From NCBI RefSeq assembly GCF_038594945.1, contig NZ_JBCFYD010000003.1, forward strand, positions 1-64,000: DNA of 64,000 nt. The letters run 5' to 3'. Numbering within the stretch: position 1 is the first letter of the stretch; each line of letters starts with the position of its first letter. This document shows positions 1 through 64,000 of this stretch, in pieces. Source of the DNA: Fodinibius sp. Rm-B-1B1-1 (GTDB taxonomy: Bacteria > Bacteroidota > Rhodothermia > Balneolales > Balneolaceae). Position numbers and translations under genes: made by a program. Under the pieces are notes generated by a model. It made no database searches. It was not told where the DNA came from and was given only the letters and a program-made list of their open reading frames with translations.

Positions 1-127
1 CCCCGCCGTGGTGCTTGGCCATTACGGTCGTAATCGCCGCCGTCGTGGTCGTCTTCCCGTGGTCTACGTGACCTATCGTTCCTATGTTTACATGTGGCTT
101 ATCTCGCTGAAATGTCTCTTTTGCCAT
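1..127 (-). CDS. tuf: Elongation factor Tu, N-terminal fragment
   Basis: The first 42 residues of EF-Tu are present and the rest lies beyond the window edge. The translation begins [20 protein letters not shown] and runs into the P-loop GHVDHGKTT, which is diagnostic of EF-Tu. EF-Tu is the GTPase that delivers aminoacyl-tRNA to the ribosomal A site. The ATG lies 21 bp downstream of the fusA stop on the same strand, so this is the last visible gene of a str operon (rpsL-rpsG-fusA-tuf). Confidence 0.97.
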
Positions 128-148
128 AATACTATTGATTAATGATGT

Positions 149-2299
149 TTAAGATCTTTCTTCCAATATTTCTTTTTCTACATTGTCAGGGACAATTTTA
201 AACTCAGCAAATTCCATCGTAGAAGTTGCGCGTCCCTGCGTCATTGATCGGAGATCTGTCGTATATCCAAACATTTCAGACAGGGGTACCTTTGCTCTAA
301 CAACAGAACCTTCTTTGTTGTTATCCATTTTCCCAATAATACCTCTGCGTCCATTTAGATCGCCAATCACATCGCCCATAAAATCTTCCGGAGTAATCAC
401 TTCAACATCCATAACAGGTTCCAGAATTTTAGGGGATGCTTTTCTTGCTGAGTTTCTAAACGCCAACTTAGCACAAAGCTCAAAACTAACCTGGTCAGAA
501 TCCACATCGTGGTAAGACCCGTCAAACAAACGAACTCCAATATCCTCAACCGGATAATCGGCCTGAATACCAGAACGCATGGCCTCTTTAAATCCTTTCT
601 CAACAGAGGGAATAAATTCCGTTGGGATATTACCACCTTTTATCTCATTGATGAACTTAAACCCTTCCTCTTCATCAACAGATACATTGTTATCTTCTTC
701 ATCAAACTCTTCAAAATTCTCAAGTGGACCGATTTCGAATTCCATATCGGCAAACTTACCACGCCCACCAGATTGCTTCTTATATGTCTCTCGGTGCGTT
801 ACATTTGAAGTAATTGTTTCGCGGTAAGATACCTGCGGAGCTCCAACATTCGCCTCCACCTTAAACTCACGCTTCAGGCGATCAACAATAATTTCCAAGT
901 GAAGCTCACCCATTCCGGCAATCACAGTCTGACCAGTTTCCTCGTCAGTATTAACCTGGAAGGTTGGATCTTCTTCTGCAAGCTTAATCAGTCCCGTAGT
1001 CAGCTTTTCAGCGTCGGCTTTCGACTTTGGCTCAACAGCCAACTTAATTACCGGTTCTGGGAATGTAATTTCTTCAAGGAGTATAGGATTATCGACATCA
1101 CAGAACGAATCTCCTGTTCTAACTTCTTTAACCCCAACAGCCGCAGCAATATCACCTGCCCGAACGATTTCGAGATCTTTCTTCTCATTTGCATGCATCT
1201 CGAGAATACGACCAACACGCTCCTTCTCACCGGTTGTCGCATTATAGATATAAGATCCCTTCTCAAGCTCTCCGGAATAAACACGGAAGAACGTCAACTT
1301 ACCAACGTAAGGATCAGTCATAATCTTGAAAGCGAGTGCAGAAAATGGCTCCTGAACACTTGGCTTTCGTTCTAACTTCTTATCATGATCTTTAGGATCC
1401 TTACCTTGAATTGGAGGAATGTCGTAAGGACTTGGCAAATACTTAATTACTTTATCAAGAACGGTCTGAACACCTTTATTCTTAAGAGCAGAACCGCACA
1501 TTACAACTGTGATATCTCTACTCAGAGTAGCCTCACGAAGAGCATCTTCAATTTCTTCTTCACTGATCTCCTCCTCCATCAAATACTTTTCCATCAATGT
1601 ATCATTATGATCGGCAATAGACTCGATCATAACCTTGCGATACTCATTAGCCTTCTCTTGGAGCTCTTCTGGGATTTCGATCTCATCATACTCCATTCCC
1701 AGTGTCTCCTCATCCCAAATAATTCCCTTCATCTTAATAAGGTCAACAACACCACGGAAAGTATCCTCAACACCAATTGGAATCTGAATTGGAATAGGAT
1801 TAGCATGCAACTTGTCGCGCATTTCTTCAACAACATTGAAGAAATCAGCGCCAACACGGTCCATCTTATTAACAAACGCCATGCGCGGCACATCATACTT
1901 GTTAGCTTGCCGCCAAACTGTTTCAGATTGTGGCTGAACAGCGCCAACTGAATCAAAGACACCGATCATACCGTCGAGAACACGAAGCGAACGCTCTACC
2001 TCAACAGTAAAGTCAACGTGACCGGGCGTATCAATAATGTTAATGCGATGATCTTTCCAGATGCAGTGCGTAGCAGCAGAAGTAATTGTAATACCCCGCT
2101 CCTTCTCCTGATCCATCCAGTCCATCTGGGATGCACCATCATGCGTTTCACCAATGCGATGCGTAATCCCCGTATAATAAAGGATACGCTCCGTCATCGT
2201 CGTTTTACCAGCATCTACGTGTGCCGCAATACCAATATTACGGGTCCGCTTGATGCGGTCTACAATTTTTGGATCTGTTTGTGTCTTCGTCTCAGCCAT
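149..2299 (-). CDS. fusA: Elongation factor G
   Basis: A 716-residue translational GTPase that drives ribosomal translocation and, with RRF, ribosome recycling. The P-loop AHVDAGKTT is near residues 26-34 and the G3 motif DTPGHVDF follows. NKMD is the G4 motif, and the C-terminal EF-G domains IV and V are complete. Length is close to the family norm (about 700 residues). It sits 22 bp after rpsG and 21 bp before tuf in the conserved str operon, which supports the canonical EF-G role rather than a specialised paralogue. The long reading frames on the opposite strand are shadows of this gene. Confidence 0.98.
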
Positions 2300-2321
2300 T
2301 ATAAATCAGTATCGTAAAACG

Positions 2322-2789
2322 TTAAAATCTAAAGTGTGCATATGCTTTGTTCGCCTCAGCCATGCGATGAACTTCATCCTTCTTTCGTACTGCACCGCCT
2401 TCATTATTAGAGGCATCCAACAACTCTCGAGACAATCGTCGAGCCATTGACTTATCATTACGCCCCTTACTGGCCGTAATTAACCAGCGCATTCCAAGAG
2501 CAGTACCCCGATCGGGACGAACCTCGACAGGTACCTGGTAGGTAGACCCACCCACTCGTCGTGCGCGAACTTCAACAACTGGCGTAACATTACTAAGGGC
2601 TTCCTTAAAAACCTCCATACCCTCTTCGCCAGTTTCTTCTTCAATTATTTCAAAAGCCTGATAAAGAATCTTTCGGGCAACATTCTTTTTGCCGTCTCTC
2701 ATCAGATTATTAACGAAGCGCGTAATCAGCTTATCACCAAATACCGGATCTGGCTGCACATCGCGCTTATCTGCTGTCTTTCTTCTCAT
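2322..2789 (-). CDS. rpsG: 30S ribosomal protein S7
   Basis: A 155-residue protein beginning [20 protein letters not shown], with the S7 signature region containing [15 protein letters not shown]7 nucleates assembly of the 16S rRNA 3' domain (the head of the 30S subunit) and in E. coli is the translational autoregulator of the str operon. The length is normal. It lies 34 bp downstream of rpsL and 22 bp upstream of fusA on the same strand, so co-transcription is expected. Confidence 0.98.
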
Positions 2790-2823
2790 ACTCTTATCAG
2801 TTTAATTCCTACTCAACAAATTT

Positions 2824-3195
2824 CTAATTTGGCTTCTTAGTACCGTACAGACTTCGACCCTGCTTACGATCTTCAACACCAGCAGTATCGAGAGTTCCCC
2901 GCACAATATGATAACGAACACCGGGCAAGTCTTTAACACGACCGCCACGAACGAGCACAATACTGTGCTCTTGCAAGTTGTGTCCCTCACCAGGAATATA
3001 TGCAGTTACCTCATATCCATTAGTTAAACGCACACGAGCAACTTTACGCAAAGCCGAATTTGGCTTTTTGGGCGTAGTAGTATAAACTCGAACGCAAACT
3101 CCGCGTTTTTGCGGACAATTTTCTAAGGCAGGAGCCGTAGTTTTACTCGGCTTGCTTTTTCTACCTTTACGAATAAGTTGTTGTATAGTAGGCAC
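2824..3195 (-). CDS. rpsL: 30S ribosomal protein S12
   Basis: A 123-residue S12 starting [14 protein letters not shown]. The start codon is GTG; no upstream ATG fits the conserved N-terminus. The decoding-centre motif [12 protein letters not shown] and the loop [12 protein letters not shown] are present. The lysines associated in other species with streptomycin resistance when mutated are unchanged, so the sequence looks like the sensitive type. It is the first gene of the str operon. The 196-bp AT-rich gap to the divergent recG gene must hold the operon promoter, but I could not assign -35/-10 boxes. Confidence 0.98.
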
Positions 3196-3391
3196 GATTT
3201 ATAAACGCTTAGTTGATTTTGGGTCAAACAAGAGTTGCCAATGATAAGGATTTCGGTACCAACAATGCAAGAAATAATTCTAAATAATTTCTTTTTTTCT
3301 CTACTGGTACTCTTAAGTTTACTTTTGTCCATCAAAGTAGCTCTAAAGAGCCTAAATTAGTAGTATAAAGTAATATATCAGTATATCTATT

Positions 3392-5461
3392 TTGAAATTA
3401 GTCGATCTTCCAAACCTGAGCACAAAACGATTAAAAGCGCTATCTGAGAGTGGAATTGATAGTCTGCTCGATCTGCTAAACTGGTTTCCTCACCGCTATT
3501 TAGACCGTACTACTGTACTTCCTATACGCCAGGTGCGGGGACAAGGTGAAGAAGTTACTGTTGTGGGGCGCATCAAGAAAATACAGCAACAGGGTCGCGG
3601 CAAAAAGAAACGTCTTGAAGTCATTTTACAAGACGACACTGCATCCTTAAAAGGAGTATGGTTTAAGGGAGGCTACTATATAAAGAAGCAATTTTCTGAG
3701 GGCGATGCTATGGCTTTCTTCGGTAAAGCTAAAAAATACGGGCGCTATGTTTCCATAGCTCATCCGGAATGGGATAAAATTGATGATGCTTCTGATGTTA
3801 ATAACCTTAAAAGGATTGTGCCTATTTATCCAGGTAATAAAGCTTTTTCGAAAAGGCGAATCACCAGCAAGATGATTCACCGGTGGCAAAAGATTATCCT
3901 CAAGCATGAAAAACCACCTGAATTTTTACCTGATAACATACGGAGAAAACATAATCTACCTGAACGGCACGAAGCTTACCGAATGATTCATTTTCCAGAA
4001 TCTGAATCGGAATACAAAAAAGCCTTTAAGCGCTTTAAATTCGAGGAGCTGTTTCTGTTTGAGTTAAGTGTTGCAAATACCAAGCATGACATCATTGAAA
4101 GAAATGAAGGAGCCCTGTTTACAAAACTTAACCAGTATACGCAGCCCTTTTTCAATGAGCATTTACCCTTCGAGCTCACCGATGGACAAAAATCGGCGCT
4201 GGCAGATATCAAAAAGGATGTCCGATCGGGCAAGCAGATGAACCGACTTATCCAGGGTGATGTAGGATCAGGTAAAACAATTGTTGCTCTTGGAGCCATT
4301 TTGATGGCCCTCGACAATAGCTATCAGGCAGCCTTTATGGCTCCCACTGAAATTTTAGCTGAACAACACTACCGTACACTTTCAAACTTCCTTGACCCGT
4401 TGGATATAAATGTCCGCCTGTTAGTTGGAAATCAAAAAACAAGTCTTCGTACCGATATTCTTACAGACATTGCAGGAGGTAATTGCGATATCGTTGTTGG
4501 GACTCATGCTGTTATTCAAGATGAAGTTAACTTTAATAACCTGGGCTTAGCGGTCATCGATGAACAACACAGGTTTGGCGTAAAACAACGCGCCGAAATC
4601 CTTACCAAAGGCTCGCATCCCCATGTACTGGTAATGTCGGCCACTCCTATCCCCCGCTCTCTGGCGATGACCTTATATAGTGATCTGGATATTTCTGTGA
4701 TTGAGGGACTTCCCGGCGGACGAAAACCCGTTAAAACGGCCGTCCGTCATCAAAGTAAGCATGATGACATATATAACTTTGTGGAACAAGAAATTCAGGA
4801 CGGTGGCCAGGCTTATATCGTTTACCCACTGGTAGAAGAATCCGAGAAGATGGACCTCAAAGATGCTACCGCTGGTTATAAAAAACTCAAGAAACGCTTT
4901 TCAGATTTTGAGGTCGGATTGCTGCACGGACAAATGAAATCGGAGGAAAAAGATACGGTCATGCAGCAGTTTATTGATAACGAGATCCAAGTGCTGGTAT
5001 CAACCACCGTCATTGAAGTGGGCGTTGATGTCCCCAATGCCAGCATCATGCTTGTGGAGCACGCAGAGCGGTTTGGACTCTCACAACTCCATCAACTTAG
5101 GGGACGCATTGGTCGCGGGCAACGTCAGAGCTATTGTATTTTGATTTACGGGCAAAAAGTTAGCAAAGAGGGACAATTCCGCCTGCGTAAGATGGCTCAA
5201 ACCAACGACGGCTTTGAAATTGCCGAAGCGGACCTGGAACTCCGTGGGCCGGGTGACTTTCTGGGTACGAAGCAAAGCGGCCTTCCTGAATTTCGCGTCG
5301 CAGATATTGTTGAGGATCAATGGATTTTAGAACAGGCAAAGTCTATGGCTTGGGAGGTAATGAATGAAGACCCGGAATTGGAAAAACCGGAGCATCAAGA
5401 GCTAAAAAAAGTATTTATTCCATATTATAATGAGAAAAGTAGGTTTTATGGAATGGGCTAA
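3392..5461 (+). CDS. recG: ATP-dependent DNA helicase RecG
   Basis: A 689-residue superfamily 2 helicase that remodels stalled replication forks and branch-migrates Holliday junctions. The order is an N-terminal wedge/OB-fold domain (roughly residues 55-150), Walker A GDVGSGKTIVALG, a DEQH box (VIDEQHRFG), the SAT motif (MSATPIPRS), and a helicase C domain ending in QLRGRIGRG. The length matches the family (about 690). The start is TTG at 3392, immediately ahead of MKLVDLPNL; no better ATG is available. It is transcribed divergently from the str operon. Confidence 0.97.
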   Translation: MKLVDLPNLSTKRLKALSESGIDSLLDLLNWFPHRYLDRTTVLPIRQVRGQGEEVTVVGRIKKIQQQGRGKKKRLEVILQDDTASLKGVWFKGGYYIKKQFSEGDAMAFFGKAKKYGRYVSIAHPEWDKIDDASDVNNLKRIVPIYPGNKAFSKRRITSKMIHRWQKIILKHEKPPEFLPDNIRRKHNLPERHEAYRMIHFPESESEYKKAFKRFKFEELFLFELSVANTKHDIIERNEGALFTKLNQYTQPFFNEHLPFELTDGQKSALADIKKDVRSGKQMNRLIQGDVGSGKTIVALGAILMALDNSYQAAFMAPTEILAEQHYRTLSNFLDPLDINVRLLVGNQKTSLRTDILTDIAGGNCDIVVGTHAVIQDEVNFNNLGLAVIDEQHRFGVKQRAEILTKGSHPHVLVMSATPIPRSLAMTLYSDLDISVIEGLPGGRKPVKTAVRHQSKHDDIYNFVEQEIQDGGQAYIVYPLVEESEKMDLKDATAGYKKLKKRFSDFEVGLLHGQMKSEEKDTVMQQFIDNEIQVLVSTTVIEVGVDVPNASIMLVEHAERFGLSQLHQLRGRIGRGQRQSYCILIYGQKVSKEGQFRLRKMAQTNDGFEIAEADLELRGPGDFLGTKQSGLPEFRVADIVEDQWILEQAKSMAWEVMNEDPELEKPEHQELKKVFIPYYNEKSRFYGMG

Positions 5462-5564
5462 ACGCAAATGATGCATACACTTAGCCAAATTCCATTTGCT
5501 TAAATCATTCTTATTAATTAATTAGCTTAATATAAAAAGGACTCACCGTTGGCTCTAAGTTAGA

Positions 5565-6401
5565 ATGCATAAGTATATACTACCCCCAGAAGAACTATCC
5601 CATTTTGTTAAAAGAATCTATGAAATAGACATCCCTCGTCCCAGTACTTTTGCTGAAAACCGGGTTATTCCCATGGGTATGGGAACCATTACTTTCGTAC
5701 TTAAGGGGAATCCACGTATCAAAGGAGCAAATGGAATTCGCCCCTTCCCCAATCATGCTCTGGGGGGACAATACTTTCCTACTTTTTCTTTTGATAGTGA
5801 TATTCCCTCCCTACACTATGGCATTGCCCTAAAACCTACCGCCACGTATAAACTCTTCAACATTTACTTGGCAGATATTCAAAATGATTTTATCTCATTT
5901 GATCAAGTGGTAGGCGAACAGGCTGACAAAATTCGTCAAAAACTTCTGAAGGCCACCACCACCGAGGATCGATTTGATCTGCTTACCGATTTTATGCTTC
6001 AACAACGACCAACTTCTACCAAATATACCCACCTTGATGTAGTTATCGATTACATTTACAAAAAGAAGGGAATGCTCAAAGTAAAAGAGCTCTGCAACAA
6101 AGAGGATGTTAGCAGGCGCTATCTCGAAAAGAAATTTAAAAAATTCATTGGCTTCACCCCTGGACAGTTTGTCCGACAAGTGCGCTTTAATTTTACTTGT
6201 GCCGCCCTTGCTGAAGGTGATAAACCAGTTAACGATATTTTAATGGCCTTTGGCTATCATGACCGATCCCACTTTATGAAAAAGTTCAAAAAGTACCATG
6301 GCGGTGATCTGAGCGTGCTCACCGACGATAAGGATAATCTGTTTAAAACAGTCTTTTCCCGAATTATGCGTAGCGACCAAGAAAATAGTTTTCATCCTTA
6401 A
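5565..6401 (+). CDS. AraC-family transcriptional regulator
   Basis: A 278-residue regulator. The N-terminal half (about residues 1-150) resembles the DUF6597-type sensor found in many Bacteroidota AraC proteins. The C-terminal third is an AraC/HTH_18 DNA-binding domain with two helix-turn-helices: the first around LKVKELCNKEDVSRRYLEKK, the second around PVNDILMAFGYHDRSHFMKK, followed by the usual FKKYHG. It is monocistronic, 103 bp after recG, and faces the 3' end of the large DUF285 lipoprotein gene. The ligand and targets are unknown; control of the adjacent surface-lipoprotein genes is possible but not shown. Confidence 0.88.
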   Translation: MHKYILPPEELSHFVKRIYEIDIPRPSTFAENRVIPMGMGTITFVLKGNPRIKGANGIRPFPNHALGGQYFPTFSFDSDIPSLHYGIALKPTATYKLFNIYLADIQNDFISFDQVVGEQADKIRQKLLKATTTEDRFDLLTDFMLQQRPTSTKYTHLDVVIDYIYKKKGMLKVKELCNKEDVSRRYLEKKFKKFIGFTPGQFVRQVRFNFTCAALAEGDKPVNDILMAFGYHDRSHFMKKFKKYHGGDLSVLTDDKDNLFKTVFSRIMRSDQENSFHP

Positions 6402-6532
6402 TTTCTGATTCACAAATTCGCAGTTAATAATCAGTTATTATTCGTTTCACGGACCGCCGCTTACAATTAAGAAGGTCTGCCAAGCTTCTAAACTTAACAG
6501 ACCTAATATCATAATCCCCATTGGCCTCTCCG

Positions 6533-8833
6533 TTACGGTGGGCACGTTCCCCATACTGGTTTATTAACCTCAGCAAGTCCGGCTCCCACAGAGAAATCAG
6601 TTGGTTCAGAATCAACATTGTCCACGCACCAACCGGTCAGATCCTGATTAAAATTCGTGGCATTGAGGAACATACTTTCCATAAAGTTACCTCCTGACCT
6701 GCTAACATCCCAGTTCCCTATATCTTGGTTAAAGGACTCAGCCCCTTCAAACATACCTACCATAAAATAAAGATTGCTAATATCCCATCTTCCTATATCA
6801 GCATTAAAAGAAATAGCATTTTTAAACATAGCCGCTGTTTTCTTTACACTGATCGTGTTCCAGCTACCAATATCTTGATTAAAGGATTCAGCATCTTCAA
6901 ACATGCCAGACATATCTTCAACACTGCTAACATCCCAATCTCCTATATCAGCGTTAAAATCTGTAGCACCTTTAAATAGATCGCGCATTTCTGTTACATT
7001 ACTGACATTCCAATCTCCAATCTCTTGATTAAAGGAGCTTGCACCGGAAAACATCATGACCAAAGTTGTAACATTGCTCACATCCCAACTTGTAATATCT
7101 CGATTAAACGCCGAAGCGTCCAGAAACATTTGCGACATAGACGCTACAGTGCTAACATCCCAGCCGCTGATCTCTCCATTAAAGTTACGTGAGCCAATAA
7201 ACAATCTGTCCATGTTTACAACATTGCTCACATCCCAGTCTCCCAAGTCTTGATTAAAAGAAAGAGTAGCCTCAAACATACCAGACATATCTTCAACACT
7301 GCTGACATCCCAATCTCCTATATCAGCGTTAAAATCTGTAGCACCTCTAAACATATTGCTCATATCAGTCACCCTGCTTACATCCCAGTGATTAATATCG
7401 CCACTAAATGATGTTGCTCCTGCAAACAATGCTCTCATATCGGTTATACCACTTGTACAAGTAGTGGAGGCACTTGCAGGGGTAATCTGACTTTTACTGC
7501 GTTTGGTATAGGTCACCTCATTTACCGTACCCGTATCACCCACCTCGGCATCCGGGCATAAAATTGTAATGCCGTTATCTGCCAGGTAAAAAGGTAGGTC
7601 AAACTTAGCAACGATCGTTGTTTTCTCTCTAACCGTAATTCGGGCTGGGTTTTGCGTTCCGCTGAGATCGCCCTGCCATTCGGTAAATACCCAGCCGGCT
7701 GCGGTATCGGCAGCCAACTCTACAACGGTCCCATGGGTATACGTTTTGGCCTGCTGTACCACTTGTTCACTAACAGCCCCCTGACCAATGGTAAGAATGG
7801 TTAAGTCATATGATTTCTTTTCAAAAACCGCCGTTACGTTCTTGGGATTATTGACCGTAATTTGGGCCGGATTTCCTGTTCCCGTCAGATCTCCTTTCCA
7901 CTCAACAAACCGGTAATTTTTGGCCGGAGTGGCAACCAGACTCACCACTGTGCCAGCTTCATATCCTTTGGCTTGCTTATTAATAGCTTCGCTCACAACC
8001 CCTTTTCCCTCGGTTTGAACTGCAAGATCATAATTTTTGAGCTCGAAGTTTGCTGTCAGCTTATACGCTTTATCAACAGTGAACGTCAGAGGATTATCTA
8101 TAACTCCCAGATCCCCACTCCACCCAGTAAACACATAGTCTGAGTTGGCGCTGGCTATCAGTTCGATCTGCTCACCTTCGACATAGGTACTATCAGTTGA
8201 AGGTGATATTGTACCGCTGCCTGAAGGAGTGACGCTTACGCTTACATTATGAGTTGTTACTTTATCGGGCACCTTTTCAAAGACTGCCGTCACTTCTTTG
8301 GGATTATCCACCGTAACTTGAACTGGATTTTCCGTTCCCGTAAGATCTCCTTTCCACTTTACAAACTGATAATCTTCAGCCGGAGTAGCAATCAGCTCTA
8401 CCACTGTATTGTGCTCATATTCCTTCGCTTGCTGTTTAAGAACTTCACTAACGACGCCCTTTCCCTCCGTTTGAACTGCAAGATCATAGTTTTTGAGTTC
8501 AAAGTTTGCTGTAAGATCATACCCCCTATCTATCCTTAGATCCAGAGGATTATCTGCAACTCCCATATCGCCACTCCACCGGGTAAAGACGTAGTCACCA
8601 TTTGCATTGGCCAGCAGCTGGATCTGTTCACCTTCGGAATAAGTACTGTCAAAAGAGGGCGAAATTGTACCCGCGTCGGAAGGTGTAACATCCAGAGTTA
8701 CCTGATAGATTGCTTCATTTGTAGGCTCGTTGGCATTTCCAGGCCCAGTGCTGTTACCGCCGCAAGCGGCCATTAGTAAAGTTACAGTAGCAAGAGTGAC
8801 AAAAAGAAGTAGTCGGTTTCGATGGTGGATCAT
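6533..8833 (-). CDS. BspA-type (DUF285) surface lipoprotein with InlB-like repeats
   Basis: A 766-residue predicted lipoprotein. The signal peptide ends in a lipobox-like LLMAAC with Cys24, followed by a GGNSTGPGN linker. Residues about 42-410 hold five divergent InlB-B/bacterial-repeat domains in an A-B-A-B-B pattern (each with a WxGD core and a VTAVFE or LTANFE end). From about residue 464 there are eleven 25-residue DUF285 units of the type SFNQDIGDWDVSNVxxMxxMF. A C-terminal Cys pair follows (WCVDN and WGTCPP). The architecture indicates an exported adhesin-like or protein-binding surface protein; the ligand is unknown. It is transcribed divergently from the 1299-residue lipoprotein at 9158. 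Confidence 0.9.
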   Translation of the reverse strand: MIHHRNRLLLFVTLATVTLLMAACGGNSTGPGNANEPTNEAIYQVTLDVTPSDAGTISPSFDSTYSEGEQIQLLANANGDYVFTRWSGDMGVADNPLDLRIDRGYDLTANFELKNYDLAVQTEGKGVVSEVLKQQAKEYEHNTVVELIATPAEDYQFVKWKGDLTGTENPVQVTVDNPKEVTAVFEKVPDKVTTHNVSVSVTPSGSGTISPSTDSTYVEGEQIELIASANSDYVFTGWSGDLGVIDNPLTFTVDKAYKLTANFELKNYDLAVQTEGKGVVSEAINKQAKGYEAGTVVSLVATPAKNYRFVEWKGDLTGTGNPAQITVNNPKNVTAVFEKKSYDLTILTIGQGAVSEQVVQQAKTYTHGTVVELAADTAAGWVFTEWQGDLSGTQNPARITVREKTTIVAKFDLPFYLADNGITILCPDAEVGDTGTVNEVTYTKRSKSQITPASASTTCTSGITDMRALFAGATSFSGDINHWDVSRVTDMSNMFRGATDFNADIGDWDVSSVEDMSGMFEATLSFNQDLGDWDVSNVVNMDRLFIGSRNFNGEISGWDVSTVASMSQMFLDASAFNRDITSWDVSNVTTLVMMFSGASSFNQEIGDWNVSNVTEMRDLFKGATDFNADIGDWDVSSVEDMSGMFEDAESFNQDIGSWNTISVKKTAAMFKNAISFNADIGRWDISNLYFMVGMFEGAESFNQDIGNWDVSRSGGNFMESMFLNATNFNQDLTGWCVDNVDSEPTDFSVGAGLAEVNKPVWGTCPP
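6901..7351. repeat. Near-identical 76-bp blocks 375 bp apart inside the DUF285 gene
   Basis: Positions 6901-6976 and 7276-7351 match at 73 of 76 bases, although neighbouring 25-codon units are far more diverged. The offset of 375 bp equals 125 codons, i.e. five DUF285 units, so reading frame and repeat register are kept. Both encode ATDFNADIGDWDVSSVEDMS. This points to recent duplication or gene conversion within the repeat array. Confidence 0.9.
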
Positions 8834-9157
8834 AGTTCAGAACTCAGTATTGCGGATGAAAATTTTATTCGCCGCAATAAAAACAAGTTTTATATACACT
8901 CGAAGTAAAAACACGAACGACTCTTGCCAACCACCATTTGTAGTTACTAAATATTCATTTTTCAATGTCATCAAACTCACAAATAATGAGTAACTAATAC
9001 GGATTTCCCATTCATCCCTATCCCGTTCGCATTTTTACTTCGTGGTTAACTGCAGAGTTGTTTTATTGGCCTCAACACGTATTCAGCGTTGGCTCCCGAT
9101 GCTTTGTATCGGGCATAGCTTTTAGTAACCAGTAACTTCTCTATTTCATACACCATC
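8834..9157. promoter_or_regulatory. Divergent intergenic region between two large lipoprotein genes
   Basis: A 324-bp AT-rich gap that must contain both divergent promoters. No gene is visible. The only structure I can point to is a 6-bp inverted repeat with a 7-nt loop (CCCGAT at 9095-9100, ATCGGG at 9108-9113), 44 bp before the ATG at 9158. It may lie in the 5' leader of that gene. Promoter boxes were not assigned. Confidence 0.45.
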
Positions 9158-12100
9158 ATGCATCTATCATTCGACCGCCCTTTCTGGGCTCTTCTATTTG
9201 TCATAGGTATTGCAATCACCATCGCTTCTTGCGGAGGTAGCAGCTCCGGTCCCGATATCAACAAACTGAAAATAGTTAGTGTCGTTCCCGACAGTGGGAT
9301 GGTAGGCGACTCAGTTACAATCAAGGGTAGCGGTGGTTTTGCGAGCCGGCTATCAGATAATATTCTGACCTTCAATGGCACGCCTGCTACTGTGCTCAGT
9401 ACCACACCTGATCAGCTGATCACCAAAGTCCCCGGAGGGGCCACCAGCGGACGACTTACCTTGGAGGTAAATGATCAAACCGTCAAAGGTCCGCATTTTA
9501 AGGTTCTTGGCTTCACCCCTGCCATTACTGGCGTTTCTCCAGTCAAGGCTACACCGGGAACTGAGGTTCGAATTAAAGGAACGCATTTCCTAAGCGGAAG
9601 TGCATCCACAAATAAAACGCCCAATGATCTGCTTCCCGACAATAAGCAGACAAAAGAGCCATTAGCCAAAAATAAAACAAATAATGCTGCTTCATTAAGT
9701 GCTCCCGGTGCTAAACGGCCTGGAATCGGGATGCCATCTCCCAGGTCTGATATCCCACAGAACAAAAATACATCAAAATTAAAAGTATCAGCTGCACAAA
9801 ATAAGGCTAACGCTACGATTACAACCACTAATGCAGATGCTATTTCCATAACTTTCGGAGGCCAACAAGCCCCGGTGCATAGTGCCACTGATACCCTGCT
9901 TATTACCGAGGTCCCGGAAGGTGCTTCTGGCAATATCATTGAGGTAACCGTCGGGGAACAATCAATGGAATGGGATGCTTTTCAACTGCTTACTCCGCTC
10001 AACGTACTGAGCCTGTCACCTGAATCCGGGCCGGTAAGAACCTCCGTCACGGTTCAGGGAGAAGGTTTCCATACCACAGCCGACTCAAATATCGTTGCAT
10101 TTAACAGCATTGAGGCTGAGGTGACTGCCGCAAGTCCAACGGAACTAAGCGTTGTGGTACCTCCCAAAGCTGAGAGTGGTGCTGTTACAGTCGAAGCCCA
10201 TGGCCAGACGGCCCAGGGACCGACCTTTACCGTTACCGTACCTACAACCGATTTGTCCATCAGTGGCATTAGTCCTACCGGAGGACCCGCAGGGACTAAT
10301 GTAACGATTACCGGTCAGGGCTTCAGTGCTACTCCCTCAGAGAATACCGTCAGCTTTGATGGCAGCCAAGCTACGGTAAGCGCCGCAACAACGGAAAAAC
10401 TCACAGCCACCGTCCCCGATGGGGCAACAACCGGCCCTGTTTCGGTTACCATAGACAACGAGACCGTAAATGGCCCTACCTTTAATGTATCCACTAACAG
10501 TCCCCCAACATTTACGTCTCCAGCCTCCCTAAGCATCAAAGAAAATACTTCACTGGTTGATACGGTTGTTGCCAGTGATGTTGACGGCGATGCCCTAACC
10601 TTCAGCATCAGCGGTGGAGATGATCAGGACCTGTTTACAATTGATGAACAAACCGGAGTACTTGCCTTTAGCAGTATCCCTGATTACGAAAACCCGAGTG
10701 ATATTAACGCTGACAACATTTATGAGCTGCAGATCAGCGCCAATGATGGCTCACTTTCTGCCAACCAGGGGGTCAGCATAACAGTCACAGATGTTAACGA
10801 AAACCAGTCGCCCTCTTTTACCAGTAGAGCCTCTTTCAACGTGAACGAGAACGCCACCGACATAGGAACGCTCACCGCCAACGATCCCGAAGGCGATGCT
10901 ATTACCCTCAGCATCAGCGGGGGCACGGATCAGGATCTGTTCAACCTTGAAGAACAAAGCGGGGAGCTTTCGTTCAAAACCGCTCCCGACCATGAGGACC
11001 CGACCGATGCCGACAATGATAATATTTATGAGTTACAGGTTGAAGCTGCTGACAATAACGGGAGCACATCCCAGGATATTACCGTGGACGTGCAAAACTT
11101 GAATGACAACTCACCGTATATTACACAATCCACCTATGAGATAGAAGAAAACAAAACTGAGATCGGGACCATTGTTGCCACCGACCCCGACGGTGATGCG
11201 TTAACGTTCGAGCTAAACGGCGGCGTTGACGAAGACGCTTTTACTCTTGATACCCAAACCGGAGCTCTAAGTTTTAAGTATCCCCGCGACTACGAACAAC
11301 CTACTGACGGCCAGCAGATTGGTTATCCCACCGACAATGAATATGAGGTCAATATTGGTGTTAGGGATGATGAAAATATAACTTTTGAGAGCCTCACCGT
11401 TGTCGTCAAAAATGTGGCCGAGCCGGTTGAAATTGTGCGCGGATCAATACAAAACCAGTACCAGACTGAACAAAGCAATGGCCAGTTTGTATTCGATCTG
11501 GTTCCCGACGGCTTTGATACGGGTAACAGCGCCATTTTGATCGTCTTGGACAACACCAAAGGCACAGCCCAAAGCGCCACCATTGGCGGCCCGGATGCCG
11601 GACTGTTTATGGTCGAAGGTATCTTAACAGCCCCTGATCGTATTCAAATCAGCGGCCCGGTACTCGACTACGACCACAGCGCCGACGGTACGCCCCATCA
11701 GTACCAGTTTACCGTAACCACCACCTCAACAGAGGGTGCCACCGAGGCCCCACAAACGTTTGTAATCCCCATCACTCCCTTTAGTGGAGGCAGCGGCACG
11801 GCATCAGACCCGTATCTTGTTTCTACCTTAGAACAACTACAGGCTGTAGATATGTTCAGGAATGCTCATTTCAGGCAAACCCGAAACATCGACGCTTCAG
11901 CAACAGCCAGTTGGAATAGCGGCGAAGGATTTAAGCCAATAGCTACGCAAAACAACCCATTCACAGGAAGTTATGACGGGGCTGGTTTTACCATATCTGG
12001 ACTTACAATGAATCTGAAAAATTCTGAAAGATATCTCGCATTTATTGAAGTTCTCGGGGCCGGAGCAGATATCACTAATATACATTTGGAAACAGCCAGT

Positions 12101-13057
12101 TATGATATCTCTGCTGGTGCTATACTTGTAGGTCTTAACAAGGGAACTATCATAAATAGCTCGGTATCGGGTTCCATTAAAGGTTGGCAAGGAGGTGGCT
12201 TAGTATACCTCAACGAGGGCACAATCGAAGACTCACACTCTGAAGCAACAGTAGACATGTCCTCCGGTGGTCTTTTTTATGTGATTGGAGGTTTAGTAGG
12301 CAGAAATGATGGTACGGCAATCATCCGTAATTCTTATAGCACAGGTGACGTTACAGGGAATGCTATGACCGGAGGATTGGTCGGCTGGAATTTAGGAGGG
12401 ACCATTACACATTCCTATGCCGAAGGTACTGTTACCGGTGATGGGGTTAACCATGGCGGCTTAGTTGGAGTCAATGATAGTGGCGGCGAAATAAAATACA
12501 GCCATGCTAAGGGTGATGTCGGAGGACGTGATGCGGGCGATCCGGGTGGATTGGTGTCCCGCAATAATAGTCTCATCCAAGAATCATACGCCTATGGTTT
12601 TGTCACAACTGCGAGTATCGGTGGCGGGTTAGTAGCAAAGAATGACAAAGATGGAATTATCCGTAATAGCTTTGCCATCGGGGATCTTGAATCGCTATCT
12701 GGTGACTATTTTGAGGTTACTTTAGGCGGCTTGGTTGGTGAAAATAGAGGAGAAATTACCGGGTCCTGGACCATTGGAGATATGACTTCTTACAGCAGTG
12801 ACCAATCCGGGGCTTTGGTAGGTTTTAATGATCCAACACTTGGCACGATCAATAACAGCTATTTTAATAAATCAGTAGGCATTCCAACATCTGATGGCGG
12901 AAGGGGATTGACCAGTACTGAAATTACGGGCTCAAATGCACCATTAAATATGAATTTTGATTTTGACACTATATGGAAGCAAGGGGAAGAATCGAACTAC
13001 TATCCCACCCTACGCAATAATCCTGTAGATGGCGTTTTAGTAGAACCAAGTCTGTGA
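9158..13057 (+). CDS. Large multidomain surface lipoprotein (IPT/TIG, cadherin-like, GLUG)
   Basis: A 1299-residue predicted lipoprotein with lipobox IASC at Cys25. Four IPT/TIG immunoglobulin-like domains occupy about residues 36-445; the second is interrupted by a low-complexity, Asn/Lys/Ala/Ser-rich insertion at about 147-228. Three cadherin-like repeats follow at about 448-750 (xxDxDGDALTFSI-type calcium-site motifs), then a further beta-rich module. From about 877 there is a GLUG-repeat beta-helix with recurring GGLVGxN units and inter-repeat NSYSTGDVTG-type segments. Such proteins are usually surface adhesins. It is divergent from the DUF285 lipoprotein and probably shares its regulation. 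The function is inferred from architecture only. Confidence 0.9.
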   Translation: MHLSFDRPFWALLFVIGIAITIASCGGSSSGPDINKLKIVSVVPDSGMVGDSVTIKGSGGFASRLSDNILTFNGTPATVLSTTPDQLITKVPGGATSGRLTLEVNDQTVKGPHFKVLGFTPAITGVSPVKATPGTEVRIKGTHFLSGSASTNKTPNDLLPDNKQTKEPLAKNKTNNAASLSAPGAKRPGIGMPSPRSDIPQNKNTSKLKVSAAQNKANATITTTNADAISITFGGQQAPVHSATDTLLITEVPEGASGNIIEVTVGEQSMEWDAFQLLTPLNVLSLSPESGPVRTSVTVQGEGFHTTADSNIVAFNSIEAEVTAASPTELSVVVPPKAESGAVTVEAHGQTAQGPTFTVTVPTTDLSISGISPTGGPAGTNVTITGQGFSATPSENTVSFDGSQATVSAATTEKLTATVPDGATTGPVSVTIDNETVNGPTFNVSTNSPPTFTSPASLSIKENTSLVDTVVASDVDGDALTFSISGGDDQDLFTIDEQTGVLAFSSIPDYENPSDINADNIYELQISANDGSLSANQGVSITVTDVNENQSPSFTSRASFNVNENATDIGTLTANDPEGDAITLSISGGTDQDLFNLEEQSGELSFKTAPDHEDPTDADNDNIYELQVEAADNNGSTSQDITVDVQNLNDNSPYITQSTYEIEENKTEIGTIVATDPDGDALTFELNGGVDEDAFTLDTQTGALSFKYPRDYEQPTDGQQIGYPTDNEYEVNIGVRDDENITFESLTVVVKNVAEPVEIVRGSIQNQYQTEQSNGQFVFDLVPDGFDTGNSAILIVLDNTKGTAQSATIGGPDAGLFMVEGILTAPDRIQISGPVLDYDHSADGTPHQYQFTVTTTSTEGATEAPQTFVIPITPFSGGSGTASDPYLVSTLEQLQAVDMFRNAHFRQTRNIDASATASWNSGEGFKPIATQNNPFTGSYDGAGFTISGLTMNLKNSERYLAFIEVLGAGADITNIHLETASYDISAGAILVGLNKGTIINSSVSGSIKGWQGGGLVYLNEGTIEDSHSEATVDMSSGGLFYVIGGLVGRNDGTAIIRNSYSTGDVTGNAMTGGLVGWNLGGTITHSYAEGTVTGDGVNHGGLVGVNDSGGEIKYSHAKGDVGGRDAGDPGGLVSRNNSLIQESYAYGFVTTASIGGGLVAKNDKDGIIRNSFAIGDLESLSGDYFEVTLGGLVGENRGEITGSWTIGDMTSYSSDQSGALVGFNDPTLGTINNSYFNKSVGIPTSDGGRGLTSTEITGSNAPLNMNFDFDTIWKQGEESNYYPTLRNNPVDGVLVEPSL

Positions 13058-13193
13058 TCTTCACATATATTAAAAAAGGTGTTGCACGCTATGATCAACA
13101 GCAAGCGGTGGGATGGAATGAGCCATCTTCACCGGTTGGTCATATTTCACACTCTTTTCAACTGCTAAAACAATTTATTAGACGTTTTTGGCC
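13058..13193. other. Gene-free stretch downstream of the large lipoprotein
   Basis: Together with the terminator and palindrome array listed separately, this makes up a 438-bp convergent gap. An open frame of about 50 codons on the plus strand ends at about 13230, but it has no start context and no family I recognise. No RNA gene is visible here. Confidence 0.4.
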
Positions 13194-13239
13194 AAAAGAA
13201 AAAAGCCTGGGGACAGCTCTTCAGTAAAGAGATCTCCCC
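13194..13239 (-). terminator. Rho-independent terminator of the DUF4469 transcript
   Basis: On the minus strand the sequence reads as a two-tier stem: 5 bp (GGGGA/TCCCC at 13209-13213 and 13235-13239), a 3-nt internal loop, 5 bp (CTCTT/AAGAG at 13217-13221 and 13227-13231) and a 5-nt loop. A T-rich tract complementary to 13194-13205 follows. Its orientation fits termination of transcripts from the gene at 13496-14194. That would place the palindrome array at 13319-13447 inside the gene's 3' untranslated region. Confidence 0.7.
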
Positions 13240-13318
13240 TAAATAAAAAGCCCGTATTTAGGATTAACGCTACCCTCTACTGATCTACTTATCACCATCC
13301 CTACTATTCGATGTGTCC

Positions 13319-13447
13319 GACATTCCAATACCAGGAGCTACGACATTAGTATGTCTGGGGGCATGACATTACAATGTCAGTGAGTAAGACATTAGTATGT
13401 CACAGGGGCTGACATTAGTATGTCGGTGGATAAGACATTGCAATGTC
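13319..13447. repeat. Array of 14-bp palindromes at exact 23-bp spacing
   Basis: Five palindromes of the form GACATTNNWATGTC start at 13342, 13365, 13388, 13411 and 13434, exactly 23 bp apart. A decayed sixth unit (GACATTCCAATACC) starts at 13319 in the same register. Three units are GACATTAGTATGTC, one is GACATTACAATGTC and one is the perfect palindrome GACATTGCAATGTC. The 9-bp spacers differ, but alternate ones resemble each other (AGTGAGTAA with GGTGGATAA; TGGGGGCAT with ACAGGGGCT). The array lies between two convergent genes, 49 bp past the stop of the HU-like DUF4469 gene and upstream of its terminator. Confidence 0.93.
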
Positions 13448-13495
13448 GGAGATATTGTCCCCACTACTTATGGCAGATAAAGCATGAACCTCGCA

Positions 13496-14194
13496 TCAGG
13501 ATATGGTAATAGCGGCCGAAAGAGCTCCACGCCGCCGTTCGGTGGTACGCCTGATTACAGATCGCACTTCGAGGCTATATTTTCCGGTGGAGAGATTATC
13601 GGGCACAACAAACAGCAACAAGCTCGGCCAATTCTTTAACACCTGCTCTACCCTACTCTCGGTGCCATCGGATGCGATCAAAAAGATCCCCTGATTGTTA
13701 TCATCGTGGTCGTATTTGAGCAAAGTGCCATTCAGTTCGGCACTACCTCCCGGGGTAAGCTCACTATTAATGCTGTCGGTTGTAAAATCCTTTAGCCTCT
13801 TGGGCTGTGGATGCCGCTCCCGGCCGGGTACCTTTTGGGTCGTGGTTTCAGCAATGGCTTTTTGCAAGCGTGGTCCTGCCTGAACGTTTATATTGATCTG
13901 ATGCCGCCCCTCATCAAAATAATCTTCCTTGTCGGTAAAGACTCCGGCAATCGAAGAGGAAATATTCATCAGCGAGGTATTTACGCGATCCCCCTCGGCG
14001 ACAAACTTAGCAATACAGGCTTCATATTCTTCGATTACAGCCAGGGCCTCAGCTTTTGTAATCGTGCTTCCGCGACTGATAATCTCATCAATAATATCTT
14101 CTTTCGTCCGTCCGGTTCTGTTTTGCACCATTGCCCGCTGGTCTTCGTCACCGGACGTTAAGGGATTTGGAAAAAGAGCGTATTGAATAGCCAT
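13496..14194 (-). CDS. DUF4469 protein with HU-like N-terminal domain
   Basis: A 232-residue protein. Residues 1-125 match the HU/IHF-like DNA-binding domain (Bvu_2165 type) seen in Bacteroidota, with a basic stretch and the region around FVAEGDRVNTSLMNI. Residues about 140-232 match the Ig-like DUF4469 tail, including VVPDNLSTGKYSLEVRS. Known relatives are predicted nucleoid-type DNA-binding proteins of unknown biological role. Its 3' side carries the unusual 23-bp palindrome array and a terminator. Binding of the protein to that array would be a simple hypothesis, but nothing in the sequence proves it. Confidence 0.82.
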   Translation of the reverse strand: MAIQYALFPNPLTSGDEDQRAMVQNRTGRTKEDIIDEIISRGSTITKAEALAVIEEYEACIAKFVAEGDRVNTSLMNISSSIAGVFTDKEDYFDEGRHQININVQAGPRLQKAIAETTTQKVPGRERHPQPKRLKDFTTDSINSELTPGGSAELNGTLLKYDHDDNNQGIFLIASDGTESRVEQVLKNWPSLLLFVVPDNLSTGKYSLEVRSVIRRTTERRRGALSAAITIS

Positions 14195-14262
14195 AGTGGT
14201 CTGCTTTAAGGGTAGAGTTTAATCGTTATCTATATTAGATAGACCGTCCAAATACGCTATCC

Positions 14263-14721
14263 TTACAACAATAATCCCACAATTTCGGCAATAAGCCATC
14301 CAATGAATAAAATAATACCGATAAGAATAGCGATGAACTGCACCACTACGAACCATATCCACAGGCGGCTTTCGGTGGTGGTTTTATCGGGATTTTTTTG
14401 GAGCTCATCTAAAATGTGAGCATTGCGCAGGTTTGCTTTCCAATAAACATCAAAAGCTTCGCCCAGCACCGGTATGGACCCAATAAGCACATCCAAGAGG
14501 ATATTAATAAACATGCGTGTCAACACAGAGGCTTTGGCCTGTTGGAGTGCGGCTTTGATTAAAAAATACAGGGAAATGCCCCCGGCTAATACATCCCCTG
14601 CCCCGGGAATAAGTCCCACGATGGGGTCAATCCCAAAACGAATATTGGTTCCGGGAATACGGAATTTGCTATCGAGTAGTTTAGCGAATTCTTTGGTGGG
14701 TGTTTGTTGGTTCTTTTTCAT
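14263..14721 (-). CDS. DUF4112 membrane protein
   Basis: A 152-residue protein with the DUF4112 signature: LLDSKFRIPGTNIRFGIDPI near the N-terminus, then GLIPGAGD, and further on GSIPVLGEAFDVYWKAN. One or two hydrophobic segments lie in the middle and a strong one at the C-terminus (about residues 125-152). It has no assigned biochemical function. It lies 68 bp upstream of the DUF4469 gene on the same strand, and the two may be co-transcribed. The only outer flank is the divergent operon at 14915. Confidence 0.85.
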   Translation of the reverse strand: MKKNQQTPTKEFAKLLDSKFRIPGTNIRFGIDPIVGLIPGAGDVLAGGISLYFLIKAALQQAKASVLTRMFINILLDVLIGSIPVLGEAFDVYWKANLRNAHILDELQKNPDKTTTESRLWIWFVVVQFIAILIGIILFIGWLIAEIVGLLL

Positions 14722-14862
14722 ACAATAATTTTTTATTGGGATATAAACCTCAATAGTTCGAGTATCCGCCCAGACTAAAACTATCCGATTGCGTTATTAT
14801 GCACAAGCCGACGCTTGCACTGTTGGCATACACAAACCCGTAACCCTATAGATTATTACTTG

Positions 14863-14887
14863 ACTTTATATTATAAAGTACTTTATA
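14863..14887. promoter_or_regulatory. Candidate operator with three abutting ACTTTATA half-sites
   Basis: ACTTTATA (14863-14870), its inverted copy TATAAAGT (14872-14879) and ACTTTATA again (14880-14887) lie side by side. They form a 17-bp and a perfect 16-bp palindrome that share the middle half-site. The block is 27 bp ahead of the ATG at 14915, inside the expected promoter of a three-gene operon that encodes its own winged-helix regulator. Autoregulation is the natural reading, but it is inferred. Confidence 0.65.
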
Positions 14888-14914
14888 TAAAAATAGAATT
14901 TAACTAAATATCCT

Positions 14915-15496
14915 GTGACTATGACAAGCAAAGAACAACCACTTAGCAAAAAGCAAAGTCTCGGTATTATTAACGAGATGATTCAACGCGCAAAAGGTGA
15001 ATTTAAAGAAAGCGCTTTTTACTTCTTATTGTGGGGATGGGTGATTATCGCAGGAAGCATAAGCCATTTTGTACTTCTCCAATACAGCTCTTTTCCTCAT
15101 CCAGAATGGGCATGGGCAATCATTATCATTGGTATTGTTGCATCATTTACTAAAGGAATCCGGGATAAGGAATTAAGCGGAGCAACTACTTATTCCAGCC
15201 ACATTCATACAACTGTTTGGACTGTGTTTATGATCAACTATTTCATTGTGCTGTTCTTCATCAGTGAAATTAACTCCTATATCACACCGTTAATTTTAAT
15301 AATGGCAGCCAGTTCCACCTATCTCAGCGGAGCAATCATTAAGTTCAGACCTCTAAAATGGGGGGCAGGATTTATCTGGCTAATGGGCGTTCTCAGTTTT
15401 ATGATATCTCTACCTCACCAGTTACTTACGGCAGCAGCTGCAGTTTTTGTTGGCTATTTGGTTCCTGGATACATCCTCAAAAATAATGAAGAATAA
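14915..15496 (+). CDS. Multi-spanning membrane protein of unknown function
   Basis: A 193-residue protein. A charged, Lys/Glu-rich cytoplasmic start (about 40 residues) is followed by about five hydrophobic segments (near 38-60, 68-85, 103-122, 126-144 and 150-190). I do not recognise a named family. It ends 2 bp before the winged-helix regulator gene and lies just behind the ACTTTATA operator. This membrane protein plus PF13601-type regulator pairing is common in Bacteroidota-like genomes, which suggests a stress- or envelope-responsive unit. Confidence 0.75.
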   Translation: MTMTSKEQPLSKKQSLGIINEMIQRAKGEFKESAFYFLLWGWVIIAGSISHFVLLQYSSFPHPEWAWAIIIIGIVASFTKGIRDKELSGATTYSSHIHTTVWTVFMINYFIVLFFISEINSYITPLILIMAASSTYLSGAIIKFRPLKWGAGFIWLMGVLSFMISLPHQLLTAAAAVFVGYLVPGYILKNNEE

Positions 15497-15498
15497 TC

Positions 15499-15798
15499 AT
15501 GGGCTATGATGACCTAAATCCACTACTGCACTCACAGCTTAGGCTGGCTATTATGTCGCTATTAATAAGTGTGGAAAAAGCTGATTACAAGTTCATTAAA
15601 AGAGAAACCGAAGCCAGCGCAGGTAATATAAGTGTTCAGATGAGCAAACTTGAGGAGGCAGGCTATATTGAAATCAAAAAATCTTTTAAAAACAAAAAAC
15701 CTAACACTTCATACTCCATTACTGAAACGGGAATAGAAGCATTCGAAGAGTATGTCAACACTCTGCAACAATATCTTGATGTAACAAACAACAACTGA
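15499..15798 (+). CDS. Winged-helix transcriptional regulator (PF13601 type)
   Basis: A 99-residue single-domain winged-helix protein of the ArsR/MarR-like type: an N-terminal helix with LHSQLRLAIMSLLI, recognition region SAGNISVQMSKLEEAGYI, and wing IKKSFKNKKPNTSYSITETG. It lies 2 bp after the upstream membrane protein and 11 bp before the DUF2306 gene, so all three are co-transcribed. The overlapping palindromes at 14863-14887 are the likely binding site for a dimer of this protein. Confidence 0.88.
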   Translation: MGYDDLNPLLHSQLRLAIMSLLISVEKADYKFIKRETEASAGNISVQMSKLEEAGYIEIKKSFKNKKPNTSYSITETGIEAFEEYVNTLQQYLDVTNNN

Positions 15799-15809
15799 TT
15801 AAAGGTATC

Positions 15810-16289
15810 ATGGATAGCCTCGTACATAACTGGACCGGCGCCATACATCTGGCCTCATCAATTATTGCGCTTATTACCGGAACACTAATTTTAGCAATGC
15901 GCAAAGGCACTGCTATCCACAAAAAGGTTGGATATCTCTATGTTACAGCTATGACCATTGTGGTTGCAACCGCCTTCCTGATCTACCGGTTGTTTAACGG
16001 TTTTGGAATCTTCCACATTGCTGCTATAGTCAGCGGGCTTACGCTGGCTGGCGGCATGATCCCGGTCGTACTTAAAAAACCAGACAGCTGGGCTCCTCTA
16101 CACTTCAGTTTCATGTACTGGTCGGTAATGGGACTATATGCCGCATTTGTTGCTGAAGTACTGGTGCGTTTACCCCAAAGCCCTTTTTTCGGTATGGTCG
16201 GGGTTGGTACCAGTATTGTGATGCTGCTCGGTGGGAGCTGGTTTTATTATCGCAAGGAATACTGGCATGACCAATTTGCCAACACCTAA
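15810..16289 (+). CDS. DUF2306-like membrane protein
   Basis: A 159-residue protein with about five transmembrane segments (near 8-28, 41-62, 70-88, 100-120 and 128-148). Histidines occur at segment ends (GAIHLASS, AIHKKVGYLYV, PLHFSFMYW). This matches the DUF2306-type predicted membrane proteins, whose function is unknown. It is the last gene of the regulator operon. Its TAA is followed with no gap by the stop codon of the convergent typA gene (16290). Confidence 0.75.
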   Translation: MDSLVHNWTGAIHLASSIIALITGTLILAMRKGTAIHKKVGYLYVTAMTIVVATAFLIYRLFNGFGIFHIAAIVSGLTLAGGMIPVVLKKPDSWAPLHFSFMYWSVMGLYAAFVAEVLVRLPQSPFFGMVGVGTSIVMLLGGSWFYYRKEYWHDQFANT

Positions 16290-18110
16290 TTATGCGAACT
16301 CTTTATTCTTCTTCGCTCGCTTACGCTCGTTGAAGTCAAGATACTTTTTGCGGATACGTAAACTTTCAGGTGTCACTTCCAGCAATTCATCATCGTCAAT
16401 AAATTCGATGCATTGCTCAAGGCTCATGTCTTTGGCAGGAGCAATTTTAACTTCATCTGCACTTTGTGTAGCTCGGTGGTTCGTCAGATTCTTTTTCTTC
16501 ACAACATTAACTACCAAGTCATCCGATCGATTGTTAATACCCACAACTTGCCCTTCGTACACCTTATCGCCGGGCTCTACTAAAAACACGCCACGGTCTT
16601 GCAAACCTTCAAGCGAATAACTGGTTACTTCTCCTTTTTCGAGAGCAATGAGTGTACCGCTGTTACGGCCCGGAATTTTACCGGCATAAGGCTCATACGC
16701 ATCAAACTGCTGGTGCATAATCCCTGTACCTCGTGTTTCGGTCAACATTTCGCCACGAAAGCCAATGAGTCCACGAGAAGGAACCTTAAAAGTAAGGCGG
16801 TTATTTTCGCCTTCCTGCGTCATCGACGTCATAATTCCTTTACGCTTCTGCAGGTTATCAATCACGCGGTTGCTGTAATCCTGATGCACATCCACAACGA
16901 CTTCCTCAAACGGTTCGTGACGTTGACCGTCAATTTCTTTAAACAGCACCTCGGGACGCGATACTGCAAACTCATACCCCTCTCGACGCATCGTCTCCGT
17001 AAGAATTGCAAGTTGCAGCTCCCCACGTCCCGATACTTTATAGATATCCGGATTATCGGTCTGTTCAACTTCAATAGATACGTTTGTACGAATCTCGCGC
17101 ATCAGGCGATCCTTAATCTGGTTGGAGGTTACATAATCTCCTTCCAACCCTGCAAAAGGTGAATCATTCACCCGAAAAAACATCGCCATGGTAGGCTGAT
17201 CAATATCAGGATACTCAATAGCCGTCATATCAGTTGTAGCCGTAAGCGTATCACCGATATCTACTTGTTCATACCCAGCCAGGGCAAAAATATCTCCGGC
17301 CTCAGCTTTTTCGACAGGCTCACGTTTCAATCCAGTGAATGTAAACAGCTTTGTTGCTCGCGCTTTCTCTTTAAGCTCTCCGTCACGATTCAACAGCGCA
17401 ATCTGCTGCCCCTGCTCAATAGTTCCCTGCTCTACGCGGCCAATAGCAATACGTCCCACATAATCATTCCAGTCGATACTGCTCACCAACATCTTAAACG
17501 GTGCATCCAGTTCTTGCTCAGGTGCCGGAATGGTTTCGATAATCTGATCAAAAAGCGGACTTAAATCCTCGTTGTCATCTTCAAGCTCGTTCTTGGCAAT
17601 TCCATTAATGCCCTCGGCATAGATAATAGGAAAGTCAAGCTGCTCATTCGTTGCATCCAGCATTACAAAGAGATCAAAAATCTCGTTAAGTACTTCATCG
17701 GGACGAGCATCCTTGCGATCAATCTTGTTGATTACCACAATAGGCTCATAACCCAGCTGCAGCGACTTGCGGAGAACAAATTTAGTCTGCGGCAGCGGAC
17801 CTTCGGCAGCATCTACTAAGATAATTACGCCATTAACCATTTTAAGGATACGTTCTACTTCTCCACCAAAATCAGCGTGCCCGGGCGTATCCACAATATT
17901 AATCTTGGTATCACCCCATTTAACAGCAGTATTCTTAGAACTAATGGTAATACCTTTTTCCTTCTCTAAATCACCCGAGTCCATAACCCGCTCAGCCACT
18001 TCTTCATGCTCGTGAAACGTCCCGCTCTGCTTCAACATTTCGTCAACCAGTGTGGTCTTTCCGTGATCAACGTGAGCAATTATTGCAATATTTCTGATAT
18101 CCTTGTACAT
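16290..18110 (-). CDS. typA: Translational GTPase TypA/BipA
   Basis: A 606-residue ribosome-associated GTPase of the EF-G family, involved in 50S assembly and growth under stress. P-loop [10 protein letters not shown]3 [11 protein letters not shown] and G4 NKID are present. The C-terminal BipA-specific domain includes [14 protein letters not shown]. The length is typical (about 605-615). It is monocistronic, and its upstream region (18111-18433) contains a palindromic repeat shared with other gaps in this window. Confidence 0.97.
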
Positions 18111-18166
18111 AAAATGGTATTGATTAAAATCTGATCGGATGCTTTGGGATTTGTATAAGAACTTAT

Positions 18167-18229
18167 GTCATCCTAAAACAAATTCAGAATCTAAGCCTGC
18201 TTTAGGCTCTGAAACAAGTTCAGCATGAC
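18167..18229. repeat. Dispersed palindromic repeat, paired copies
   Basis: Two opposed, diverged copies of a GTCATNCTGAA...CTGAAACAAGTTCAG-type unit run from GTCAT (18167) to ATGAC (ending 18229). They are joined by the small hairpin AGCCT/AGGCT around 18194-18208. The same unit occurs at 19211 and 27006. It lies in the typA/SDR divergent gap. Confidence 0.75.
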
Positions 18230-18433
18230 AAAGAATTACGTTTCCAAAACATTCACAATCCTATAAAATTTAGCCAGCAAAGATACGGCTTTATTTTCCC
18301 AATTCCTTATTAGCAATTATTATTCTTTTTGGATGAGAGTGTAGATTTCATTTATTGCTCCTCAATTCTCGATTTGGTATATACCGTTCTTACATGATAT
18401 ATCATCATAATGTTCACTCAGAAAACCTGTTTC

Positions 18434-19210
18434 ATGGATTTACAAGTTGAAAACCAACGCTTTATTGTTTGCGGGGCCAGTAGCGGATTTGGTCGCGCCA
18501 TTGCTGAACTTTTATTAGATGAAGGAGCAACGGTTATTGCTGTTGCTCGTCGTGAAAATAAACTCAATGAGCTCAAAGATTCTTTTGGGGACAGGGTCGA
18601 TATTGTTGTTGGTGATCTAACAGATGACGATACCCATAACATGATTGAAGCCGCTATTGGCAATGATCAGCTTCATGGTGTGGTTGTAAATGCGGGGGGA
18701 CCTCCTGCCCTATCTCCGCTTGAAACTGCTATTTACGATTGGGATCAGGCATACAAAAACGTCATGCGCTGGAAAATAGAGCTCATCCTTCGTTTGGTCT
18801 CCTATTTTACTTCTAAAGAGTACGGGCGCATTTTATTCGTAGAAAGTCAGTCGGTAAAGCAACCCATTCCTTCTTTGGTACTCAGTAACTCTTTTCGCGC
18901 GGGAATGGTTGGTTTTGCTAAATCTTTATCCCAGGAAGTAGCTGAACAAGGAGTTACGGTTAATATACTGGCTCCGGGATCGCATGATACTCCTGCTATA
19001 AAACGTGTCATTAAAAAGGCTGCGGATGAATCCGACAAGTCTTTCGAAGAAGTGCGTGAAGAAATGGAAGCCTCAATCCCAGTCGGTCGTTTTGGCAAAG
19101 GTGAAGAGTTGGCTTCACTGGCTGGATGGCTGCTATCCCCACACGCCTCGTTTGTAACTGGCCAAACAATCAGTCACGATGGTGGCAATATTAAAGGGCT
19201 TTTTGGATGA
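18434..19210 (+). CDS. SDR-family oxidoreductase with atypical active site
   Basis: A 258-residue short-chain dehydrogenase/reductase if started at the ATG at 18434 (MDLQVENQRF). An in-frame ATG at 18410 would add eight residues that do not look conserved. The NAD(P)-binding TGxxxGxG equivalent is CGASSGFG and NAG appears as VVNAGGP. The usual catalytic YxxxK is replaced: in the segment PIPSLVLSNSFRAG, Ser151 and Arg155 take the Tyr and Lys places. This is known for a subfamily of bacterial SDRs annotated as 3-oxoacyl-ACP reductase-like. The substrate is unknown. A palindromic repeat follows directly after its stop. Confidence 0.85.
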   Translation: MDLQVENQRFIVCGASSGFGRAIAELLLDEGATVIAVARRENKLNELKDSFGDRVDIVVGDLTDDDTHNMIEAAIGNDQLHGVVVNAGGPPALSPLETAIYDWDQAYKNVMRWKIELILRLVSYFTSKEYGRILFVESQSVKQPIPSLVLSNSFRAGMVGFAKSLSQEVAEQGVTVNILAPGSHDTPAIKRVIKKAADESDKSFEEVREEMEASIPVGRFGKGEELASLAGWLLSPHASFVTGQTISHDGGNIKGLFG

Positions 19211-19237
19211 GATCCTGAAACGAGTTCAGGATAACAT
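19211..19237. repeat. Dispersed palindromic repeat, single copy
   Basis: GATCCTGAAACGAGTTCAGG then ATAACAT: an inverted repeat TCCTGAA/TTCAGGA with the same core as the units at 18205-18229 and 27052-27077. It immediately follows the SDR stop codon and precedes yjbQ. Confidence 0.75.
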
Positions 19238-19276
19238 CTTGCCTTTCCTTTTAATTGTTAATTGACAAACAAAACT

Positions 19277-19696
19277 ATGTGGCATCAAACAAAAATCGCT
19301 CTTTCTCCAAAGTCTCGGGGCTATCACATCATCACTGATGAGGTTTTGGAAGAGATTCCTGAAATAAAAAAGATTCAAACAGGCATTGCACATATTTTTA
19401 TCCAGCATACCAGCGCCAGCCTCACTATTAATGAAAATGCAGATCCTTCGGTGCGCCGTGACTTTGCCTCTCATTTCAAACGCATGGTTCCCGAGGATAC
19501 CTCGCTGTATGAACACACGCTCGAAGGTCCCGATGATATGACTTCGCATATCAAGAGTTCGCTGCTGGGACATTCGGTTTCTATTCCGATAACAAATGGT
19601 AAACTAAACCTGGGAACCTGGCAGGGAATTTATTTGTGTGAGCATCGAAACAACGGTGGCTCAAGAAAACTGGTCGTTACCCTTCATGGAGAGTAA
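19277..19696 (+). CDS. yjbQ: YjbQ family protein (UPF0047)
   Basis: A 139-residue protein of the YjbQ/UPF0047 family, a conserved beta-barrel. The signature is HTSASLTINENADPSVRRD, and the C-terminal half has GTWQGIYLCEHR. E. coli YjbQ shows weak thiamine-phosphate synthase activity; the physiological role is unclear. The ATG at 19277 gives the conserved start MWHQTKIAL; a TTG 15 bp upstream is possible but less likely. It is followed 38 bp later by a methyltransferase gene on the same strand. Confidence 0.92.
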   Translation: MWHQTKIALSPKSRGYHIITDEVLEEIPEIKKIQTGIAHIFIQHTSASLTINENADPSVRRDFASHFKRMVPEDTSLYEHTLEGPDDMTSHIKSSLLGHSVSIPITNGKLNLGTWQGIYLCEHRNNGGSRKLVVTLHGE

Positions 19697-19734
19697 TCAC
19701 TTAAAGAAACTTTTTAGTTAGATAAAAACAGAAT

Positions 19735-20415
19735 ATGTCAAAAAAGAAAATAGAAGAAGAGTTTGGCGAAACCGATCTGCAAGAGCTGGCAAGACAACTG
19801 CGTACTCCCAAAGGGCAAGAAGGCATCGCTATGGGTCAAAAAATGAATGAGACCAATATCGGTATGACATTGGCAGCCATTGATGCACTTGATATCTCTA
19901 ATGGAGATATCCTCTTGGAAATTGGTCACGGCAATGCTGGTCACGTAGAAAAAATCCTTAGCCGTGCCGGGGATCTTCGATATTTTGGCCTTGATATTTC
20001 TGAAACTATGAAACGGGAGGCTCAACGAATCAATAAAAAATATATCAATAATCAGCAGGCATCTTTTCATTTATATGATGGGCATCGTTTTCCTTTTTCG
20101 GATGTGACCTTTCACAAAGCAATGACTGTCAATACTATCTACTTCTGGGAAAAACCGTCTGCTATACTAAAAGAAGTTTACAGGGTATTACAGCCCCAGG
20201 GTTATTTTAGCATTGGCTTTGCCCAAAAAAACTTTATGAAACAGCTGCCGTTTGTTGAGTATGGTTTCAAGCTTTATAACACGTCAGAGGTTAGAAAATT
20301 AGTAGAAGGTAAACCTTTTCAAATTTCCACTGTCAAAGATCAGACTGAAGAAGTTACAAGCAAAGATGGCTCACTTGTTGAACGCACGTTCACCATTATT
20401 ACACTTGTTAAATAA
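19735..20415 (+). CDS. Class I SAM-dependent methyltransferase
   Basis: A 226-residue protein with a Methyltransf_11-type fold. Motif I is LLEIGHGNAGHVEKIL and the post-I acidic residue lies in YFGLDIS. The motif around FPFSDVTFHKAMTVNTIYFW and the VYRVLQPQGYFSIGF region complete the fold. About 60 charged, Gln/Glu-rich residues precede the domain. The substrate is unknown; quinone- or small-molecule-type methylation is common for this subgroup. It is probably co-transcribed with yjbQ. Confidence 0.85.
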   Translation: MSKKKIEEEFGETDLQELARQLRTPKGQEGIAMGQKMNETNIGMTLAAIDALDISNGDILLEIGHGNAGHVEKILSRAGDLRYFGLDISETMKREAQRINKKYINNQQASFHLYDGHRFPFSDVTFHKAMTVNTIYFWEKPSAILKEVYRVLQPQGYFSIGFAQKNFMKQLPFVEYGFKLYNTSEVRKLVEGKPFQISTVKDQTEEVTSKDGSLVERTFTIITLVK

Positions 20416-20544
20416 TCCCTTTGGAGATAAACGGTTTTTCTATTACTCCTCCCTACCAGTAGGCACTTCAGATTGCTATTATAGCTGTTGCCAGTTATGG
20501 AACCGTCCTTGGTTATTTTATACAAAGTAGAATTCCTGCCCTCT

Positions 20545-20598
20545 AAATAAAAAAGGCTTCGTCGAGCAAACCCTACCGAGCCTGTTCAACGAAGCCTT
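20545..20598 (-). terminator. Rho-independent terminator after tRNA-Ser
   Basis: An inverted repeat of 13 bp with one G-T wobble (arms at 20553-20565 and 20586-20598, core AAGGCTTCGT/ACGAAGCCTT). On the minus strand it is followed by TTTTTTATTT. It lies 13 bp past the 3' end of the tRNA gene and fits transcription termination of that gene, and perhaps of the hpt operon reading through it. Confidence 0.88.
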
Positions 20599-20611
20599 GC
20601 GCGTAGTTGAG

Positions 20612-20701
20612 CGGAGAGGGAGGGATTCGAACCCTCGATACCCCTTATGGGGGTATACTCCCTTAGCAGGGGAGCGCTTTCGACCACTCAGCCACCTCTC
20701 C
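20612..20701 (-). tRNA. tRNA-Ser (anticodon GCU)
   Basis: A 90-nt class II tRNA. The acceptor stem is GGAGAGG/CCTCTCC, the D-arm region is GGCTGAGTGGTCGAAAGC, and the anticodon stem-loop CTCCC-CTGCTAA-GGGAG carries GCT at complement of 20665-20667. A long variable arm (TACCCCC/GGGGTA) follows, as expected for tRNA-Ser. The T arm has GGTTCGAATCC. CCA is not encoded after the discriminator G. It reads serine AGC/AGU codons. Confidence 0.97.
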
Positions 20702-20776
20702 AATAAAGAGTCGCAAATATAAGTGCCTTAATAAATTTTATCAATAGAAAACTTATATTTCTTTTCAAAGAACCCT

Positions 20777-21343
20777 TTAGTCTTCCGGATCACCATCAAG
20801 AATATAAATTTGTGCTAAATTGCGTCCTTCCTGGGCATAATCAAGTCCGTATCCTAAAACAAAAAGGGTGGGAATACGAAATCCTACATAGTCAAGCTGC
20901 ACATCGTGGTGCGTAGCTTCAGTTTTATGCAAAAGCGTAACTGTTGCAATAGACTCAGGATTTTTTTTCTGCAGCTTGTCCACCAAATAGTTCATCGACA
21001 ACCCGGTATCTACAATATCCTCAACCAAAATAACGTGTCGACCTTCGATATCAGCATCAATATCTTTTAGGTCTGTCACCTCTCCTGAGGAAACCTTTTC
21101 ATCCCCGTAGCTGCTAAGTTTTAAAAAGTCGACCTCACAGGGAATATCGACTTGGCGCATCAAATCCGAAAGAAAAATATAGGCCCCATTGAGCACCCCA
21201 ATAAAGATAGGATTCTTCCCTTTATACTTTTCGGCAAGCTCGTCACCCAGCTCGGTAACACGCTCTTGCAGTTCATCTTCCGTTAAATAAATCTTGAATG
21301 TTTCGCCGTTGCAGGTAACTGTCTCAGGAGTATATAATGACAT
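20777..21343 (-). CDS. hpt: Hypoxanthine phosphoribosyltransferase
   Basis: A 188-residue purine-salvage enzyme that converts hypoxanthine (and usually guanine) plus PRPP to the nucleotide. The PRPP-binding motif is VILVEDIVDTGLSM, the substrate loop is FLKLSSYGDE, and the C-terminal region is VGFRIPTLFVLGYGLDYA. The length is typical. It lies 3 bp downstream of tilS in the same transcript; the tilS-hpt linkage is widely conserved in bacteria. Confidence 0.96.
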   Translation of the reverse strand: MSLYTPETVTCNGETFKIYLTEDELQERVTELGDELAEKYKGKNPIFIGVLNGAYIFLSDLMRQVDIPCEVDFLKLSSYGDEKVSSGEVTDLKDIDADIEGRHVILVEDIVDTGLSMNYLVDKLQKKNPESIATVTLLHKTEATHHDVQLDYVGFRIPTLFVLGYGLDYAQEGRNLAQIYILDGDPED

Positions 21344-21346
21344 GTA

Positions 21347-22705
21347 TTATGCTAAATACTTTATTCTGAGGCAATATTTCGTGTTCTCGTCGCATTTGAC
21401 CAGCTCCGAAATGGTGCCCGAGGATGACTTATTTTTTATTGGCGGAAAGATAAGAGCACAAATCGTTTCTTCAAAAGATTCTATTACCAACACTTCATCC
21501 TTATAGGCAGCACTTACTTTTCGATTCGTCAGATGATCGGCAACGGTTTGATGCCCGCTCATTCCCAATGGCTGGAATCGATCTCCGGAGTTCCATGGTC
21601 GCACCGTAACAGGCCACGAAATTTTATCAGCATCAAGATAAAGTACCTTCTCAAAGGCAGGATTTTTGTACCGCTCGACCGAAAACTCTATCTCCCCAAT
21701 ACTGATCGGCGACGCTTTTAGCTCCTCACGGTATAACTCCTGAGCCTCAAGACTACTATTCTCGTTTTCTCTAAGAATATAATATTCACGATCGCGGACA
21801 ATGGAATAATCAGCAGTTATTTGAATCTTCTTGCCCGTTTGTAAATCAGGCAGTTCCTTGACCCGCTTTAAATTTTGCTGCGTAACATAAATACCGGGCT
21901 CATACTCTTTAAGCAGATGCAAAATCAATGCTCGTTGCAGGCCAAACTCCAACTCATCAAAGGCCTGCTTATTAATTGTTTGCTGATCGGTAATCTGCTG
22001 TGTAATACACTGCAAGGCCGAATGGTAATTCTCGGCTTCTTCTCCCATCCGCAGTATATTTTCTTCCCAACCCGGGAAAAACTCTGACAACTTTACTGTC
22101 CATTCATTACGCAAAAAATTACGCGCAAAATGTGTTTCCAAGTTAGATTGGTCGGTCCGAAACGGAATCTCATGCTGACTCGCATATTGCTCAATCTGTT
22201 GCCGTGAAATAGGTAGCAACGGGCGAAATAATTCTCCATCCCAAACATCCATTCCACTCCAACTGGACATCCCCGCGCCGCGAAATAGTTTCTGTAATAT
22301 CGTTTCTACTTGATCATCCTTGTGGTGCGCCAAGGCAATGCCATCAGCATCATGCTGGGCAACCAAATCCCTAAAAAAATGATAGCGAACATCACGGGCC
22401 CACTGTTGAAAGTTTTGCCCTTGGGCTTCTTCTGGATCAGCTTCAAAAATTTCGTATTCAAAACCCCATTGCTGCGACGCCTTTGCTACCAGCTGTGCAT
22501 CCTTATCAGAAGCTTTCCCCCGCTTTTGATAATTGACATGAGCAACAAGGGCCGAAATATCGAGACGGTAAAACGTATATAATAGCCCCATAGAATCAAC
22601 GCCACCACTTACTGCAATAACAAAAGATGGAGTTGAAGAAGTAAAGTTTGATTTAACCGTTTCACTAACGGTTTGTTCAATGTGTGATAAGGCTGACTTG
22701 CTCAT
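21347..22705 (-). CDS. tilS: tRNA(Ile)-lysidine synthase
   Basis: A 452-residue enzyme that converts C34 of the CAU-anticodon tRNA-Ile to lysidine. The N-type ATP pyrophosphatase loop is AVSGGVDSMG (about residues 31-40), and the conserved AHHKDDQVETIL and FRPLLPISRQ segments are present. The C-terminal TilS domain follows. I chose the ATG at 22705 (MSKSALSHIE); an ATG at 22726 would add seven residues. The start overlaps the end of birA by 29 bp, so translational coupling is likely. Confidence 0.95.
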   Translation of the reverse strand: MSKSALSHIEQTVSETVKSNFTSSTPSFVIAVSGGVDSMGLLYTFYRLDISALVAHVNYQKRGKASDKDAQLVAKASQQWGFEYEIFEADPEEAQGQNFQQWARDVRYHFFRDLVAQHDADGIALAHHKDDQVETILQKLFRGAGMSSWSGMDVWDGELFRPLLPISRQQIEQYASQHEIPFRTDQSNLETHFARNFLRNEWTVKLSEFFPGWEENILRMGEEAENYHSALQCITQQITDQQTINKQAFDELEFGLQRALILHLLKEYEPGIYVTQQNLKRVKELPDLQTGKKIQITADYSIVRDREYYILRENENSSLEAQELYREELKASPISIGEIEFSVERYKNPAFEKVLYLDADKISWPVTVRPWNSGDRFQPLGMSGHQTVADHLTNRKVSAAYKDEVLVIESFEETICALIFPPIKNKSSSGTISELVKCDENTKYCLRIKYLA

Positions 22706-23471
22706 ACGAAAATGATTCGATTCCACCTTCTCTGTTCAACATCAAGAGTTGCCCCTTTTCACCAATCCCAAGAAGCTTAAACTGATCTTCTTGAAGCTCA
22801 TCATCAATTTCTAAGCCAACCCATTGTCCATAGCCTACTATATTTCTATTAATCGATTTAATAAGCCCAGAACCTTGTTTCTGCCACAATGCATATTTGT
22901 GCTCGATACGCTGCATCAAAGTAGCCAACAACTGTTCTCTATCGAGGTCCTTCTCCATTTCAAGGCTTAAAGAGGTTGCCAGCCCCGATAGTTCCGCGGA
23001 AAAGTTTTTTTGATTTACATTCAATCCAATCCCAATAATTAAACGATCGAAAGTATTTCCATTGAAAACAGTTTCCGTTAAAATTCCAGCTGTTTTTTTG
23101 TCATTTACCAATACATCATTAGGCCATTTTATAGCCGCACAAGATGTTGTTAACAACTCGTTAAAACATTCGACCATGGCCAACGCACAAGCCAATGTTA
23201 ACACGTGAAATCGCTCAGCTTTGGGAGGAATAAATGCCATTGAAAACGTAAGATTCCGACCATTTCGGGACTCCCATTCCCGTTCGTACTGCCCCCTTCC
23301 TTTCGTTTGATGGTTCGTCAAACAGATCATCCCCTGCTCTATTTCGTCGCGAGGAATCTTCTTCAGATAGGTATTCGTAGAAGCAAGCTCATCAAAATAG
23401 CGGATACTTTGTCCCAGCCATTGGGTATCCAACTCACGTAAAAATAATGATTTATCGAATGCAGTACTCAA
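22677..23471 (-). CDS. birA: Biotin-[acetyl-CoA-carboxylase] ligase
   Basis: A 264-residue BPL/LplA-fold ligase that attaches biotin to the biotin carboxyl carrier protein of acetyl-CoA carboxylase. Key motifs are STNTYLK, the biotinyl-AMP loop TKGRGQYEREWES, and KWPNDVLVNDKKTAGIL. It lacks the N-terminal helix-turn-helix of group II BirA, so it is probably not a repressor. It lies 25 bp downstream of the isomerase gene and overlaps tilS. Confidence 0.94.
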   Translation of the reverse strand: MSTAFDKSLFLRELDTQWLGQSIRYFDELASTNTYLKKIPRDEIEQGMICLTNHQTKGRGQYEREWESRNGRNLTFSMAFIPPKAERFHVLTLACALAMVECFNELLTTSCAAIKWPNDVLVNDKKTAGILTETVFNGNTFDRLIIGIGLNVNQKNFSAELSGLATSLSLEMEKDLDREQLLATLMQRIEHKYALWQKQGSGLIKSINRNIVGYGQWVGLEIDDELQEDQFKLLGIGEKGQLLMLNREGGIESFSYEQVSLITH

Positions 23472-23496
23472 TGTATTCTTCTTCGATCAATTAAAA

Positions 23497-24540
23497 TTAT
23501 GCCTCAGCCAGCTTACTTTTAAGTAGCTCTATTTTAGTAATGGGTGTAGGATCAACATTACTTAACATCGCCAGATAAAAACTGGTCCAATCAGCCAGTT
23601 GGATAAGCGAAAACATGCGTGTAAGCCGCGTTTGGCCTCTCGTTTTTAACACGTGCAGCGAAGCTGCTTGGTCTTCGATTAGCTCCTCAACAATTTCCAT
23701 TCGTCGCTGTACTCGTGGATCATCCTCTTTATCAATCAATAAGATTACCGACAGGCGACCGGTCAAATGTACAATTCGCTCCCACCCTACAATTTCGTTA
23801 TGTGTCATCTCGGGCATGCTATTTCCATAAGAAAGGGTCTTGGCATTTTCTGCAAATTGGTTCTGCCACCGCAAATTCACTCCTTGCATCATCGTAGCGT
23901 CTGAATAAATAATGGGTAGCGTATCAAGAATTTCTTCCGCCAAATTTAACGCTTCATTATCGGTTGGATTAGCTAACAAATCATTCTGTTCTGCAAGAAA
24001 ACGCGCCGTATCTTTCAATGCCCCATCCGTCTCTTCTACCAATTCTAAGTGCTGACAAATACGATATAAGGCTACAAAACTATATCCCAATGCTGCACGT
24101 GGCGGCATTCCACCGGGAACTTTGATATAATCAATCTCTTCTTTTGCAGCGTTAACCATTAGCTCACCGCCGCCGGTAAGTGCTATGGCTTGAGCGCCCC
24201 GTTCGCGTGCAGTCGACAAGGCCGCCAGCGTTTCCTCGGTATTTCCCGAAAAGCTACATGCAATAAATAAGGTATTCTCGTTTACCCATTGCGGAATTTC
24301 GTAGTGACGAATAACCTCCATGGGATACAAACCATCACGATAACAAAACGAACGAATCAAATCCGGTCCAATAGCGGAGCCTCCCATCCCGGCAAAGCAA
24401 ATATTAGCAACCCGCTCTTTATCTATCGTTAAAGATAAATCAGCAGTTATTTCCATAGCCTCCCGCCACTGATCAGGGAAAGTTGTTAGAAACCCCCGCA
24501 TGTTTTGGCTATCAATTACGTTTATATCCTCCAGATTCAT
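23497..24540 (-). CDS. Bifunctional phosphoglucose/phosphomannose isomerase
   Basis: A 347-residue double-SIS-domain isomerase of the PGI/PMI type known from archaea and some bacteria, which interconverts glucose-6-P or mannose-6-P and fructose-6-P. The N-terminal signature is CFAGMGGSAIGPDLIRSF and the SIS loop is CSFSGNTEETL. The C-terminal PGI_C-like half contains MPEMTHNEIVGWE. It follows the EI gene by 6 bp, which ties sugar-phosphate metabolism to the PTS genes. Confidence 0.92.
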   Translation of the reverse strand: MNLEDINVIDSQNMRGFLTTFPDQWREAMEITADLSLTIDKERVANICFAGMGGSAIGPDLIRSFCYRDGLYPMEVIRHYEIPQWVNENTLFIACSFSGNTEETLAALSTARERGAQAIALTGGGELMVNAAKEEIDYIKVPGGMPPRAALGYSFVALYRICQHLELVEETDGALKDTARFLAEQNDLLANPTDNEALNLAEEILDTLPIIYSDATMMQGVNLRWQNQFAENAKTLSYGNSMPEMTHNEIVGWERIVHLTGRLSVILLIDKEDDPRVQRRMEIVEELIEDQAASLHVLKTRGQTRLTRMFSLIQLADWTSFYLAMLSNVDPTPITKIELLKSKLAEA

Positions 24541-24546
24541 ACCTCT

Positions 24547-26274
24547 TTAATTTCTTGTATCCCAGTTTGAAAATATCTTATCTACATCATCCAACGTTCC
24601 TGCTCGCAATACTTCCTGCCCCAACTTTTGCATATCAGCAATAGAATGCGATAGCAGCATCTGTTTTACCGTTGGTAACACCACTGAGTTCATACTCAGC
24701 GTATCGATGCCAAGTCCCATCAAGCAGCAAGCTGAAATAGGATCGGAGGCCAACTCCCCACAAACGCTAACCGGTATATCGTAATCTTTGGCAGCTTGAG
24801 CTGTCAAATTAATCAATTCCCAGATGGCCGGATGCCGCTGATCATATAAGTTTGAAATCCGTTCATTTCCGCGATCTACTGCTAACACATACTGAGTAAG
24901 ATCATTGGTGCCAATACTTAGAAAATCAGCTTCACGGGCAAAGCAATCCGCTTTCAAGGCTACTGCTGGCACCTCAACCATCAACCCAATGGGGATATTC
25001 TCATCAATTTCGATAACATCCGTCGTTAACTCTTGCTTAATTTCATCAATAATTTGGTACAGCTGACGAACCTCTCCCATCGTAGAAACCATTGGTACCA
25101 GAATACGGATGCGACCATGAAAATCAGCCGATGCAATGTAAATGGCCCGCAGTTGATTTTTCAGGATCTGCTGCTCCTCTAAAAGCATACGAATGCCCCG
25201 CCATCCCAAAAAAGGATTTTGCTCGGGTTTGTCATCTTCAAAAAACTTATCTCCGCCTACATCAAACAACCGAATCGTAATCGGATGCGAACCAGTAGCA
25301 TTAAGAATTGACCGATAAAATGATACCTGTTGATCGATATCCTGGAAACTTTCTCGTCCCAAATAAATGGACTCCGTTCGCAACAACCCAACCCCCTCGG
25401 CACAATACTTTTGGGCAATGGTAAGCTCTTCGGCAAACTCAATATTTGCCTGTAACGTAAAACATTGACCATCGGTCGTCTTATTTTCCTTCTCACAAAG
25501 CACCTTAAAATCAGCCTCACGCTCACTCTGCTGATCCATAAGTCGCTGATATCTTTCGCGGGTACCTTCATTGGGATTTAGTATAATTTCGCCATTTCGT
25601 CCGTCAAGAATCACCTCATCATGCGAGTCTATCATTTCGGTAGCCTCTTTGGTGCCAACCACCGTTGGAATATTCATTGACCGAGCAATAATAGCTGCAT
25701 GCGATGTTGCCCCTCCACGATCAGTAATAATACCTTTAATATTACGACCTGAAAACGAAATGATTTCTCGGGGACTTAACTCACGAGCCACCAATATTGT
25801 TTCTTCCTGAATATCATCACGCTTATTATGCAAAATTTGCAGCAGGCGATCCCGGATATCAGAAATATCCACCGTCTTATTTTGAAACGCATTTTTTTGA
25901 TGATTTTCTTCAATGACCTCCAGGTAGTTTTGAAAGGTACGTTCTACCGCTAAATCTACCGGCACTTGAGCAGTAATTTTCTGCTCTATCCGCTCACGCA
26001 AATCCGGGTCATGAAGAATTGCAATTTGCATCTGGATAAGTGTCGCTGGTTCTTCGACATCAGCACAGCTTTGCAACGCCTTGAGTTCTTCTTCAGCTAT
26101 TTCGAGCGCATCACGAAATTTATCGAGATGCTTTTGCACCTCATCAGAAGAAATATTTTCATCCGATACCGCAGGACGTTCCCGTTCATATAAACTGGTT
26201 TTTCCAATCACAATACCGGGACATGCCGGCGCTCCCGAAATTAAAACCTCATTATTTAGAGTCTGTTCACTCAT
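24547..26274 (-). CDS. ptsI: Phosphoenolpyruvate-protein phosphotransferase (PTS enzyme I)
   Basis: A 575-residue enzyme I that takes phosphate from PEP and passes it to HPr. The phosphorylated histidine is His192 in GGATSHAAIIARS. The PEP-binding TIM barrel holds LRTESIYLG and the active-site Cys in SVCGELASDP. The ATG at 26274 (MSEQTLNNEV) is preferred over an extended start at 26310 because it overlaps the ptsH end by 8 bp, the usual coupling. No GAF domain is present, so this is classical EI rather than PtsP. Confidence 0.95.
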   Translation of the reverse strand: MSEQTLNNEVLISGAPACPGIVIGKTSLYERERPAVSDENISSDEVQKHLDKFRDALEIAEEELKALQSCADVEEPATLIQMQIAILHDPDLRERIEQKITAQVPVDLAVERTFQNYLEVIEENHQKNAFQNKTVDISDIRDRLLQILHNKRDDIQEETILVARELSPREIISFSGRNIKGIITDRGGATSHAAIIARSMNIPTVVGTKEATEMIDSHDEVILDGRNGEIILNPNEGTRERYQRLMDQQSEREADFKVLCEKENKTTDGQCFTLQANIEFAEELTIAQKYCAEGVGLLRTESIYLGRESFQDIDQQVSFYRSILNATGSHPITIRLFDVGGDKFFEDDKPEQNPFLGWRGIRMLLEEQQILKNQLRAIYIASADFHGRIRILVPMVSTMGEVRQLYQIIDEIKQELTTDVIEIDENIPIGLMVEVPAVALKADCFAREADFLSIGTNDLTQYVLAVDRGNERISNLYDQRHPAIWELINLTAQAAKDYDIPVSVCGELASDPISACCLMGLGIDTLSMNSVVLPTVKQMLLSHSIADMQKLGQEVLRAGTLDDVDKIFSNWDTRN

Positions 26275-26551
26275 TTTCGTCCTCGTACACTTCACCAAAT
26301 CCGCTATCAATTAAATCTGTAATAGCATCAAGGGCCTCACTCTCGTCCGGCCCGTCAACTTCAAGCTCAAGTTCAGCACCTTTTTCGGCGGCCAGTGTCA
26401 TTACCCCCAAAATACTTTTGCCATTCACCTTATAACCATATAAGTGAATATAAAAATCCGCTTCATATTTCGATGCCAGCTTTACCAATGCCGCCGCAGG
26501 GCGTGCGTGCAAACCGGCATCATTAACAATCGTTACTTTCTTTTTTATCAT
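26267..26551 (-). CDS. ptsH: PTS phosphocarrier protein HPr
   Basis: A 94-residue HPr with an acidic tail. The EI-phosphorylated His15 sits in AGLHARPAA and Ser46, the HPr-kinase site, in NGKSILGVM. Both residues are present, so dual control by EI and an HprK is possible; hprK is not in this window. It is the first gene of the minus-strand operon ptsH-ptsI-pgi/pmi-birA-tilS-hpt. No EIIB or EIIC permease is nearby, but EIIA-like domains occur on the transporters at 48901-53321. Confidence 0.95.
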   Translation of the reverse strand: MIKKKVTIVNDAGLHARPAAALVKLASKYEADFYIHLYGYKVNGKSILGVMTLAAEKGAELELEVDGPDESEALDAITDLIDSGFGEVYEDENE

Positions 26552-26707
26552 TTTCAGTAATTTATTTTAAAGACTAAAATGCCAATTATTGCAGTAACTA
26601 TCCACAGCAGTTGTAAGTTTATACCTCCCGATTACTACACTGTGAACTGTATATTTCTTTTGTTAATTTAAGCCTTAAATTTTTGCACCAATTCAACTTA
26701 TAAATAC

Positions 26708-26995
26708 ATGTCAGTAACAAAAAAGGACGTTGATTACGTAGCCGATTTAGCCCACTTACAGCTCAGTGAAGAAGAAACAGAATCACTGGTTAGTGATATG
26801 AATCAGATTCTCGATTATATGACCACGCTCGAAGAGCTCGATACCTCGGATGTTGAGCCCCTCGAACATGTTATTGACCTTGAATATCGCCTTCGTGATG
26901 ACAAAGCCAAAGAACCACTTTCTCACGAAGATGCCTTGAAAAATGCACCGGATGCCGATACCGATTACTTCCGCGTGCCTCGTGTTATTGAATAA
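26708..26995 (+). CDS. gatC: Asp-tRNA(Asn)/Glu-tRNA(Gln) amidotransferase subunit C
   Basis: A 95-residue GatC, the small subunit that holds GatA and GatB together in the transamidation pathway. The N-terminal LxxLxLSEEE helix (YVADLAHLQLSEEE) and the C-terminal YFRVPRVIE are typical. gatA and gatB are not adjacent. It is divergent from ptsH and is followed by a palindromic repeat. Confidence 0.95.
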   Translation: MSVTKKDVDYVADLAHLQLSEEETESLVSDMNQILDYMTTLEELDTSDVEPLEHVIDLEYRLRDDKAKEPLSHEDALKNAPDADTDYFRVPRVIE

Positions 26996-27005
26996 TTACT
27001 GCCGC

Positions 27006-27077
27006 GTCATTCTTTTCAGGATAAATTGTATAAATTACTGCCACGGCTCCAGATCCTGAAAACAAGTTCAGAATGAC
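27006..27077. repeat. Dispersed palindromic repeat, paired copies
   Basis: A right copy ATCCTGAAAACAAGTTCAG then AATGAC (27053-27077) is opposed by a left copy GTCATTCTTTTCAGGAT (27006-27022), which lacks the central 8 bp. The two form an inverted pair around 30 bp of unrelated sequence. The same unit occurs at 18167-18229 and 19211-19237. It lies between gatC and the YfhO gene. Confidence 0.75.
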
Positions 27078-27110
27078 ATTGTATCTTAACATTCACAAAA
27101 GCCTTCCGAT

Positions 27111-29630
27111 TTGAGTTCTAAAAAAAAGCAAAATCACGAGCTAAACGAAGACTTCATTTCACGGCTTTCAGATAAAAAACAACATAGCATTGCCCTTGCG
27201 GTCCTCTTTATCCTACCGCTCATTTTATATTCCGCAATATTTTTTGGGGATAAACAATTTCTCGGCAATGATGTTTTACAGTGGCGCGCCGGTGCAGAAT
27301 CTGTTGTAGAACATATTGAAGAGTACGGCGAACACCCACTCTGGGCGTCAAATATGTTTTCGGGAATGCCGGCCTATACCCTTCATAATCCATCCTCTCC
27401 TCCCAGCATCGACTCTTTTTTTAAATGGATTGGCGGACAAACACATCCACTCGCTTTTTTCTGGATACTTCTGAGTGGAGCTTATTTCTTCTTTATCGTT
27501 CAAAAAGTTCGCCCATTTTCAGCAGCCATAGGGGCCATCCTTATTGGATTTACGACCTACCTGCCTATTGTTATCGAAGCGGGCCATTACGCTAAATTTA
27601 TGGCCTTCGCTTTCGTACCGTGGATGTTTGTAGGTTATCATCTAATATCGAAATCACAAAAAAAGCTGTTAGCCTTTTTTGTTTTTGCGTTGGCAGTTGC
27701 ATTACAACTACGGGCCAACCATCCCCAAATAACATACTATTTTCTATATCTGCTGGGGTTCTGGTGGCTATATAACAGCTGGCTGGCTTATAAAAAAGAT
27801 GAAATTTGGGATTGGATGCAACGAACCGGTATCGCATTTGGAGCCGGTATCTTGGGCATTATCTGTAGCATTGATTTATACTGGCGACTGCTCGAATATT
27901 CCGAATATAGCACACGCGGCGGCTCCACGCTCGAAACCGGTGGTGGTAGTGGCGGACTCACGCTCGAATATGCCTTTAGCTGGTCACAAGGCGTGGGCGA
28001 ACTGTTAACACTCATCATCCCAGGGCTATATGGCGGATCATCCGGAGAAGCCTACTGGGGACCAAAATCGTTTACAAGTGGTCCGCACTATTTAGGGGCT
28101 ATTGCCTTTATCTTCGCCTTAATTGGTCTTTTCAAATACCGTAAAAAGATTAAATACCTGTTTTTCGGCGTCGGCTCACTGACCCTGCTTTTTTCACTTG
28201 GTAATAACTTGCCGGCATTTAATGAGTTTGCCTTCAACTACATTCCCTATTTCGACAAATTTCGTGTCCCTGAAACATGGCTCATTGCTACGGTATCCTG
28301 TTTTGCTGTGCTGGCCGTTTATGGGATTGAAGCACTTTTTGATCTTGCTAAAAACAAAGAAAATGCACTTAAAGAATTAGCTACGCCCCTTGGCATTGCT
28401 GTAACAGTAGGCGTCTTATTCTCTTTTGGAAGTAACGCTCTGCTCTCTTTTGAAAAACCGGGTGAAGCCCAACAGTACGCGCAACAAGTGGCACAGCAGA
28501 ATAATGTATCACCAGACAATCCACAGGTAAAACAGCGGGTACAAAATTTTATCAACACAAGATTAAAACCCGAGCGTAAAGAGATGGCCAGTAGTGATTC
28601 CACTCGCTATCTTATCTTGGCACTCCTTGCCAGCGGGCTTATCGTTGGTTTTATAAAACGAAAAATCAGTAAAGGCTACCTTCTTATCGGACTGCTCGTA
28701 CTTACCACCTACGATATGTTAAGTGTTGGCAACCGCTATGTAAATGCAGATCAAATGGCCTCAGATCGACTTGAACCTGAACAGATGGTCCGCCAGCAGC
28801 AAACCCCAGCCGATAAGTTTATCATGGAAAATATCGATTCTGATGATGGCTATCCGTATCGTGTATTCACCTTAGATAGAAATCCATTTAATAATGCTAT
28901 CCCCTCTTACTTCTATCCCTCCATCGGCGGATATTCCGGGGCAAAGCTGGCCTATTACCAGGATTTAATTGACCACTTGCTGATGGATAACCAAACTGGC
29001 TTTAACCATGCCGTGTTGGATATGCTGAACACCAAATATATTACGGTCCAACAACAGCTTCCTTTTGAGGGATATACAGAGGTATTCAGTCAAAACAATC
29101 AGCGCGTATACCGTAACGATGATGTATTGCCCAAAGCCTTTTTTGTGGATTCTGTTGCCACGGTTGATTCTCCACAGCAAGCCGTTAACCAAATGAAACC
29201 ATCAGCAAATTTCGATCCTGCAACAACAGCTATAGTCGAAACAAATGATGACATAGATTCCGTAACGGATACCACAGCCCAAGTCACGATAGAACAATAC
29301 AAAGCCAATGAAATAACGCTAAACACGTCGACACAAAATGATCAATTCTTGGTAATCAGCGAGATCTATTATCCAACCGGATGGAAAGCAACTATTGACG
29401 GAGAACCAGCCGACATCTATAAAACAAATTTTGTGCTTCGGGGTTTACAAGTGCCAGCTGGTGAACATGCAATTCAACTTAAGTTTGAGCCTGCATCGGC
29501 TATTTGGGGTGGACGCATTGCTTGGGCTGGTCACATTCTACTTTGGATTGCTGGTATTGGCTTGGTATCTCGTAAGATGGGATGGCTCAAGCAAGCTGCT
29601 GAAAAGAAGGAGGAGTTAAATAACTCTTAA
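27111..29630 (+). CDS. YfhO-family membrane protein
   Basis: An 839-residue protein with about a dozen transmembrane segments and a large C-terminal extracytoplasmic part. The N-terminal region resembles YfhO/GT-C-type proteins (WRAGAESVVEHIEEYGEHPLW; NMFSGMPAYTL), and the end contains the typical SEIYYPTGWKATIDG. YfhO proteins act in glycosylation of cell-envelope polymers (lipoteichoic acid in Bacillus), and homologues are common in Bacteroidota. The start is TTG at 27111. Its stop codon overlaps the stop of the convergent sulfotransferase gene in a shared TTAA. The position at the head of a surface-polysaccharide cluster agrees with such a role. Confidence 0.88.
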   Translation: MSSKKKQNHELNEDFISRLSDKKQHSIALAVLFILPLILYSAIFFGDKQFLGNDVLQWRAGAESVVEHIEEYGEHPLWASNMFSGMPAYTLHNPSSPPSIDSFFKWIGGQTHPLAFFWILLSGAYFFFIVQKVRPFSAAIGAILIGFTTYLPIVIEAGHYAKFMAFAFVPWMFVGYHLISKSQKKLLAFFVFALAVALQLRANHPQITYYFLYLLGFWWLYNSWLAYKKDEIWDWMQRTGIAFGAGILGIICSIDLYWRLLEYSEYSTRGGSTLETGGGSGGLTLEYAFSWSQGVGELLTLIIPGLYGGSSGEAYWGPKSFTSGPHYLGAIAFIFALIGLFKYRKKIKYLFFGVGSLTLLFSLGNNLPAFNEFAFNYIPYFDKFRVPETWLIATVSCFAVLAVYGIEALFDLAKNKENALKELATPLGIAVTVGVLFSFGSNALLSFEKPGEAQQYAQQVAQQNNVSPDNPQVKQRVQNFINTRLKPERKEMASSDSTRYLILALLASGLIVGFIKRKISKGYLLIGLLVLTTYDMLSVGNRYVNADQMASDRLEPEQMVRQQQTPADKFIMENIDSDDGYPYRVFTLDRNPFNNAIPSYFYPSIGGYSGAKLAYYQDLIDHLLMDNQTGFNHAVLDMLNTKYITVQQQLPFEGYTEVFSQNNQRVYRNDDVLPKAFFVDSVATVDSPQQAVNQMKPSANFDPATTAIVETNDDIDSVTDTTAQVTIEQYKANEITLNTSTQNDQFLVISEIYYPTGWKATIDGEPADIYKTNFVLRGLQVPAGEHAIQLKFEPASAIWGGRIAWAGHILLWIAGIGLVSRKMGWLKQAAEKKEELNNS

Positions 29631-30409
29631 GTAGCCGATTCGTGATAGACCTCACGAATCTTATTGGGACTATAATAATCGGATAGAAGGTCGTAATCGT
29701 TCTCGTAAAATCGAATCGCTTCGTCCAGCGCCGTTATTGATAAATCCGTCAAGCCAAAGGTTGTCCCCCCTGATTTTTCCGCTCTCATTTTTAACCCAGG
29801 CTTTAACTCTTTCAGCATCGCTTTTACCTCTTTCATCTGATGGAGCGGAAAAACCTCATCAATATAATCGAGCCGGTCTCCCAAAAACAGATGCTGTGGA
29901 CGCGAATGGTGCTCAATACTTTTATTGGCTTCCCGGTACTCTTCTAATCGTATAACGAATGTATTTAAATCCGGCTCCAGTGGCAGGTTTCTTCGATGCA
30001 GGGCCGACTTATTTTTTTCCAGATCCCTGAGATCCACCACTCGGTTTCGATAACAAGAAATTAGTCGTTTTACTGGTTCCCGAATCACCGTAAATATAGT
30101 AGCATCCTTTTTTTTCAATGCTTTTGTCCCTGTAAATGCACTCTTCCGCTTGTTATAATAATCATGAATATCCTGATAGCCCCATTCTCGGGCTTGATCG
30201 TAATCAAACTCTTTGCCGTATTCAATTTCGTACAGGGCATGCTTAATCGTTGAGCACGCATTTTTAGGAATAGGAAGGTAAATAAGCTGCTCGCTATTCA
30301 ACTCAATCTGATGCAATTGATATCCTGAGACTCCTATTTTTCGAAAGCCGAATCGGATTAACAATCGAACCTCATTAAAAAGTGCTGATATTCGTTTTCT
30401 AATACTCAT
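29627..30409 (-). CDS. Sulfotransferase family 2 protein
   Basis: A 260-residue carbohydrate-type sulfotransferase (Sulfotransfer_2). The 5'-phosphosulfate loop is IPKNACSTIKHAL and the 3'-phosphate motif is VIREPVKRLISCYRNRV, both for PAPS binding. The ATG at 30409 overlaps the stop of the glycosyltransferase upstream by 4 bp (ATGA), so the two are translationally coupled. This coupling implies that the glycan built by the neighbour is sulfated by this enzyme. Confidence 0.88.
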   Translation of the reverse strand: MSIRKRISALFNEVRLLIRFGFRKIGVSGYQLHQIELNSEQLIYLPIPKNACSTIKHALYEIEYGKEFDYDQAREWGYQDIHDYYNKRKSAFTGTKALKKKDATIFTVIREPVKRLISCYRNRVVDLRDLEKNKSALHRRNLPLEPDLNTFVIRLEEYREANKSIEHHSRPQHLFLGDRLDYIDEVFPLHQMKEVKAMLKELKPGLKMRAEKSGGTTFGLTDLSITALDEAIRFYENDYDLLSDYYSPNKIREVYHESAT

Positions 30410-31242
30410 TTCCAAAGCGTGTTTGCTACTTCATTTTTGAATTCACTCCAATATCGAAATGCCGGAACAAATGAGAAATATTCCCCAATTCGTAATGGTT
30501 TCTGCTGGGCTCGACGAATGTTATATAGCTGATACTTCCGTTGTGACCTGTTGAACTTTTCTTTGTGCTTATTATAAAACTGCAGGTATCCTTCAAAAGA
30601 AGAACTGCTCGTAATACTTTCTTCCTCATGATTCATAAAAACGGTTTGCAACGGCTTTTGAACGTTTCGGATAGGACCGTAGGCATTACAAAGGCGAATC
30701 CAGAGATCATAATCTTGCGCCGCCTTTAAATTTGGATCAAAACCTCCCACCCCCATCAGACGATCGCGCCGCGCCAATACTTGGTTGCCCACTTGATTAG
30801 TATACAGAAGCGTATCCAAATTAATAACCTTCTTCTTTTTCCATCGCGCCTGACCTTTTTTATGTACCATCACCATATCAGAAGTTACCGCAGCAAAATC
30901 ATCAGTATAAGCGTCCACTAACTCTTTGATGCGATCTTTGTGCCATTTATCATCATCATCGAGCCCAGCCACAAATTCACCCGAAGCTACCTCGATCCCC
31001 TTATTCCGTGCCCGACACGCCCCCACAGATTTTTCCAACCGGACATATTTTAGCGCTTCCTTTGCACTATATTCTTCCATCACTTCCGGCGTATCATCCG
31101 TTGATCCATCATCAACAACAATAATTTCTAAATTACGGTACGATTGTACGATCGCCGAATCCAGCGCACGGGGTAGCAACTCGGCCCGATTGTGGGTTGT
31201 TATAATTGCTGAGACAAGTGGCTTAGAGTCCACGGTAGTCAT
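30406..31242 (-). CDS. Family 2 glycosyltransferase
   Basis: A 278-residue GT-A-fold inverting glycosyltransferase. The N-terminal core is VSAIITTHNRAELLPRALDS, with the nucleotide-binding VDDGSTDDTPEV, the DXD-type motif AGLDDDDKWH and an acceptor-side AAQDYDLWIRL. It is coupled to the downstream sulfotransferase by an ATGA overlap. It lies divergently from the next GT2 gene at 31327. The sugar and acceptor are unknown. Confidence 0.92.
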   Translation of the reverse strand: MTTVDSKPLVSAIITTHNRAELLPRALDSAIVQSYRNLEIIVVDDGSTDDTPEVMEEYSAKEALKYVRLEKSVGACRARNKGIEVASGEFVAGLDDDDKWHKDRIKELVDAYTDDFAAVTSDMVMVHKKGQARWKKKKVINLDTLLYTNQVGNQVLARRDRLMGVGGFDPNLKAAQDYDLWIRLCNAYGPIRNVQKPLQTVFMNHEEESITSSSSFEGYLQFYNKHKEKFNRSQRKYQLYNIRRAQQKPLRIGEYFSFVPAFRYWSEFKNEVANTLWK

Positions 31243-31326
31243 TAAAATCAGGATCTATAATTCGCATTCTTCTGCTAAAAACATATATTTTCAGCCGATT
31301 AACAAATAACGTTTACCTCAATCGTC

Positions 31327-32250
31327 ATGCAACCGGTCGTTACATTTATCATCTGCTCGTACAACCGAGCTCACTACTTGGATGATACCCTGCATTCACT
31401 GCTAAAGAATCAAAGCAGCCCCGATTTTGAATTATTAGTAATTGACAATAACTCGAATGACGAAACGCCTGAGGTCGTAAAAAAATATCAAAAATCGATC
31501 AATAAAGATGGTCAACCCATCCGCTATATCAAAGAAACAACCCAAGGGCTTTCGCATGCCCGAAATCGTGGTATTAAAGAAGCCGATGCACCTCATATTG
31601 TTTTCCTGGATGATGATATCCGAGCCTCCGAATCACTAATCCCGGCCTGGATTTCTTTTTTTGAGAACCATCCCGATGCTATTGCTGCCGGTGGAAAAAT
31701 TCACGTCCAATTCGACGCCCCACGTCCTAAATGGATGTCACACTTTTTACTTCCGTTATTGGGACATCATGACCTTGGATCGTCGCCCAAAAAGTATCCC
31801 AAAAACAAATACCCTTTTGGCGGAAATATGGGATTTAAAAAGTCGATTTTTGAAGACATCGAACCCTTTAATCCTAACTTGGGACGCAAAGGAGAATCCT
31901 TAAACGCCGGAGAAGAAAAAGAATTATTTCGGCGTATCCGTGAAAAGCATAACGACATTTATTATATCCCGGATGCCTTTTTATATCACCGAGTGGGAGC
32001 AAATCGTCTGACCAAAAAATATATTCAACAGCAAGCACTGGGGCTGGGGCAAAGTATGCGGCTTCGACTCAGGGAGACATCAACTTTGCAGCACTGCCTA
32101 AACTGGCTATCCGAAACCGTAAAACTGCTTGGTTCATTTCCCCTGGCCTTGGGTTATCTTTGCATTCTGCAACCTGCAAAAGCAACCATGCTTTTTCGGT
32201 TTCGAAGATGGATCTGGAAAGGCTATTTTGGAGCTTCTAACAATATCTAA
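31327..32250 (+). CDS. Family 2 glycosyltransferase
   Basis: A 307-residue GT2 enzyme. VTFIICSYNRAHYLDDTLHS opens the GT-A fold, VIDNNSNDETPEV binds the nucleotide, VFLDDDIRAS provides the DXD, and FPFGGNMGFKKSIF lies in the acceptor region. A hydrophobic C-terminal stretch (about 255-285) may bind the membrane. It is followed 14 bp later by a sulfotransferase gene, so this strand also pairs one GT2 with one sulfotransferase. Confidence 0.92.
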   Translation: MQPVVTFIICSYNRAHYLDDTLHSLLKNQSSPDFELLVIDNNSNDETPEVVKKYQKSINKDGQPIRYIKETTQGLSHARNRGIKEADAPHIVFLDDDIRASESLIPAWISFFENHPDAIAAGGKIHVQFDAPRPKWMSHFLLPLLGHHDLGSSPKKYPKNKYPFGGNMGFKKSIFEDIEPFNPNLGRKGESLNAGEEKELFRRIREKHNDIYYIPDAFLYHRVGANRLTKKYIQQQALGLGQSMRLRLRETSTLQHCLNWLSETVKLLGSFPLALGYLCILQPAKATMLFRFRRWIWKGYFGASNNI

Positions 32251-32264
32251 CCGATATCTAAAAG

Positions 32265-33212
32265 ATGAATAATCCTGTTTTTGTTTTAGGATGTGATCGC
32301 TCGGGTACTACCTTATTGAGTTTGTTATTGAGTCAATCTCCTGATCTACACATGACCCTGGAGTCGGGCTTTATTCCCGACCTTTATCCCAAAAAAGACA
32401 GCTACGGTGATTTTAGTACGTCAAAACAGCGCTGGTTCTTCATCCGCGATTTGCAAACTACTAATGCTACTTCCAATACTATCGCCTTCGACATTTTTGA
32501 GTTGACGGATAAACAAGCAGAACAGAGTATCCGTGAAGCTGCTCCCACCGATTACGCCGGTGCTATCAATGCCTTATTCAGTAAAACGGCAGAACAAAAA
32601 GGAAAATCACGATGGGGAAACAAAACGCCCAAATACGTCCACAATATTGATTTACTGGTTGACCTTTTTCCCGATGCAAAAATCATCCACATTCTCCGGG
32701 ACCCTCGTGATGTAGCCGCCAGCATCAAAAAAGTTGGGTGGACCCATACGATTAAAGAGGCCGCGCAATTCTGGAACGACCGCGTAAGTGATGGACTTGA
32801 GGGAAGAACACTTGGCGAAGATTCTTACTATGAACTCAAATATGAATCCCTCCTAAAACAACCCGACCAAACGCTGAAAAACCTTTACGACTGGCTGAAT
32901 ATTGATTTCAGCGAAGAGGTTGTCGACCAATATCAAGAAGATCGGGACCGAATGTCTGTTGAAAAGCACAAAGACCTGTTTGACCTGATTGGAAAACCCA
33001 TTGATCCCTCACGTGCTTATGCCTGGAAAAAGTCGATGTCGAAGGCCGATATTGCCGAAATTGAACAAGTCAACAGAGAGCTTATTCAAAAATTAGATTA
33101 TGAACTCTGCGACTACTACATCCCACTGAGCAGAAAGCTTTATCGCGGAACCTTCGATTTTATGATCAATGTAGGGCAAAAACTGGGACAACAAATTGGC
33201 AAAAAATTGTAG
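32265..33212 (+). CDS. Sulfotransferase
   Basis: A 315-residue PAPS-dependent sulfotransferase (Sulfotransfer_3-like). The 5'-phosphosulfate loop is LGCDRSGTTLLSLLLS; the 3'-phosphate motif is HILRDPRDVAASIKKVGW. The later YESLLKQPDQTLKNLYDWL segment is typical of the family. It sits 14 bp after the GT2 gene in the same transcript and ends 8 bp from the convergent GT4 gene. Confidence 0.9.
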   Translation: MNNPVFVLGCDRSGTTLLSLLLSQSPDLHMTLESGFIPDLYPKKDSYGDFSTSKQRWFFIRDLQTTNATSNTIAFDIFELTDKQAEQSIREAAPTDYAGAINALFSKTAEQKGKSRWGNKTPKYVHNIDLLVDLFPDAKIIHILRDPRDVAASIKKVGWTHTIKEAAQFWNDRVSDGLEGRTLGEDSYYELKYESLLKQPDQTLKNLYDWLNIDFSEEVVDQYQEDRDRMSVEKHKDLFDLIGKPIDPSRAYAWKKSMSKADIAEIEQVNRELIQKLDYELCDYYIPLSRKLYRGTFDFMINVGQKLGQQIGKKL

Positions 33213-33220
33213 ACCTATTT

Positions 33221-34372
33221 TTACGACGTCAACTCTTGATATAGTTGCTTGAACTTAGCTGCTTCGCCCGCCACGTCAAACGCTTCTTCAACACGCTTGC
33301 GGCCCAACTTACTTACTTCTGTGACCTCTTCTTCCGATACCTCAAGCAACTTCATCATATTTGCAATAATCTGCTCTATATTCCCCTCTTCTGCTAAAAA
33401 CTGGTGATTCTCCTCTGGAATAATCTCTGGGATGCCAGAATGAAACGTGCTAATACACGGCAATCCTGCCGCCTGCGCTTCCACCAATACCGTGGGCGTG
33501 CCCTCTTTGTCTCCACTGGCAGCCGTCTTGCTATTCAACACAAAAGCATCTGCTTTTTGTAGTTGCTCTACAACCTTTGAATGCGGCAACCGTCCCAATA
33601 ATTGAACGTGATCCTGTAAATTATTACGCTGAATATACTCCTCTAATTCTTGGCGCAAATCCCCATCCCCAATAATATTAAGCTGTAGCACTCGATCACT
33701 TCGATCCAACACTTCTTTAAAAGCTTGCAACGTATCCAAATGACCTTTTTTCTCCGCCAGTCGACCAATACTCAAAAACTTGGTCATTGGATATGAGGGG
33801 CTTCGATATGTAATATTATCAACCCGAGTTCCCAAATGAACGACTTTTACCTGATCTTCAGCAAAACCGATGTCAAGTGCCCGCCCTTTCATTTCCTCCG
33901 ATAAAACCGTCACATAATCCGCTACTTCAGAAAGGTCGCGATAGGCTTTCTGCCAATAATCCTGATTAATAATTTCAGAGATATCATAGCCGTAAAAAGT
34001 GACGATTAATGGAATATTAAGTTCTTTGGCAACGGGAGCTAAGAGTACCCCCATGGGACCAAAATGCGCATGTAGTACATCCGGCTTTTTATCCAAAAAA
34101 AGTTTTGTTAGCCTTTTACGATATACTGGCCAAGCCGAGGTTTCTGTGTCTCTGCCCAACAGGATATCGCGAGCTATATTCCAGATTCTTCCCACATTCC
34201 ACCATGGCAACGATACGGTAGTCACCGGCTCAAAAGGACGCTCTTGCTCATTCAAATGGTGAAACGTGAGTACTTCCACATCCACCTCCTGACTTTGAAG
34301 GCTGGTCACATAATCATAAATAAACGTCTCGGAAAGCTTCGAGAACGAATGGACAAAGTGAATAGAACGCAT
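33221..34372 (-). CDS. Family 4 glycosyltransferase
   Basis: A 383-residue GT-B-fold retaining glycosyltransferase related to WcaL/colanic-acid-type enzymes. The N-terminal half has HSFSKLSETFIYDYV and HAHFGPMGVLLAPVAKEL. The C-terminal donor domain has LSIGRLAEKKGHLDTLQAF and the EX7E-like segment EGTPTVLVEAQAAGLP. Monocistronic on the minus strand inside the polysaccharide cluster. Confidence 0.92.
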   Translation of the reverse strand: MRSIHFVHSFSKLSETFIYDYVTSLQSQEVDVEVLTFHHLNEQERPFEPVTTVSLPWWNVGRIWNIARDILLGRDTETSAWPVYRKRLTKLFLDKKPDVLHAHFGPMGVLLAPVAKELNIPLIVTFYGYDISEIINQDYWQKAYRDLSEVADYVTVLSEEMKGRALDIGFAEDQVKVVHLGTRVDNITYRSPSYPMTKFLSIGRLAEKKGHLDTLQAFKEVLDRSDRVLQLNIIGDGDLRQELEEYIQRNNLQDHVQLLGRLPHSKVVEQLQKADAFVLNSKTAASGDKEGTPTVLVEAQAAGLPCISTFHSGIPEIIPEENHQFLAEEGNIEQIIANMMKLLEVSEEEVTEVSKLGRKRVEEAFDVAGEAAKFKQLYQELTS

Positions 34373-34496
34373 CTACAAAACATTAGTTTCGAATTTTACC
34401 GGCTCTAAAACTACAGCTTTTGCTCCGTTATATTGAAATTATTTTGACCAAGAATATTATTAACTTCCCCCTCTTTTAAAACAAAGCATAGTCGTC

Positions 34497-35987
34497 TTGG
34501 GAATTATTATCAGCCAGAGCATTCGAAATACGATTCTGTCGTATTTGGGCGTTGCGCTGGGATTTGTCATTACTATATGGATGTATCCCAACATACTGGA
34601 GCCTGAACAGTATGGGCTGACTCGCGTGCTGCTTTCGCTGGCAATGGTTTCTACACAGCTGGCCAGCCTGGGGACCCAAAATACAATCATCCGATACTTC
34701 CCATTATTCAGAGATAAAGAGAACAAGCATCACGGTTCTTTTTTCCTTGCCCTTGCCGTACCGCTTGTCGGGATGCTGCTGCTAACAATTATCCTCTATG
34801 TCTTTCAGCCCGAAATCATCCAGTATTTTATTGAGCGCTCGGCACTGCTTGTAGATTACTACTGGTTAATTCTCCCCCTTGCTTTCTTCATCCTGTTTTT
34901 TCACGTGCTTTCGGCATATGTGCGCGCACTGTACGATACGGTAATGGCTTCCTTCCTGATGAATGTGATCATACGTGTTTTGGCAGCAAGTATCCTTATT
35001 CTCTACTTTTTTGACTGGATCACCTTCCAGCAGTTCATCATCGCATTTGTAGGCACCTATGGAATCATTATGCTCTGGATGCTTGCCTTTACGCTCAGGC
35101 GATTCGAGGTCAATCTAAAACCCGACTTCCAGTTTCTACGTACATCGCTGCTCAAAAATATGGGTAATTACAGTCTCTTTGCTTTCTTTGGGGGCGTAGC
35201 TTCTATTTTGGTTAATAATATTGACATCATCATGCTCAGTTCGCTGGCTGGATTGAGCGATACCGGAATTTATGCCATTGCGTTTTATATTGGGTCCGCC
35301 ATCACCATCCCGCGAAAATCCATTTACCAGATCTCATCTCCCGTCATTTCTGACGCCTTTAAAAACAAGAATTTAAGCCTCATTGAAAGGGTATACCACC
35401 AGTCATCGCTCAATCTTATCATTGCGGGCGGACTCGTTTTCTGCGGCGTTATTGCCAACATCGACAACCTGATGAACCTCTTACCGCCCGAATATGCCGG
35501 GGGAGCACTGGTTATTATCGTAATCGCCTCGGCCAATGTTTTTGATATGGCAACGGGTGTAAATGGTGCCATCATCTTAAATTCCAAATACTATCGGTTC
35601 GATTTCTATTCCACCCTTGTCCTGATTTTCATTACTGTACTCCTCAACTATTTGCTCATTCCTGTTTATGGGATTTTGGGAGCAGCCATCGGCACTGCAT
35701 CAGCCATTATTCTATATAACCTGCTTAAAATTTCCTACGTATGGATTCGGTTTTCTATGCAACCATTTGAGTGGAAAATGCTTCACGTTTTAGGCATTGG
35801 CGGCATAACACTTTTGATCGTTTTTCAACTGCCCGTAATGGGCAACGTTTATGCTGATATTGTGCTACGCTCAACCATCATTACCCTGCTTTATGGAATA
35901 CCGATTTGGATGTTAAATATATCCGAAGAAATTAATACCCTTATTAACGATAGTCTCAATCGTATCAGGAAAATGGTAGGCTTTTAA
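34497..35987 (+). CDS. Polysaccharide flippase (Wzx/MATE-like)
   Basis: A 496-residue integral membrane protein with about 14 helices and the Polysacc_synt/MurJ-like fold: an N-terminal ILSYLGVALGFVITIWMYP segment and repeated hydrophobic hairpins. Wzx flippases move undecaprenyl-linked oligosaccharides across the inner membrane. The start is TTG at 34497 (MGIIISQSIR); no ATG lies nearby upstream. The surrounding glycosyltransferases and sulfotransferases point to export of a sulfated surface glycan. No Wzy polymerase is visible in the window. Confidence 0.88.
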   Translation: MGIIISQSIRNTILSYLGVALGFVITIWMYPNILEPEQYGLTRVLLSLAMVSTQLASLGTQNTIIRYFPLFRDKENKHHGSFFLALAVPLVGMLLLTIILYVFQPEIIQYFIERSALLVDYYWLILPLAFFILFFHVLSAYVRALYDTVMASFLMNVIIRVLAASILILYFFDWITFQQFIIAFVGTYGIIMLWMLAFTLRRFEVNLKPDFQFLRTSLLKNMGNYSLFAFFGGVASILVNNIDIIMLSSLAGLSDTGIYAIAFYIGSAITIPRKSIYQISSPVISDAFKNKNLSLIERVYHQSSLNLIIAGGLVFCGVIANIDNLMNLLPPEYAGGALVIIVIASANVFDMATGVNGAIILNSKYYRFDFYSTLVLIFITVLLNYLLIPVYGILGAAIGTASAIILYNLLKISYVWIRFSMQPFEWKMLHVLGIGGITLLIVFQLPVMGNVYADIVLRSTIITLLYGIPIWMLNISEEINTLINDSLNRIRKMVGF

Positions 35988-36058
35988 TTTCTATTACGAA
36001 CAACTTCGGGTTCTTATTTAATGTGAATGATCTGTAATCAACGGTGTGAATTGATATT

Positions 36059-37072
36059 ATGGCACATGAACAATCTTCCGAATGGATAGCACCCAATCCT
36101 TCCCAACTGCCCGATTTTATCATCGGTGGAGCCATGAAGTCCGGTACAACTACCTTGCACTCTATACTCGACCAGCATCCCAACGTTTTTATCCCCAAAA
36201 AAGAACAACATTTTTTTGATTTTGATAACCTGCTCCAACACAGTGCCTTTAACTTTTTTGATGGGGAGGAAAACAGCTGGATTCGCAACTCCATGAGCAG
36301 ATCACCACAACAACTGTGGGAAGACTACCTATCCAACTATGATGGCAAAGAATCTTCTATAAAAGGCGAAGACTCAACGACCTATTTAGCTTCATCTATT
36401 GCTGCCAAACGAATTGCGATGCAACCCAAAGATATTAAACTCATCTTCTTGCTTCGTCACCCTACTCACCGGGCCTATTCTCAATACTTTCATTTGCTGC
36501 GATCAGGACGAGCCATTTTTAGCTTTGAAGATACACTCATGTTTACTCCTGAAAAACTACTGCAGAGAAGTCTATATAACGAGCAGCTCCAATATTATTA
36601 TGATCTTATTCCCCGAGAACGAATTAAAGTTGTTTTGTTTGAGGACTTAATATCCAAAACTAAAAATACCGTAGCAGAGATCTGCACATTTCTCGACCTC
36701 GACTTTCAAAAATTTGATAACAATATCCTTACCACACACTCTAACAAAACCAAGCTCCCGTCCAGCATAACACTGCAGATATATTATAACCGCCTGTTCC
36801 GAAAAACAGCTAATTTACGTCACGTAGATTCACTACCGGAATCACCTTCACCAAAAGAAAAAAGACGTATTTTTTTCTTACGACTTATAAAAAAGGCCCA
36901 TCGCATGATCAATCCACTGCAAGACAAAGAAAAACCTCCTATCAAGAAATCTACTCAACAATTTCTCGATCAATTTTTCCAACGCAGATTATCAGGCATC
37001 AATAATCTTGTGGGAAAAGAAATCTTGTCAACCTGGTTTTCTGACACGAACGATACATCGAAAAATAGTTAA
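36059..37072 (+). CDS. Sulfotransferase (Sulfotransfer_1 / heparan-type)
   Basis: A 337-residue sulfotransferase of the deacetylase-sulfotransferase-like type. The PAPS 5' loop is IIGGAMKSGTTTLHSILDQHP-like (residues about 21-41), the catalytic-region HFFDFDN follows, and the 3'-phosphate motif is LLRHPTHRAYSQYFHL. The C-terminal 100 residues are basic and hard to assign. It is the third sulfotransferase in 7.5 kb and differs in subfamily from the other two. It lies 71 bp behind the flippase. Confidence 0.9.
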   Translation: MAHEQSSEWIAPNPSQLPDFIIGGAMKSGTTTLHSILDQHPNVFIPKKEQHFFDFDNLLQHSAFNFFDGEENSWIRNSMSRSPQQLWEDYLSNYDGKESSIKGEDSTTYLASSIAAKRIAMQPKDIKLIFLLRHPTHRAYSQYFHLLRSGRAIFSFEDTLMFTPEKLLQRSLYNEQLQYYYDLIPRERIKVVLFEDLISKTKNTVAEICTFLDLDFQKFDNNILTTHSNKTKLPSSITLQIYYNRLFRKTANLRHVDSLPESPSPKEKRRIFFLRLIKKAHRMINPLQDKEKPPIKKSTQQFLDQFFQRRLSGINNLVGKEILSTWFSDTNDTSKNS

Positions 37073-37093
37073 CCTTTAGAAAAAGGAACAATT

Positions 37094-38080
37094 ATGAAAG
37101 CAATCCATATTCAAAATCCCGGCAGAAACTCTTCTCTTGTCATCGATGAAGCTCCTACACCTAAACCGGCATCCAATGACATCCTTGTAAAAGTTAAAGC
37201 CACTGCTCTGAACCGCGCCGATCTTCTGCAGCGTAGTGGTAACTACCCCGTCCCTGAAGGCGCTTCTGAAATATTGGGATTGGAGATGTCGGGAGTGGTA
37301 GAACAAGTGGGGGCTGAAGTGACCAAGTGGCAGTCCGGCGATAGGGTATTTGGATTGCTGGCCGGTGGCGGATATGCCGAATATTGTACCATCCACAAAG
37401 ACATGGCGATGGAAATACCTGAAAGCCTGTCCTTTGAAGAAGCAGCTGCCATTCCTGAAACGTTTTTGACTGCTTTTCAGACATTGGATTGGCTGGGCGA
37501 ATTGCAGGAAAAGGAAACGGTTCTTATTCATGCTGCGGGTAGCGGCGTAGGGACTTCCGCTATTCAGCTGGCGCACCATTTATATGATGCCAAAATCATC
37601 GGTACAGCCGGCAAACAACATAAACTAAATACGGCTCAAAAACTGGGAGCCAATTTTGCTTATAACTATAAAGAGCAAAATTACGCTGAAGAAATCATTA
37701 ATGACATTGGTACTGACTCAGTTAACCTAATTGTGGATTTCATCGGCAAACCCTATTGGCACAAAAATATGGAAATACTGGCGATGGACGGACGCGTGGT
37801 ATACCTCTCATTTTTAGGCGGACACAAGGTGGAAGAGATTAGCCTCGTCCCTATTCTTAGAAAGCGTCTTTCTATTATGGGATCAACACTTCGAAATCGG
37901 TCCGAAGCATATAAAAAGAAACTCACACAAGACTTTGCATCACAAACGCTTACTCTTTTTGAAGATGGTAAACTACAGCCCGTCATCGATTCTACTTTTG
38001 ATTGGTCGGATACCGAAAAAGCCCACCAGCACATGCAAAACAATAAAAACACCGGCAAAATTGTGTTAACTGGGATGTAA
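37094..38080 (+). CDS. NAD(P)H-quinone oxidoreductase (zinc-free MDR)
   Basis: A 328-residue medium-chain dehydrogenase/reductase of the quinone oxidoreductase/PIG3 type (TIGR02824-like). The N-terminal catalytic domain includes ALNRADLLQRSGNYP, and the nucleotide-binding motif is HAAGSGVGTSAIQLA. No structural zinc cysteine cluster is seen. It probably reduces quinones or electrophilic enones. It is 21 bp after the sulfotransferase but functionally unrelated. Confidence 0.92.
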   Translation: MKAIHIQNPGRNSSLVIDEAPTPKPASNDILVKVKATALNRADLLQRSGNYPVPEGASEILGLEMSGVVEQVGAEVTKWQSGDRVFGLLAGGGYAEYCTIHKDMAMEIPESLSFEEAAAIPETFLTAFQTLDWLGELQEKETVLIHAAGSGVGTSAIQLAHHLYDAKIIGTAGKQHKLNTAQKLGANFAYNYKEQNYAEEIINDIGTDSVNLIVDFIGKPYWHKNMEILAMDGRVVYLSFLGGHKVEEISLVPILRKRLSIMGSTLRNRSEAYKKKLTQDFASQTLTLFEDGKLQPVIDSTFDWSDTEKAHQHMQNNKNTGKIVLTGM

Positions 38081-38091
38081 TTTTATGGGTA

Positions 38092-38148
38092 GCCACAGAT
38101 CTGCACAGATATTAAACTGATCTGTTTGAATCTGTGAAAATCTGTGGC
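38092..38148. repeat. Inverted repeat, left side of the GxxExxY gene
   Basis: Arms GCCACAGATCTGCACAGAT (38092-38110) and ATCTGTGAAAATCTGTGGC (38130-38148) form a 19-bp stem with three mismatches. The outer 9-10 bases recur inverted on the far side of the gene (38550-38559). Confidence 0.85.
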
Positions 38149-38152
38149 CTCG

Positions 38153-38530
38153 TCATTTGTCAAAAATAAACCGTTTAAACTCTGGTTTGTCACCAAAGTT
38201 CATTAGCAACCCTAACTCGATATTTGTTGCTTTTAAATAGTTAATCAATTGAGCTTTATGTTCAGGTAATAACTTAGAAACAGCCTTTAGTTCAACGATT
38301 ACTTTATTCTCTATTAACAAATCAGCTTGATAATGCCCTACAACTCTATCTCTAAATTGAACCTGAATAGCTTGTTGAGTAGAAACATCTAACTCCAAAT
38401 CATTTTCCAAAACAATTTGCATCGCCCTTTCATATACAGATTCAAGAAATCCCTTACCCAACTCATTATACACTTCATAATATCCCTTAATAATTTTTCG
38501 AGTTAACTTGTGGTATTTATACGTATTCAT
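38153..38530 (-). CDS. GxxExxY protein (PD-(D/E)XK nuclease-like)
   Basis: A 125-residue member of the GxxExxY family (TIGR04256/PF13366). The name-giving motif appears as GKGFLESVY, and the nuclease-like core as ADLLIENKVIVELKAVS (D...ExK). The family is scattered and often multicopy in bacteria, includes proteins encoded by Leptospira 23S rRNA intervening sequences, and has no established function. Here it is bracketed by inverted CACAGAT-type repeats (38092-38148 and 38550-38559) between unrelated genes, as if it had been inserted as a unit. Confidence 0.9.
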   Translation of the reverse strand: MNTYKYHKLTRKIIKGYYEVYNELGKGFLESVYERAMQIVLENDLELDVSTQQAIQVQFRDRVVGHYQADLLIENKVIVELKAVSKLLPEHKAQLINYLKATNIELGLLMNFGDKPEFKRFIFDK

Positions 38531-38549
38531 CAGTCTAATATCAGTGTTT

Positions 38550-38559
38550 ATCTGTGGCT
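38550..38559. repeat. Right inverted-repeat end of the GxxExxY unit
   Basis: ATCTGTGGCT is the exact reverse complement of AGCCACAGAT at 38091-38100. The two bracket 38101-38549, which contains essentially only the GxxExxY gene and a hairpin. Confidence 0.7.
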
Positions 38560-38675
38560 AACTATAAGTAAGACCGATATTGTGCCTCACCCTTACAAAA
38601 TTGAGTGAGAATTTCTATCACCAGACCGTTATCTTTGGAGCGAATTATTTTTAGAACCGAATCGATTTTAATTTC

Positions 38676-39935
38676 ATGGCGCAACCGACGTTTAGTACGC
38701 ATGTGGGGATGGTGGACATCCTGCCCGACGAAGTAGGAAAATGGCAAGCACTTGAACGCATCATCCACGAAGAAGCAAAAAAGTTTAACTTCGAGGAGAT
38801 CCGCACGCCTATCATGGAGCAAACCGAACTTATCGCTCGCGGCGTGGGTCAGTTGACTGATATCGTCTCCAAAGAGATGTTTGCCTTTGAACGTGGTGAG
38901 GATCAATACGTACTACGTCCCGAATGCACTGCACCAGTAGCACGCGCCTTTGTCGAGCATCACTTAGAACAACGCGGCGGCACACAAAATCTCTACTATA
39001 TCGGACCGATGTTTCGTGCGGAAAAACCCCAAAAAGGACGCCAGCGCCAATTCCACCAGTTTGGAGCCGAAATAATCGGCGCCGACGATCCCGCTGCCGA
39101 CGTCGATATTATTGCGCTGATGATGGCTATTTATGATCGTGTCGGCATCAGTAATACTACGCTAAAAATTAACTCGGTCGGTGATCCAGAAAGTCGAAAA
39201 GCTTACACAGAAGCACTCAAAGATTACTTTCGTCCCAACCTTTCGGAATTGAGCGAAGTATCCCAAAGACGATTCGAAAACAATCCGCTGCGAATCCTCG
39301 ATTCTAAAGAAGAGGAAGATCAACCTTTTATTGAAAACGCTCCGGTTATTACGGATTTCCTGACGGAAGAAACGACCGAACATTATGCTCGTGTTAAAGA
39401 ACTATTGGAAGAATTAGATATTACGTATGAAGAAGATCCGCATTTGGTACGCGGACTCGATTACTACACACGCACGGCTTTTGAGCTCATCAGTCCCGAT
39501 TTAGGAGCTCAAGATGCACTCGGTGGCGGCGGACGTTACGATCTACTGATCGAAGAAATTGGCGGCCAACATACGCCCGCTGTGGGATTTGCAGCCGGTA
39601 TTGAACGCCTGTTTATTGCCTGCGAAGAATTAGGCATTGATTTAGTCGAAGAAGAAATGCTTGACGTCTATATCGTTACACTCGGTGAAGAAGCTCGTAA
39701 ATGGGGGATCAACCATCTACCTAAATTACGTGAGGCTGGTCTTTCTGCCTCTATGGATTATATCGGCCGCTCTATTAAAGCCCAAATGAAAGATGCCGAC
39801 CGTGAAAATGCACGTCACGTTATCATCGTGGGCGGCAATGAACTGGCCGAAGGAAAGTTTACACTCCGTAATATGAAGGCCAGCGAAGAAGACAGCTATA
39901 GCTTTGAGGAGATCATGAATAAGTTGACCAACTGA
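38676..39935 (+). CDS. hisS: Histidyl-tRNA synthetase
   Basis: A 419-residue class II synthetase charging tRNA-His. Motif 2 contains GPMFRAEKPQKGR followed by FHQFGAE; the HisRS-specific LVRGLDYYTRTAFEL and the motif 3 region around GFAAGIERLF are present. The C-terminal anticodon-binding domain spans about residues 325-419. The length is normal. It is followed 15 bp later by an unknown membrane-anchored protein. Confidence 0.97.
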   Translation: MAQPTFSTHVGMVDILPDEVGKWQALERIIHEEAKKFNFEEIRTPIMEQTELIARGVGQLTDIVSKEMFAFERGEDQYVLRPECTAPVARAFVEHHLEQRGGTQNLYYIGPMFRAEKPQKGRQRQFHQFGAEIIGADDPAADVDIIALMMAIYDRVGISNTTLKINSVGDPESRKAYTEALKDYFRPNLSELSEVSQRRFENNPLRILDSKEEEDQPFIENAPVITDFLTEETTEHYARVKELLEELDITYEEDPHLVRGLDYYTRTAFELISPDLGAQDALGGGGRYDLLIEEIGGQHTPAVGFAAGIERLFIACEELGIDLVEEEMLDVYIVTLGEEARKWGINHLPKLREAGLSASMDYIGRSIKAQMKDADRENARHVIIVGGNELAEGKFTLRNMKASEEDSYSFEEIMNKLTN

Positions 39936-39950
39936 TAATCACCATGTCCT

Positions 39951-40955
39951 ATGAAAACTAAAACCTATTATCTCATAGGAATTCTGGTATTCATTATTGC
40001 TCTTATTGGATACCATTTTGTTGCTGCAAATCAGGCCGAACAGCAGATAACCAAAGCCCTGCAGGAATATGATGAGCAGGAAGAAACGATCTCAATAAAT
40101 TATTCCGATATAACCATTACCCCGTTCTCGGCTGATATCACCATTGAGGACCTGGCCATTATTTTCGGCAATCATATTGAACGGGGCAAAAAACTTATAT
40201 TAGACCTTGGTTATTGGGATTTCCTTAATATCTATTTTGGTGGCGCCGAATATGGACTCAAACAGTTAGAACATGCGGTCATTACCGTTGCCACCCCCTC
40301 TTATACCAATCGAACTGATCGAAATGAAATAAAGTCCGATTCTCTCACCATAGCCTACCGGGGCAATGTACTTGATGGATTGCGAAATGCAATTAACCAG
40401 ATCCCATTTCAAAGCAACCACTCGCTGGAAATAAACAGTAAAAATACGACAATTTCGCTGCCCAACACATTTCTTATTAAAGCAACAGCAAAACAGCTGC
40501 ACTATACGGGGACTATTTCTGGTTCAAAAACAAACTTTTGGACTAACGGAACACATAACATCCGGTTAAATTCCCTGGTTTGGACGCCCCCTTCTTCTTT
40601 TCAGGACCGATACAGTTTTTTTATTAAGGGATTTGGATATAATACAGATGCCATTCCCTTTGAATATGCCGAGCTGAATAGTCAGCCAGCAACAACTGGG
40701 GATACACTTAATATCAGCACAGAGCTCAAATCAGAGTTAGCGTTATTTTCGGTGGATGGTTCCATAAAAAACGAACAGCCTTTTACAAAGGCTCAGCTGT
40801 ATAATACCCGGCTATCACTGTCACAGTTTTCTGAGCAATTTGCGAATATGTTGACAAATATAGAACGTCTTTTAAATATCTCTTTACCTAACAAAAATGG
40901 TACTATTACGATAAATCTCACCGGCACTATTCTAAACCCACAAATTGAAGAGTAA
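39951..40955 (+). CDS. Membrane-anchored protein of unknown function
   Basis: A 334-residue protein with one N-terminal transmembrane helix (about residues 7-24) followed by a long, mainly beta-rich extracytoplasmic part without Cys. The arrangement recalls AsmA- or DUF748-like envelope proteins (SDITITPFSADITIEDLAI), but I do not see enough to assign a family. It lies 15 bp behind hisS and probably shares its transcript. A 320-bp gap separates it from the Mrp operon. Confidence 0.75.
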   Translation: MKTKTYYLIGILVFIIALIGYHFVAANQAEQQITKALQEYDEQEETISINYSDITITPFSADITIEDLAIIFGNHIERGKKLILDLGYWDFLNIYFGGAEYGLKQLEHAVITVATPSYTNRTDRNEIKSDSLTIAYRGNVLDGLRNAINQIPFQSNHSLEINSKNTTISLPNTFLIKATAKQLHYTGTISGSKTNFWTNGTHNIRLNSLVWTPPSSFQDRYSFFIKGFGYNTDAIPFEYAELNSQPATTGDTLNISTELKSELALFSVDGSIKNEQPFTKAQLYNTRLSLSQFSEQFANMLTNIERLLNISLPNKNGTITINLTGTILNPQIEE

Positions 40956-41275
40956 CAGTTAAGGTTTTCCTTCCTCCGACGATAACCCAACATGAAATAG
41001 TGAAGATTATATAGACCATTTACATCTTTTAAGAAAAATCTGTTTCTGATGGGTGAACAATTTTGGAAATCTGAAATACAGTTTATATTCTCTACCCATT
41101 AAATTTGAGTTCAATACTCAAAAGCGGCTTTTGCTCCTGTAATTTCATTCTTTCAAGATTACAGTTCTCGGTGAACCTCTCGAGGTACAACCAATAATTT
41201 AATTTCGGGGGATTCTCCTTTTTTAATATTTTAAGAGCCGCAAAAAAATTCTTTCAATATATAATTGATCTGACT
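40956..41275. promoter_or_regulatory. Intergenic region upstream of the Mrp operon
   Basis: A 320-bp gene-free, AT-rich region that must hold the promoter of the antiporter operon starting at 41276. Small inverted repeats are visible (TGTAAT/ATTACA around 41136-41165), but no riboswitch family or clear promoter boxes that I could identify. Confidence 0.4.
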
Positions 41276-41830
41276 TTGAAGTTATCCGTACAGAGCCTAA
41301 TTATATCTTTTTTAAGCCTAATGGGATTTTGGTATCTCATGAGTGGTTTTTTTGATATCACGCATACCATTATGGGGCTGCTAAGTGTTGGTATTGTTAT
41401 GGGGATCAACTACCAGCTAAAAACCTTTTCTTTCTATGAGAATGAGACAGACATCATTAAAGATCTCCGGTTTTTTTATGCTCCTTACTATTTTATTTGG
41501 TTGATTGTGCAAATTATTATTTCGGGAATAGAAGTGGCAAAAATATTACTCAGTCCCTCCCTGCCTATACAGGCAACTGTTGTGCGGTTCAAAGTCAACT
41601 TTCCCAATCCACACTGCAAAATGATACTGGGAAATTCCATCACCCTAACACCTGGAACGCTTACTGTTGACATCAATGAAGATGAATTTATTGTACATGC
41701 TATCTCAACAGCTTCTTTTGAAGGAATTGCAAGTGATGAAATGCCTAAAAAAGTGTTAAAGCTATTTTCCAGTGAGGAACGAAAAGTAATATCTGATTTT
41801 GAAGTTATTAAAACCAAGGAGGAGCTTTAA
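41276..41830 (+). CDS. mrpE: Na+/H+ antiporter subunit E (MrpE/MbhA-like)
   Basis: A 184-residue protein with two to three N-terminal transmembrane segments and a soluble C-terminal part that contains KVNFPNPHCKMILGNSITLT and PGTLTVDINEDEFIVHAI, the MNHE signature. MrpE is needed for stability of the multisubunit antiporter. The start is TTG at 41276. It is the first gene of the operon, and its stop overlaps the mrpF ATG by 1 nt. Confidence 0.9.
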   Translation: MKLSVQSLIISFLSLMGFWYLMSGFFDITHTIMGLLSVGIVMGINYQLKTFSFYENETDIIKDLRFFYAPYYFIWLIVQIIISGIEVAKILLSPSLPIQATVVRFKVNFPNPHCKMILGNSITLTPGTLTVDINEDEFIVHAISTASFEGIASDEMPKKVLKLFSSEERKVISDFEVIKTKEEL

Positions 41831-42105
41831 TGGAATCGTTCTTTCTGTATAGTGCTGTAATATTAACGGCCATTATTGCTGTTCCCGCTTACCGGGTATT
41901 AAAGGGACCAACGGTGTTCGACCGTCTTGTCGGTACTAATGCCATCGCTACCAAAACAATTGTTCTCATTTGCCTTATCGGCTACGTATTCGGCCGCATT
42001 GGTATGTTTATCGATATTACATTGGCATACGCTATCCTTGGATTTATTGGTTCCCTGACTATTGCAAAATACTTTTCAACAACCAAGGTACGCTTCGATG
42101 ATTGA
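41830..42105 (+). CDS. mrpF: Na+/H+ antiporter subunit F (MrpF/MbhB-like)
   Basis: A 91-residue protein with three transmembrane helices, typical MrpF_PhaF. The core YRVLKGPTVFDRLVGTNAIATK is diagnostic. A small membrane subunit at the MrpA-side interface in solved Mrp structures. Translationally coupled to mrpE by a 1-nt overlap and to mrpG by an 8-nt overlap. Confidence 0.93.
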   Translation: MESFFLYSAVILTAIIAVPAYRVLKGPTVFDRLVGTNAIATKTIVLICLIGYVFGRIGMFIDITLAYAILGFIGSLTIAKYFSTTKVRFDD

Positions 42106-42415
42106 TATTAGCTCGGTCTTAACCATTATTTTTGTTGTATTAGGGATATTCTTCCTGCTGATAGGAAGTATTGGCACCATACGTCTTCCCGACTTTTATT
42201 CACGTACACACGCTACCAGTAAAAGTGATACGCTGGGAATGATGCTAATTATCATCGGACTCATCATTTTTGAAGGATTGACCATCAACAGCGCTAAACT
42301 ATCTTTAGTACTACTATTTATATTGCTGGCAAATCCCATCGGAGCACATGCCTTAGCTCGAGCGGCATACAACTCCGGACTCTCACCCAGATTTCTTGAT
42401 AACAAAAAAGATTAA
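42098..42415 (+). CDS. mrpG: Na+/H+ antiporter subunit G (MrpG/MbhC-like)
   Basis: A 105-residue protein with three helices. The PhaG_MnhG signature is IGTIRLPDFYSRTHATSKSD, and LLANPIGAHALARAAY follows. The start is the ATG at 42098 (MIDISSVLTI), which overlaps the mrpF end; a further upstream start would add residues not seen in the family. Confidence 0.92.
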   Translation: MIDISSVLTIIFVVLGIFFLLIGSIGTIRLPDFYSRTHATSKSDTLGMMLIIIGLIIFEGLTINSAKLSLVLLFILLANPIGAHALARAAYNSGLSPRFLDNKKD

Positions 42416-42419
42416 CTGA

Positions 42420-42665
42420 ATGTACTGGGCACTTGAACTTATATTATTCTTTTTTCTCTTGATTACGGCTTACATCGCATTAGAAGCAGATGACCTGCTT
42501 ATCGCCGTTGTGATGCTCACCATTTTTAGCTTTTTAATGGCTTTACTGTTTACCACAATGGGTGCTGTTGATGTAGGCTTTACCGAAGCGGTAGTTGGAG
42601 CCGGAGTAACCGGCATATTACTTGTGATAGCAATTTTTCAAACTAAATTTACTACAGTCGATTGA
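42420..42665 (+). CDS. DUF4040 / MbhD-like subunit (MrpA C-terminal part, separate gene)
   Basis: An 81-residue protein with three helices. The DUF4040 core runs IALEADDLLIAVVMLTIFS with VGFTEAVVGAGVTG. In MrpA of classical Mrp systems this domain is fused to the C-terminal end of the big ND5-like subunit; in archaeal Mbh it is a separate protein, MbhD. Here it is separate. Its stop codon overlaps the next start (TTG at 42662). Confidence 0.85.
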   Translation: MYWALELILFFFLLITAYIALEADDLLIAVVMLTIFSFLMALLFTTMGAVDVGFTEAVVGAGVTGILLVIAIFQTKFTTVD

Positions 42666-42970
42666 AGTACCTAAAATTACTTTTGATCATTACATTTACG
42701 ACGGTGCTGCTGTATGCTGCTTCCGATTTGCCCCTACGCGGCAATCCTGATAACCAAATGAACCAGCGAGAAAGTATTACTGGCACGGAAGTTCCGGGCA
42801 ACTACTACATCCGTGAAGCATACCATGATGCCCACACGCCCAATATTGTAACCGTAATTTTGGGAGACTATCGTAGTGTTGATACGCTTGGAGAACAAAT
42901 CGTTATCTTTTCGGCGGGATTAATCTGTTTTTTATTACTCAGAAAACGGGGGCAAAACGATGACGAATAA
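42662..42970 (+). CDS. MbhE-like subunit (MrpA extreme C-terminal part, separate gene)
   Basis: A 102-residue protein with an N-terminal and a C-terminal transmembrane helix. The intervening YYIREAYHDAHTPNIVTVIL and DYRSVDTLGEQIVIFSAG segments are characteristic of MbhE/MrpA C-terminal domains. The start is TTG at 42662 and overlaps the DUF4040 stop. It overlaps mrpB by 11 bp. Together with the gene before it, it supplies what MrpA carries as C-terminal domains. Confidence 0.85.
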   Translation: MKYLKLLLIITFTTVLLYAASDLPLRGNPDNQMNQRESITGTEVPGNYYIREAYHDAHTPNIVTVILGDYRSVDTLGEQIVIFSAGLICFLLLRKRGQNDDE

Positions 42971-43400
42971 AGAACACAGTCCCATTATACTGTATGGAGC
43001 TCGCTTTTTGAGTCCATACATCATGCTTTTTGGCTTTTATGTAATTTTTCATGGACACTATTCACCCGGCGGTGGATTCCAGGGCGGTACACTCTTGGCT
43101 GCTTCATTACTGCTTGTTCGCATTGCCAGTGGTACCGAAATTTCAAGCTTACAATTTAAAGAGTACCTGGCTACGCCCTATGCTGCACTCGGCGTACTTA
43201 TCTATTTTGGTACGGGGCTCGTAGCTCTTCTCTACGGCGGGTATTTTCTGGACTACGAACAGCTGCCTATTCCCGGCCTTGAAGCCGCAGATCTGCGGTA
43301 TTGGGGCATTTTAATTATCGAGCTGGGGATCGGTATCACCGTTATGACAGTACTGGTACTTATTTATGATAACATGGTAAAAGGTGAAGACTATGCTTGA
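42960..43400 (+). CDS. mrpB: Na+/H+ antiporter subunit B (MrpB/MbhF-like)
   Basis: A 146-residue protein with four helices. The MnhB signature is YVIFHGHYSPGGGFQGGTLLA. A GLEAADLRYWGILIIELGIG stretch closes the domain. It is coupled to MbhE-like (11-nt overlap) and mrpC (8-nt overlap). Confidence 0.92.
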   Translation: MTNKEHSPIILYGARFLSPYIMLFGFYVIFHGHYSPGGGFQGGTLLAASLLLVRIASGTEISSLQFKEYLATPYAALGVLIYFGTGLVALLYGGYFLDYEQLPIPGLEAADLRYWGILIIELGIGITVMTVLVLIYDNMVKGEDYA

Positions 43401-43761
43401 TTTCTTTATGGGCCATTATGCCTATTGGTTTACCCTTATTTTGTTGGCGATCGGGTTATATGGCATGCTGCTTAAAAAGAATCTTGTAAAGAAGACTATT
43501 GGTCTATCCATTTTTCAAGCAGCGGTAATTCTATTTTTTGTATCTGTAGCGATGAAAAAGGGTGCTACGGTTCCGGTTAAAGCAAAGGGAATACCTGTAA
43601 GCGAAGTTTCAAATTACCTCAACGCTTTGCCACACACCTTGATGCTTACCGCTATTGTAGTAGGTGTAGCAACATTGGGCGTAGCACTGGCACTCATCAT
43701 AACGATTTACAATCGCTACGAAACACTCAACGAAGAAGAACTTTTAGATAAGATTCAATGA
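43393..43761 (+). CDS. mrpC: Na+/H+ antiporter subunit C (MrpC/MbhG-like)
   Basis: A 122-residue NuoK-like protein with three helices (YGMLLKKNLVKKTIGLSIFQ and LPHTLMLTAIVVGVATLGVA). The ATG at 43393 gives the family-like start MLDFFMGHYAYW; a GTG at 43384 is possible. A 4-nt overlap couples it to mrpD. Confidence 0.93.
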   Translation: MLDFFMGHYAYWFTLILLAIGLYGMLLKKNLVKKTIGLSIFQAAVILFFVSVAMKKGATVPVKAKGIPVSEVSNYLNALPHTLMLTAIVVGVATLGVALALIITIYNRYETLNEEELLDKIQ

Positions 43762-45257
43762 TTGGATCAGAGATACCGGCGTTAATCCCCATTACATATA
43801 TTCTATTTGCGATTCTAATCCCAGTCATCGGGCTGTGGAAAAGAAAAGTAACGTGGCATCTTGCCCTGCTTGGCTCTGGAATAGCTACCGCCCTTTCGGC
43901 GTATGGGTTAATATATTTACTCCAAACCGGTGAAACCATTCGCTACTTTTTTGGAGGATGGTCGCCGCCCATTGGCATTGAGTTTGTTTATGATGGGTTA
44001 GCAGCTTTCATCGTATTAGTCATTAATGCCATCGCCTTTCTCGTTCTGATCCACTCTAAAAAGATCAGTCAAAATGAGTTTCCTGGTAAACTAACGGGAT
44101 ACTTTGCTGTTGCCATGCTGATGATGCTTGGCTTTAATGGTATGGTCCTTACCGGTGATCTTTTTAACCTGTATGTATTCTTAGAAATTTCATCTCTTTC
44201 GAGCTATGCGCTAATCGCCATTGGTGAAAAACGGGCCCCTTATGCCGCTTTCCGCTATCTGATCATTGGTACAGTGGGCGGCTCGCTCTATCTATTAGGC
44301 GTCGGGTTTTTATATACCGTCACGGGTACGCTCAATATTATTGATATGAGTGCGATGCTGCCGCAGGTAATAGGACATTCATCAGTCATTGCAGCCATCA
44401 TATTAATGGTTATAGGTATTGGCGTAAAAGCGGCGTTATTCCCGTTACACGGCTGGCTACCCGATTCTTATACTTATGCTTCATCAACATCATCAGCTAT
44501 AATTGCCCCTATTGGCACCAAGGTAGCGGCCTACATTCTATTTCGTGTTGTTTTATTTCTATTCGGAGTAGAGCTGATTGATGCTGCACTGCCGGTGACA
44601 ACAGTTATTGGGATTTTTGCAGGTATTGGCATCCTCTACGGTTCTATCATGGCTATTGCGCAAAGCGAACTCAAGAAAATGTTGGCCTACAGCAGTGTTT
44701 CCCAGATTGGATATATCATTATGGGCTTAAGCCTGGCTAATCCCTTTGGATTTATTGGCGCCATTTTGCACGTATTAAATCACGCGTTGATGAAGGCGCT
44801 CTTATTTCTGGTATCCGGAAGCATGCGACTGAAAGAAGGTCACTCGCTGATTACAAAATTTGATGATAGTTATCGCAAAAAATACCCGTGGACCATGGCT
44901 GCTTTTACTACGGCAGCGATCTCGATGGTTGGCTTGCCTCCACTGGCAGGATTCTTTAGCAAGTGGTACCTCGCGTTGGGGACCATTGAAAATAGCAGTT
45001 GGTTATTATTAGCTGTGATTCTGATTAGTTCGCTGCTTAATGCGGTGTATTTCTTCCGAATTTTAGAAAAAGTGTATTTGCGAAATCCCGAGGCAGAACA
45101 AGCATCTGAAATTGAATCTCCCGCAGTACAAAAGAACGAAGTGGGCTTCAGTATGATGATGCCCATGGGGGTCATGGCACTCGGATTGTTAATTGTCGGT
45201 ATTTTCAATGCCTACATCGTTGATATTATTGTAACAATGTTCCCGGCAGGATTTTAA
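43758..45257 (+). CDS. mrpD: Na+/H+ antiporter subunit D (MrpD/MbhH-like, ND4/ND5 family)
   Basis: A 499-residue proton-conducting membrane subunit homologous to NuoN/M and MrpD. The conserved Glu143 of helix 5 lies in FLEISSLSSYAL. The helix 7 Lys224 is in GIGVKAALFPLHGWLPDSY and Lys255 is in PIGTKVAAY. These residues form the antiporter-like proton pathway in complex I and Mrp. The start overlaps mrpC by 4 nt. First of three such large subunits in the operon. Confidence 0.95.
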   Translation: MIGSEIPALIPITYILFAILIPVIGLWKRKVTWHLALLGSGIATALSAYGLIYLLQTGETIRYFFGGWSPPIGIEFVYDGLAAFIVLVINAIAFLVLIHSKKISQNEFPGKLTGYFAVAMLMMLGFNGMVLTGDLFNLYVFLEISSLSSYALIAIGEKRAPYAAFRYLIIGTVGGSLYLLGVGFLYTVTGTLNIIDMSAMLPQVIGHSSVIAAIILMVIGIGVKAALFPLHGWLPDSYTYASSTSSAIIAPIGTKVAAYILFRVVLFLFGVELIDAALPVTTVIGIFAGIGILYGSIMAIAQSELKKMLAYSSVSQIGYIIMGLSLANPFGFIGAILHVLNHALMKALLFLVSGSMRLKEGHSLITKFDDSYRKKYPWTMAAFTTAAISMVGLPPLAGFFSKWYLALGTIENSSWLLLAVILISSLLNAVYFFRILEKVYLRNPEAEQASEIESPAVQKNEVGFSMMMPMGVMALGLLIVGIFNAYIVDIIVTMFPAGF

Positions 45258-45278
45258 TCTAAGTATTTATTTAGCAAC

Positions 45279-46754
45279 ATGGAGCTTACGTATATCCCTT
45301 TATTAGCAGTGTTGGTATCGCTTGCCGCGGTGCCGTTTATATTGCTGAGTTCTAACAAGCCGAATCTTCGTGAATTCTGGACGATAGCAGCTGGAGTAAT
45401 CAAATTCCTGCTTGTCCTTACGCTTGTTCCCTCAGCCTTAGATGGTGAAACCGTCAAAATTACGCTCTTGGAGATTGCTCCCAATCTACCGTTGGTGCTC
45501 GAAGCTGATTCTTTTGGTGTATTTTTTGCAATTATTGCTTCGGGCTTATGGATATTTACGTCCTTTTATTCTATCGGCTATATGCGGGGACATGACGAGA
45601 AAAAACAAACCCGCTACTTTGCCAGCTTCGCCATTTGTCTATCTTCAACAATCGGGATCGCCTTTTCAGGTAATCTGCTGACCTTCATTATCTTTTATGA
45701 GATGCTGACTCTGGCTACTTATCCGTTGGTCATCCACAGCGAAAACAAAAAAGCCATTGCAGCCGGGCGAAAATATTTAACATACACCCTTACAGCCGGA
45801 CTCTTACTTATTGCTGCAGCGGGAATCACTTACTCTATTACTGGAACGCTCGATTTCCAGGCCGGCGGTATTTTTGGCGATGTTGAACTATCGCACTCAA
45901 TGGCCGTAACGATTTTCTTGCTCTTTTTAGGCGGTGTTGGGGTAAAAGCAGGCATTATGCCACTACACAGCTGGTTACCTTCAGCAATGGCAGCCCCTAC
46001 TCCCGTTAGTGCCCTGCTCCACGCAGTGGCCGTAGTAAAATCCGGAGTGTTTGGCGTTATTCGCGTGATAGGATTTATCTTTGGTCCCGATGTTATGGCA
46101 ACCTTTGGACTCAATGAAATTTTGATGGTCTTGGCAGGCTTTACCGTTATTGTAGCATCACTATTAGCTTTTGCCCAAGACAACCTTAAACGACGATTGG
46201 CCTACTCAACAGTAGGACATCTGTCTTACATTGTGTTAGGTGCGGCCCTGCTAACCGAAACAGGACTGATTGGTAGCATCATGCATATTTCAACACACGC
46301 TACCATGAAAATTACCCTGTTTTTCTGTGCCGGTGCTATTATGGTAAATCTGCACAAAAAGGATATTAGCAACATGAACGGCATTGCCAGTGTTATGCCG
46401 TGGACAATGGGAGCCTTTACGATTGGCTCTATGGGATTGGCCGGCATTCCCCCCATTAATGGATTTGTAAGTAAATGGTACCTTGGAGCCGGTGTCTTAG
46501 AAGGCGACATGATGATTCCACTTATCATATTAGTAATTAGTGGATTGCTGAATGTGGGATATTTCTTTCCCATTATTCATCGAGCGTATTTTAAGAAAGG
46601 CGGTCCAGAACTTGAAGGCCACACCGAGGCCTCGCCTTTCATGGTCGTTCCGCTCACAGGTACCGCAATACTTTCGGTATTATTTGGGATTTATCCCGAC
46701 CTGTTTTTCAACTTTTTTGACTTAGCAACAGAAATAGCTTCAACCATTTTTTAA
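45279..46754 (+). CDS. Second MrpD-like antiporter subunit
   Basis: A 491-residue ND2/4/5-like subunit. The helix 5 Glu141 is in IIFYEMLTLATYPLV, Lys223 in GVGVKAGIMPLHSWLP, and Lys254 in HAVAVVKSGVFGVIRV. All three ionisable residues of the proton pathway are kept, so it should be competent in proton translocation. It lies 21 bp after mrpD. It is not a full-size MrpA: it lacks the N-terminal MrpA-length and the DUF4040/MbhE tail. Confidence 0.93.
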   Translation: MELTYIPLLAVLVSLAAVPFILLSSNKPNLREFWTIAAGVIKFLLVLTLVPSALDGETVKITLLEIAPNLPLVLEADSFGVFFAIIASGLWIFTSFYSIGYMRGHDEKKQTRYFASFAICLSSTIGIAFSGNLLTFIIFYEMLTLATYPLVIHSENKKAIAAGRKYLTYTLTAGLLLIAAAGITYSITGTLDFQAGGIFGDVELSHSMAVTIFLLFLGGVGVKAGIMPLHSWLPSAMAAPTPVSALLHAVAVVKSGVFGVIRVIGFIFGPDVMATFGLNEILMVLAGFTVIVASLLAFAQDNLKRRLAYSTVGHLSYIVLGAALLTETGLIGSIMHISTHATMKITLFFCAGAIMVNLHKKDISNMNGIASVMPWTMGAFTIGSMGLAGIPPINGFVSKWYLGAGVLEGDMMIPLIILVISGLLNVGYFFPIIHRAYFKKGGPELEGHTEASPFMVVPLTGTAILSVLFGIYPDLFFNFFDLATEIASTIF

Positions 46755-46765
46755 CACTTGTACCT

Positions 46766-46981
46766 ATGAAGAAGTGGCATTGGATAGCGCTTGGCATCGT
46801 TTTTCTCATCAGTTTAATACTGGAGTTTACTTTTTTAGCTGATTATGACTCCCACTGGTGGAACCACATCCCGGCTTTTTATGCCATCTGGGGATTTGTG
46901 GGATGCGTTGCTATCATCTACATCTCAAAATGGTTAGGCAAATTTTTCATTTTAAGCGACGAAGATTACTATGATCGTTGA
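46766..46981 (+). CDS. Small two-helix membrane protein within the Mrp operon
   Basis: A 71-residue protein with two predicted transmembrane segments (about 5-26 and 37-56), aromatic residues between (DYDSHWWNHIPAFYAIW) and an acidic tail (LSDEDYYDR). It lies 11 bp after the second D-like gene and overlaps the start of the third by 11 bp, so it is cotranslated with them. I do not recognise it from classical Mrp or Mbh operons. It may be an accessory subunit specific to this kind of complex. Confidence 0.8.
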   Translation: MKKWHWIALGIVFLISLILEFTFLADYDSHWWNHIPAFYAIWGFVGCVAIIYISKWLGKFFILSDEDYYDR

Positions 46982-48704
46982 GCTTCTTTCAGTACCAGCA
47001 ATAATACTTATTTTAGGGGCATTTCTGCTTCCGCTGATCCCGGAACGCATACGCAGTTCCGCATTTATACTATTTCCATTGATCGCATTGGGCGTACTGT
47101 GGACACTCCCTGAAGGAAGCTTAGTTCAACTGCCTTTTGCCAGTTATGAGCTGCACCTGCTTACCGTGGATGCCCTAAGTCGTATCTTTGGGACGATTTT
47201 TGTAATGATTGCCATTATTGGTGGTATTTACGCTTTTCATATCAAAGACCTTGGCCAGCAGACTTCTGCCCTTGCGTATGCCGGTGGGGCCCTTGGTGTT
47301 ACCTTTGCCGGTGATTTCTTTAGCCTATTCTTCTTCTGGGAGATCATGGCTGCCGCTTCAACCTGGTTGATCTGGGCCCGACAAACTGAAGCTTCTGACA
47401 AGGCTGGAATGCGATATGTTCTTGTTCATATTTTTGGCGGTGGCCTGTTTATGACTGGGATTTTACTGCACCTTAACGGAGGCGGATCATTCCTTATCGA
47501 AAGTTTAGAACAGACCTATACCGTCGCTAATGTTTTCATGCTGCTGGGGGTTGGGTTGAACTCAGCGATTCCTCCCTTGCACGCTTGGTTAGCTGATGCT
47601 TATCCGAAAGCAACCATTACCGGTGCTGTATTTATGAGTGCTTTCACCACAAAATCAGCGGTCTATGTATTAATTCGATTATTCCCCGGCTGGGATATCT
47701 TAATCTACTGGGGAGTAGCCATGGCGCTTTACGGAGTCGTTTACGCGGTACTTGTAAACGACATCCGCGAAATTCTGGCCTATCACATTGTCAGTCAGGT
47801 TGGGTATATGGTAGCCGGTGTTGGCATTGGTACCGAAATGGCCATCAATGGAACTACGGCACATGCCTTTAGTCATATCCTATACAAGTCACTACTATTT
47901 ATGGGAGCCGGTGCCGTTATTTATGCGACCGGCAAAAGCAAGCTTACAGAACTTGGAGGATTTGCCAAGAAGATGCCAGTAGTTGTAGGCTTGTATATGA
48001 TCGGAGCTTTTTCTATCTCCGGATTCCCCTTCTTTAATGGATTTATCAGTAAGTCAATGGTGGTAAGTGCTGCCGGTGCAGCTCACCTCCCGACGATTAT
48101 GTTACTGCTTATTTTGGCATCAGTTGGTACGTTCTTACACACCGGCCTCAAACTTCCATACTTCACTTGGTTTGGTGAAAAGAAGAGTGATTTTAGCGTC
48201 TCCGACGTCCCATTAAACATGAAGATAGCAATGGGTATGGGCGCCTTTTTCTGTACGCTATTCGGCGTTTATCCCGCTCTGCTGTACAACTATCTACCCT
48301 ACGCTGTTGACTATACGCCCTACACCATCTACCACTTTGTGGAGATGATGCAGATACTGGTATTTACTTTTGTAGGATTCTGGTTACTCCGCAAAAAGCT
48401 GGAAGGGTCACCACACATCGCCATTGATACAGATTGGTTCTATCGCCGTCCGGCTGATGCAGTTCAATATGCTTTTGTAGAACTTCCCAACCGTTTTTAT
48501 GGCTTTGTTGAGCAACGTTCTCTCAAAATTGCAGGGGGACTATCACGCTTTTCCAAAAATCCACTGCAGCTGTTACCATTCGGCTCGTCCAACCCTGATG
48601 GGAAGAAAGAAATCAAATCAGACGACTTCTCGGCTTCCATTGGTGCGGCCCTGGCATTTATCCTTTTCGGATTTATCGTCGCCAGCTTAGTAGTCTTATT
48701 ATAG
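46971..48704 (+). CDS. Third MrpD-like antiporter subunit with altered proton pathway
   Basis: A 577-residue ND2/4/5-like protein with a longer C-terminal extension (about residues 470-577) ending in one more helix. The helix 5 Glu124 is present (FFFWEIMAAAS), but the helix 7 lysine is Asn197 (GVGLNSAIPPLHAWL). Lys228 in FTTKSAVYV is kept. The change seems characteristic of a subfamily rather than an error. Last gene of the operon; a terminator follows at about 48837. Confidence 0.92.
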   Translation: MIVELLSVPAIILILGAFLLPLIPERIRSSAFILFPLIALGVLWTLPEGSLVQLPFASYELHLLTVDALSRIFGTIFVMIAIIGGIYAFHIKDLGQQTSALAYAGGALGVTFAGDFFSLFFFWEIMAAASTWLIWARQTEASDKAGMRYVLVHIFGGGLFMTGILLHLNGGGSFLIESLEQTYTVANVFMLLGVGLNSAIPPLHAWLADAYPKATITGAVFMSAFTTKSAVYVLIRLFPGWDILIYWGVAMALYGVVYAVLVNDIREILAYHIVSQVGYMVAGVGIGTEMAINGTTAHAFSHILYKSLLFMGAGAVIYATGKSKLTELGGFAKKMPVVVGLYMIGAFSISGFPFFNGFISKSMVVSAAGAAHLPTIMLLLILASVGTFLHTGLKLPYFTWFGEKKSDFSVSDVPLNMKIAMGMGAFFCTLFGVYPALLYNYLPYAVDYTPYTIYHFVEMMQILVFTFVGFWLLRKKLEGSPHIAIDTDWFYRRPADAVQYAFVELPNRFYGFVEQRSLKIAGGLSRFSKNPLQLLPFGSSNPDGKKEIKSDDFSASIGAALAFILFGFIVASLVVLL

Positions 48705-48747
48705 TCTAAATTGACAAAGGAATAGCAACCAAAGCTCTTGTCTTTTT

Positions 48748-48784
48748 ACTTAAGCCTAACTATGGTTAAAAGTTGGGCTTAAGT
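48748..48784. other. Hairpin downstream of the Mrp operon
   Basis: Arms ACTTAAGCCTAAC (48748-48760) and GTTGGGCTTAAGT (48772-48784) pair over 13 bp with one G-T wobble and an 11-nt loop. No strong T-tract follows, so it may stabilise the 3' end of the transcript rather than terminate it. Confidence 0.6.
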
Positions 48785-48828
48785 TCTCTCCCCTCTTGTT
48801 TAATCTGGTCTTGCTCGATTTTATCCCA

Positions 48829-48886
48829 AATAAAAAAGCTGCATCATCCAGTCCTACACCAGACCAAATAATGCAGCTCTTTTTTA
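48829..48886. terminator. Bidirectional rho-independent terminator
   Basis: AGCTGCAT (48837-48844) and ATGCAGCT (48871-48878) form an 8-bp perfect stem flanked by A-tract on the left and T-tract on the right. The T-run after it on each strand suits termination of both the Mrp operon (plus) and the APC transporter genes (minus), which converge here. Confidence 0.82.
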
Positions 48887-48900
48887 TTCCTTTGTGTTAT

Positions 48901-51036
48901 TTACCCTTCTTCTGATTTTCGCCATTCTTTAACGGCTTCTATATCCTCTGTTTCACCGATGATAGAAAGTTCGTCATCTTCTTTAATAATCGTGTGTCCA
49001 TGAGGAATATTGATCTCTCCATTGCGTTTTATGATCGTTATCAAACTCTCACCTGGCAAATCAATTTCTTTAATACTCTTGCCTATAAATTTGCGTGTAA
49101 TATTATCCTTACTAACAGAAATATTAATAAATCGCTCATCCCTAAGCAGTATTTCTTTTAGCTCAGATTCATTTTTCGCTTCTCTCCATCGCTCAATAAA
49201 ACGTTTCGAATCAATCATTTCTGCCAAGTGAGCAAGTATCCGTAAATGTTGACCGGATCTCTCTTTCGAACTCACCAAAAAGATAATTGCACGTAAGTTT
49301 TCAAAATCACCAGTTTTATCCTCATCTAAAATCTCAAATCCCTCAGTTGATACTGTTATACTTTGAGGTATGCGAACCAATACCATTTGAGGATAACAAT
49401 CTTTATCTGTCCGAATATGATTAATTACCGTACTGTTACCAAGTGGTATAGTCCCAAGGTTTTGTGCTTTACAAAAATCCTCTACCAACTCATCCATGTC
49501 CAATTCAAGCCGCTCTGCAAATACCTCAGAAGCCTGTTTTATAATCGTCCTATAACTCAGTCGTTCATTAGTCTCATCAATAACCGTAGCCTGTGAAACT
49601 ACTTGTTCATAAGGATCTTCTTCTCGCAGCCCCTTTTCTCTCAGAATACCACGCATCTCGTGCTCAAGTCCGGTATCTTTTCGTTCACCTAACCGTGCAT
49701 GAATATGAAATATAGCCCCTTCACGGTCAATTTCACCATAGGCATAATAATAAAACCAACCAACGCTAAATATAGCTACCACAAAAGTAAATAGGATTGA
49801 AAGTAATCCCATTTCTAAAATAAGTATCCCCGAGAGAATCATCCCGATAATTTGCAACCAAGGATAAAACGGAGAATTAAAACCAGGGTCATATTCTTCG
49901 ATTTTACTTTCCCTCATCACAATCACAGCCAGATTTAGTAACCCAAAGAGCAAAAGCTGAAAAGCACTGGCCAACTTCGCAACCTGGGCAACATCAAAAG
50001 CTACAAGAAAGAAAATCATCAACAAAACAGTGGCAATAATGGCAATTACCGGAGTACCCTTTGTACCAATTTTTGAAAACCGGCTATCAATAAGCTTGTC
50101 GCGTGCCATTGCCAACGGGTAACGAGAAGCTGACATAATTCCTGCATTTCCGGTAGAGGCAAATGCAGCTACTGCAGCGATTACAACAAGTATTAGACCC
50201 AAGTCACCGGGCAACCAAGTCATAAAAGCTTCTCCGGCTGTGGCAACAGGAGTAAGGTCTTCTCTAAATTCAGTGGGGTCCAACACCGAAACCATAATAA
50301 ACACACCAGCAACATATACAAATATGGCCGACATGATAGAGAGGAACATGCCCCATGGTATATTTTTATCGGGATTTTTTACTTCCTCGGCCACACTGGC
50401 AACCTTTGTTAATCCCGCATAGGATACAAAAACCATCCCTACTGTAGCCCAAAATCCAGTAGCCCCACCAATAAAAAGTGGCGTAAATTGATTCCGAGTA
50501 ACTTCAAAGAAATCAACCGAAAAAACTGAGAACAAACCCTGGGCAATATAAAAAGTCATAATGCTTATCAGGGCGGCAACCAATATTTTTTGTAAGGCGG
50601 TAGTTTCTTTAGCTCCTACAATGTTTAGAATCCCAAAAACAAGAGTCAACACTACCGCTACCGGAACAATGGGTAGCTCAACAAATATTGAAATGTAGGC
50701 CCCCATCCCAATTAAAGCAAAAGCACTTTTCAATACTAAGGCTAACCACGAACCATAACCTCCAACCGTGCCCATAACAGGCCCCAGGCTACGATCAATA
50801 ATATAATAGGTCCCGCCTGCTTTAGGCATAGCCGTGGCTAATTCTGCAACACTGAACATCGTTGGCAATACAAGTAATCCCGATACCAAATAAGCGATAA
50901 ACACAGAGGGACCAGTCTCCGCTGCCGCAATACCAGGGAGCAAGAAAAAACCGGAACTAAACATCGCTCCTGTGGCAATGGCATATACATCCCACAGACC
51001 TAATTGTTTATCTAATTTTTCGTGTTTCATATTCAT
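48901..51036 (-). CDS. APC permease with PTS-EIIA-like and TrkA-C domains
   Basis: A 711-residue protein. Residues about 10-435 form an amino-acid-polyamine-organocation permease (12 helices; ATGAMFSSGFFLLPGIAAAE in helix 1; PKAGGTYYIIDR). About 495-632 resembles a mannitol/fructose-type PTS EIIA domain, with His540 in VINHIRTDKD at the place of the phosphorylated histidine. A second His is at 603. The last 70 residues are a TrkA-C (RCK_C) ligand domain with GKSIKEIDLPGESLITIIKR. The substrate is unknown; amino acid or K+-type transport with cytoplasmic gating is likely. It is a tandem paralogue of the gene upstream. Confidence 0.88.
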   Translation of the reverse strand: MNMKHEKLDKQLGLWDVYAIATGAMFSSGFFLLPGIAAAETGPSVFIAYLVSGLLVLPTMFSVAELATAMPKAGGTYYIIDRSLGPVMGTVGGYGSWLALVLKSAFALIGMGAYISIFVELPIVPVAVVLTLVFGILNIVGAKETTALQKILVAALISIMTFYIAQGLFSVFSVDFFEVTRNQFTPLFIGGATGFWATVGMVFVSYAGLTKVASVAEEVKNPDKNIPWGMFLSIMSAIFVYVAGVFIMVSVLDPTEFREDLTPVATAGEAFMTWLPGDLGLILVVIAAVAAFASTGNAGIMSASRYPLAMARDKLIDSRFSKIGTKGTPVIAIIATVLLMIFFLVAFDVAQVAKLASAFQLLLFGLLNLAVIVMRESKIEEYDPGFNSPFYPWLQIIGMILSGILILEMGLLSILFTFVVAIFSVGWFYYYAYGEIDREGAIFHIHARLGERKDTGLEHEMRGILREKGLREEDPYEQVVSQATVIDETNERLSYRTIIKQASEVFAERLELDMDELVEDFCKAQNLGTIPLGNSTVINHIRTDKDCYPQMVLVRIPQSITVSTEGFEILDEDKTGDFENLRAIIFLVSSKERSGQHLRILAHLAEMIDSKRFIERWREAKNESELKEILLRDERFINISVSKDNITRKFIGKSIKEIDLPGESLITIIKRNGEINIPHGHTIIKEDDELSIIGETEDIEAVKEWRKSEEG

Positions 51037-51191
51037 TTTTTGTGATAATAATTTTGCAACTGAGTTTAAGAAATTCGTTTATCTTCTAAAAGGATTCTTA
51101 CCTATTGGGGGGAACAGTCCAACACCAATAAACAGGTTTAAATTTCATATAAAACTAATCATTATTACATACCAAGGAAGGCTGTACCAAG

Positions 51192-53321
51192 TTAATCTTG
51201 TTTCAATTCTTTTATCTTTTCAATGTCTTTAACTTGGCCAATAATTGACAGATCATCCCCCTCCTGAATAACCGTATTTCCATGCGGAATATTAATATTT
51301 TCTCCTCGCTTTAAAATTGCAACAAGACTTTCATCCGGTAATTCAATTTCATGAATCTTCTTTCCTATAAATTTAGCTGTATTGTCGTCAGCACTTATAT
51401 GTAAATCAATAAAACGCTCATTTCTGAGTAATATTTCTCGTATTTCAGCCTCGTCTTCTGCTTTTATCCACCGATCAAAGAACCCCTTCTGGTCAATCAT
51501 TTCAGCAATATGTGCCAAAAATCGCAGATGTTGCGTAGCGCGCTTTTCGGAACTTACCAAGAAAAAGATCGCATACAGCTCACCAATTTTATCCGCTTCG
51601 TCACTTGTATCAGTAAACCTGGGATTGTCTATTTTAAAACCATCTTTGATTCGAACAATAAACAGCTCGGGCTCGGTATCAATATGTAACCGCGTATGAT
51701 TGAGCGCCGCCCCCTCACCAATGGGGATTGTTCTAAAATAATCTGTCTTTTTGAATGATTTGATTAATTCATCCTGATCGGCATTAACTTTGGTTGCCAA
51801 ATTTTGACACGCCTTATGAACGATATCATCATATGTTATTTCAGGATCTTCAACATCAAAAATAGCAGCCTTACTTACAACCAGCTCATAGGGATCTTCA
51901 TCCCGCAATCCCTTCTCTTTCAAAATATGCCTCATCTCATATTCTAATCCATGATCTTTATACTGCCCCAGTCGTTCATGCACATGAAAGATGGCCCCCT
52001 GCCGATCAATTTTTCCATATGCATAATAGTAATACCACGCCACTGAAAGAATGATAATAGCAACAGTAAAAAGTATTGAAAGAATACCCATTTCCAGGAT
52101 CAATAACCCAGAAGCGAGCATACCAAGCATCTGAACCCACGGATAAAATGGAGATTTATATCCGGGGTCGTACTCTTTAATATGACTTTCCCGCATTACG
52201 ATAACTGATAAATTCAACAAGCCAAACAACAGCAGCTTAAACGCACTGGCCAATTTTGCCACTTCCTTAACGTTAAAAACAAGCAGCAAAAAGATCATTG
52301 CTCCGGTAGTAACAACAATAGATATTACCGGGGTATCAAACCGCCCGAGTTTTGAAAACTTTACATGCAGCAACCGATCTCGTGCCATGGCCAAAGGAAA
52401 ACGTGATGCCGACATGATACCTGCATTCCCCGTTGATGCAAAAGCTGCAATAGCAGCAATAACGATTAATATGAGACCGATATCACCGGGTAGCCAGTTC
52501 AGAAAAACCGCACCCGCCGTAGCTACAGGAGTTAAATCCTGGGCAAATGCTTCTGGCTCTAAAACTGCTGTCATTAGATAAACACCAATAACATATATTA
52601 CGATAGCTGTCAATATGGATAAAAACATTCCACGGGGAATATTTCGGTCTGGATCCTCAACCTCCTCAGCTACGCTCACTACTTTTGTAAGTCCCGCGTA
52701 AGACACAAACACCATCCCAACCGTTGCAAAAAATCCTTGTGGTCCATTCTTAAAAAATGGTGTGAACTGTTGGCGGTGAATATCCAATATGTCTAATGAA
52801 AACAAGTAGGAAAATCCCTGTACCAAATAAAAAGCTAATATCGATAACAAGATGATAACAAGGGTATTCTGAAGACGGCTGGTTTCTTTAGCACCAAAAA
52901 TATTAAGAGCTCCAAAAGCAATGGTCAGAATAATAGCTACGGGCGTTATTGGTACATCAAAAAATATTGAAATATATGCTCCCATCCCGATCAGCGCAAA
53001 GGCACTTTTAAATACCAACGACAACCAAGACCCAAATCCCCCAATACTACCCATCAAGGGACCAAGTGTACGGTCAATAATATAATATGTGCCTCCAGCT
53101 CGGGGAAATGCAGTTCCAAGTTCAGCCTTACTTAACATAGTAGGGATCACTAATATTCCCGATACCAAATAAGCCAAAAACACGGAAGGCCCCGTCTCAC
53201 TGGCTGCTAATCCCGGTAACAAAAACAAACCAGAACTAAACATCGCTCCAGTTGCTATAGCAAAGACATCAAAAGCCCCAAGCTCTTTTTTTAATTTTTT
53301 GGAATCTTTCAGTATCGGCAA
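51192..53321 (-). CDS. APC permease with PTS-EIIA-like and TrkA-C domains (paralogue)
   Basis: A 709-residue paralogue with the same three-part layout: APC permease (helix 1 ATGAMFSSGLFLLPGLAASE), an EIIA-like domain with His542 in ALNHTRLHIDTE, and a C-terminal TrkA-C domain with GKKIHEIELPDESLVAIL. The permease and tail are both close to its neighbour, so the duplication covered the whole gene. It starts with TTG at 53321 (MPILKDSKKL). It is 155 bp upstream of its paralogue on the same strand. Confidence 0.88.
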   Translation of the reverse strand: MPILKDSKKLKKELGAFDVFAIATGAMFSSGLFLLPGLAASETGPSVFLAYLVSGILVIPTMLSKAELGTAFPRAGGTYYIIDRTLGPLMGSIGGFGSWLSLVFKSAFALIGMGAYISIFFDVPITPVAIILTIAFGALNIFGAKETSRLQNTLVIILLSILAFYLVQGFSYLFSLDILDIHRQQFTPFFKNGPQGFFATVGMVFVSYAGLTKVVSVAEEVEDPDRNIPRGMFLSILTAIVIYVIGVYLMTAVLEPEAFAQDLTPVATAGAVFLNWLPGDIGLILIVIAAIAAFASTGNAGIMSASRFPLAMARDRLLHVKFSKLGRFDTPVISIVVTTGAMIFLLLVFNVKEVAKLASAFKLLLFGLLNLSVIVMRESHIKEYDPGYKSPFYPWVQMLGMLASGLLILEMGILSILFTVAIIILSVAWYYYYAYGKIDRQGAIFHVHERLGQYKDHGLEYEMRHILKEKGLRDEDPYELVVSKAAIFDVEDPEITYDDIVHKACQNLATKVNADQDELIKSFKKTDYFRTIPIGEGAALNHTRLHIDTEPELFIVRIKDGFKIDNPRFTDTSDEADKIGELYAIFFLVSSEKRATQHLRFLAHIAEMIDQKGFFDRWIKAEDEAEIREILLRNERFIDLHISADDNTAKFIGKKIHEIELPDESLVAILKRGENINIPHGNTVIQEGDDLSIIGQVKDIEKIKELKQD

Positions 53322-53420
53322 AACAATGGTAATTTTTAAGGCTCACAAAAACTGCTGTTTAGAATGGCTTAACAGCTGTATAGAAATTGCTATTTAGTTG
53401 GGCTGTACATCTTAAAAATA

Positions 53421-53675
53421 TTATTCAAAGTGTTCTTCACTTTTTCCCTTCTCCTCATCTTCAAATGTAATAATCCCTTTCTTTCCCATACGAGTAATCA
53501 TGCGTATAATGTATGCAATTATAATTAGACCTATCAGAGCCTGAATTTTTACGCTCAATATCGGATGAAGATCAAACAATTCAATGATCACATATTCTAA
53601 TGCAGCTGAAACAAAAATAATTCCCAGTAACCAAACAAACTCCGTAATCAATTTTTCTTTCAGTTGGTGAACCAT
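53421..53675 (-). CDS. Small membrane protein
   Basis: An 84-residue protein with two predicted transmembrane helices (about 12-32 and 43-62) and a charged, Glu/Lys-rich C-terminal tail. No family assigned; the shape recalls PsiE-like proteins. It precedes the APC permease genes on the same strand (99-bp gap) and may be transcribed with them. Confidence 0.6.
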   Translation of the reverse strand: MVHQLKEKLITEFVWLLGIIFVSAALEYVIIELFDLHPILSVKIQALIGLIIIAYIIRMITRMGKKGIITFEDEEKGKSEEHFE

Positions 53676-53951
53676 AAGACAAAACTTAACAAAGTTACTC
53701 TTTTTAGTTTTGCTGAATATAATCGGTTAAGAAAGTTACCGATATATTTTGCTTCATTATAATGAATCTTAATTAATTCTTTATAAAAAATTAATTATAA
53801 AACAGTTAATACGATAAAAAATTAGGCTTAAACAAATATTTATCTTCCTTATAAAACTACCGAAAATCTTTGTTAATCATAATTCATTTATAGATTTTCA
53901 CTCCTTTCGTAGCAACAATATTCATTCTTTTAGCCGACATAACAGAATTTA

Positions 53952-55784
53952 ATGGGCGGACATTTACTCATAGGTATAACAAGCATACTCATATTTGGAA
54001 TTGGAGCTCAATGGGTTGCCTGGAGATTTAAATTACCAGCAATACTACTTCTTCTTATTTCGGGAATAATAGCCGGACCGGTATTTGGATTACTTGATCC
54101 CGATCAACTTATGGGAGAGCTACTGGCTCCATTTATCTCTGTTTCAGTAGCGATAATTTTGTTTGAGGGGGGATTAAGCCTGCGCTTTTCTGAGTTGGAA
54201 AACATCGGAGGCGTTATAGGCAATCTCGTTAGCATTGGAGTAATTATAACATGGATCATTACCGCCCTTTCCGCCCATTATCTTTTCCCCTTTGGATGGG
54301 AACTCTCTATTCTTCTTGGTGCTATTCTTGTTGTTACTGGCCCTACGGTAATTATTCCCTTGCTTCGCCAAGTACGTCCCTCAGGACAAGTAGGATCGAT
54401 CCTAAAGTGGGAAGGGATTATCATCGACCCAATCGGAGCAATGCTTGCTGTACTTGTTTTCGAAGTTATCCTGAGCACCAGCCTATCAGCTGCAACCAAT
54501 GTTGCCTTTATGAGCATTGTTAAAACAATTCTATTTGGTACGTTGGTTGGATTAGCCGGTGCTGCATTAATTTATTTTTTGTTAAAGCGCCATCTCCTAC
54601 CTGACTTTCTACAGAATCCCATCAATTTAATGGTGGTCGTAACTGTTTTTACCGTTTCAAATATGTTACAACATGAATCTGGTTTGTGGGCTGCAACATT
54701 AATGGGAATTGCCCTTGCTAATCAAAAAACAGCACGCATCCATCATATTACCGAATTTAAAGAAAATTTGCGGGTGCTACTTCTTTCTTCCCTGTTCATC
54801 CTCTTAGCTGCCCGGGTAGAATTGGATAACCTAATCGAAAATTTAAATTGGAATGTCGCTGCCTTTCTGGCTATCCTAATTTTAGTAGCACGACCTATTG
54901 GAGTATACATCTCTACGATGTTTTCGGATATTAACTGGCGCGAAAAACTATTTCTCTGCTGGATGGCTCCAAGAGGTGTCGTCGCCGCTTCCATTTCATC
55001 AATATTTGCAATCAGTCTGGCCCAAAATGGATTTTCCCATGCCGATCAACTTGTACCTATCGTATTTTTAGTGATTATTGGAACCGTAACTATTTACGGA
55101 CTGCCTGCCTCATGGGTAGCACGCAAATTAGGCGTAGCCAAACCTATACCCAATGGCGTGCTTATACTTGGTGCAAATAATTTTGCTCTAAAAGTTGCCG
55201 AAATTATCAAAAAAGAAGGGCTTAAAGTACTGGTAGCAGACTCTAACTGGAGAAACATTGCCAAAGCCAAGTCAAAAGGATTAGATACTTATCACGGAAA
55301 TATTCTATCAGAGTTTGCATTGGAAGAACTTAATCTCGACGGTATCGGACGACTGATATCATTAACACCAAATGATGAAACAAATTCTCTTGCAGCACTT
55401 CGGTTTGGAGAAATTTTTGGCCGATCTCATGTATTTCAAATATCTCCCAATACACAGGGTTATCTTGAAAGCAAACAAGACTCCAGTCTTTCAATTGGAA
55501 GAGTTCTATTCCACAAAAAGCTAAACTTCGAACTTATCTCGAAACTTGTAAGATCGAATACTGAGATTAAAGTTAAAGCGTTCAACGAAAAAAATGAATC
55601 TATTGATGACATTGAAGAGGAAATAATCCCGCTATTTTTAATAACCACTAATCACGAGATTCAACTATTCACTGTGGATCAAACCCCTTCTCCTGCGGAT
55701 GGCGACAAAATCTTTTACATCTCCATAGATCAAAAAATGCGTGAAGAATTGGAAAAAGTAGAAATAGCCGACGACTCAACATAG
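53952..55784 (+). CDS. CPA-type cation:proton antiporter with TrkA-N-like tail
   Basis: A 610-residue protein. Residues about 1-395 are a Na_H_Exchanger domain with 12-13 helices: SVAIILFEGGLSL, the TGPTVIIPLLRQ motif (Thr129-Pro131), and WEGIIIDPIGAM with the transport Asp159. The residue ahead of this Asp is Ile, not the Asn usual in NhaP. After about 400 there is a Rossmann-like TrkA-N domain (VLILGANNFALKVAEII), whose dinucleotide loop departs from GxGxxG, and an acidic C-terminal part. It probably exchanges Na+ or K+ for H+. It is divergent from the APC/small-protein genes. Confidence 0.9.
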   Translation: MGGHLLIGITSILIFGIGAQWVAWRFKLPAILLLLISGIIAGPVFGLLDPDQLMGELLAPFISVSVAIILFEGGLSLRFSELENIGGVIGNLVSIGVIITWIITALSAHYLFPFGWELSILLGAILVVTGPTVIIPLLRQVRPSGQVGSILKWEGIIIDPIGAMLAVLVFEVILSTSLSAATNVAFMSIVKTILFGTLVGLAGAALIYFLLKRHLLPDFLQNPINLMVVVTVFTVSNMLQHESGLWAATLMGIALANQKTARIHHITEFKENLRVLLLSSLFILLAARVELDNLIENLNWNVAAFLAILILVARPIGVYISTMFSDINWREKLFLCWMAPRGVVAASISSIFAISLAQNGFSHADQLVPIVFLVIIGTVTIYGLPASWVARKLGVAKPIPNGVLILGANNFALKVAEIIKKEGLKVLVADSNWRNIAKAKSKGLDTYHGNILSEFALEELNLDGIGRLISLTPNDETNSLAALRFGEIFGRSHVFQISPNTQGYLESKQDSSLSIGRVLFHKKLNFELISKLVRSNTEIKVKAFNEKNESIDDIEEEIIPLFLITTNHEIQLFTVDQTPSPADGDKIFYISIDQKMREELEKVEIADDST

Positions 55785-56066
55785 GCATTAGGCAATCGAA
55801 ACAAGACTTATCAGAGTCGCCCCATTTTTGGGTGACTTCAATTCCATTCCTGGGCAAAAAATACGGTCTGGAATTCAATTATACTGCATTATGGTTTAAA
55901 AATAAGCGTAAGCTACAGAAATAATATCATTCAATGCACATTGCTTGACATATCCGATATGAGTCCAAATAATTTTTTGCCGCAACGTTCCAAGTTATTG
56001 ACACATATGCCTTTTTATAAAATTTTTACCAAAAAAGTTAATTCTTTTCATACTTTTATCTGAATT
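55785..56066. other. Intergenic region between antiporter and protease genes
   Basis: A gene-free 282-bp stretch, followed by an inverted repeat (56067-56100). A weak inverted pair (TTCAATTCCA near 55838 and TGGAATTCAA near 55869) could be a terminator of the antiporter gene, but it lacks a clear T-tract. No RNA gene is visible. Confidence 0.35.
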
Positions 56067-56100
56067 AAATAAGTTATATCAATAAGTATATAACTTATTT
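56067..56100. promoter_or_regulatory. Perfect 13-bp inverted repeat just ahead of a start codon
   Basis: AAATAAGTTATAT (56067-56079) and ATATAACTTATTT (56088-56100) are exact reverse complements separated by 8 nt. They end 8 bp before the ATG at 56109. It is either a dimeric operator or a 5' UTR hairpin that could mask the ribosome-binding region; the sequence alone does not decide. Confidence 0.65.
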
Positions 56101-56108
56101 CTACTATT

Positions 56109-57167
56109 ATGAGAATATTACAACATATTGTAATAGTACTTTTAGCAGGCGGTGTTATTGCCAGTTGCAGTAGCTCACAACAGTCAACACAAGAGTTTTC
56201 TGCCCCCCAGCAAGAACAAAGCCCCCAATCCAACTATTATACAACGGCATTCCCCCACAAAGATATTCATGACAAGCTAAAAGATGCCCAACAATCGGTG
56301 GTTCGAATAGCTTCATCCGGATTTTATGACAGCTTTACTTTTGAGGGACGAGCCATTACGCTCCCTGATATTAAAACCAATGCCCTAAAAGACATTGCCA
56401 CATCTAAAATATCTACGGAGGAATCTACCAGTGGAACCGCAATCATTATCGACCGCAACAACTCGAGTTCTCTGCTTATATCCTGTGAACATACTATCGC
56501 CTTCCCAGATACTATTATCACCTACTATGAAGGGAATAACATCCCTGACGAGACATATATAGAATCCATCAGCATCAAGAAAAACTCATCTCATCTTGTC
56601 TATACTTCGACCGAGCTAAAGCCTTTTAAAGTACTTGCCACTGCTAAACGATCAGATCTGGCCCTTTTGAGCGTTGAATTTGAACGAGGAAATTTAGAAT
56701 TATATCCTCTTGAAATCTCGGCAGGCAACAGTAATTTCCTGCGCTTAGGTTCATTCATGTATATTTTGGGATTTCCCAAAAGTTATCCCATCGTAACCCG
56801 AGGAGTAGCAAGTTCATCAGAAAGCTGGAACGATCGTTTTTTTGTGATGGATGCTACCTTTAACCCGGGCATTAGCGGAGGATTGGTACTGGCAACCAAT
56901 GATAACTATAACAGCTTTGAATGGGTTGGCATGGCCAGCTCGTCAACCGCTACACGAGAAGAAGTTCTTGTCCCCCATCCCGAAGGAGAAAACTATTCGC
57001 GGATTACCCGTCCTTATACCGACTCCGTTTTTGTCCAGCAAAAAACACGTATCAATTATGGAATCACACAAGCTATTCCCATTAACCAAGTGAAAAAAAT
57101 TTTACAAGAGAACCGAGATATGTTGAAACAAAAGGGCTACCGTCGGGCTTTAGAAATGGGCGAATAA
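56109..57167 (+). CDS. Trypsin-like serine protease lipoprotein
   Basis: A 352-residue predicted lipoprotein (lipobox IASC, Cys20) with a Gln/Ser-rich linker. It has a chymotrypsin-fold catalytic triad of the HtrA kind: His128 in ISCEHTI, Asp183 in KRSDLALL, and Ser256 in NPGISGGLV. No PDZ domain follows, so it is not a full DegP/HtrA. It probably acts in the periplasm or on the outer surface. Expression may involve the inverted repeat at 56067-56100. Confidence 0.82.
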   Translation: MRILQHIVIVLLAGGVIASCSSSQQSTQEFSAPQQEQSPQSNYYTTAFPHKDIHDKLKDAQQSVVRIASSGFYDSFTFEGRAITLPDIKTNALKDIATSKISTEESTSGTAIIIDRNNSSSLLISCEHTIAFPDTIITYYEGNNIPDETYIESISIKKNSSHLVYTSTELKPFKVLATAKRSDLALLSVEFERGNLELYPLEISAGNSNFLRLGSFMYILGFPKSYPIVTRGVASSSESWNDRFFVMDATFNPGISGGLVLATNDNYNSFEWVGMASSSTATREEVLVPHPEGENYSRITRPYTDSVFVQQKTRINYGITQAIPINQVKKILQENRDMLKQKGYRRALEMGE

Positions 57168-57243
57168 ACCGTTAGTAAAATTCACCCTGCACTTCTATTT
57201 TTACAAGCAAAAATTAATCTCTCAAGTATAACGTACCCCATTG

Positions 57244-58590
57244 ATGAAAGTTCTCAAATTTGGCGGCACCTCCATGGGCGATGCCCAAACATGGAAACGA
57301 GTTATTGAAATCATCAAAACCTACGATGCTCCTTTTGTTGTTGTCTCAGCCACCGCCCGTACGACCCGAGCATTAGTAAAAGCAGCCCATAAAGCTATTG
57401 ATAATCCCCAAGAAGCAAATGACATTGCCCATGATATTGCTACCCGCCACAATAATATTGTCGAAGACTTTTTAACTGAATATGATGATTCTTCCCAAAC
57501 CCTTGAAGCCTGTTACAGCTGGATTGACATTCATATAAAGGAATTAAAACAGCATCTTACCACGATCCACAACCAGCAGGAACTGACAGAACAGCTCAAG
57601 GATGTTATCGCCTCGATTGGAGAACGACTATCTTCTTATCTCTTTACGGAGTGTGGATACGCAGCGGGATTATTTACTACCTGGCTGGATGCAACTAAAA
57701 TTATACGTACTGATTCCAACTTTGGAAAAGCTTCCCCGAACGTTGACTTTATTTTCAACAAAATAACTACACTTCAACAAAAAATATCCACCGGAAACAT
57801 TCCGGTTATGGGAGGCTACTATGGAATGGATGCCAACGAGAACATCACGACTTTGGGTTTTGAGGGATCGGATTATTCGGCCAGCCTCATAGGTGCTGCC
57901 TTAAATGCTGATGCCATTGAAATATGGACGGACGTTAGCGGGGTATACACTTGTGATCCGCGTTTTGTAGAAAATGCACAACCGATACCCCAGCTAAGTT
58001 TTCAAGAGGCCACAGAGTTGGCATATTTTGGCGCCAAGGTCTTGCACCCATCCACGACTAAACCTGCTTCCAAACAGGGGATTCCCATCCATGTGAAAAA
58101 TATTTTTGACCCAAAAGCTCCGGGAACATGCATATCAAGCGAATCTACAAATAATCAGCTTGTCAAAGCTATTACCTACAAAGAGCACGGTACTATTATT
58201 ACAGTCACTTCTTCGCAAACCGTGATGGGATACGAATTTTTAGCGGATGTCTTTGATGTGTTGCGCTGGCATCAACTCCCGGTTGATGTAGTTACCACAA
58301 CAGAAGCATCGGTTTCTATCGCGATAGAAAATGGCGATCAAATTGATAAAGCCATCACACAATTACAAGCACATGGTATAGTAACACAACGACCTGAGCA
58401 GGGAATTATAAGCCTGGTAGGGTGTCAAAATAGTGACCGCAAACTCATTGGGGACATTCTTCGTGAGATTAACGATATCCCCCTAAATATGATTTCATAC
58501 AGTAAGTCCAAGGGAAACCTCAATATCGTAGTTGATACCAAAGATACCCTGCCCTCAGTAAAAAAAATTCACAAAAAACTATTTTCGTAA
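57244..58590 (+). CDS. lysC: Aspartate kinase
   Basis: A 448-residue monofunctional aspartokinase, the first step to lysine, threonine, methionine and diaminopimelate. The amino-acid kinase domain has KFGGTSMGDA at the start, GFEGSDYSASLIGAAL, and IWTDVSGVYTCDPR; two ACT-type regulatory segments follow from about residue 310. The ATG at 57244 gives MKVLKFGGTS; a TTG one codon upstream is in frame. No lysine riboswitch is visible in the 76-bp leader. It lies 15 bp from the convergent PBP4 gene. Confidence 0.94.
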   Translation: MKVLKFGGTSMGDAQTWKRVIEIIKTYDAPFVVVSATARTTRALVKAAHKAIDNPQEANDIAHDIATRHNNIVEDFLTEYDDSSQTLEACYSWIDIHIKELKQHLTTIHNQQELTEQLKDVIASIGERLSSYLFTECGYAAGLFTTWLDATKIIRTDSNFGKASPNVDFIFNKITTLQQKISTGNIPVMGGYYGMDANENITTLGFEGSDYSASLIGAALNADAIEIWTDVSGVYTCDPRFVENAQPIPQLSFQEATELAYFGAKVLHPSTTKPASKQGIPIHVKNIFDPKAPGTCISSESTNNQLVKAITYKEHGTIITVTSSQTVMGYEFLADVFDVLRWHQLPVDVVTTTEASVSIAIENGDQIDKAITQLQAHGIVTQRPEQGIISLVGCQNSDRKLIGDILREINDIPLNMISYSKSKGNLNIVVDTKDTLPSVKKIHKKLFS

Positions 58591-58605
58591 AAACAGCCAT
58601 CCTCA

Positions 58606-59988
58606 TTAGAAATTATTACGAATATACCAGAGCACGGTTTCCATCTCCTTCTTAACAACCGATGAAGACGTCACATAGTGGTTATTCATAAAGCTAAAAT
58701 AGAGCTTTTTCCCACTCTTGGTTAACACATAACCACTCAGCGAATGATTATTACTAAGCGTACCCGTCTTTGCAAACACGTATGGCTCTTCTCCATCATC
58801 CCGCGGACCATACCAACTACTAATTGTTCCACGCTTCCCACCTGCTGGTAACAGATGGAACAACTTCTCGTCGTCTTCAAACTCATCGTCAATAGCTCCC
58901 AGTAGGCGAATCATTAATTCGGGTGTAAACATATTATATCGAGATAATCCCGAACCGTCTACCCACTGTGGTTCCTGCGGCAACATATCCAGATATTCCT
59001 TTTTCATCTTCTCGATCACCGTGCGAGTATTCAACGGTTTTCCCAGTTCCGAGGCAGTCAACAGCAACAGCTGTTCAGCAATAAAATTATCACTTGGCTG
59101 CAACATCCGTTTGTATGCCGTGTCTGACTTTATGCTGTATATTTCTTTGGGGGATTGCGGGCGCTTAACATCTACATACTCCACTTTTTTACCAAGGGTA
59201 TCCGATAACATATCGGTAAGCATTTCGGGGCTGTAATGAAATGGCTTGTCGATAGTATATGTACTGGTATCAGCCTCTTGCTTATATAAAAATGTATTAT
59301 CGGTCATGCCGCGGTATAAAAACTCTTCACGCCCCCCGGTTTCATCCACATACGACTGGAAATACTCGGGAGAAACAGCCAAGCCACTGTCAGTCTCGGC
59401 AATTTTCCGAAGCTCAATCTCCTGAATAGTGAAACGGGCTATATTTCCAAAGATAGGAAATGGCACTTTCTCCGGCTGATAATAATGCTGGTAATCGCTC
59501 CACGACCACCCCGGCCCCAACAGCTCGTCATCAAAATTAGAATCTGAGAAGTAGAGATCTTCATCACGATCTTTTAAAAATTTATAGACCTTATCATTAC
59601 CAAAATCTGGATGCAAAAACGAGGGGTCGCCTGTCCCCCAAAAAATAAGAGAGTCACCGCGTACTTCGTATTCGAGCGCCTTAAGGGAATCCGGCAGCAG
59701 TTTTAATCCTGTATAAAATGTAAACAGCTTAGTATTTGAAGCCGGTGTAAAATAACGATTCGCATTTTGACTGTGAATGATCTCTTCCGTCTCCGGATTG
59801 TAGAGTGCAAAACCTGTTAAATTAGCAGAAAAAACATCTGAAGTCTCAATCATTTTTGCCAACGTAGTTGCCGGCGTATCCTTTTCTGATTCATTGGTTT
59901 CCGACACCGATTCCGAGGATTTACATCCCCCCGCCAACATAGCAGCAAAAACCAGTATTATAAAAGATTTAACAACCGTTAATTTCAT
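58606..59988 (-). CDS. dacB: D-alanyl-D-alanine carboxypeptidase/endopeptidase (PBP4/DacB type)
   Basis: A 460-residue class C low-molecular-weight penicillin-binding protein, exported as a lipoprotein (LAGGC, Cys22). The catalytic motifs are in order: SxxK (Ser84-Lys87, ASNTK), SxN (Ser299-Asn301, PSDNFIAEQ), and KTG (Lys407-Gly409, FAKTGTLSNN). The peptidase S13 family trims and cleaves peptidoglycan cross-links. Divergent from the deacylase gene at 60096. Confidence 0.92.
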   Translation of the reverse strand: MKLTVVKSFIILVFAAMLAGGCKSSESVSETNESEKDTPATTLAKMIETSDVFSANLTGFALYNPETEEIIHSQNANRYFTPASNTKLFTFYTGLKLLPDSLKALEYEVRGDSLIFWGTGDPSFLHPDFGNDKVYKFLKDRDEDLYFSDSNFDDELLGPGWSWSDYQHYYQPEKVPFPIFGNIARFTIQEIELRKIAETDSGLAVSPEYFQSYVDETGGREEFLYRGMTDNTFLYKQEADTSTYTIDKPFHYSPEMLTDMLSDTLGKKVEYVDVKRPQSPKEIYSIKSDTAYKRMLQPSDNFIAEQLLLLTASELGKPLNTRTVIEKMKKEYLDMLPQEPQWVDGSGLSRYNMFTPELMIRLLGAIDDEFEDDEKLFHLLPAGGKRGTISSWYGPRDDGEEPYVFAKTGTLSNNHSLSGYVLTKSGKKLYFSFMNNHYVTSSSVVKKEMETVLWYIRNNF

Positions 59989-60095
59989 TGCACCGTCCCC
60001 ATTTGTTAGATTAACAATTCATTCTTGATTTCTTAGTAGAAACCGATCAAAATCTGATAACATAGCTAACAAATTTTTAATCAAAACGAAACCAG

Positions 60096-61742
60096 ATGCG
60101 TGTAAAACTATTTTATTCTTGTGCCCTGATAATTGCCCTTTTGATGACATTGAGTTGTTCATCAGACTACGATGTAATTATCAAAAACGGTACAGTCTAT
60201 GACGGTACCGGTGACGATCCGGTAACCACTGATATTGGTATTAGAAGTGATACTATTGCTACAATCGGAGATCTGAATTCGGCCTCGGCTGCTACCGTTA
60301 TCGATGCCGAAGGAAAAGCTGTAGCACCAGGATTTATCAACATGCTTAGCTGGGCCAATTACAGCTTGCTCAGCGACGGTCGATCGATGAGTGACATTAA
60401 ACAAGGCGTAACACTCGAAATTTTTGGAGAAGGCTCATCTATGGGTCCGTTGAATGAGGATATGCGCGACGACGAACCATGGCAAACACTCGGCGAATTT
60501 TTAGAGCATCTGACCGACCAAGGCGTGAGCCCCAACGTCGCTTCGTTTGTCGGTGCAACGACCCTGCGCGTAAATATAATCGGACGAGAGGATCGCACCG
60601 CCTCCGATGATGAGCTGGCTCAGATGCAACAATTAGTACGTCAGGCAATGGAAGAAGGAGCACTCGGCGTCGGTTCTTCACTCATATACGCCCCGGCTTG
60701 GTTTGCAGATACGGATGAGCTCATCGCTCTTTCCAAAGCTGCCGCCGAATACAATGGCACCTATGTTTCGCACATCCGCAGTGAAGGCGACAATCTACTG
60801 GAAGCCACGAATGAATTTTTTGAAATTGCTACCGAAGCAGATATCGATGCGCAGATTTATCACCTCAAAGCCGCTGGCAAACAAAATTGGCCGAAGCTGG
60901 ACACGGTTTTTTACAAAATAGATTCCCTGCGATCACTTGGTCACAATATCTCAACCAACATGTATACTTATACGGCCGCATCCACCGGTATTGATGCCAC
61001 CACTCCACCCTGGGCACAAGAAGGTTCTACCGCTGATTTTATCGAACGGCTGAAAGATCCCGAAATACGACAAAAGATTGAAAAGGAAATGGCAAGTTCG
61101 GAAACCGACTGGGAAAATTTTTATCAGCTGGCCGGATCGCCAGATAATATTTTGCTACTCGAATTTGATGTGGATTCCCTTAAAAAATATAACGGTCAAA
61201 CATTGACCAAAGTAAGCGAACAGCGCGGAACCGATCCCATTCCAACTATTTTAGATCTCCTCATCGAAAACGGTGGAGATATCGGCTCGGTCTTTTTTGT
61301 GATGTCAGAGAAAAACGTAAAGCGTAAAATTAAACAACCCTATATGAGTTTTGGCTCCGACGCCCGATCAGTGGCTGCTGAGGGTGAAGTGCTAAAATCC
61401 AGCACACATCCTCGCACCTATGGCACTTTTGCTCGCTTGCTGGGCAAGTACGTTCGGGACCAACAGGTCATTCCATTGCAAGAGGCCATCTATAGATTAA
61501 CTGGCCTGCCTGCAACCAATTTAAAAATTGAAAATCGAGGCTATCTAAAAGAAGGACATTTTGCAGATGTGGTTATCTTTGATCCCGAAAACATTACTGA
61601 CAATGCAACCTTTACCGACCCACATCAATATGCCACGGGGGTTGAGCATGTTTTTGTGAACGGCCAACAGGTGTTAAGAGATGGCAACCATACCGGAGCA
61701 ATGCCGGGACGTGTGGTTCGTGGGCCGGGTTACCAAGAGTAA
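60096..61742 (+). CDS. N-acyl-D-amino-acid deacylase-like amidohydrolase
   Basis: A 548-residue amidohydrolase of the D-aminoacylase/YtcJ-like group, exported (hydrophobic leader with Cys21). The N-terminal DVIIKNGTVYDGTG and the C-terminal EGHFADVVIFDPENI are typical. The metal-binding HxH that normally follows PGFID is replaced: PGFINMLSWAN has Leu84 and Trp86 at those places. Later ligands appear to be present (SHIRSEGDN, IYHLKAAGK, FGSDARSV), so a one-metal enzyme or altered activity is possible. I have seen this variant as a subfamily in Bacteroidota-type genomes. Confidence 0.85.
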   Translation: MRVKLFYSCALIIALLMTLSCSSDYDVIIKNGTVYDGTGDDPVTTDIGIRSDTIATIGDLNSASAATVIDAEGKAVAPGFINMLSWANYSLLSDGRSMSDIKQGVTLEIFGEGSSMGPLNEDMRDDEPWQTLGEFLEHLTDQGVSPNVASFVGATTLRVNIIGREDRTASDDELAQMQQLVRQAMEEGALGVGSSLIYAPAWFADTDELIALSKAAAEYNGTYVSHIRSEGDNLLEATNEFFEIATEADIDAQIYHLKAAGKQNWPKLDTVFYKIDSLRSLGHNISTNMYTYTAASTGIDATTPPWAQEGSTADFIERLKDPEIRQKIEKEMASSETDWENFYQLAGSPDNILLLEFDVDSLKKYNGQTLTKVSEQRGTDPIPTILDLLIENGGDIGSVFFVMSEKNVKRKIKQPYMSFGSDARSVAAEGEVLKSSTHPRTYGTFARLLGKYVRDQQVIPLQEAIYRLTGLPATNLKIENRGYLKEGHFADVVIFDPENITDNATFTDPHQYATGVEHVFVNGQQVLRDGNHTGAMPGRVVRGPGYQE

Positions 61743-61907
61743 TAATTGGAAGACAGGTCTAGCCATTTGATCAGCCGGACCTCCAATCTTACCGGATACC
61801 CTTGCCAATCCATCATATGGCTGGCTTTGCCATCCGGTGGTTATGTTAGAGCTTTGTTGGTCCATCCAATCGTAAGTTTAGCGGTGGGATAGATCAAAGG
61901 CTTCTGC

Positions 61908-62591
61908 CTACTCATTTTTTAAGTACCATTGATTGGGTGGCCCCTTAAAATCCAATTCGCTCAGATTCTTCCGCAGCCTAAGCATAAATTCATTACTCGG
62001 ATCACTTTTTTTAGTACGATACTCATCGTCAACTTCTTTCCACAGGGAGTGATCTTCAAAAAGCTGGTATTCAAAATGGCCTATCAGATACTCAATGTCA
62101 TGTTTTTCATAGAGCTTTTGAATTAATTCTGTATTTGCTTCAAGTTGTGCTTCGGTAAGCCGAGCGGTATCCGTCCCTACATTTTCGATACCAATGGCGC
62201 TGTGATTTAACCCAATAACGTGACGTGCAAACAACGTATCAGGTAACAGCTGATGCACTTCTCCATCTCGCTTTACTAAGTAATGAGCAGATACGTTAAG
62301 ATTACTGGCATCGTCAATGTTTTTTCGGGAGGCATCCAGCCGAGAGTCATAAAAATAATTAAATGTATCGTTAAAAGAGGTAGAAGCCGTCCAGTGAACG
62401 ACAACCATTCGGGGCGTGATAGTTGGTTCCTCCTGCATCATCCCATAGCGGGTTTCCAAGTATTCCAGCGACAAAACCGTCCGGGTGGAATCAAACTTGA
62501 TGGGAGTATCCTGTATCGTCAGCCCTGATCTACTTTTACAAGATCCCAACAAAGCCAACACCAAAAAACCGAATAATACCTTTTTCATCAC
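61908..62591 (-). CDS. N-acetylmuramoyl-L-alanine amidase (Amidase_2) lipoprotein
   Basis: A 227-residue lipoprotein (LLGSC, Cys17) with a T7-lysozyme/AmpD-like Amidase_2 domain. Zinc-type ligands are His in VVVHWTAS, His in LIGHFEYQ, and Asp in KKSDPS, as in AmpD. The conserved HSAIGIENVG segment is present. It should cleave the bond between MurNAc and L-Ala in peptidoglycan or muropeptides. It lies 12 bp downstream of the DapB-like gene. Confidence 0.88.
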   Translation of the reverse strand: MMKKVLFGFLVLALLGSCKSRSGLTIQDTPIKFDSTRTVLSLEYLETRYGMMQEEPTITPRMVVVHWTASTSFNDTFNYFYDSRLDASRKNIDDASNLNVSAHYLVKRDGEVHQLLPDTLFARHVIGLNHSAIGIENVGTDTARLTEAQLEANTELIQKLYEKHDIEYLIGHFEYQLFEDHSLWKEVDDEYRTKKSDPSNEFMLRLRKNLSELDFKGPPNQWYLKNE

Positions 62592-62603
62592 ATTATCTTC
62601 TTC

Positions 62604-63611
62604 TTAATCCAAAACTGGAGCTTCCTGTTTGCTAAAGTAGGCTGGCGCGGTAATATCCAGCATGGTTTTAAGTCCAGGTGTTGCCCGGCTTATCGCTTGA
62701 GTCGTATTTACAATAATGGCCGAAGTGGCAATATCTCCATTAACTCCACCCTCAACCGTCGAAGTAAAAGCAGGATCTCCGGTTATATAAATACTGTCAT
62801 GCGAATGTTCAATTCCAACTGCTGCCTCAAAAATTAGTGTAATAACTTCTTGGTCATCCTGATAACCTCGTGCAACCTGTCGTACGCCTGCGACATCCCC
62901 TCGTTTTACCGTTCCGCTTTCCGTTTGGATAGACTTGTCAGCCTGTATTGGTTCCAGCGTTTCACTCATATCCGTCAGCTCCCAATTCATAGCATCTGCA
63001 ATCATATACACCGATTCCGGCAATCCAACGTGGCGTATCGTGTCCCGCTTTTCATTAAACTCCTCTTCCGTTAGCCCAGCACCAATCTTATCCCGAAATG
63101 GTTTTCTACGCGGACGTGCATCTTGCATCCGCTTTACTTTAATATGCTCAACTTTCCTGCAGACTGATGTTAACACCGAAGGCAGAAAATCCATCAAAAA
63201 TCCGGGATTGACGCCCGTACCAACACAGCTAACTCCTTGCTGTTTGCAATAGTCGTCAATACGTCGGGCCAGCTCCGGTTGTGTTTGCCATGGGTGCGAA
63301 AGCTCCTCGCAAGTCGATACGATATCTAACCCACAGTCGGCAACTTCTTTGACCTGTGCTTCCAATTTTTTGAGCGACGATACAGTAGAAATGACGGCCA
63401 CATCAGCATCATCGACAGATAGACAGGAATCCAAATTGGGCGAAACCGTAATATTCATTTCCTGTATATCCGCCCATTTACCAAGATCTTTCCCCGTCTT
63501 TTGTGGGTCTGGATCGATGCCCCCCACTATTTGTATACCTTCCCGTTCCGATAAATACCGCGTTAATCGCTGACCAATAGGACCTAATCCCAGTTGTACT
63601 ACCTTAATCAT
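62604..63611 (-). CDS. DapB-like dehydrogenase (2,4-diaminopentanoate dehydrogenase type)
   Basis: A 335-residue NAD(P)-dependent dehydrogenase with an N-terminal DapB-type Rossmann domain (VVQLGLGPIGQRLTRYL; GGIDPDPQKTGKDLG) and a C-terminal catalytic part (GVNPGFLMDFLPSVL). Similar proteins include ornithine-degradation 2,4-diaminopentanoate dehydrogenase. It is too long and divergent for canonical DapB. The substrate is likely an amino acid or diamino acid. It is 12 bp ahead of the amidase gene and 16 bp after the beta-lactamase-like gene. Confidence 0.82.
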   Translation of the reverse strand: MIKVVQLGLGPIGQRLTRYLSEREGIQIVGGIDPDPQKTGKDLGKWADIQEMNITVSPNLDSCLSVDDADVAVISTVSSLKKLEAQVKEVADCGLDIVSTCEELSHPWQTQPELARRIDDYCKQQGVSCVGTGVNPGFLMDFLPSVLTSVCRKVEHIKVKRMQDARPRRKPFRDKIGAGLTEEEFNEKRDTIRHVGLPESVYMIADAMNWELTDMSETLEPIQADKSIQTESGTVKRGDVAGVRQVARGYQDDQEVITLIFEAAVGIEHSHDSIYITGDPAFTSTVEGGVNGDIATSAIIVNTTQAISRATPGLKTMLDITAPAYFSKQEAPVLD

Positions 63612-63627
63612 CTAAATATTATTTGAG

Positions 63628-64000
63628 TTATTTATTTTTAACAAAATCATAAATCAATCGGGAGATATCGGCAAACGTATTCAATACCTGTTCACGATCT
63701 TCCGCTTCTTTGGATAAAAGTACCAACACGTAACGCTGGCCTTCTGGAAGCTCAACAATCCCCACATCGTGGTTCACACCAGTAATCCAACCCGTTTTAT
63801 GGGCTACCTCAACATCATCGGGTAGCCGTGCGGGAATCATTTCATTAAATTTCTGTTGCTTTAAAATGCCAATCATTTCTTCTGATACTTCTTTACTTAC
63901 GGCTTCTCCTCGAGCCAATTTTTCATAGATAACAACTTCATCAAAAGCCGTAGTTCGGTTGCTTAACCCCCGCTCATATGCTTTAATATCTTCTACACCA
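63628..64000 (-). CDS. Class A beta-lactamase-like serine hydrolase, C-terminal part
   Basis: The 3' part (about 124 codons) of a gene that continues past the window edge. The visible protein begins GVEDIKAYERGLSNRTTA and has HKTGWITGVNHDVGIVE, with the KTG triad of class A beta-lactamases and related penicillin-binding enzymes. The Ser-x-x-Lys and SDN motifs must lie outside the window. It may be a true beta-lactamase or a peptidoglycan hydrolase; the context of cell-wall genes fits either. Confidence 0.8.
   Translation of the reverse strand, partial: GVEDIKAYERGLSNRTTAFDEVVIYEKLARGEAVSKEVSEEMIGILKQQKFNEMIPARLPDDVEVAHKTGWITGVNHDVGIVELPEGQRYVLVLLSKEAEDREQVLNTFADISRLIYDFVKNK

Follow-up and report, generated by a model that had tools for sequence, protein, structure and literature searches.

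In Escherichia coli, unphosphorylated PtsN (EIIA-Ntr) acts in trans on the cytoplasmic region of the antiporter YcgO, which contains a putative RCK domain (PMC11808508). The same study leaves the RCK step of EIIA-Ntr control undetermined. By analogy, PtsN-YcgO is the closest working counterpart of the permeases described here. As with YcgO (CvrA) and TrkA, an EIIA-Ntr-type domain is paired with a transporter that has a (putative) RCK domain, but the E. coli partners are separate proteins that meet in trans, whereas in Fodinibius they form one polypeptide built on an APC permease. LacS of Streptococcus thermophilus is likewise a secondary transporter that ends in a PTS IIA domain (PMC10703360), although it belongs to another permease family, carries a Glc-type IIA and lacks RCK_C; phosphorylation by HPr has been reported for LacS, while the Fodinibius domain is read from sequence and a model. 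The SLC4 transporters (band 3, NDCBE) use an EIIA fold as a cytoplasmic domain without any PTS (PMC4664831, PMC5608694). However, that domain is N-terminal, eukaryotic and attached to a different membrane family, and the likeness drawn here is one of fold. GkApcT-type CAT homologues and other APC permeases share the membrane domain but have neither EIIA nor RCK_C. We found no description of an APC permease fused to EIIA and RCK_C in the open-access literature.

The permeases adjoin each other on the reverse strand of a 64-kb stretch of DNA (the window) from the salt-loving bacterium Fodinibius sp. Rm-B-1B1-1. Copy A (P0001; 48901..51036) encodes 711 amino acids and copy B (P0002; 51192..53321, with a TTG start) encodes 709, and the two are 62% identical. 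The initial annotation had described both reading frames as carrying EIIA-type and TrkA-C domains, and Pfam bears this out at these coordinates, with every domain above its own cut-off in both copies (A and B, respectively): AA_permease_2 (E = 3.8e-41 and 4.4e-46), PTS_EIIA_2 (PF00359; E = 2.5e-12 and 2.8e-11) and TrkA_C (E = 2.6e-12 and 4e-11). The PF00359 search that it had proposed gave 47.4 and 44.0 bits against a curated cut-off of 27 bits. In copy A, the membrane domain spans residues 12-423 (49768..51003) and is supported by Pfam, an AlphaFold model and a profile match. It is assigned to the APC superfamily by its AA_permease_2 profile and LeuT-type fold, and its model superimposes on the CAT homologue 6f34 (TMt = 0.84; profile E = 1.5e-51). 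The EIIA-like domain follows at residues 493-631 (49144..49560) in copy A and residues 498-632 (51426..51830) in copy B, and RCK_C closes the protein at residues 649-705 (48922..49092; also matching 3jxo at E = 4.5e-6) and residues 647-706 (51204..51383). RCK_N was absent from both permeases by Pfam, and the EIIA domain sits where RCK_N would precede RCK_C. Nor did Pfam find a Glc-type IIA (PF00358) on a LacS-type membrane domain in either permease, its matches being AA_permease_2/AA_permease, PF00359 and PF02080 only; the Glc-type IIA fold is unrelated to that of EIIA-Ntr. Separately, the model resembles 5f29 and 4ys2, which bears on a possible role of c-di-AMP at RCK_C.

Structure comparison places the EIIA part of copy A with EIIA-Ntr, in line with the EIIA fold expected in the initial annotation. 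The model matched 2a0j with Z = 18.1, superimposing 144 residues at an rmsd of 2.3, and 1a6j with Z = 17.8, and EIIA-Ntr matches together spanned Z = 16.5-18.1. The resemblance extends to the active site. His540 of copy A (49417..49419) and His542 of copy B, the histidines singled out at the start, both line up with His67, the active-site residue of the EIIA-Ntr encoded in this genome, and His597 (49246..49248), like its copy B equivalent, corresponds to the second conserved histidine of EIIA-Ntr. Three features set the transporter domains apart from EIIA-Ntr in addition to their fusion with a transporter and RCK_C: the IPHG motif is missing, there is an extra arginine, and some hosts lack EI and HPr. 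That arginine, Arg555 (49372..49374), occurs in 58/58 His-bearing copies of our first set, whereas the genome's EIIA-Ntr has isoleucine at this position. The claim that the histidines stand in the usual NH-x-R context was mistaken. EIIA-2 domains usually show A-[LIVM]-P-H-[GAC] at this site, within a fuller PROSITE-type pattern ending in [LIVM]-A-[LIVM]-P-H-[GAC]; the genome's EIIA-Ntr (GLAIPHG) fits this signature but none of 159 transporter copies does, and in most of them a bulky residue follows the histidine in place of G, A or C. The catalytic arginine of EIIA-Ntr precedes the histidine strand in a REKMGSTG-type stretch. Its column holds a mixture of D, R and E, in a stretch that is poorly aligned.

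The triad of His540, Arg555 and His597 is complete in 142 of the 159 transporter copies, and across many phyla His540 and Arg555 vary less than the residues around them. Histidine was lost on two branches, and every His-less copy is also altered at Arg555 or His597. Pairs that combine copies with and without the histidine occur in other Balneolaceae (e.g., sample genomes G139, G191 and G077). In the Fodinibius genome both members of the pair keep the triad, and we therefore rejected the possibility that either is a dead copy.

The ptsH gene (26267..26551, reverse strand) encodes the sole HPr of the genome, with the motif GLHARPAA and the serine region NGKSILGV, and overlaps ptsI (24547..26310, reverse strand), which encodes EI with GGATSHAA; the two lie in one operon, as initially annotated. 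This operon is separate from the permeases and lies about 22 kb away. A canonical stand-alone EIIA-Ntr is encoded in the genome as well. The early observation, made for the window, that there is no sugar EIIB or EIIC held genome-wide for PF02378, the EIIC family that the search covered, and EIIA-Man was likewise absent from the whole genome. Since it comprises one HPr and a stand-alone EIIA-Ntr with no PF02378 EIIC or EIIA-Man, the Fodinibius PTS looks regulatory, that is, nitrogen-type.

The fusion is not peculiar to this window but widespread in bacteria. The APC-EIIA-RCK_C architecture was present in 48 of 296 sampled genomes of the phylum and in several other phyla, and the same EIIA domain also occurs on Na+/H+ exchangers, in company with TrkA_N, TrkA_C or Usp. 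HPr accompanied the fusion in 48/48 APC carriers of the phylum sample and in 47/50 carriers across phyla, and no carrier occurred among the 81 HPr-less genomes of the phylum, although HPr is common in general (215/296). A Fisher test on the phylum counts gave 6e-8, which we did not use as evidence because the clades are not independent.

If the histidine were kept only where EI and HPr exist, carriers without a PTS should have lost it, but they have not. In Cyclobacterium, EI and HPr are each absent from 7/7 species, and the permease EIIA is the only PF00359 domain of each genome. The permeases nevertheless keep the whole triad, and their EIIA part is under strong purifying selection (dN/dS of about 0.08, with synonymous sites near saturation). 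In a Rhodothermia family (f12), HPr is absent from 7/7 genomes and EI from the four tested; here EIIA-bearing antiporters supply the sole PF00359 domain in each of four genomes, and the triad is intact in all three that were read. Cyclobacterium is one genus and probably represents one transfer, so that about two lineages document the persistence of the triad without a PTS. Given that the triad is kept without EI and HPr, and in Cyclobacterium under purifying selection, the site probably has a role independent of the PTS, and the EIIA domain is likely to do more than accept PTS phosphate.

Our preferred reading, to which we give a probability of about 50%, is that the C-terminal half is a regulatory module, EIIA fold and then RCK_C, in which the state of a putative pocket formed by His540, Arg555 and His597 would set the gating of an amino-acid-type APC transporter. 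This pocket would most likely bind an ion or a small ligand that may carry phosphate, and its core function would be independent of the PTS. In hosts with EI and HPr, including Fodinibius, the same histidine may additionally receive phosphate from HPr~P. This reading draws on the EIIA-Ntr-like fold, the constancy and joint decay of the triad, its retention without a PTS and the antiporter fusions, and by analogy on PtsN acting in trans on YcgO (PMC11808508) and on the PTS-free SLC4 domains (PMC4664831, PMC5608694). The near-universal presence of HPr in carriers speaks against it and fits a PTS role, with the reservations about HPr frequency and kinship given above.

The initial annotation had proposed just such a role: phosphate would pass from PEP through EI and HPr to His540 and His542 and toggle transport, as a built-in nitrogen-PTS. 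The real fold, both conserved histidines, the EI and HPr genes, a regulatory PTS with no sugar permease found and the company of HPr in nearly all carriers agree with this proposal, and LacS offers a precedent, in that HPr~P is reported to phosphorylate the IIA domain which that permease carries (PMC10703360). As a sole explanation it fares less well. The stand-alone EIIA-Ntr already accounts for EI and HPr, which are encoded at a distance; His-less copies persist in HPr-positive genomes; the residue after the histidine is mostly bulky; and Arg555, which is specific to the transporter copies, equals the histidine in constancy. PTS-less carriers would have to be later captures whose site was kept by inertia or by another donor, against which stands the purifying selection on that site. 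We therefore regard phosphorelay control as possible but somewhat doubtful. The His-less copies could instead suggest that the EIIA-fold part is a mere spacer or dimerisation scaffold, with RCK_C sensing and the histidines structural: copies from Balneolaceae and f11 survive without histidine, some genomes hold only such copies, and SLC4 cytoplasmic domains, which put the fold to use without PTS chemistry, were also among the structural matches of the EIIA part. This is unlikely given how constant His540 and Arg555 are relative to their surroundings, and since the copies without histidine fall into just two clades, in which other pocket positions have changed along with it, they look like loss of function rather than structural drift.

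Gene order hints at yet another role, in which the fused domain would be a membrane-anchored EIIA-Ntr serving targets other than its own transporter. Upstream of copy B lies a gene for a small membrane protein of 84 amino acids (53421..53675, reverse strand), found at the same position in other Balneolaceae, and beyond it a divergent NhaP2/CvrA-like antiporter gene (Na_H_Exchanger and TrkA_N; 53952..55784, forward strand). Most Fodinibius loci, and several from other Balneolaceae, have such a gene beside the permease, its relatives elsewhere bear EIIA or EIIA-RCK_C themselves, and an antiporter of the YcgO type is a target of PtsN in E. coli (PMC11808508). However, this neighbourhood is not conserved outside Balneolaceae, except possibly at one locus (L120), and we consider it unlikely that the antiporter or another protein is the real target.

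Returning to the regulatory module, a natural fusion of EIIA, RCK_C and a transporter provides a single-chain system for studying EIIA-Ntr control of ion and solute transport. With carriers that lack EI and HPr, one can ask cleanly whether the EIIA pocket responds to anything besides the phosphorelay. More broadly, and more tentatively, the EIIA fold may have become, in many bacterial phyla, a cytosolic sensor that works without the PTS, whose His/Arg/His pocket, unlike canonical EIIA, would bind a ligand and, frequently with RCK_C alongside, gate APC permeases and cation/proton antiporters. If the pocket does sense a signal other than the phosphorelay, this would change how PF00359 domains are read in genomes.

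Both permease reading frames exist as described in the initial annotation (copy A, 48901-51036, minus strand, 711 aa; copy B, 51192-53321, minus strand, 709 aa) and share 62% identity over their full length. In each protein, an APC permease part precedes an EIIA-like domain, with RCK_C last, and all three Pfam matches exceed curated cut-offs; the EIIA limits and the histidines (His540 in copy A, His542 in copy B) lie where that annotation placed them. When the predicted fold of the C-terminal part (built with 69 sequences, mean pLDDT 78) was searched, it matched EIIA-Ntr of Neisseria (Z = 18.1) and E. coli (Z = 17.8), with SLC4 transporters listed below EIIA proteins. The full-length model (mean pLDDT 83) resembled a cationic amino acid transporter homologue, 6f34 (TMt = 0.84), consistent with a sequence-profile match (E = 1.5e-51). 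The predicted folds are consistent with the Pfam domain assignment.

Convergent with the permeases is a Mrp-type Na+/H+ antiporter operon (41276-48704, plus strand) of several small subunits and three large membrane proteins of antiporter type (499, 491, and 577 aa), the last of which, the one checked, matched Proton_antipo_M in Pfam. A membrane protein of 84 aa with no Pfam family (53421-53675, minus strand) retains its place between an NhaP-like antiporter (53952-55784, plus strand) and the permease in Balneolaceae loci that include those of Fodinibius and Rhodohalobacter. Elsewhere in the window, we recognized by eye a 1299-aa secreted-looking protein (9158-13057, plus strand) whose repeats resemble IPT/TIG and cadherin domains and whose tail is GLUG-like, and a glycosyltransferase-, sulfotransferase-, and flippase-like gene cluster (29627-37072).

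The fusion is real, well conserved, and widespread. In the phylum sample, 62 of 296 genomes had a match, which we hand-sorted by matched range and open-frame length into 5 matching via RCK_C only, 9 via antiporters, and 48 that carry the permease fusion. Scanning a single genome for each species yielded 368 coding stretches, from which 79 loci were kept. These place the genus as Fodinibius/Aliifodinibius (Balneolaceae) and extend to Cyclobacterium, Planctomycetota, Calditrichota, KSB1, SAR324, Gemmatimonadota, Acidobacteriota, and MAGs labelled Deltaproteobacteria, Dadabacteria, and Eisenbacteria. The tandem pair, the 84-aa frame, and the divergent NhaP-like antiporter are found in combination repeatedly among Fodinibius species. 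In Rhodothermia relatives, this EIIA, alone or accompanied by RCK_C, is borne by Na+/H+ exchangers with TrkA_N or Usp domains; three such loci encode exchanger-Usp-EIIA fusions, one exceeding 950 aa. At another locus (L060:179-4720), the permease ends a 1514-aa open frame that spans 745 aa in a close relative.

The histidine had been assigned to a "usual" NH-x-R context, which is incorrect: the canonical EIIA motif is A-x-P-H-[GAC], and the genome's own EIIA-Ntr conforms to it. In transporter-borne copies, His is mostly preceded by P, N, or K and followed by a bulky residue and then Arg. The triad His540/Arg555/His597 (copy A numbering) was complete in 142 of 159 such copies, which are partly non-independent since some genomes were counted twice; the one-genome-per-species scan was baited with a QHLR stretch, favoring His597 and Arg599 in that set, and His540 and Arg555 lay outside every bait. 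The genome's own EIIA-Ntr has Ile at the Arg555 position. Fourteen distinct copies, confined to two tree branches, have Tyr, Phe, or Gln instead of His540, and all 14 are also altered at Arg555 or His597, which indicates that the three positions function jointly. Judging from strand register in the model (536-543, then 550-562), His540 and Arg555 are predicted to face the same side. Ten loci form a Balneolaceae side clade with Tyr, Phe, or Gln at the EIIA histidine, and this is the sole permease copy in some genomes.

The initial annotation proposed that EI and HPr phosphorylate the permease-borne EIIA. The EI and HPr genes overlap in one operon (24547-26551) and both products have their catalytic histidines; the genome encodes no other HPr. 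PF00359 occurs in three places: both permeases and a separately encoded, canonical EIIA-Ntr, whose gene lies two genes from what we recognized by eye as a sigma54-type response regulator. Hence, EI and HPr already have an acceptor. Our sugar-PTS search, which covered PF02378 EIIC and EIIA-Man, found neither in the genome. With EI, HPr, and EIIA-Ntr present, the PTS looks regulatory in type.

If His540 were solely an HPr phosphate acceptor, its decay would be expected in genomes that lack EI and HPr. HPr was present in 48/48 permease carriers of the phylum sample, where the permease occurred in 0/81 HPr-less genomes, and in 47/50 carriers across phyla. This is agreeable with a phosphorelay, but HPr is common and a few clades drive the counts. 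Against the proposal, the triad is kept without EI or HPr. Both are absent from seven Cyclobacterium species, in which the permease EIIA is the sole PF00359 per genome. Their copies nest within Balneolaceae copies in the tree, suggesting that a host without a PTS acquired the gene by transfer. Although synonymous sites are near saturation among these species, the triad is identical and dN/dS in the EIIA part is about 0.08. Independently, HPr is absent in seven genomes of one Rhodothermia family (f12), and EI in 4/4 tested; in four genomes of the family, the sole PF00359 is the one borne by Na+/H+ exchangers, and the triad is kept in 3/3 of these antiporters read. His-less permease copies, moreover, occur in HPr-positive genomes. 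Given these observations, selection on the site does not depend on the PTS. Phosphorylation by EI-HPr may still occur, but the comparative sequence evidence moves weight toward a site functioning without them.

IIA-bearing permeases and EIIA-Ntr control of RCK transporters are already known kinds. The permease-borne IIA domain of LacS can receive phosphate from HPr (PMC10703360), and the fusion resembles it as an IIA-bearing permease. It also recalls E. coli PtsN, an EIIA-Ntr that silences an antiporter carrying a putative RCK domain through an interaction weakened by phosphorylation (PMC11808508), and SLC4 transporters, whose EIIA-fold domain serves the transporter with no PTS (PMC4664831, PMC5608694). 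Judging from the open-access papers that we searched, the permease-EIIA-RCK_C fusion itself is apparently undescribed. The most parsimonious reading is a regulatory module acting in cis, in which the EIIA-fold pocket would be the input, most likely for a bound ligand or ion, RCK_C a coupling element or second input, and the APC membrane domain the output. Where the host has HPr, phosphorylation may act alongside the ligand or ion or in its place.
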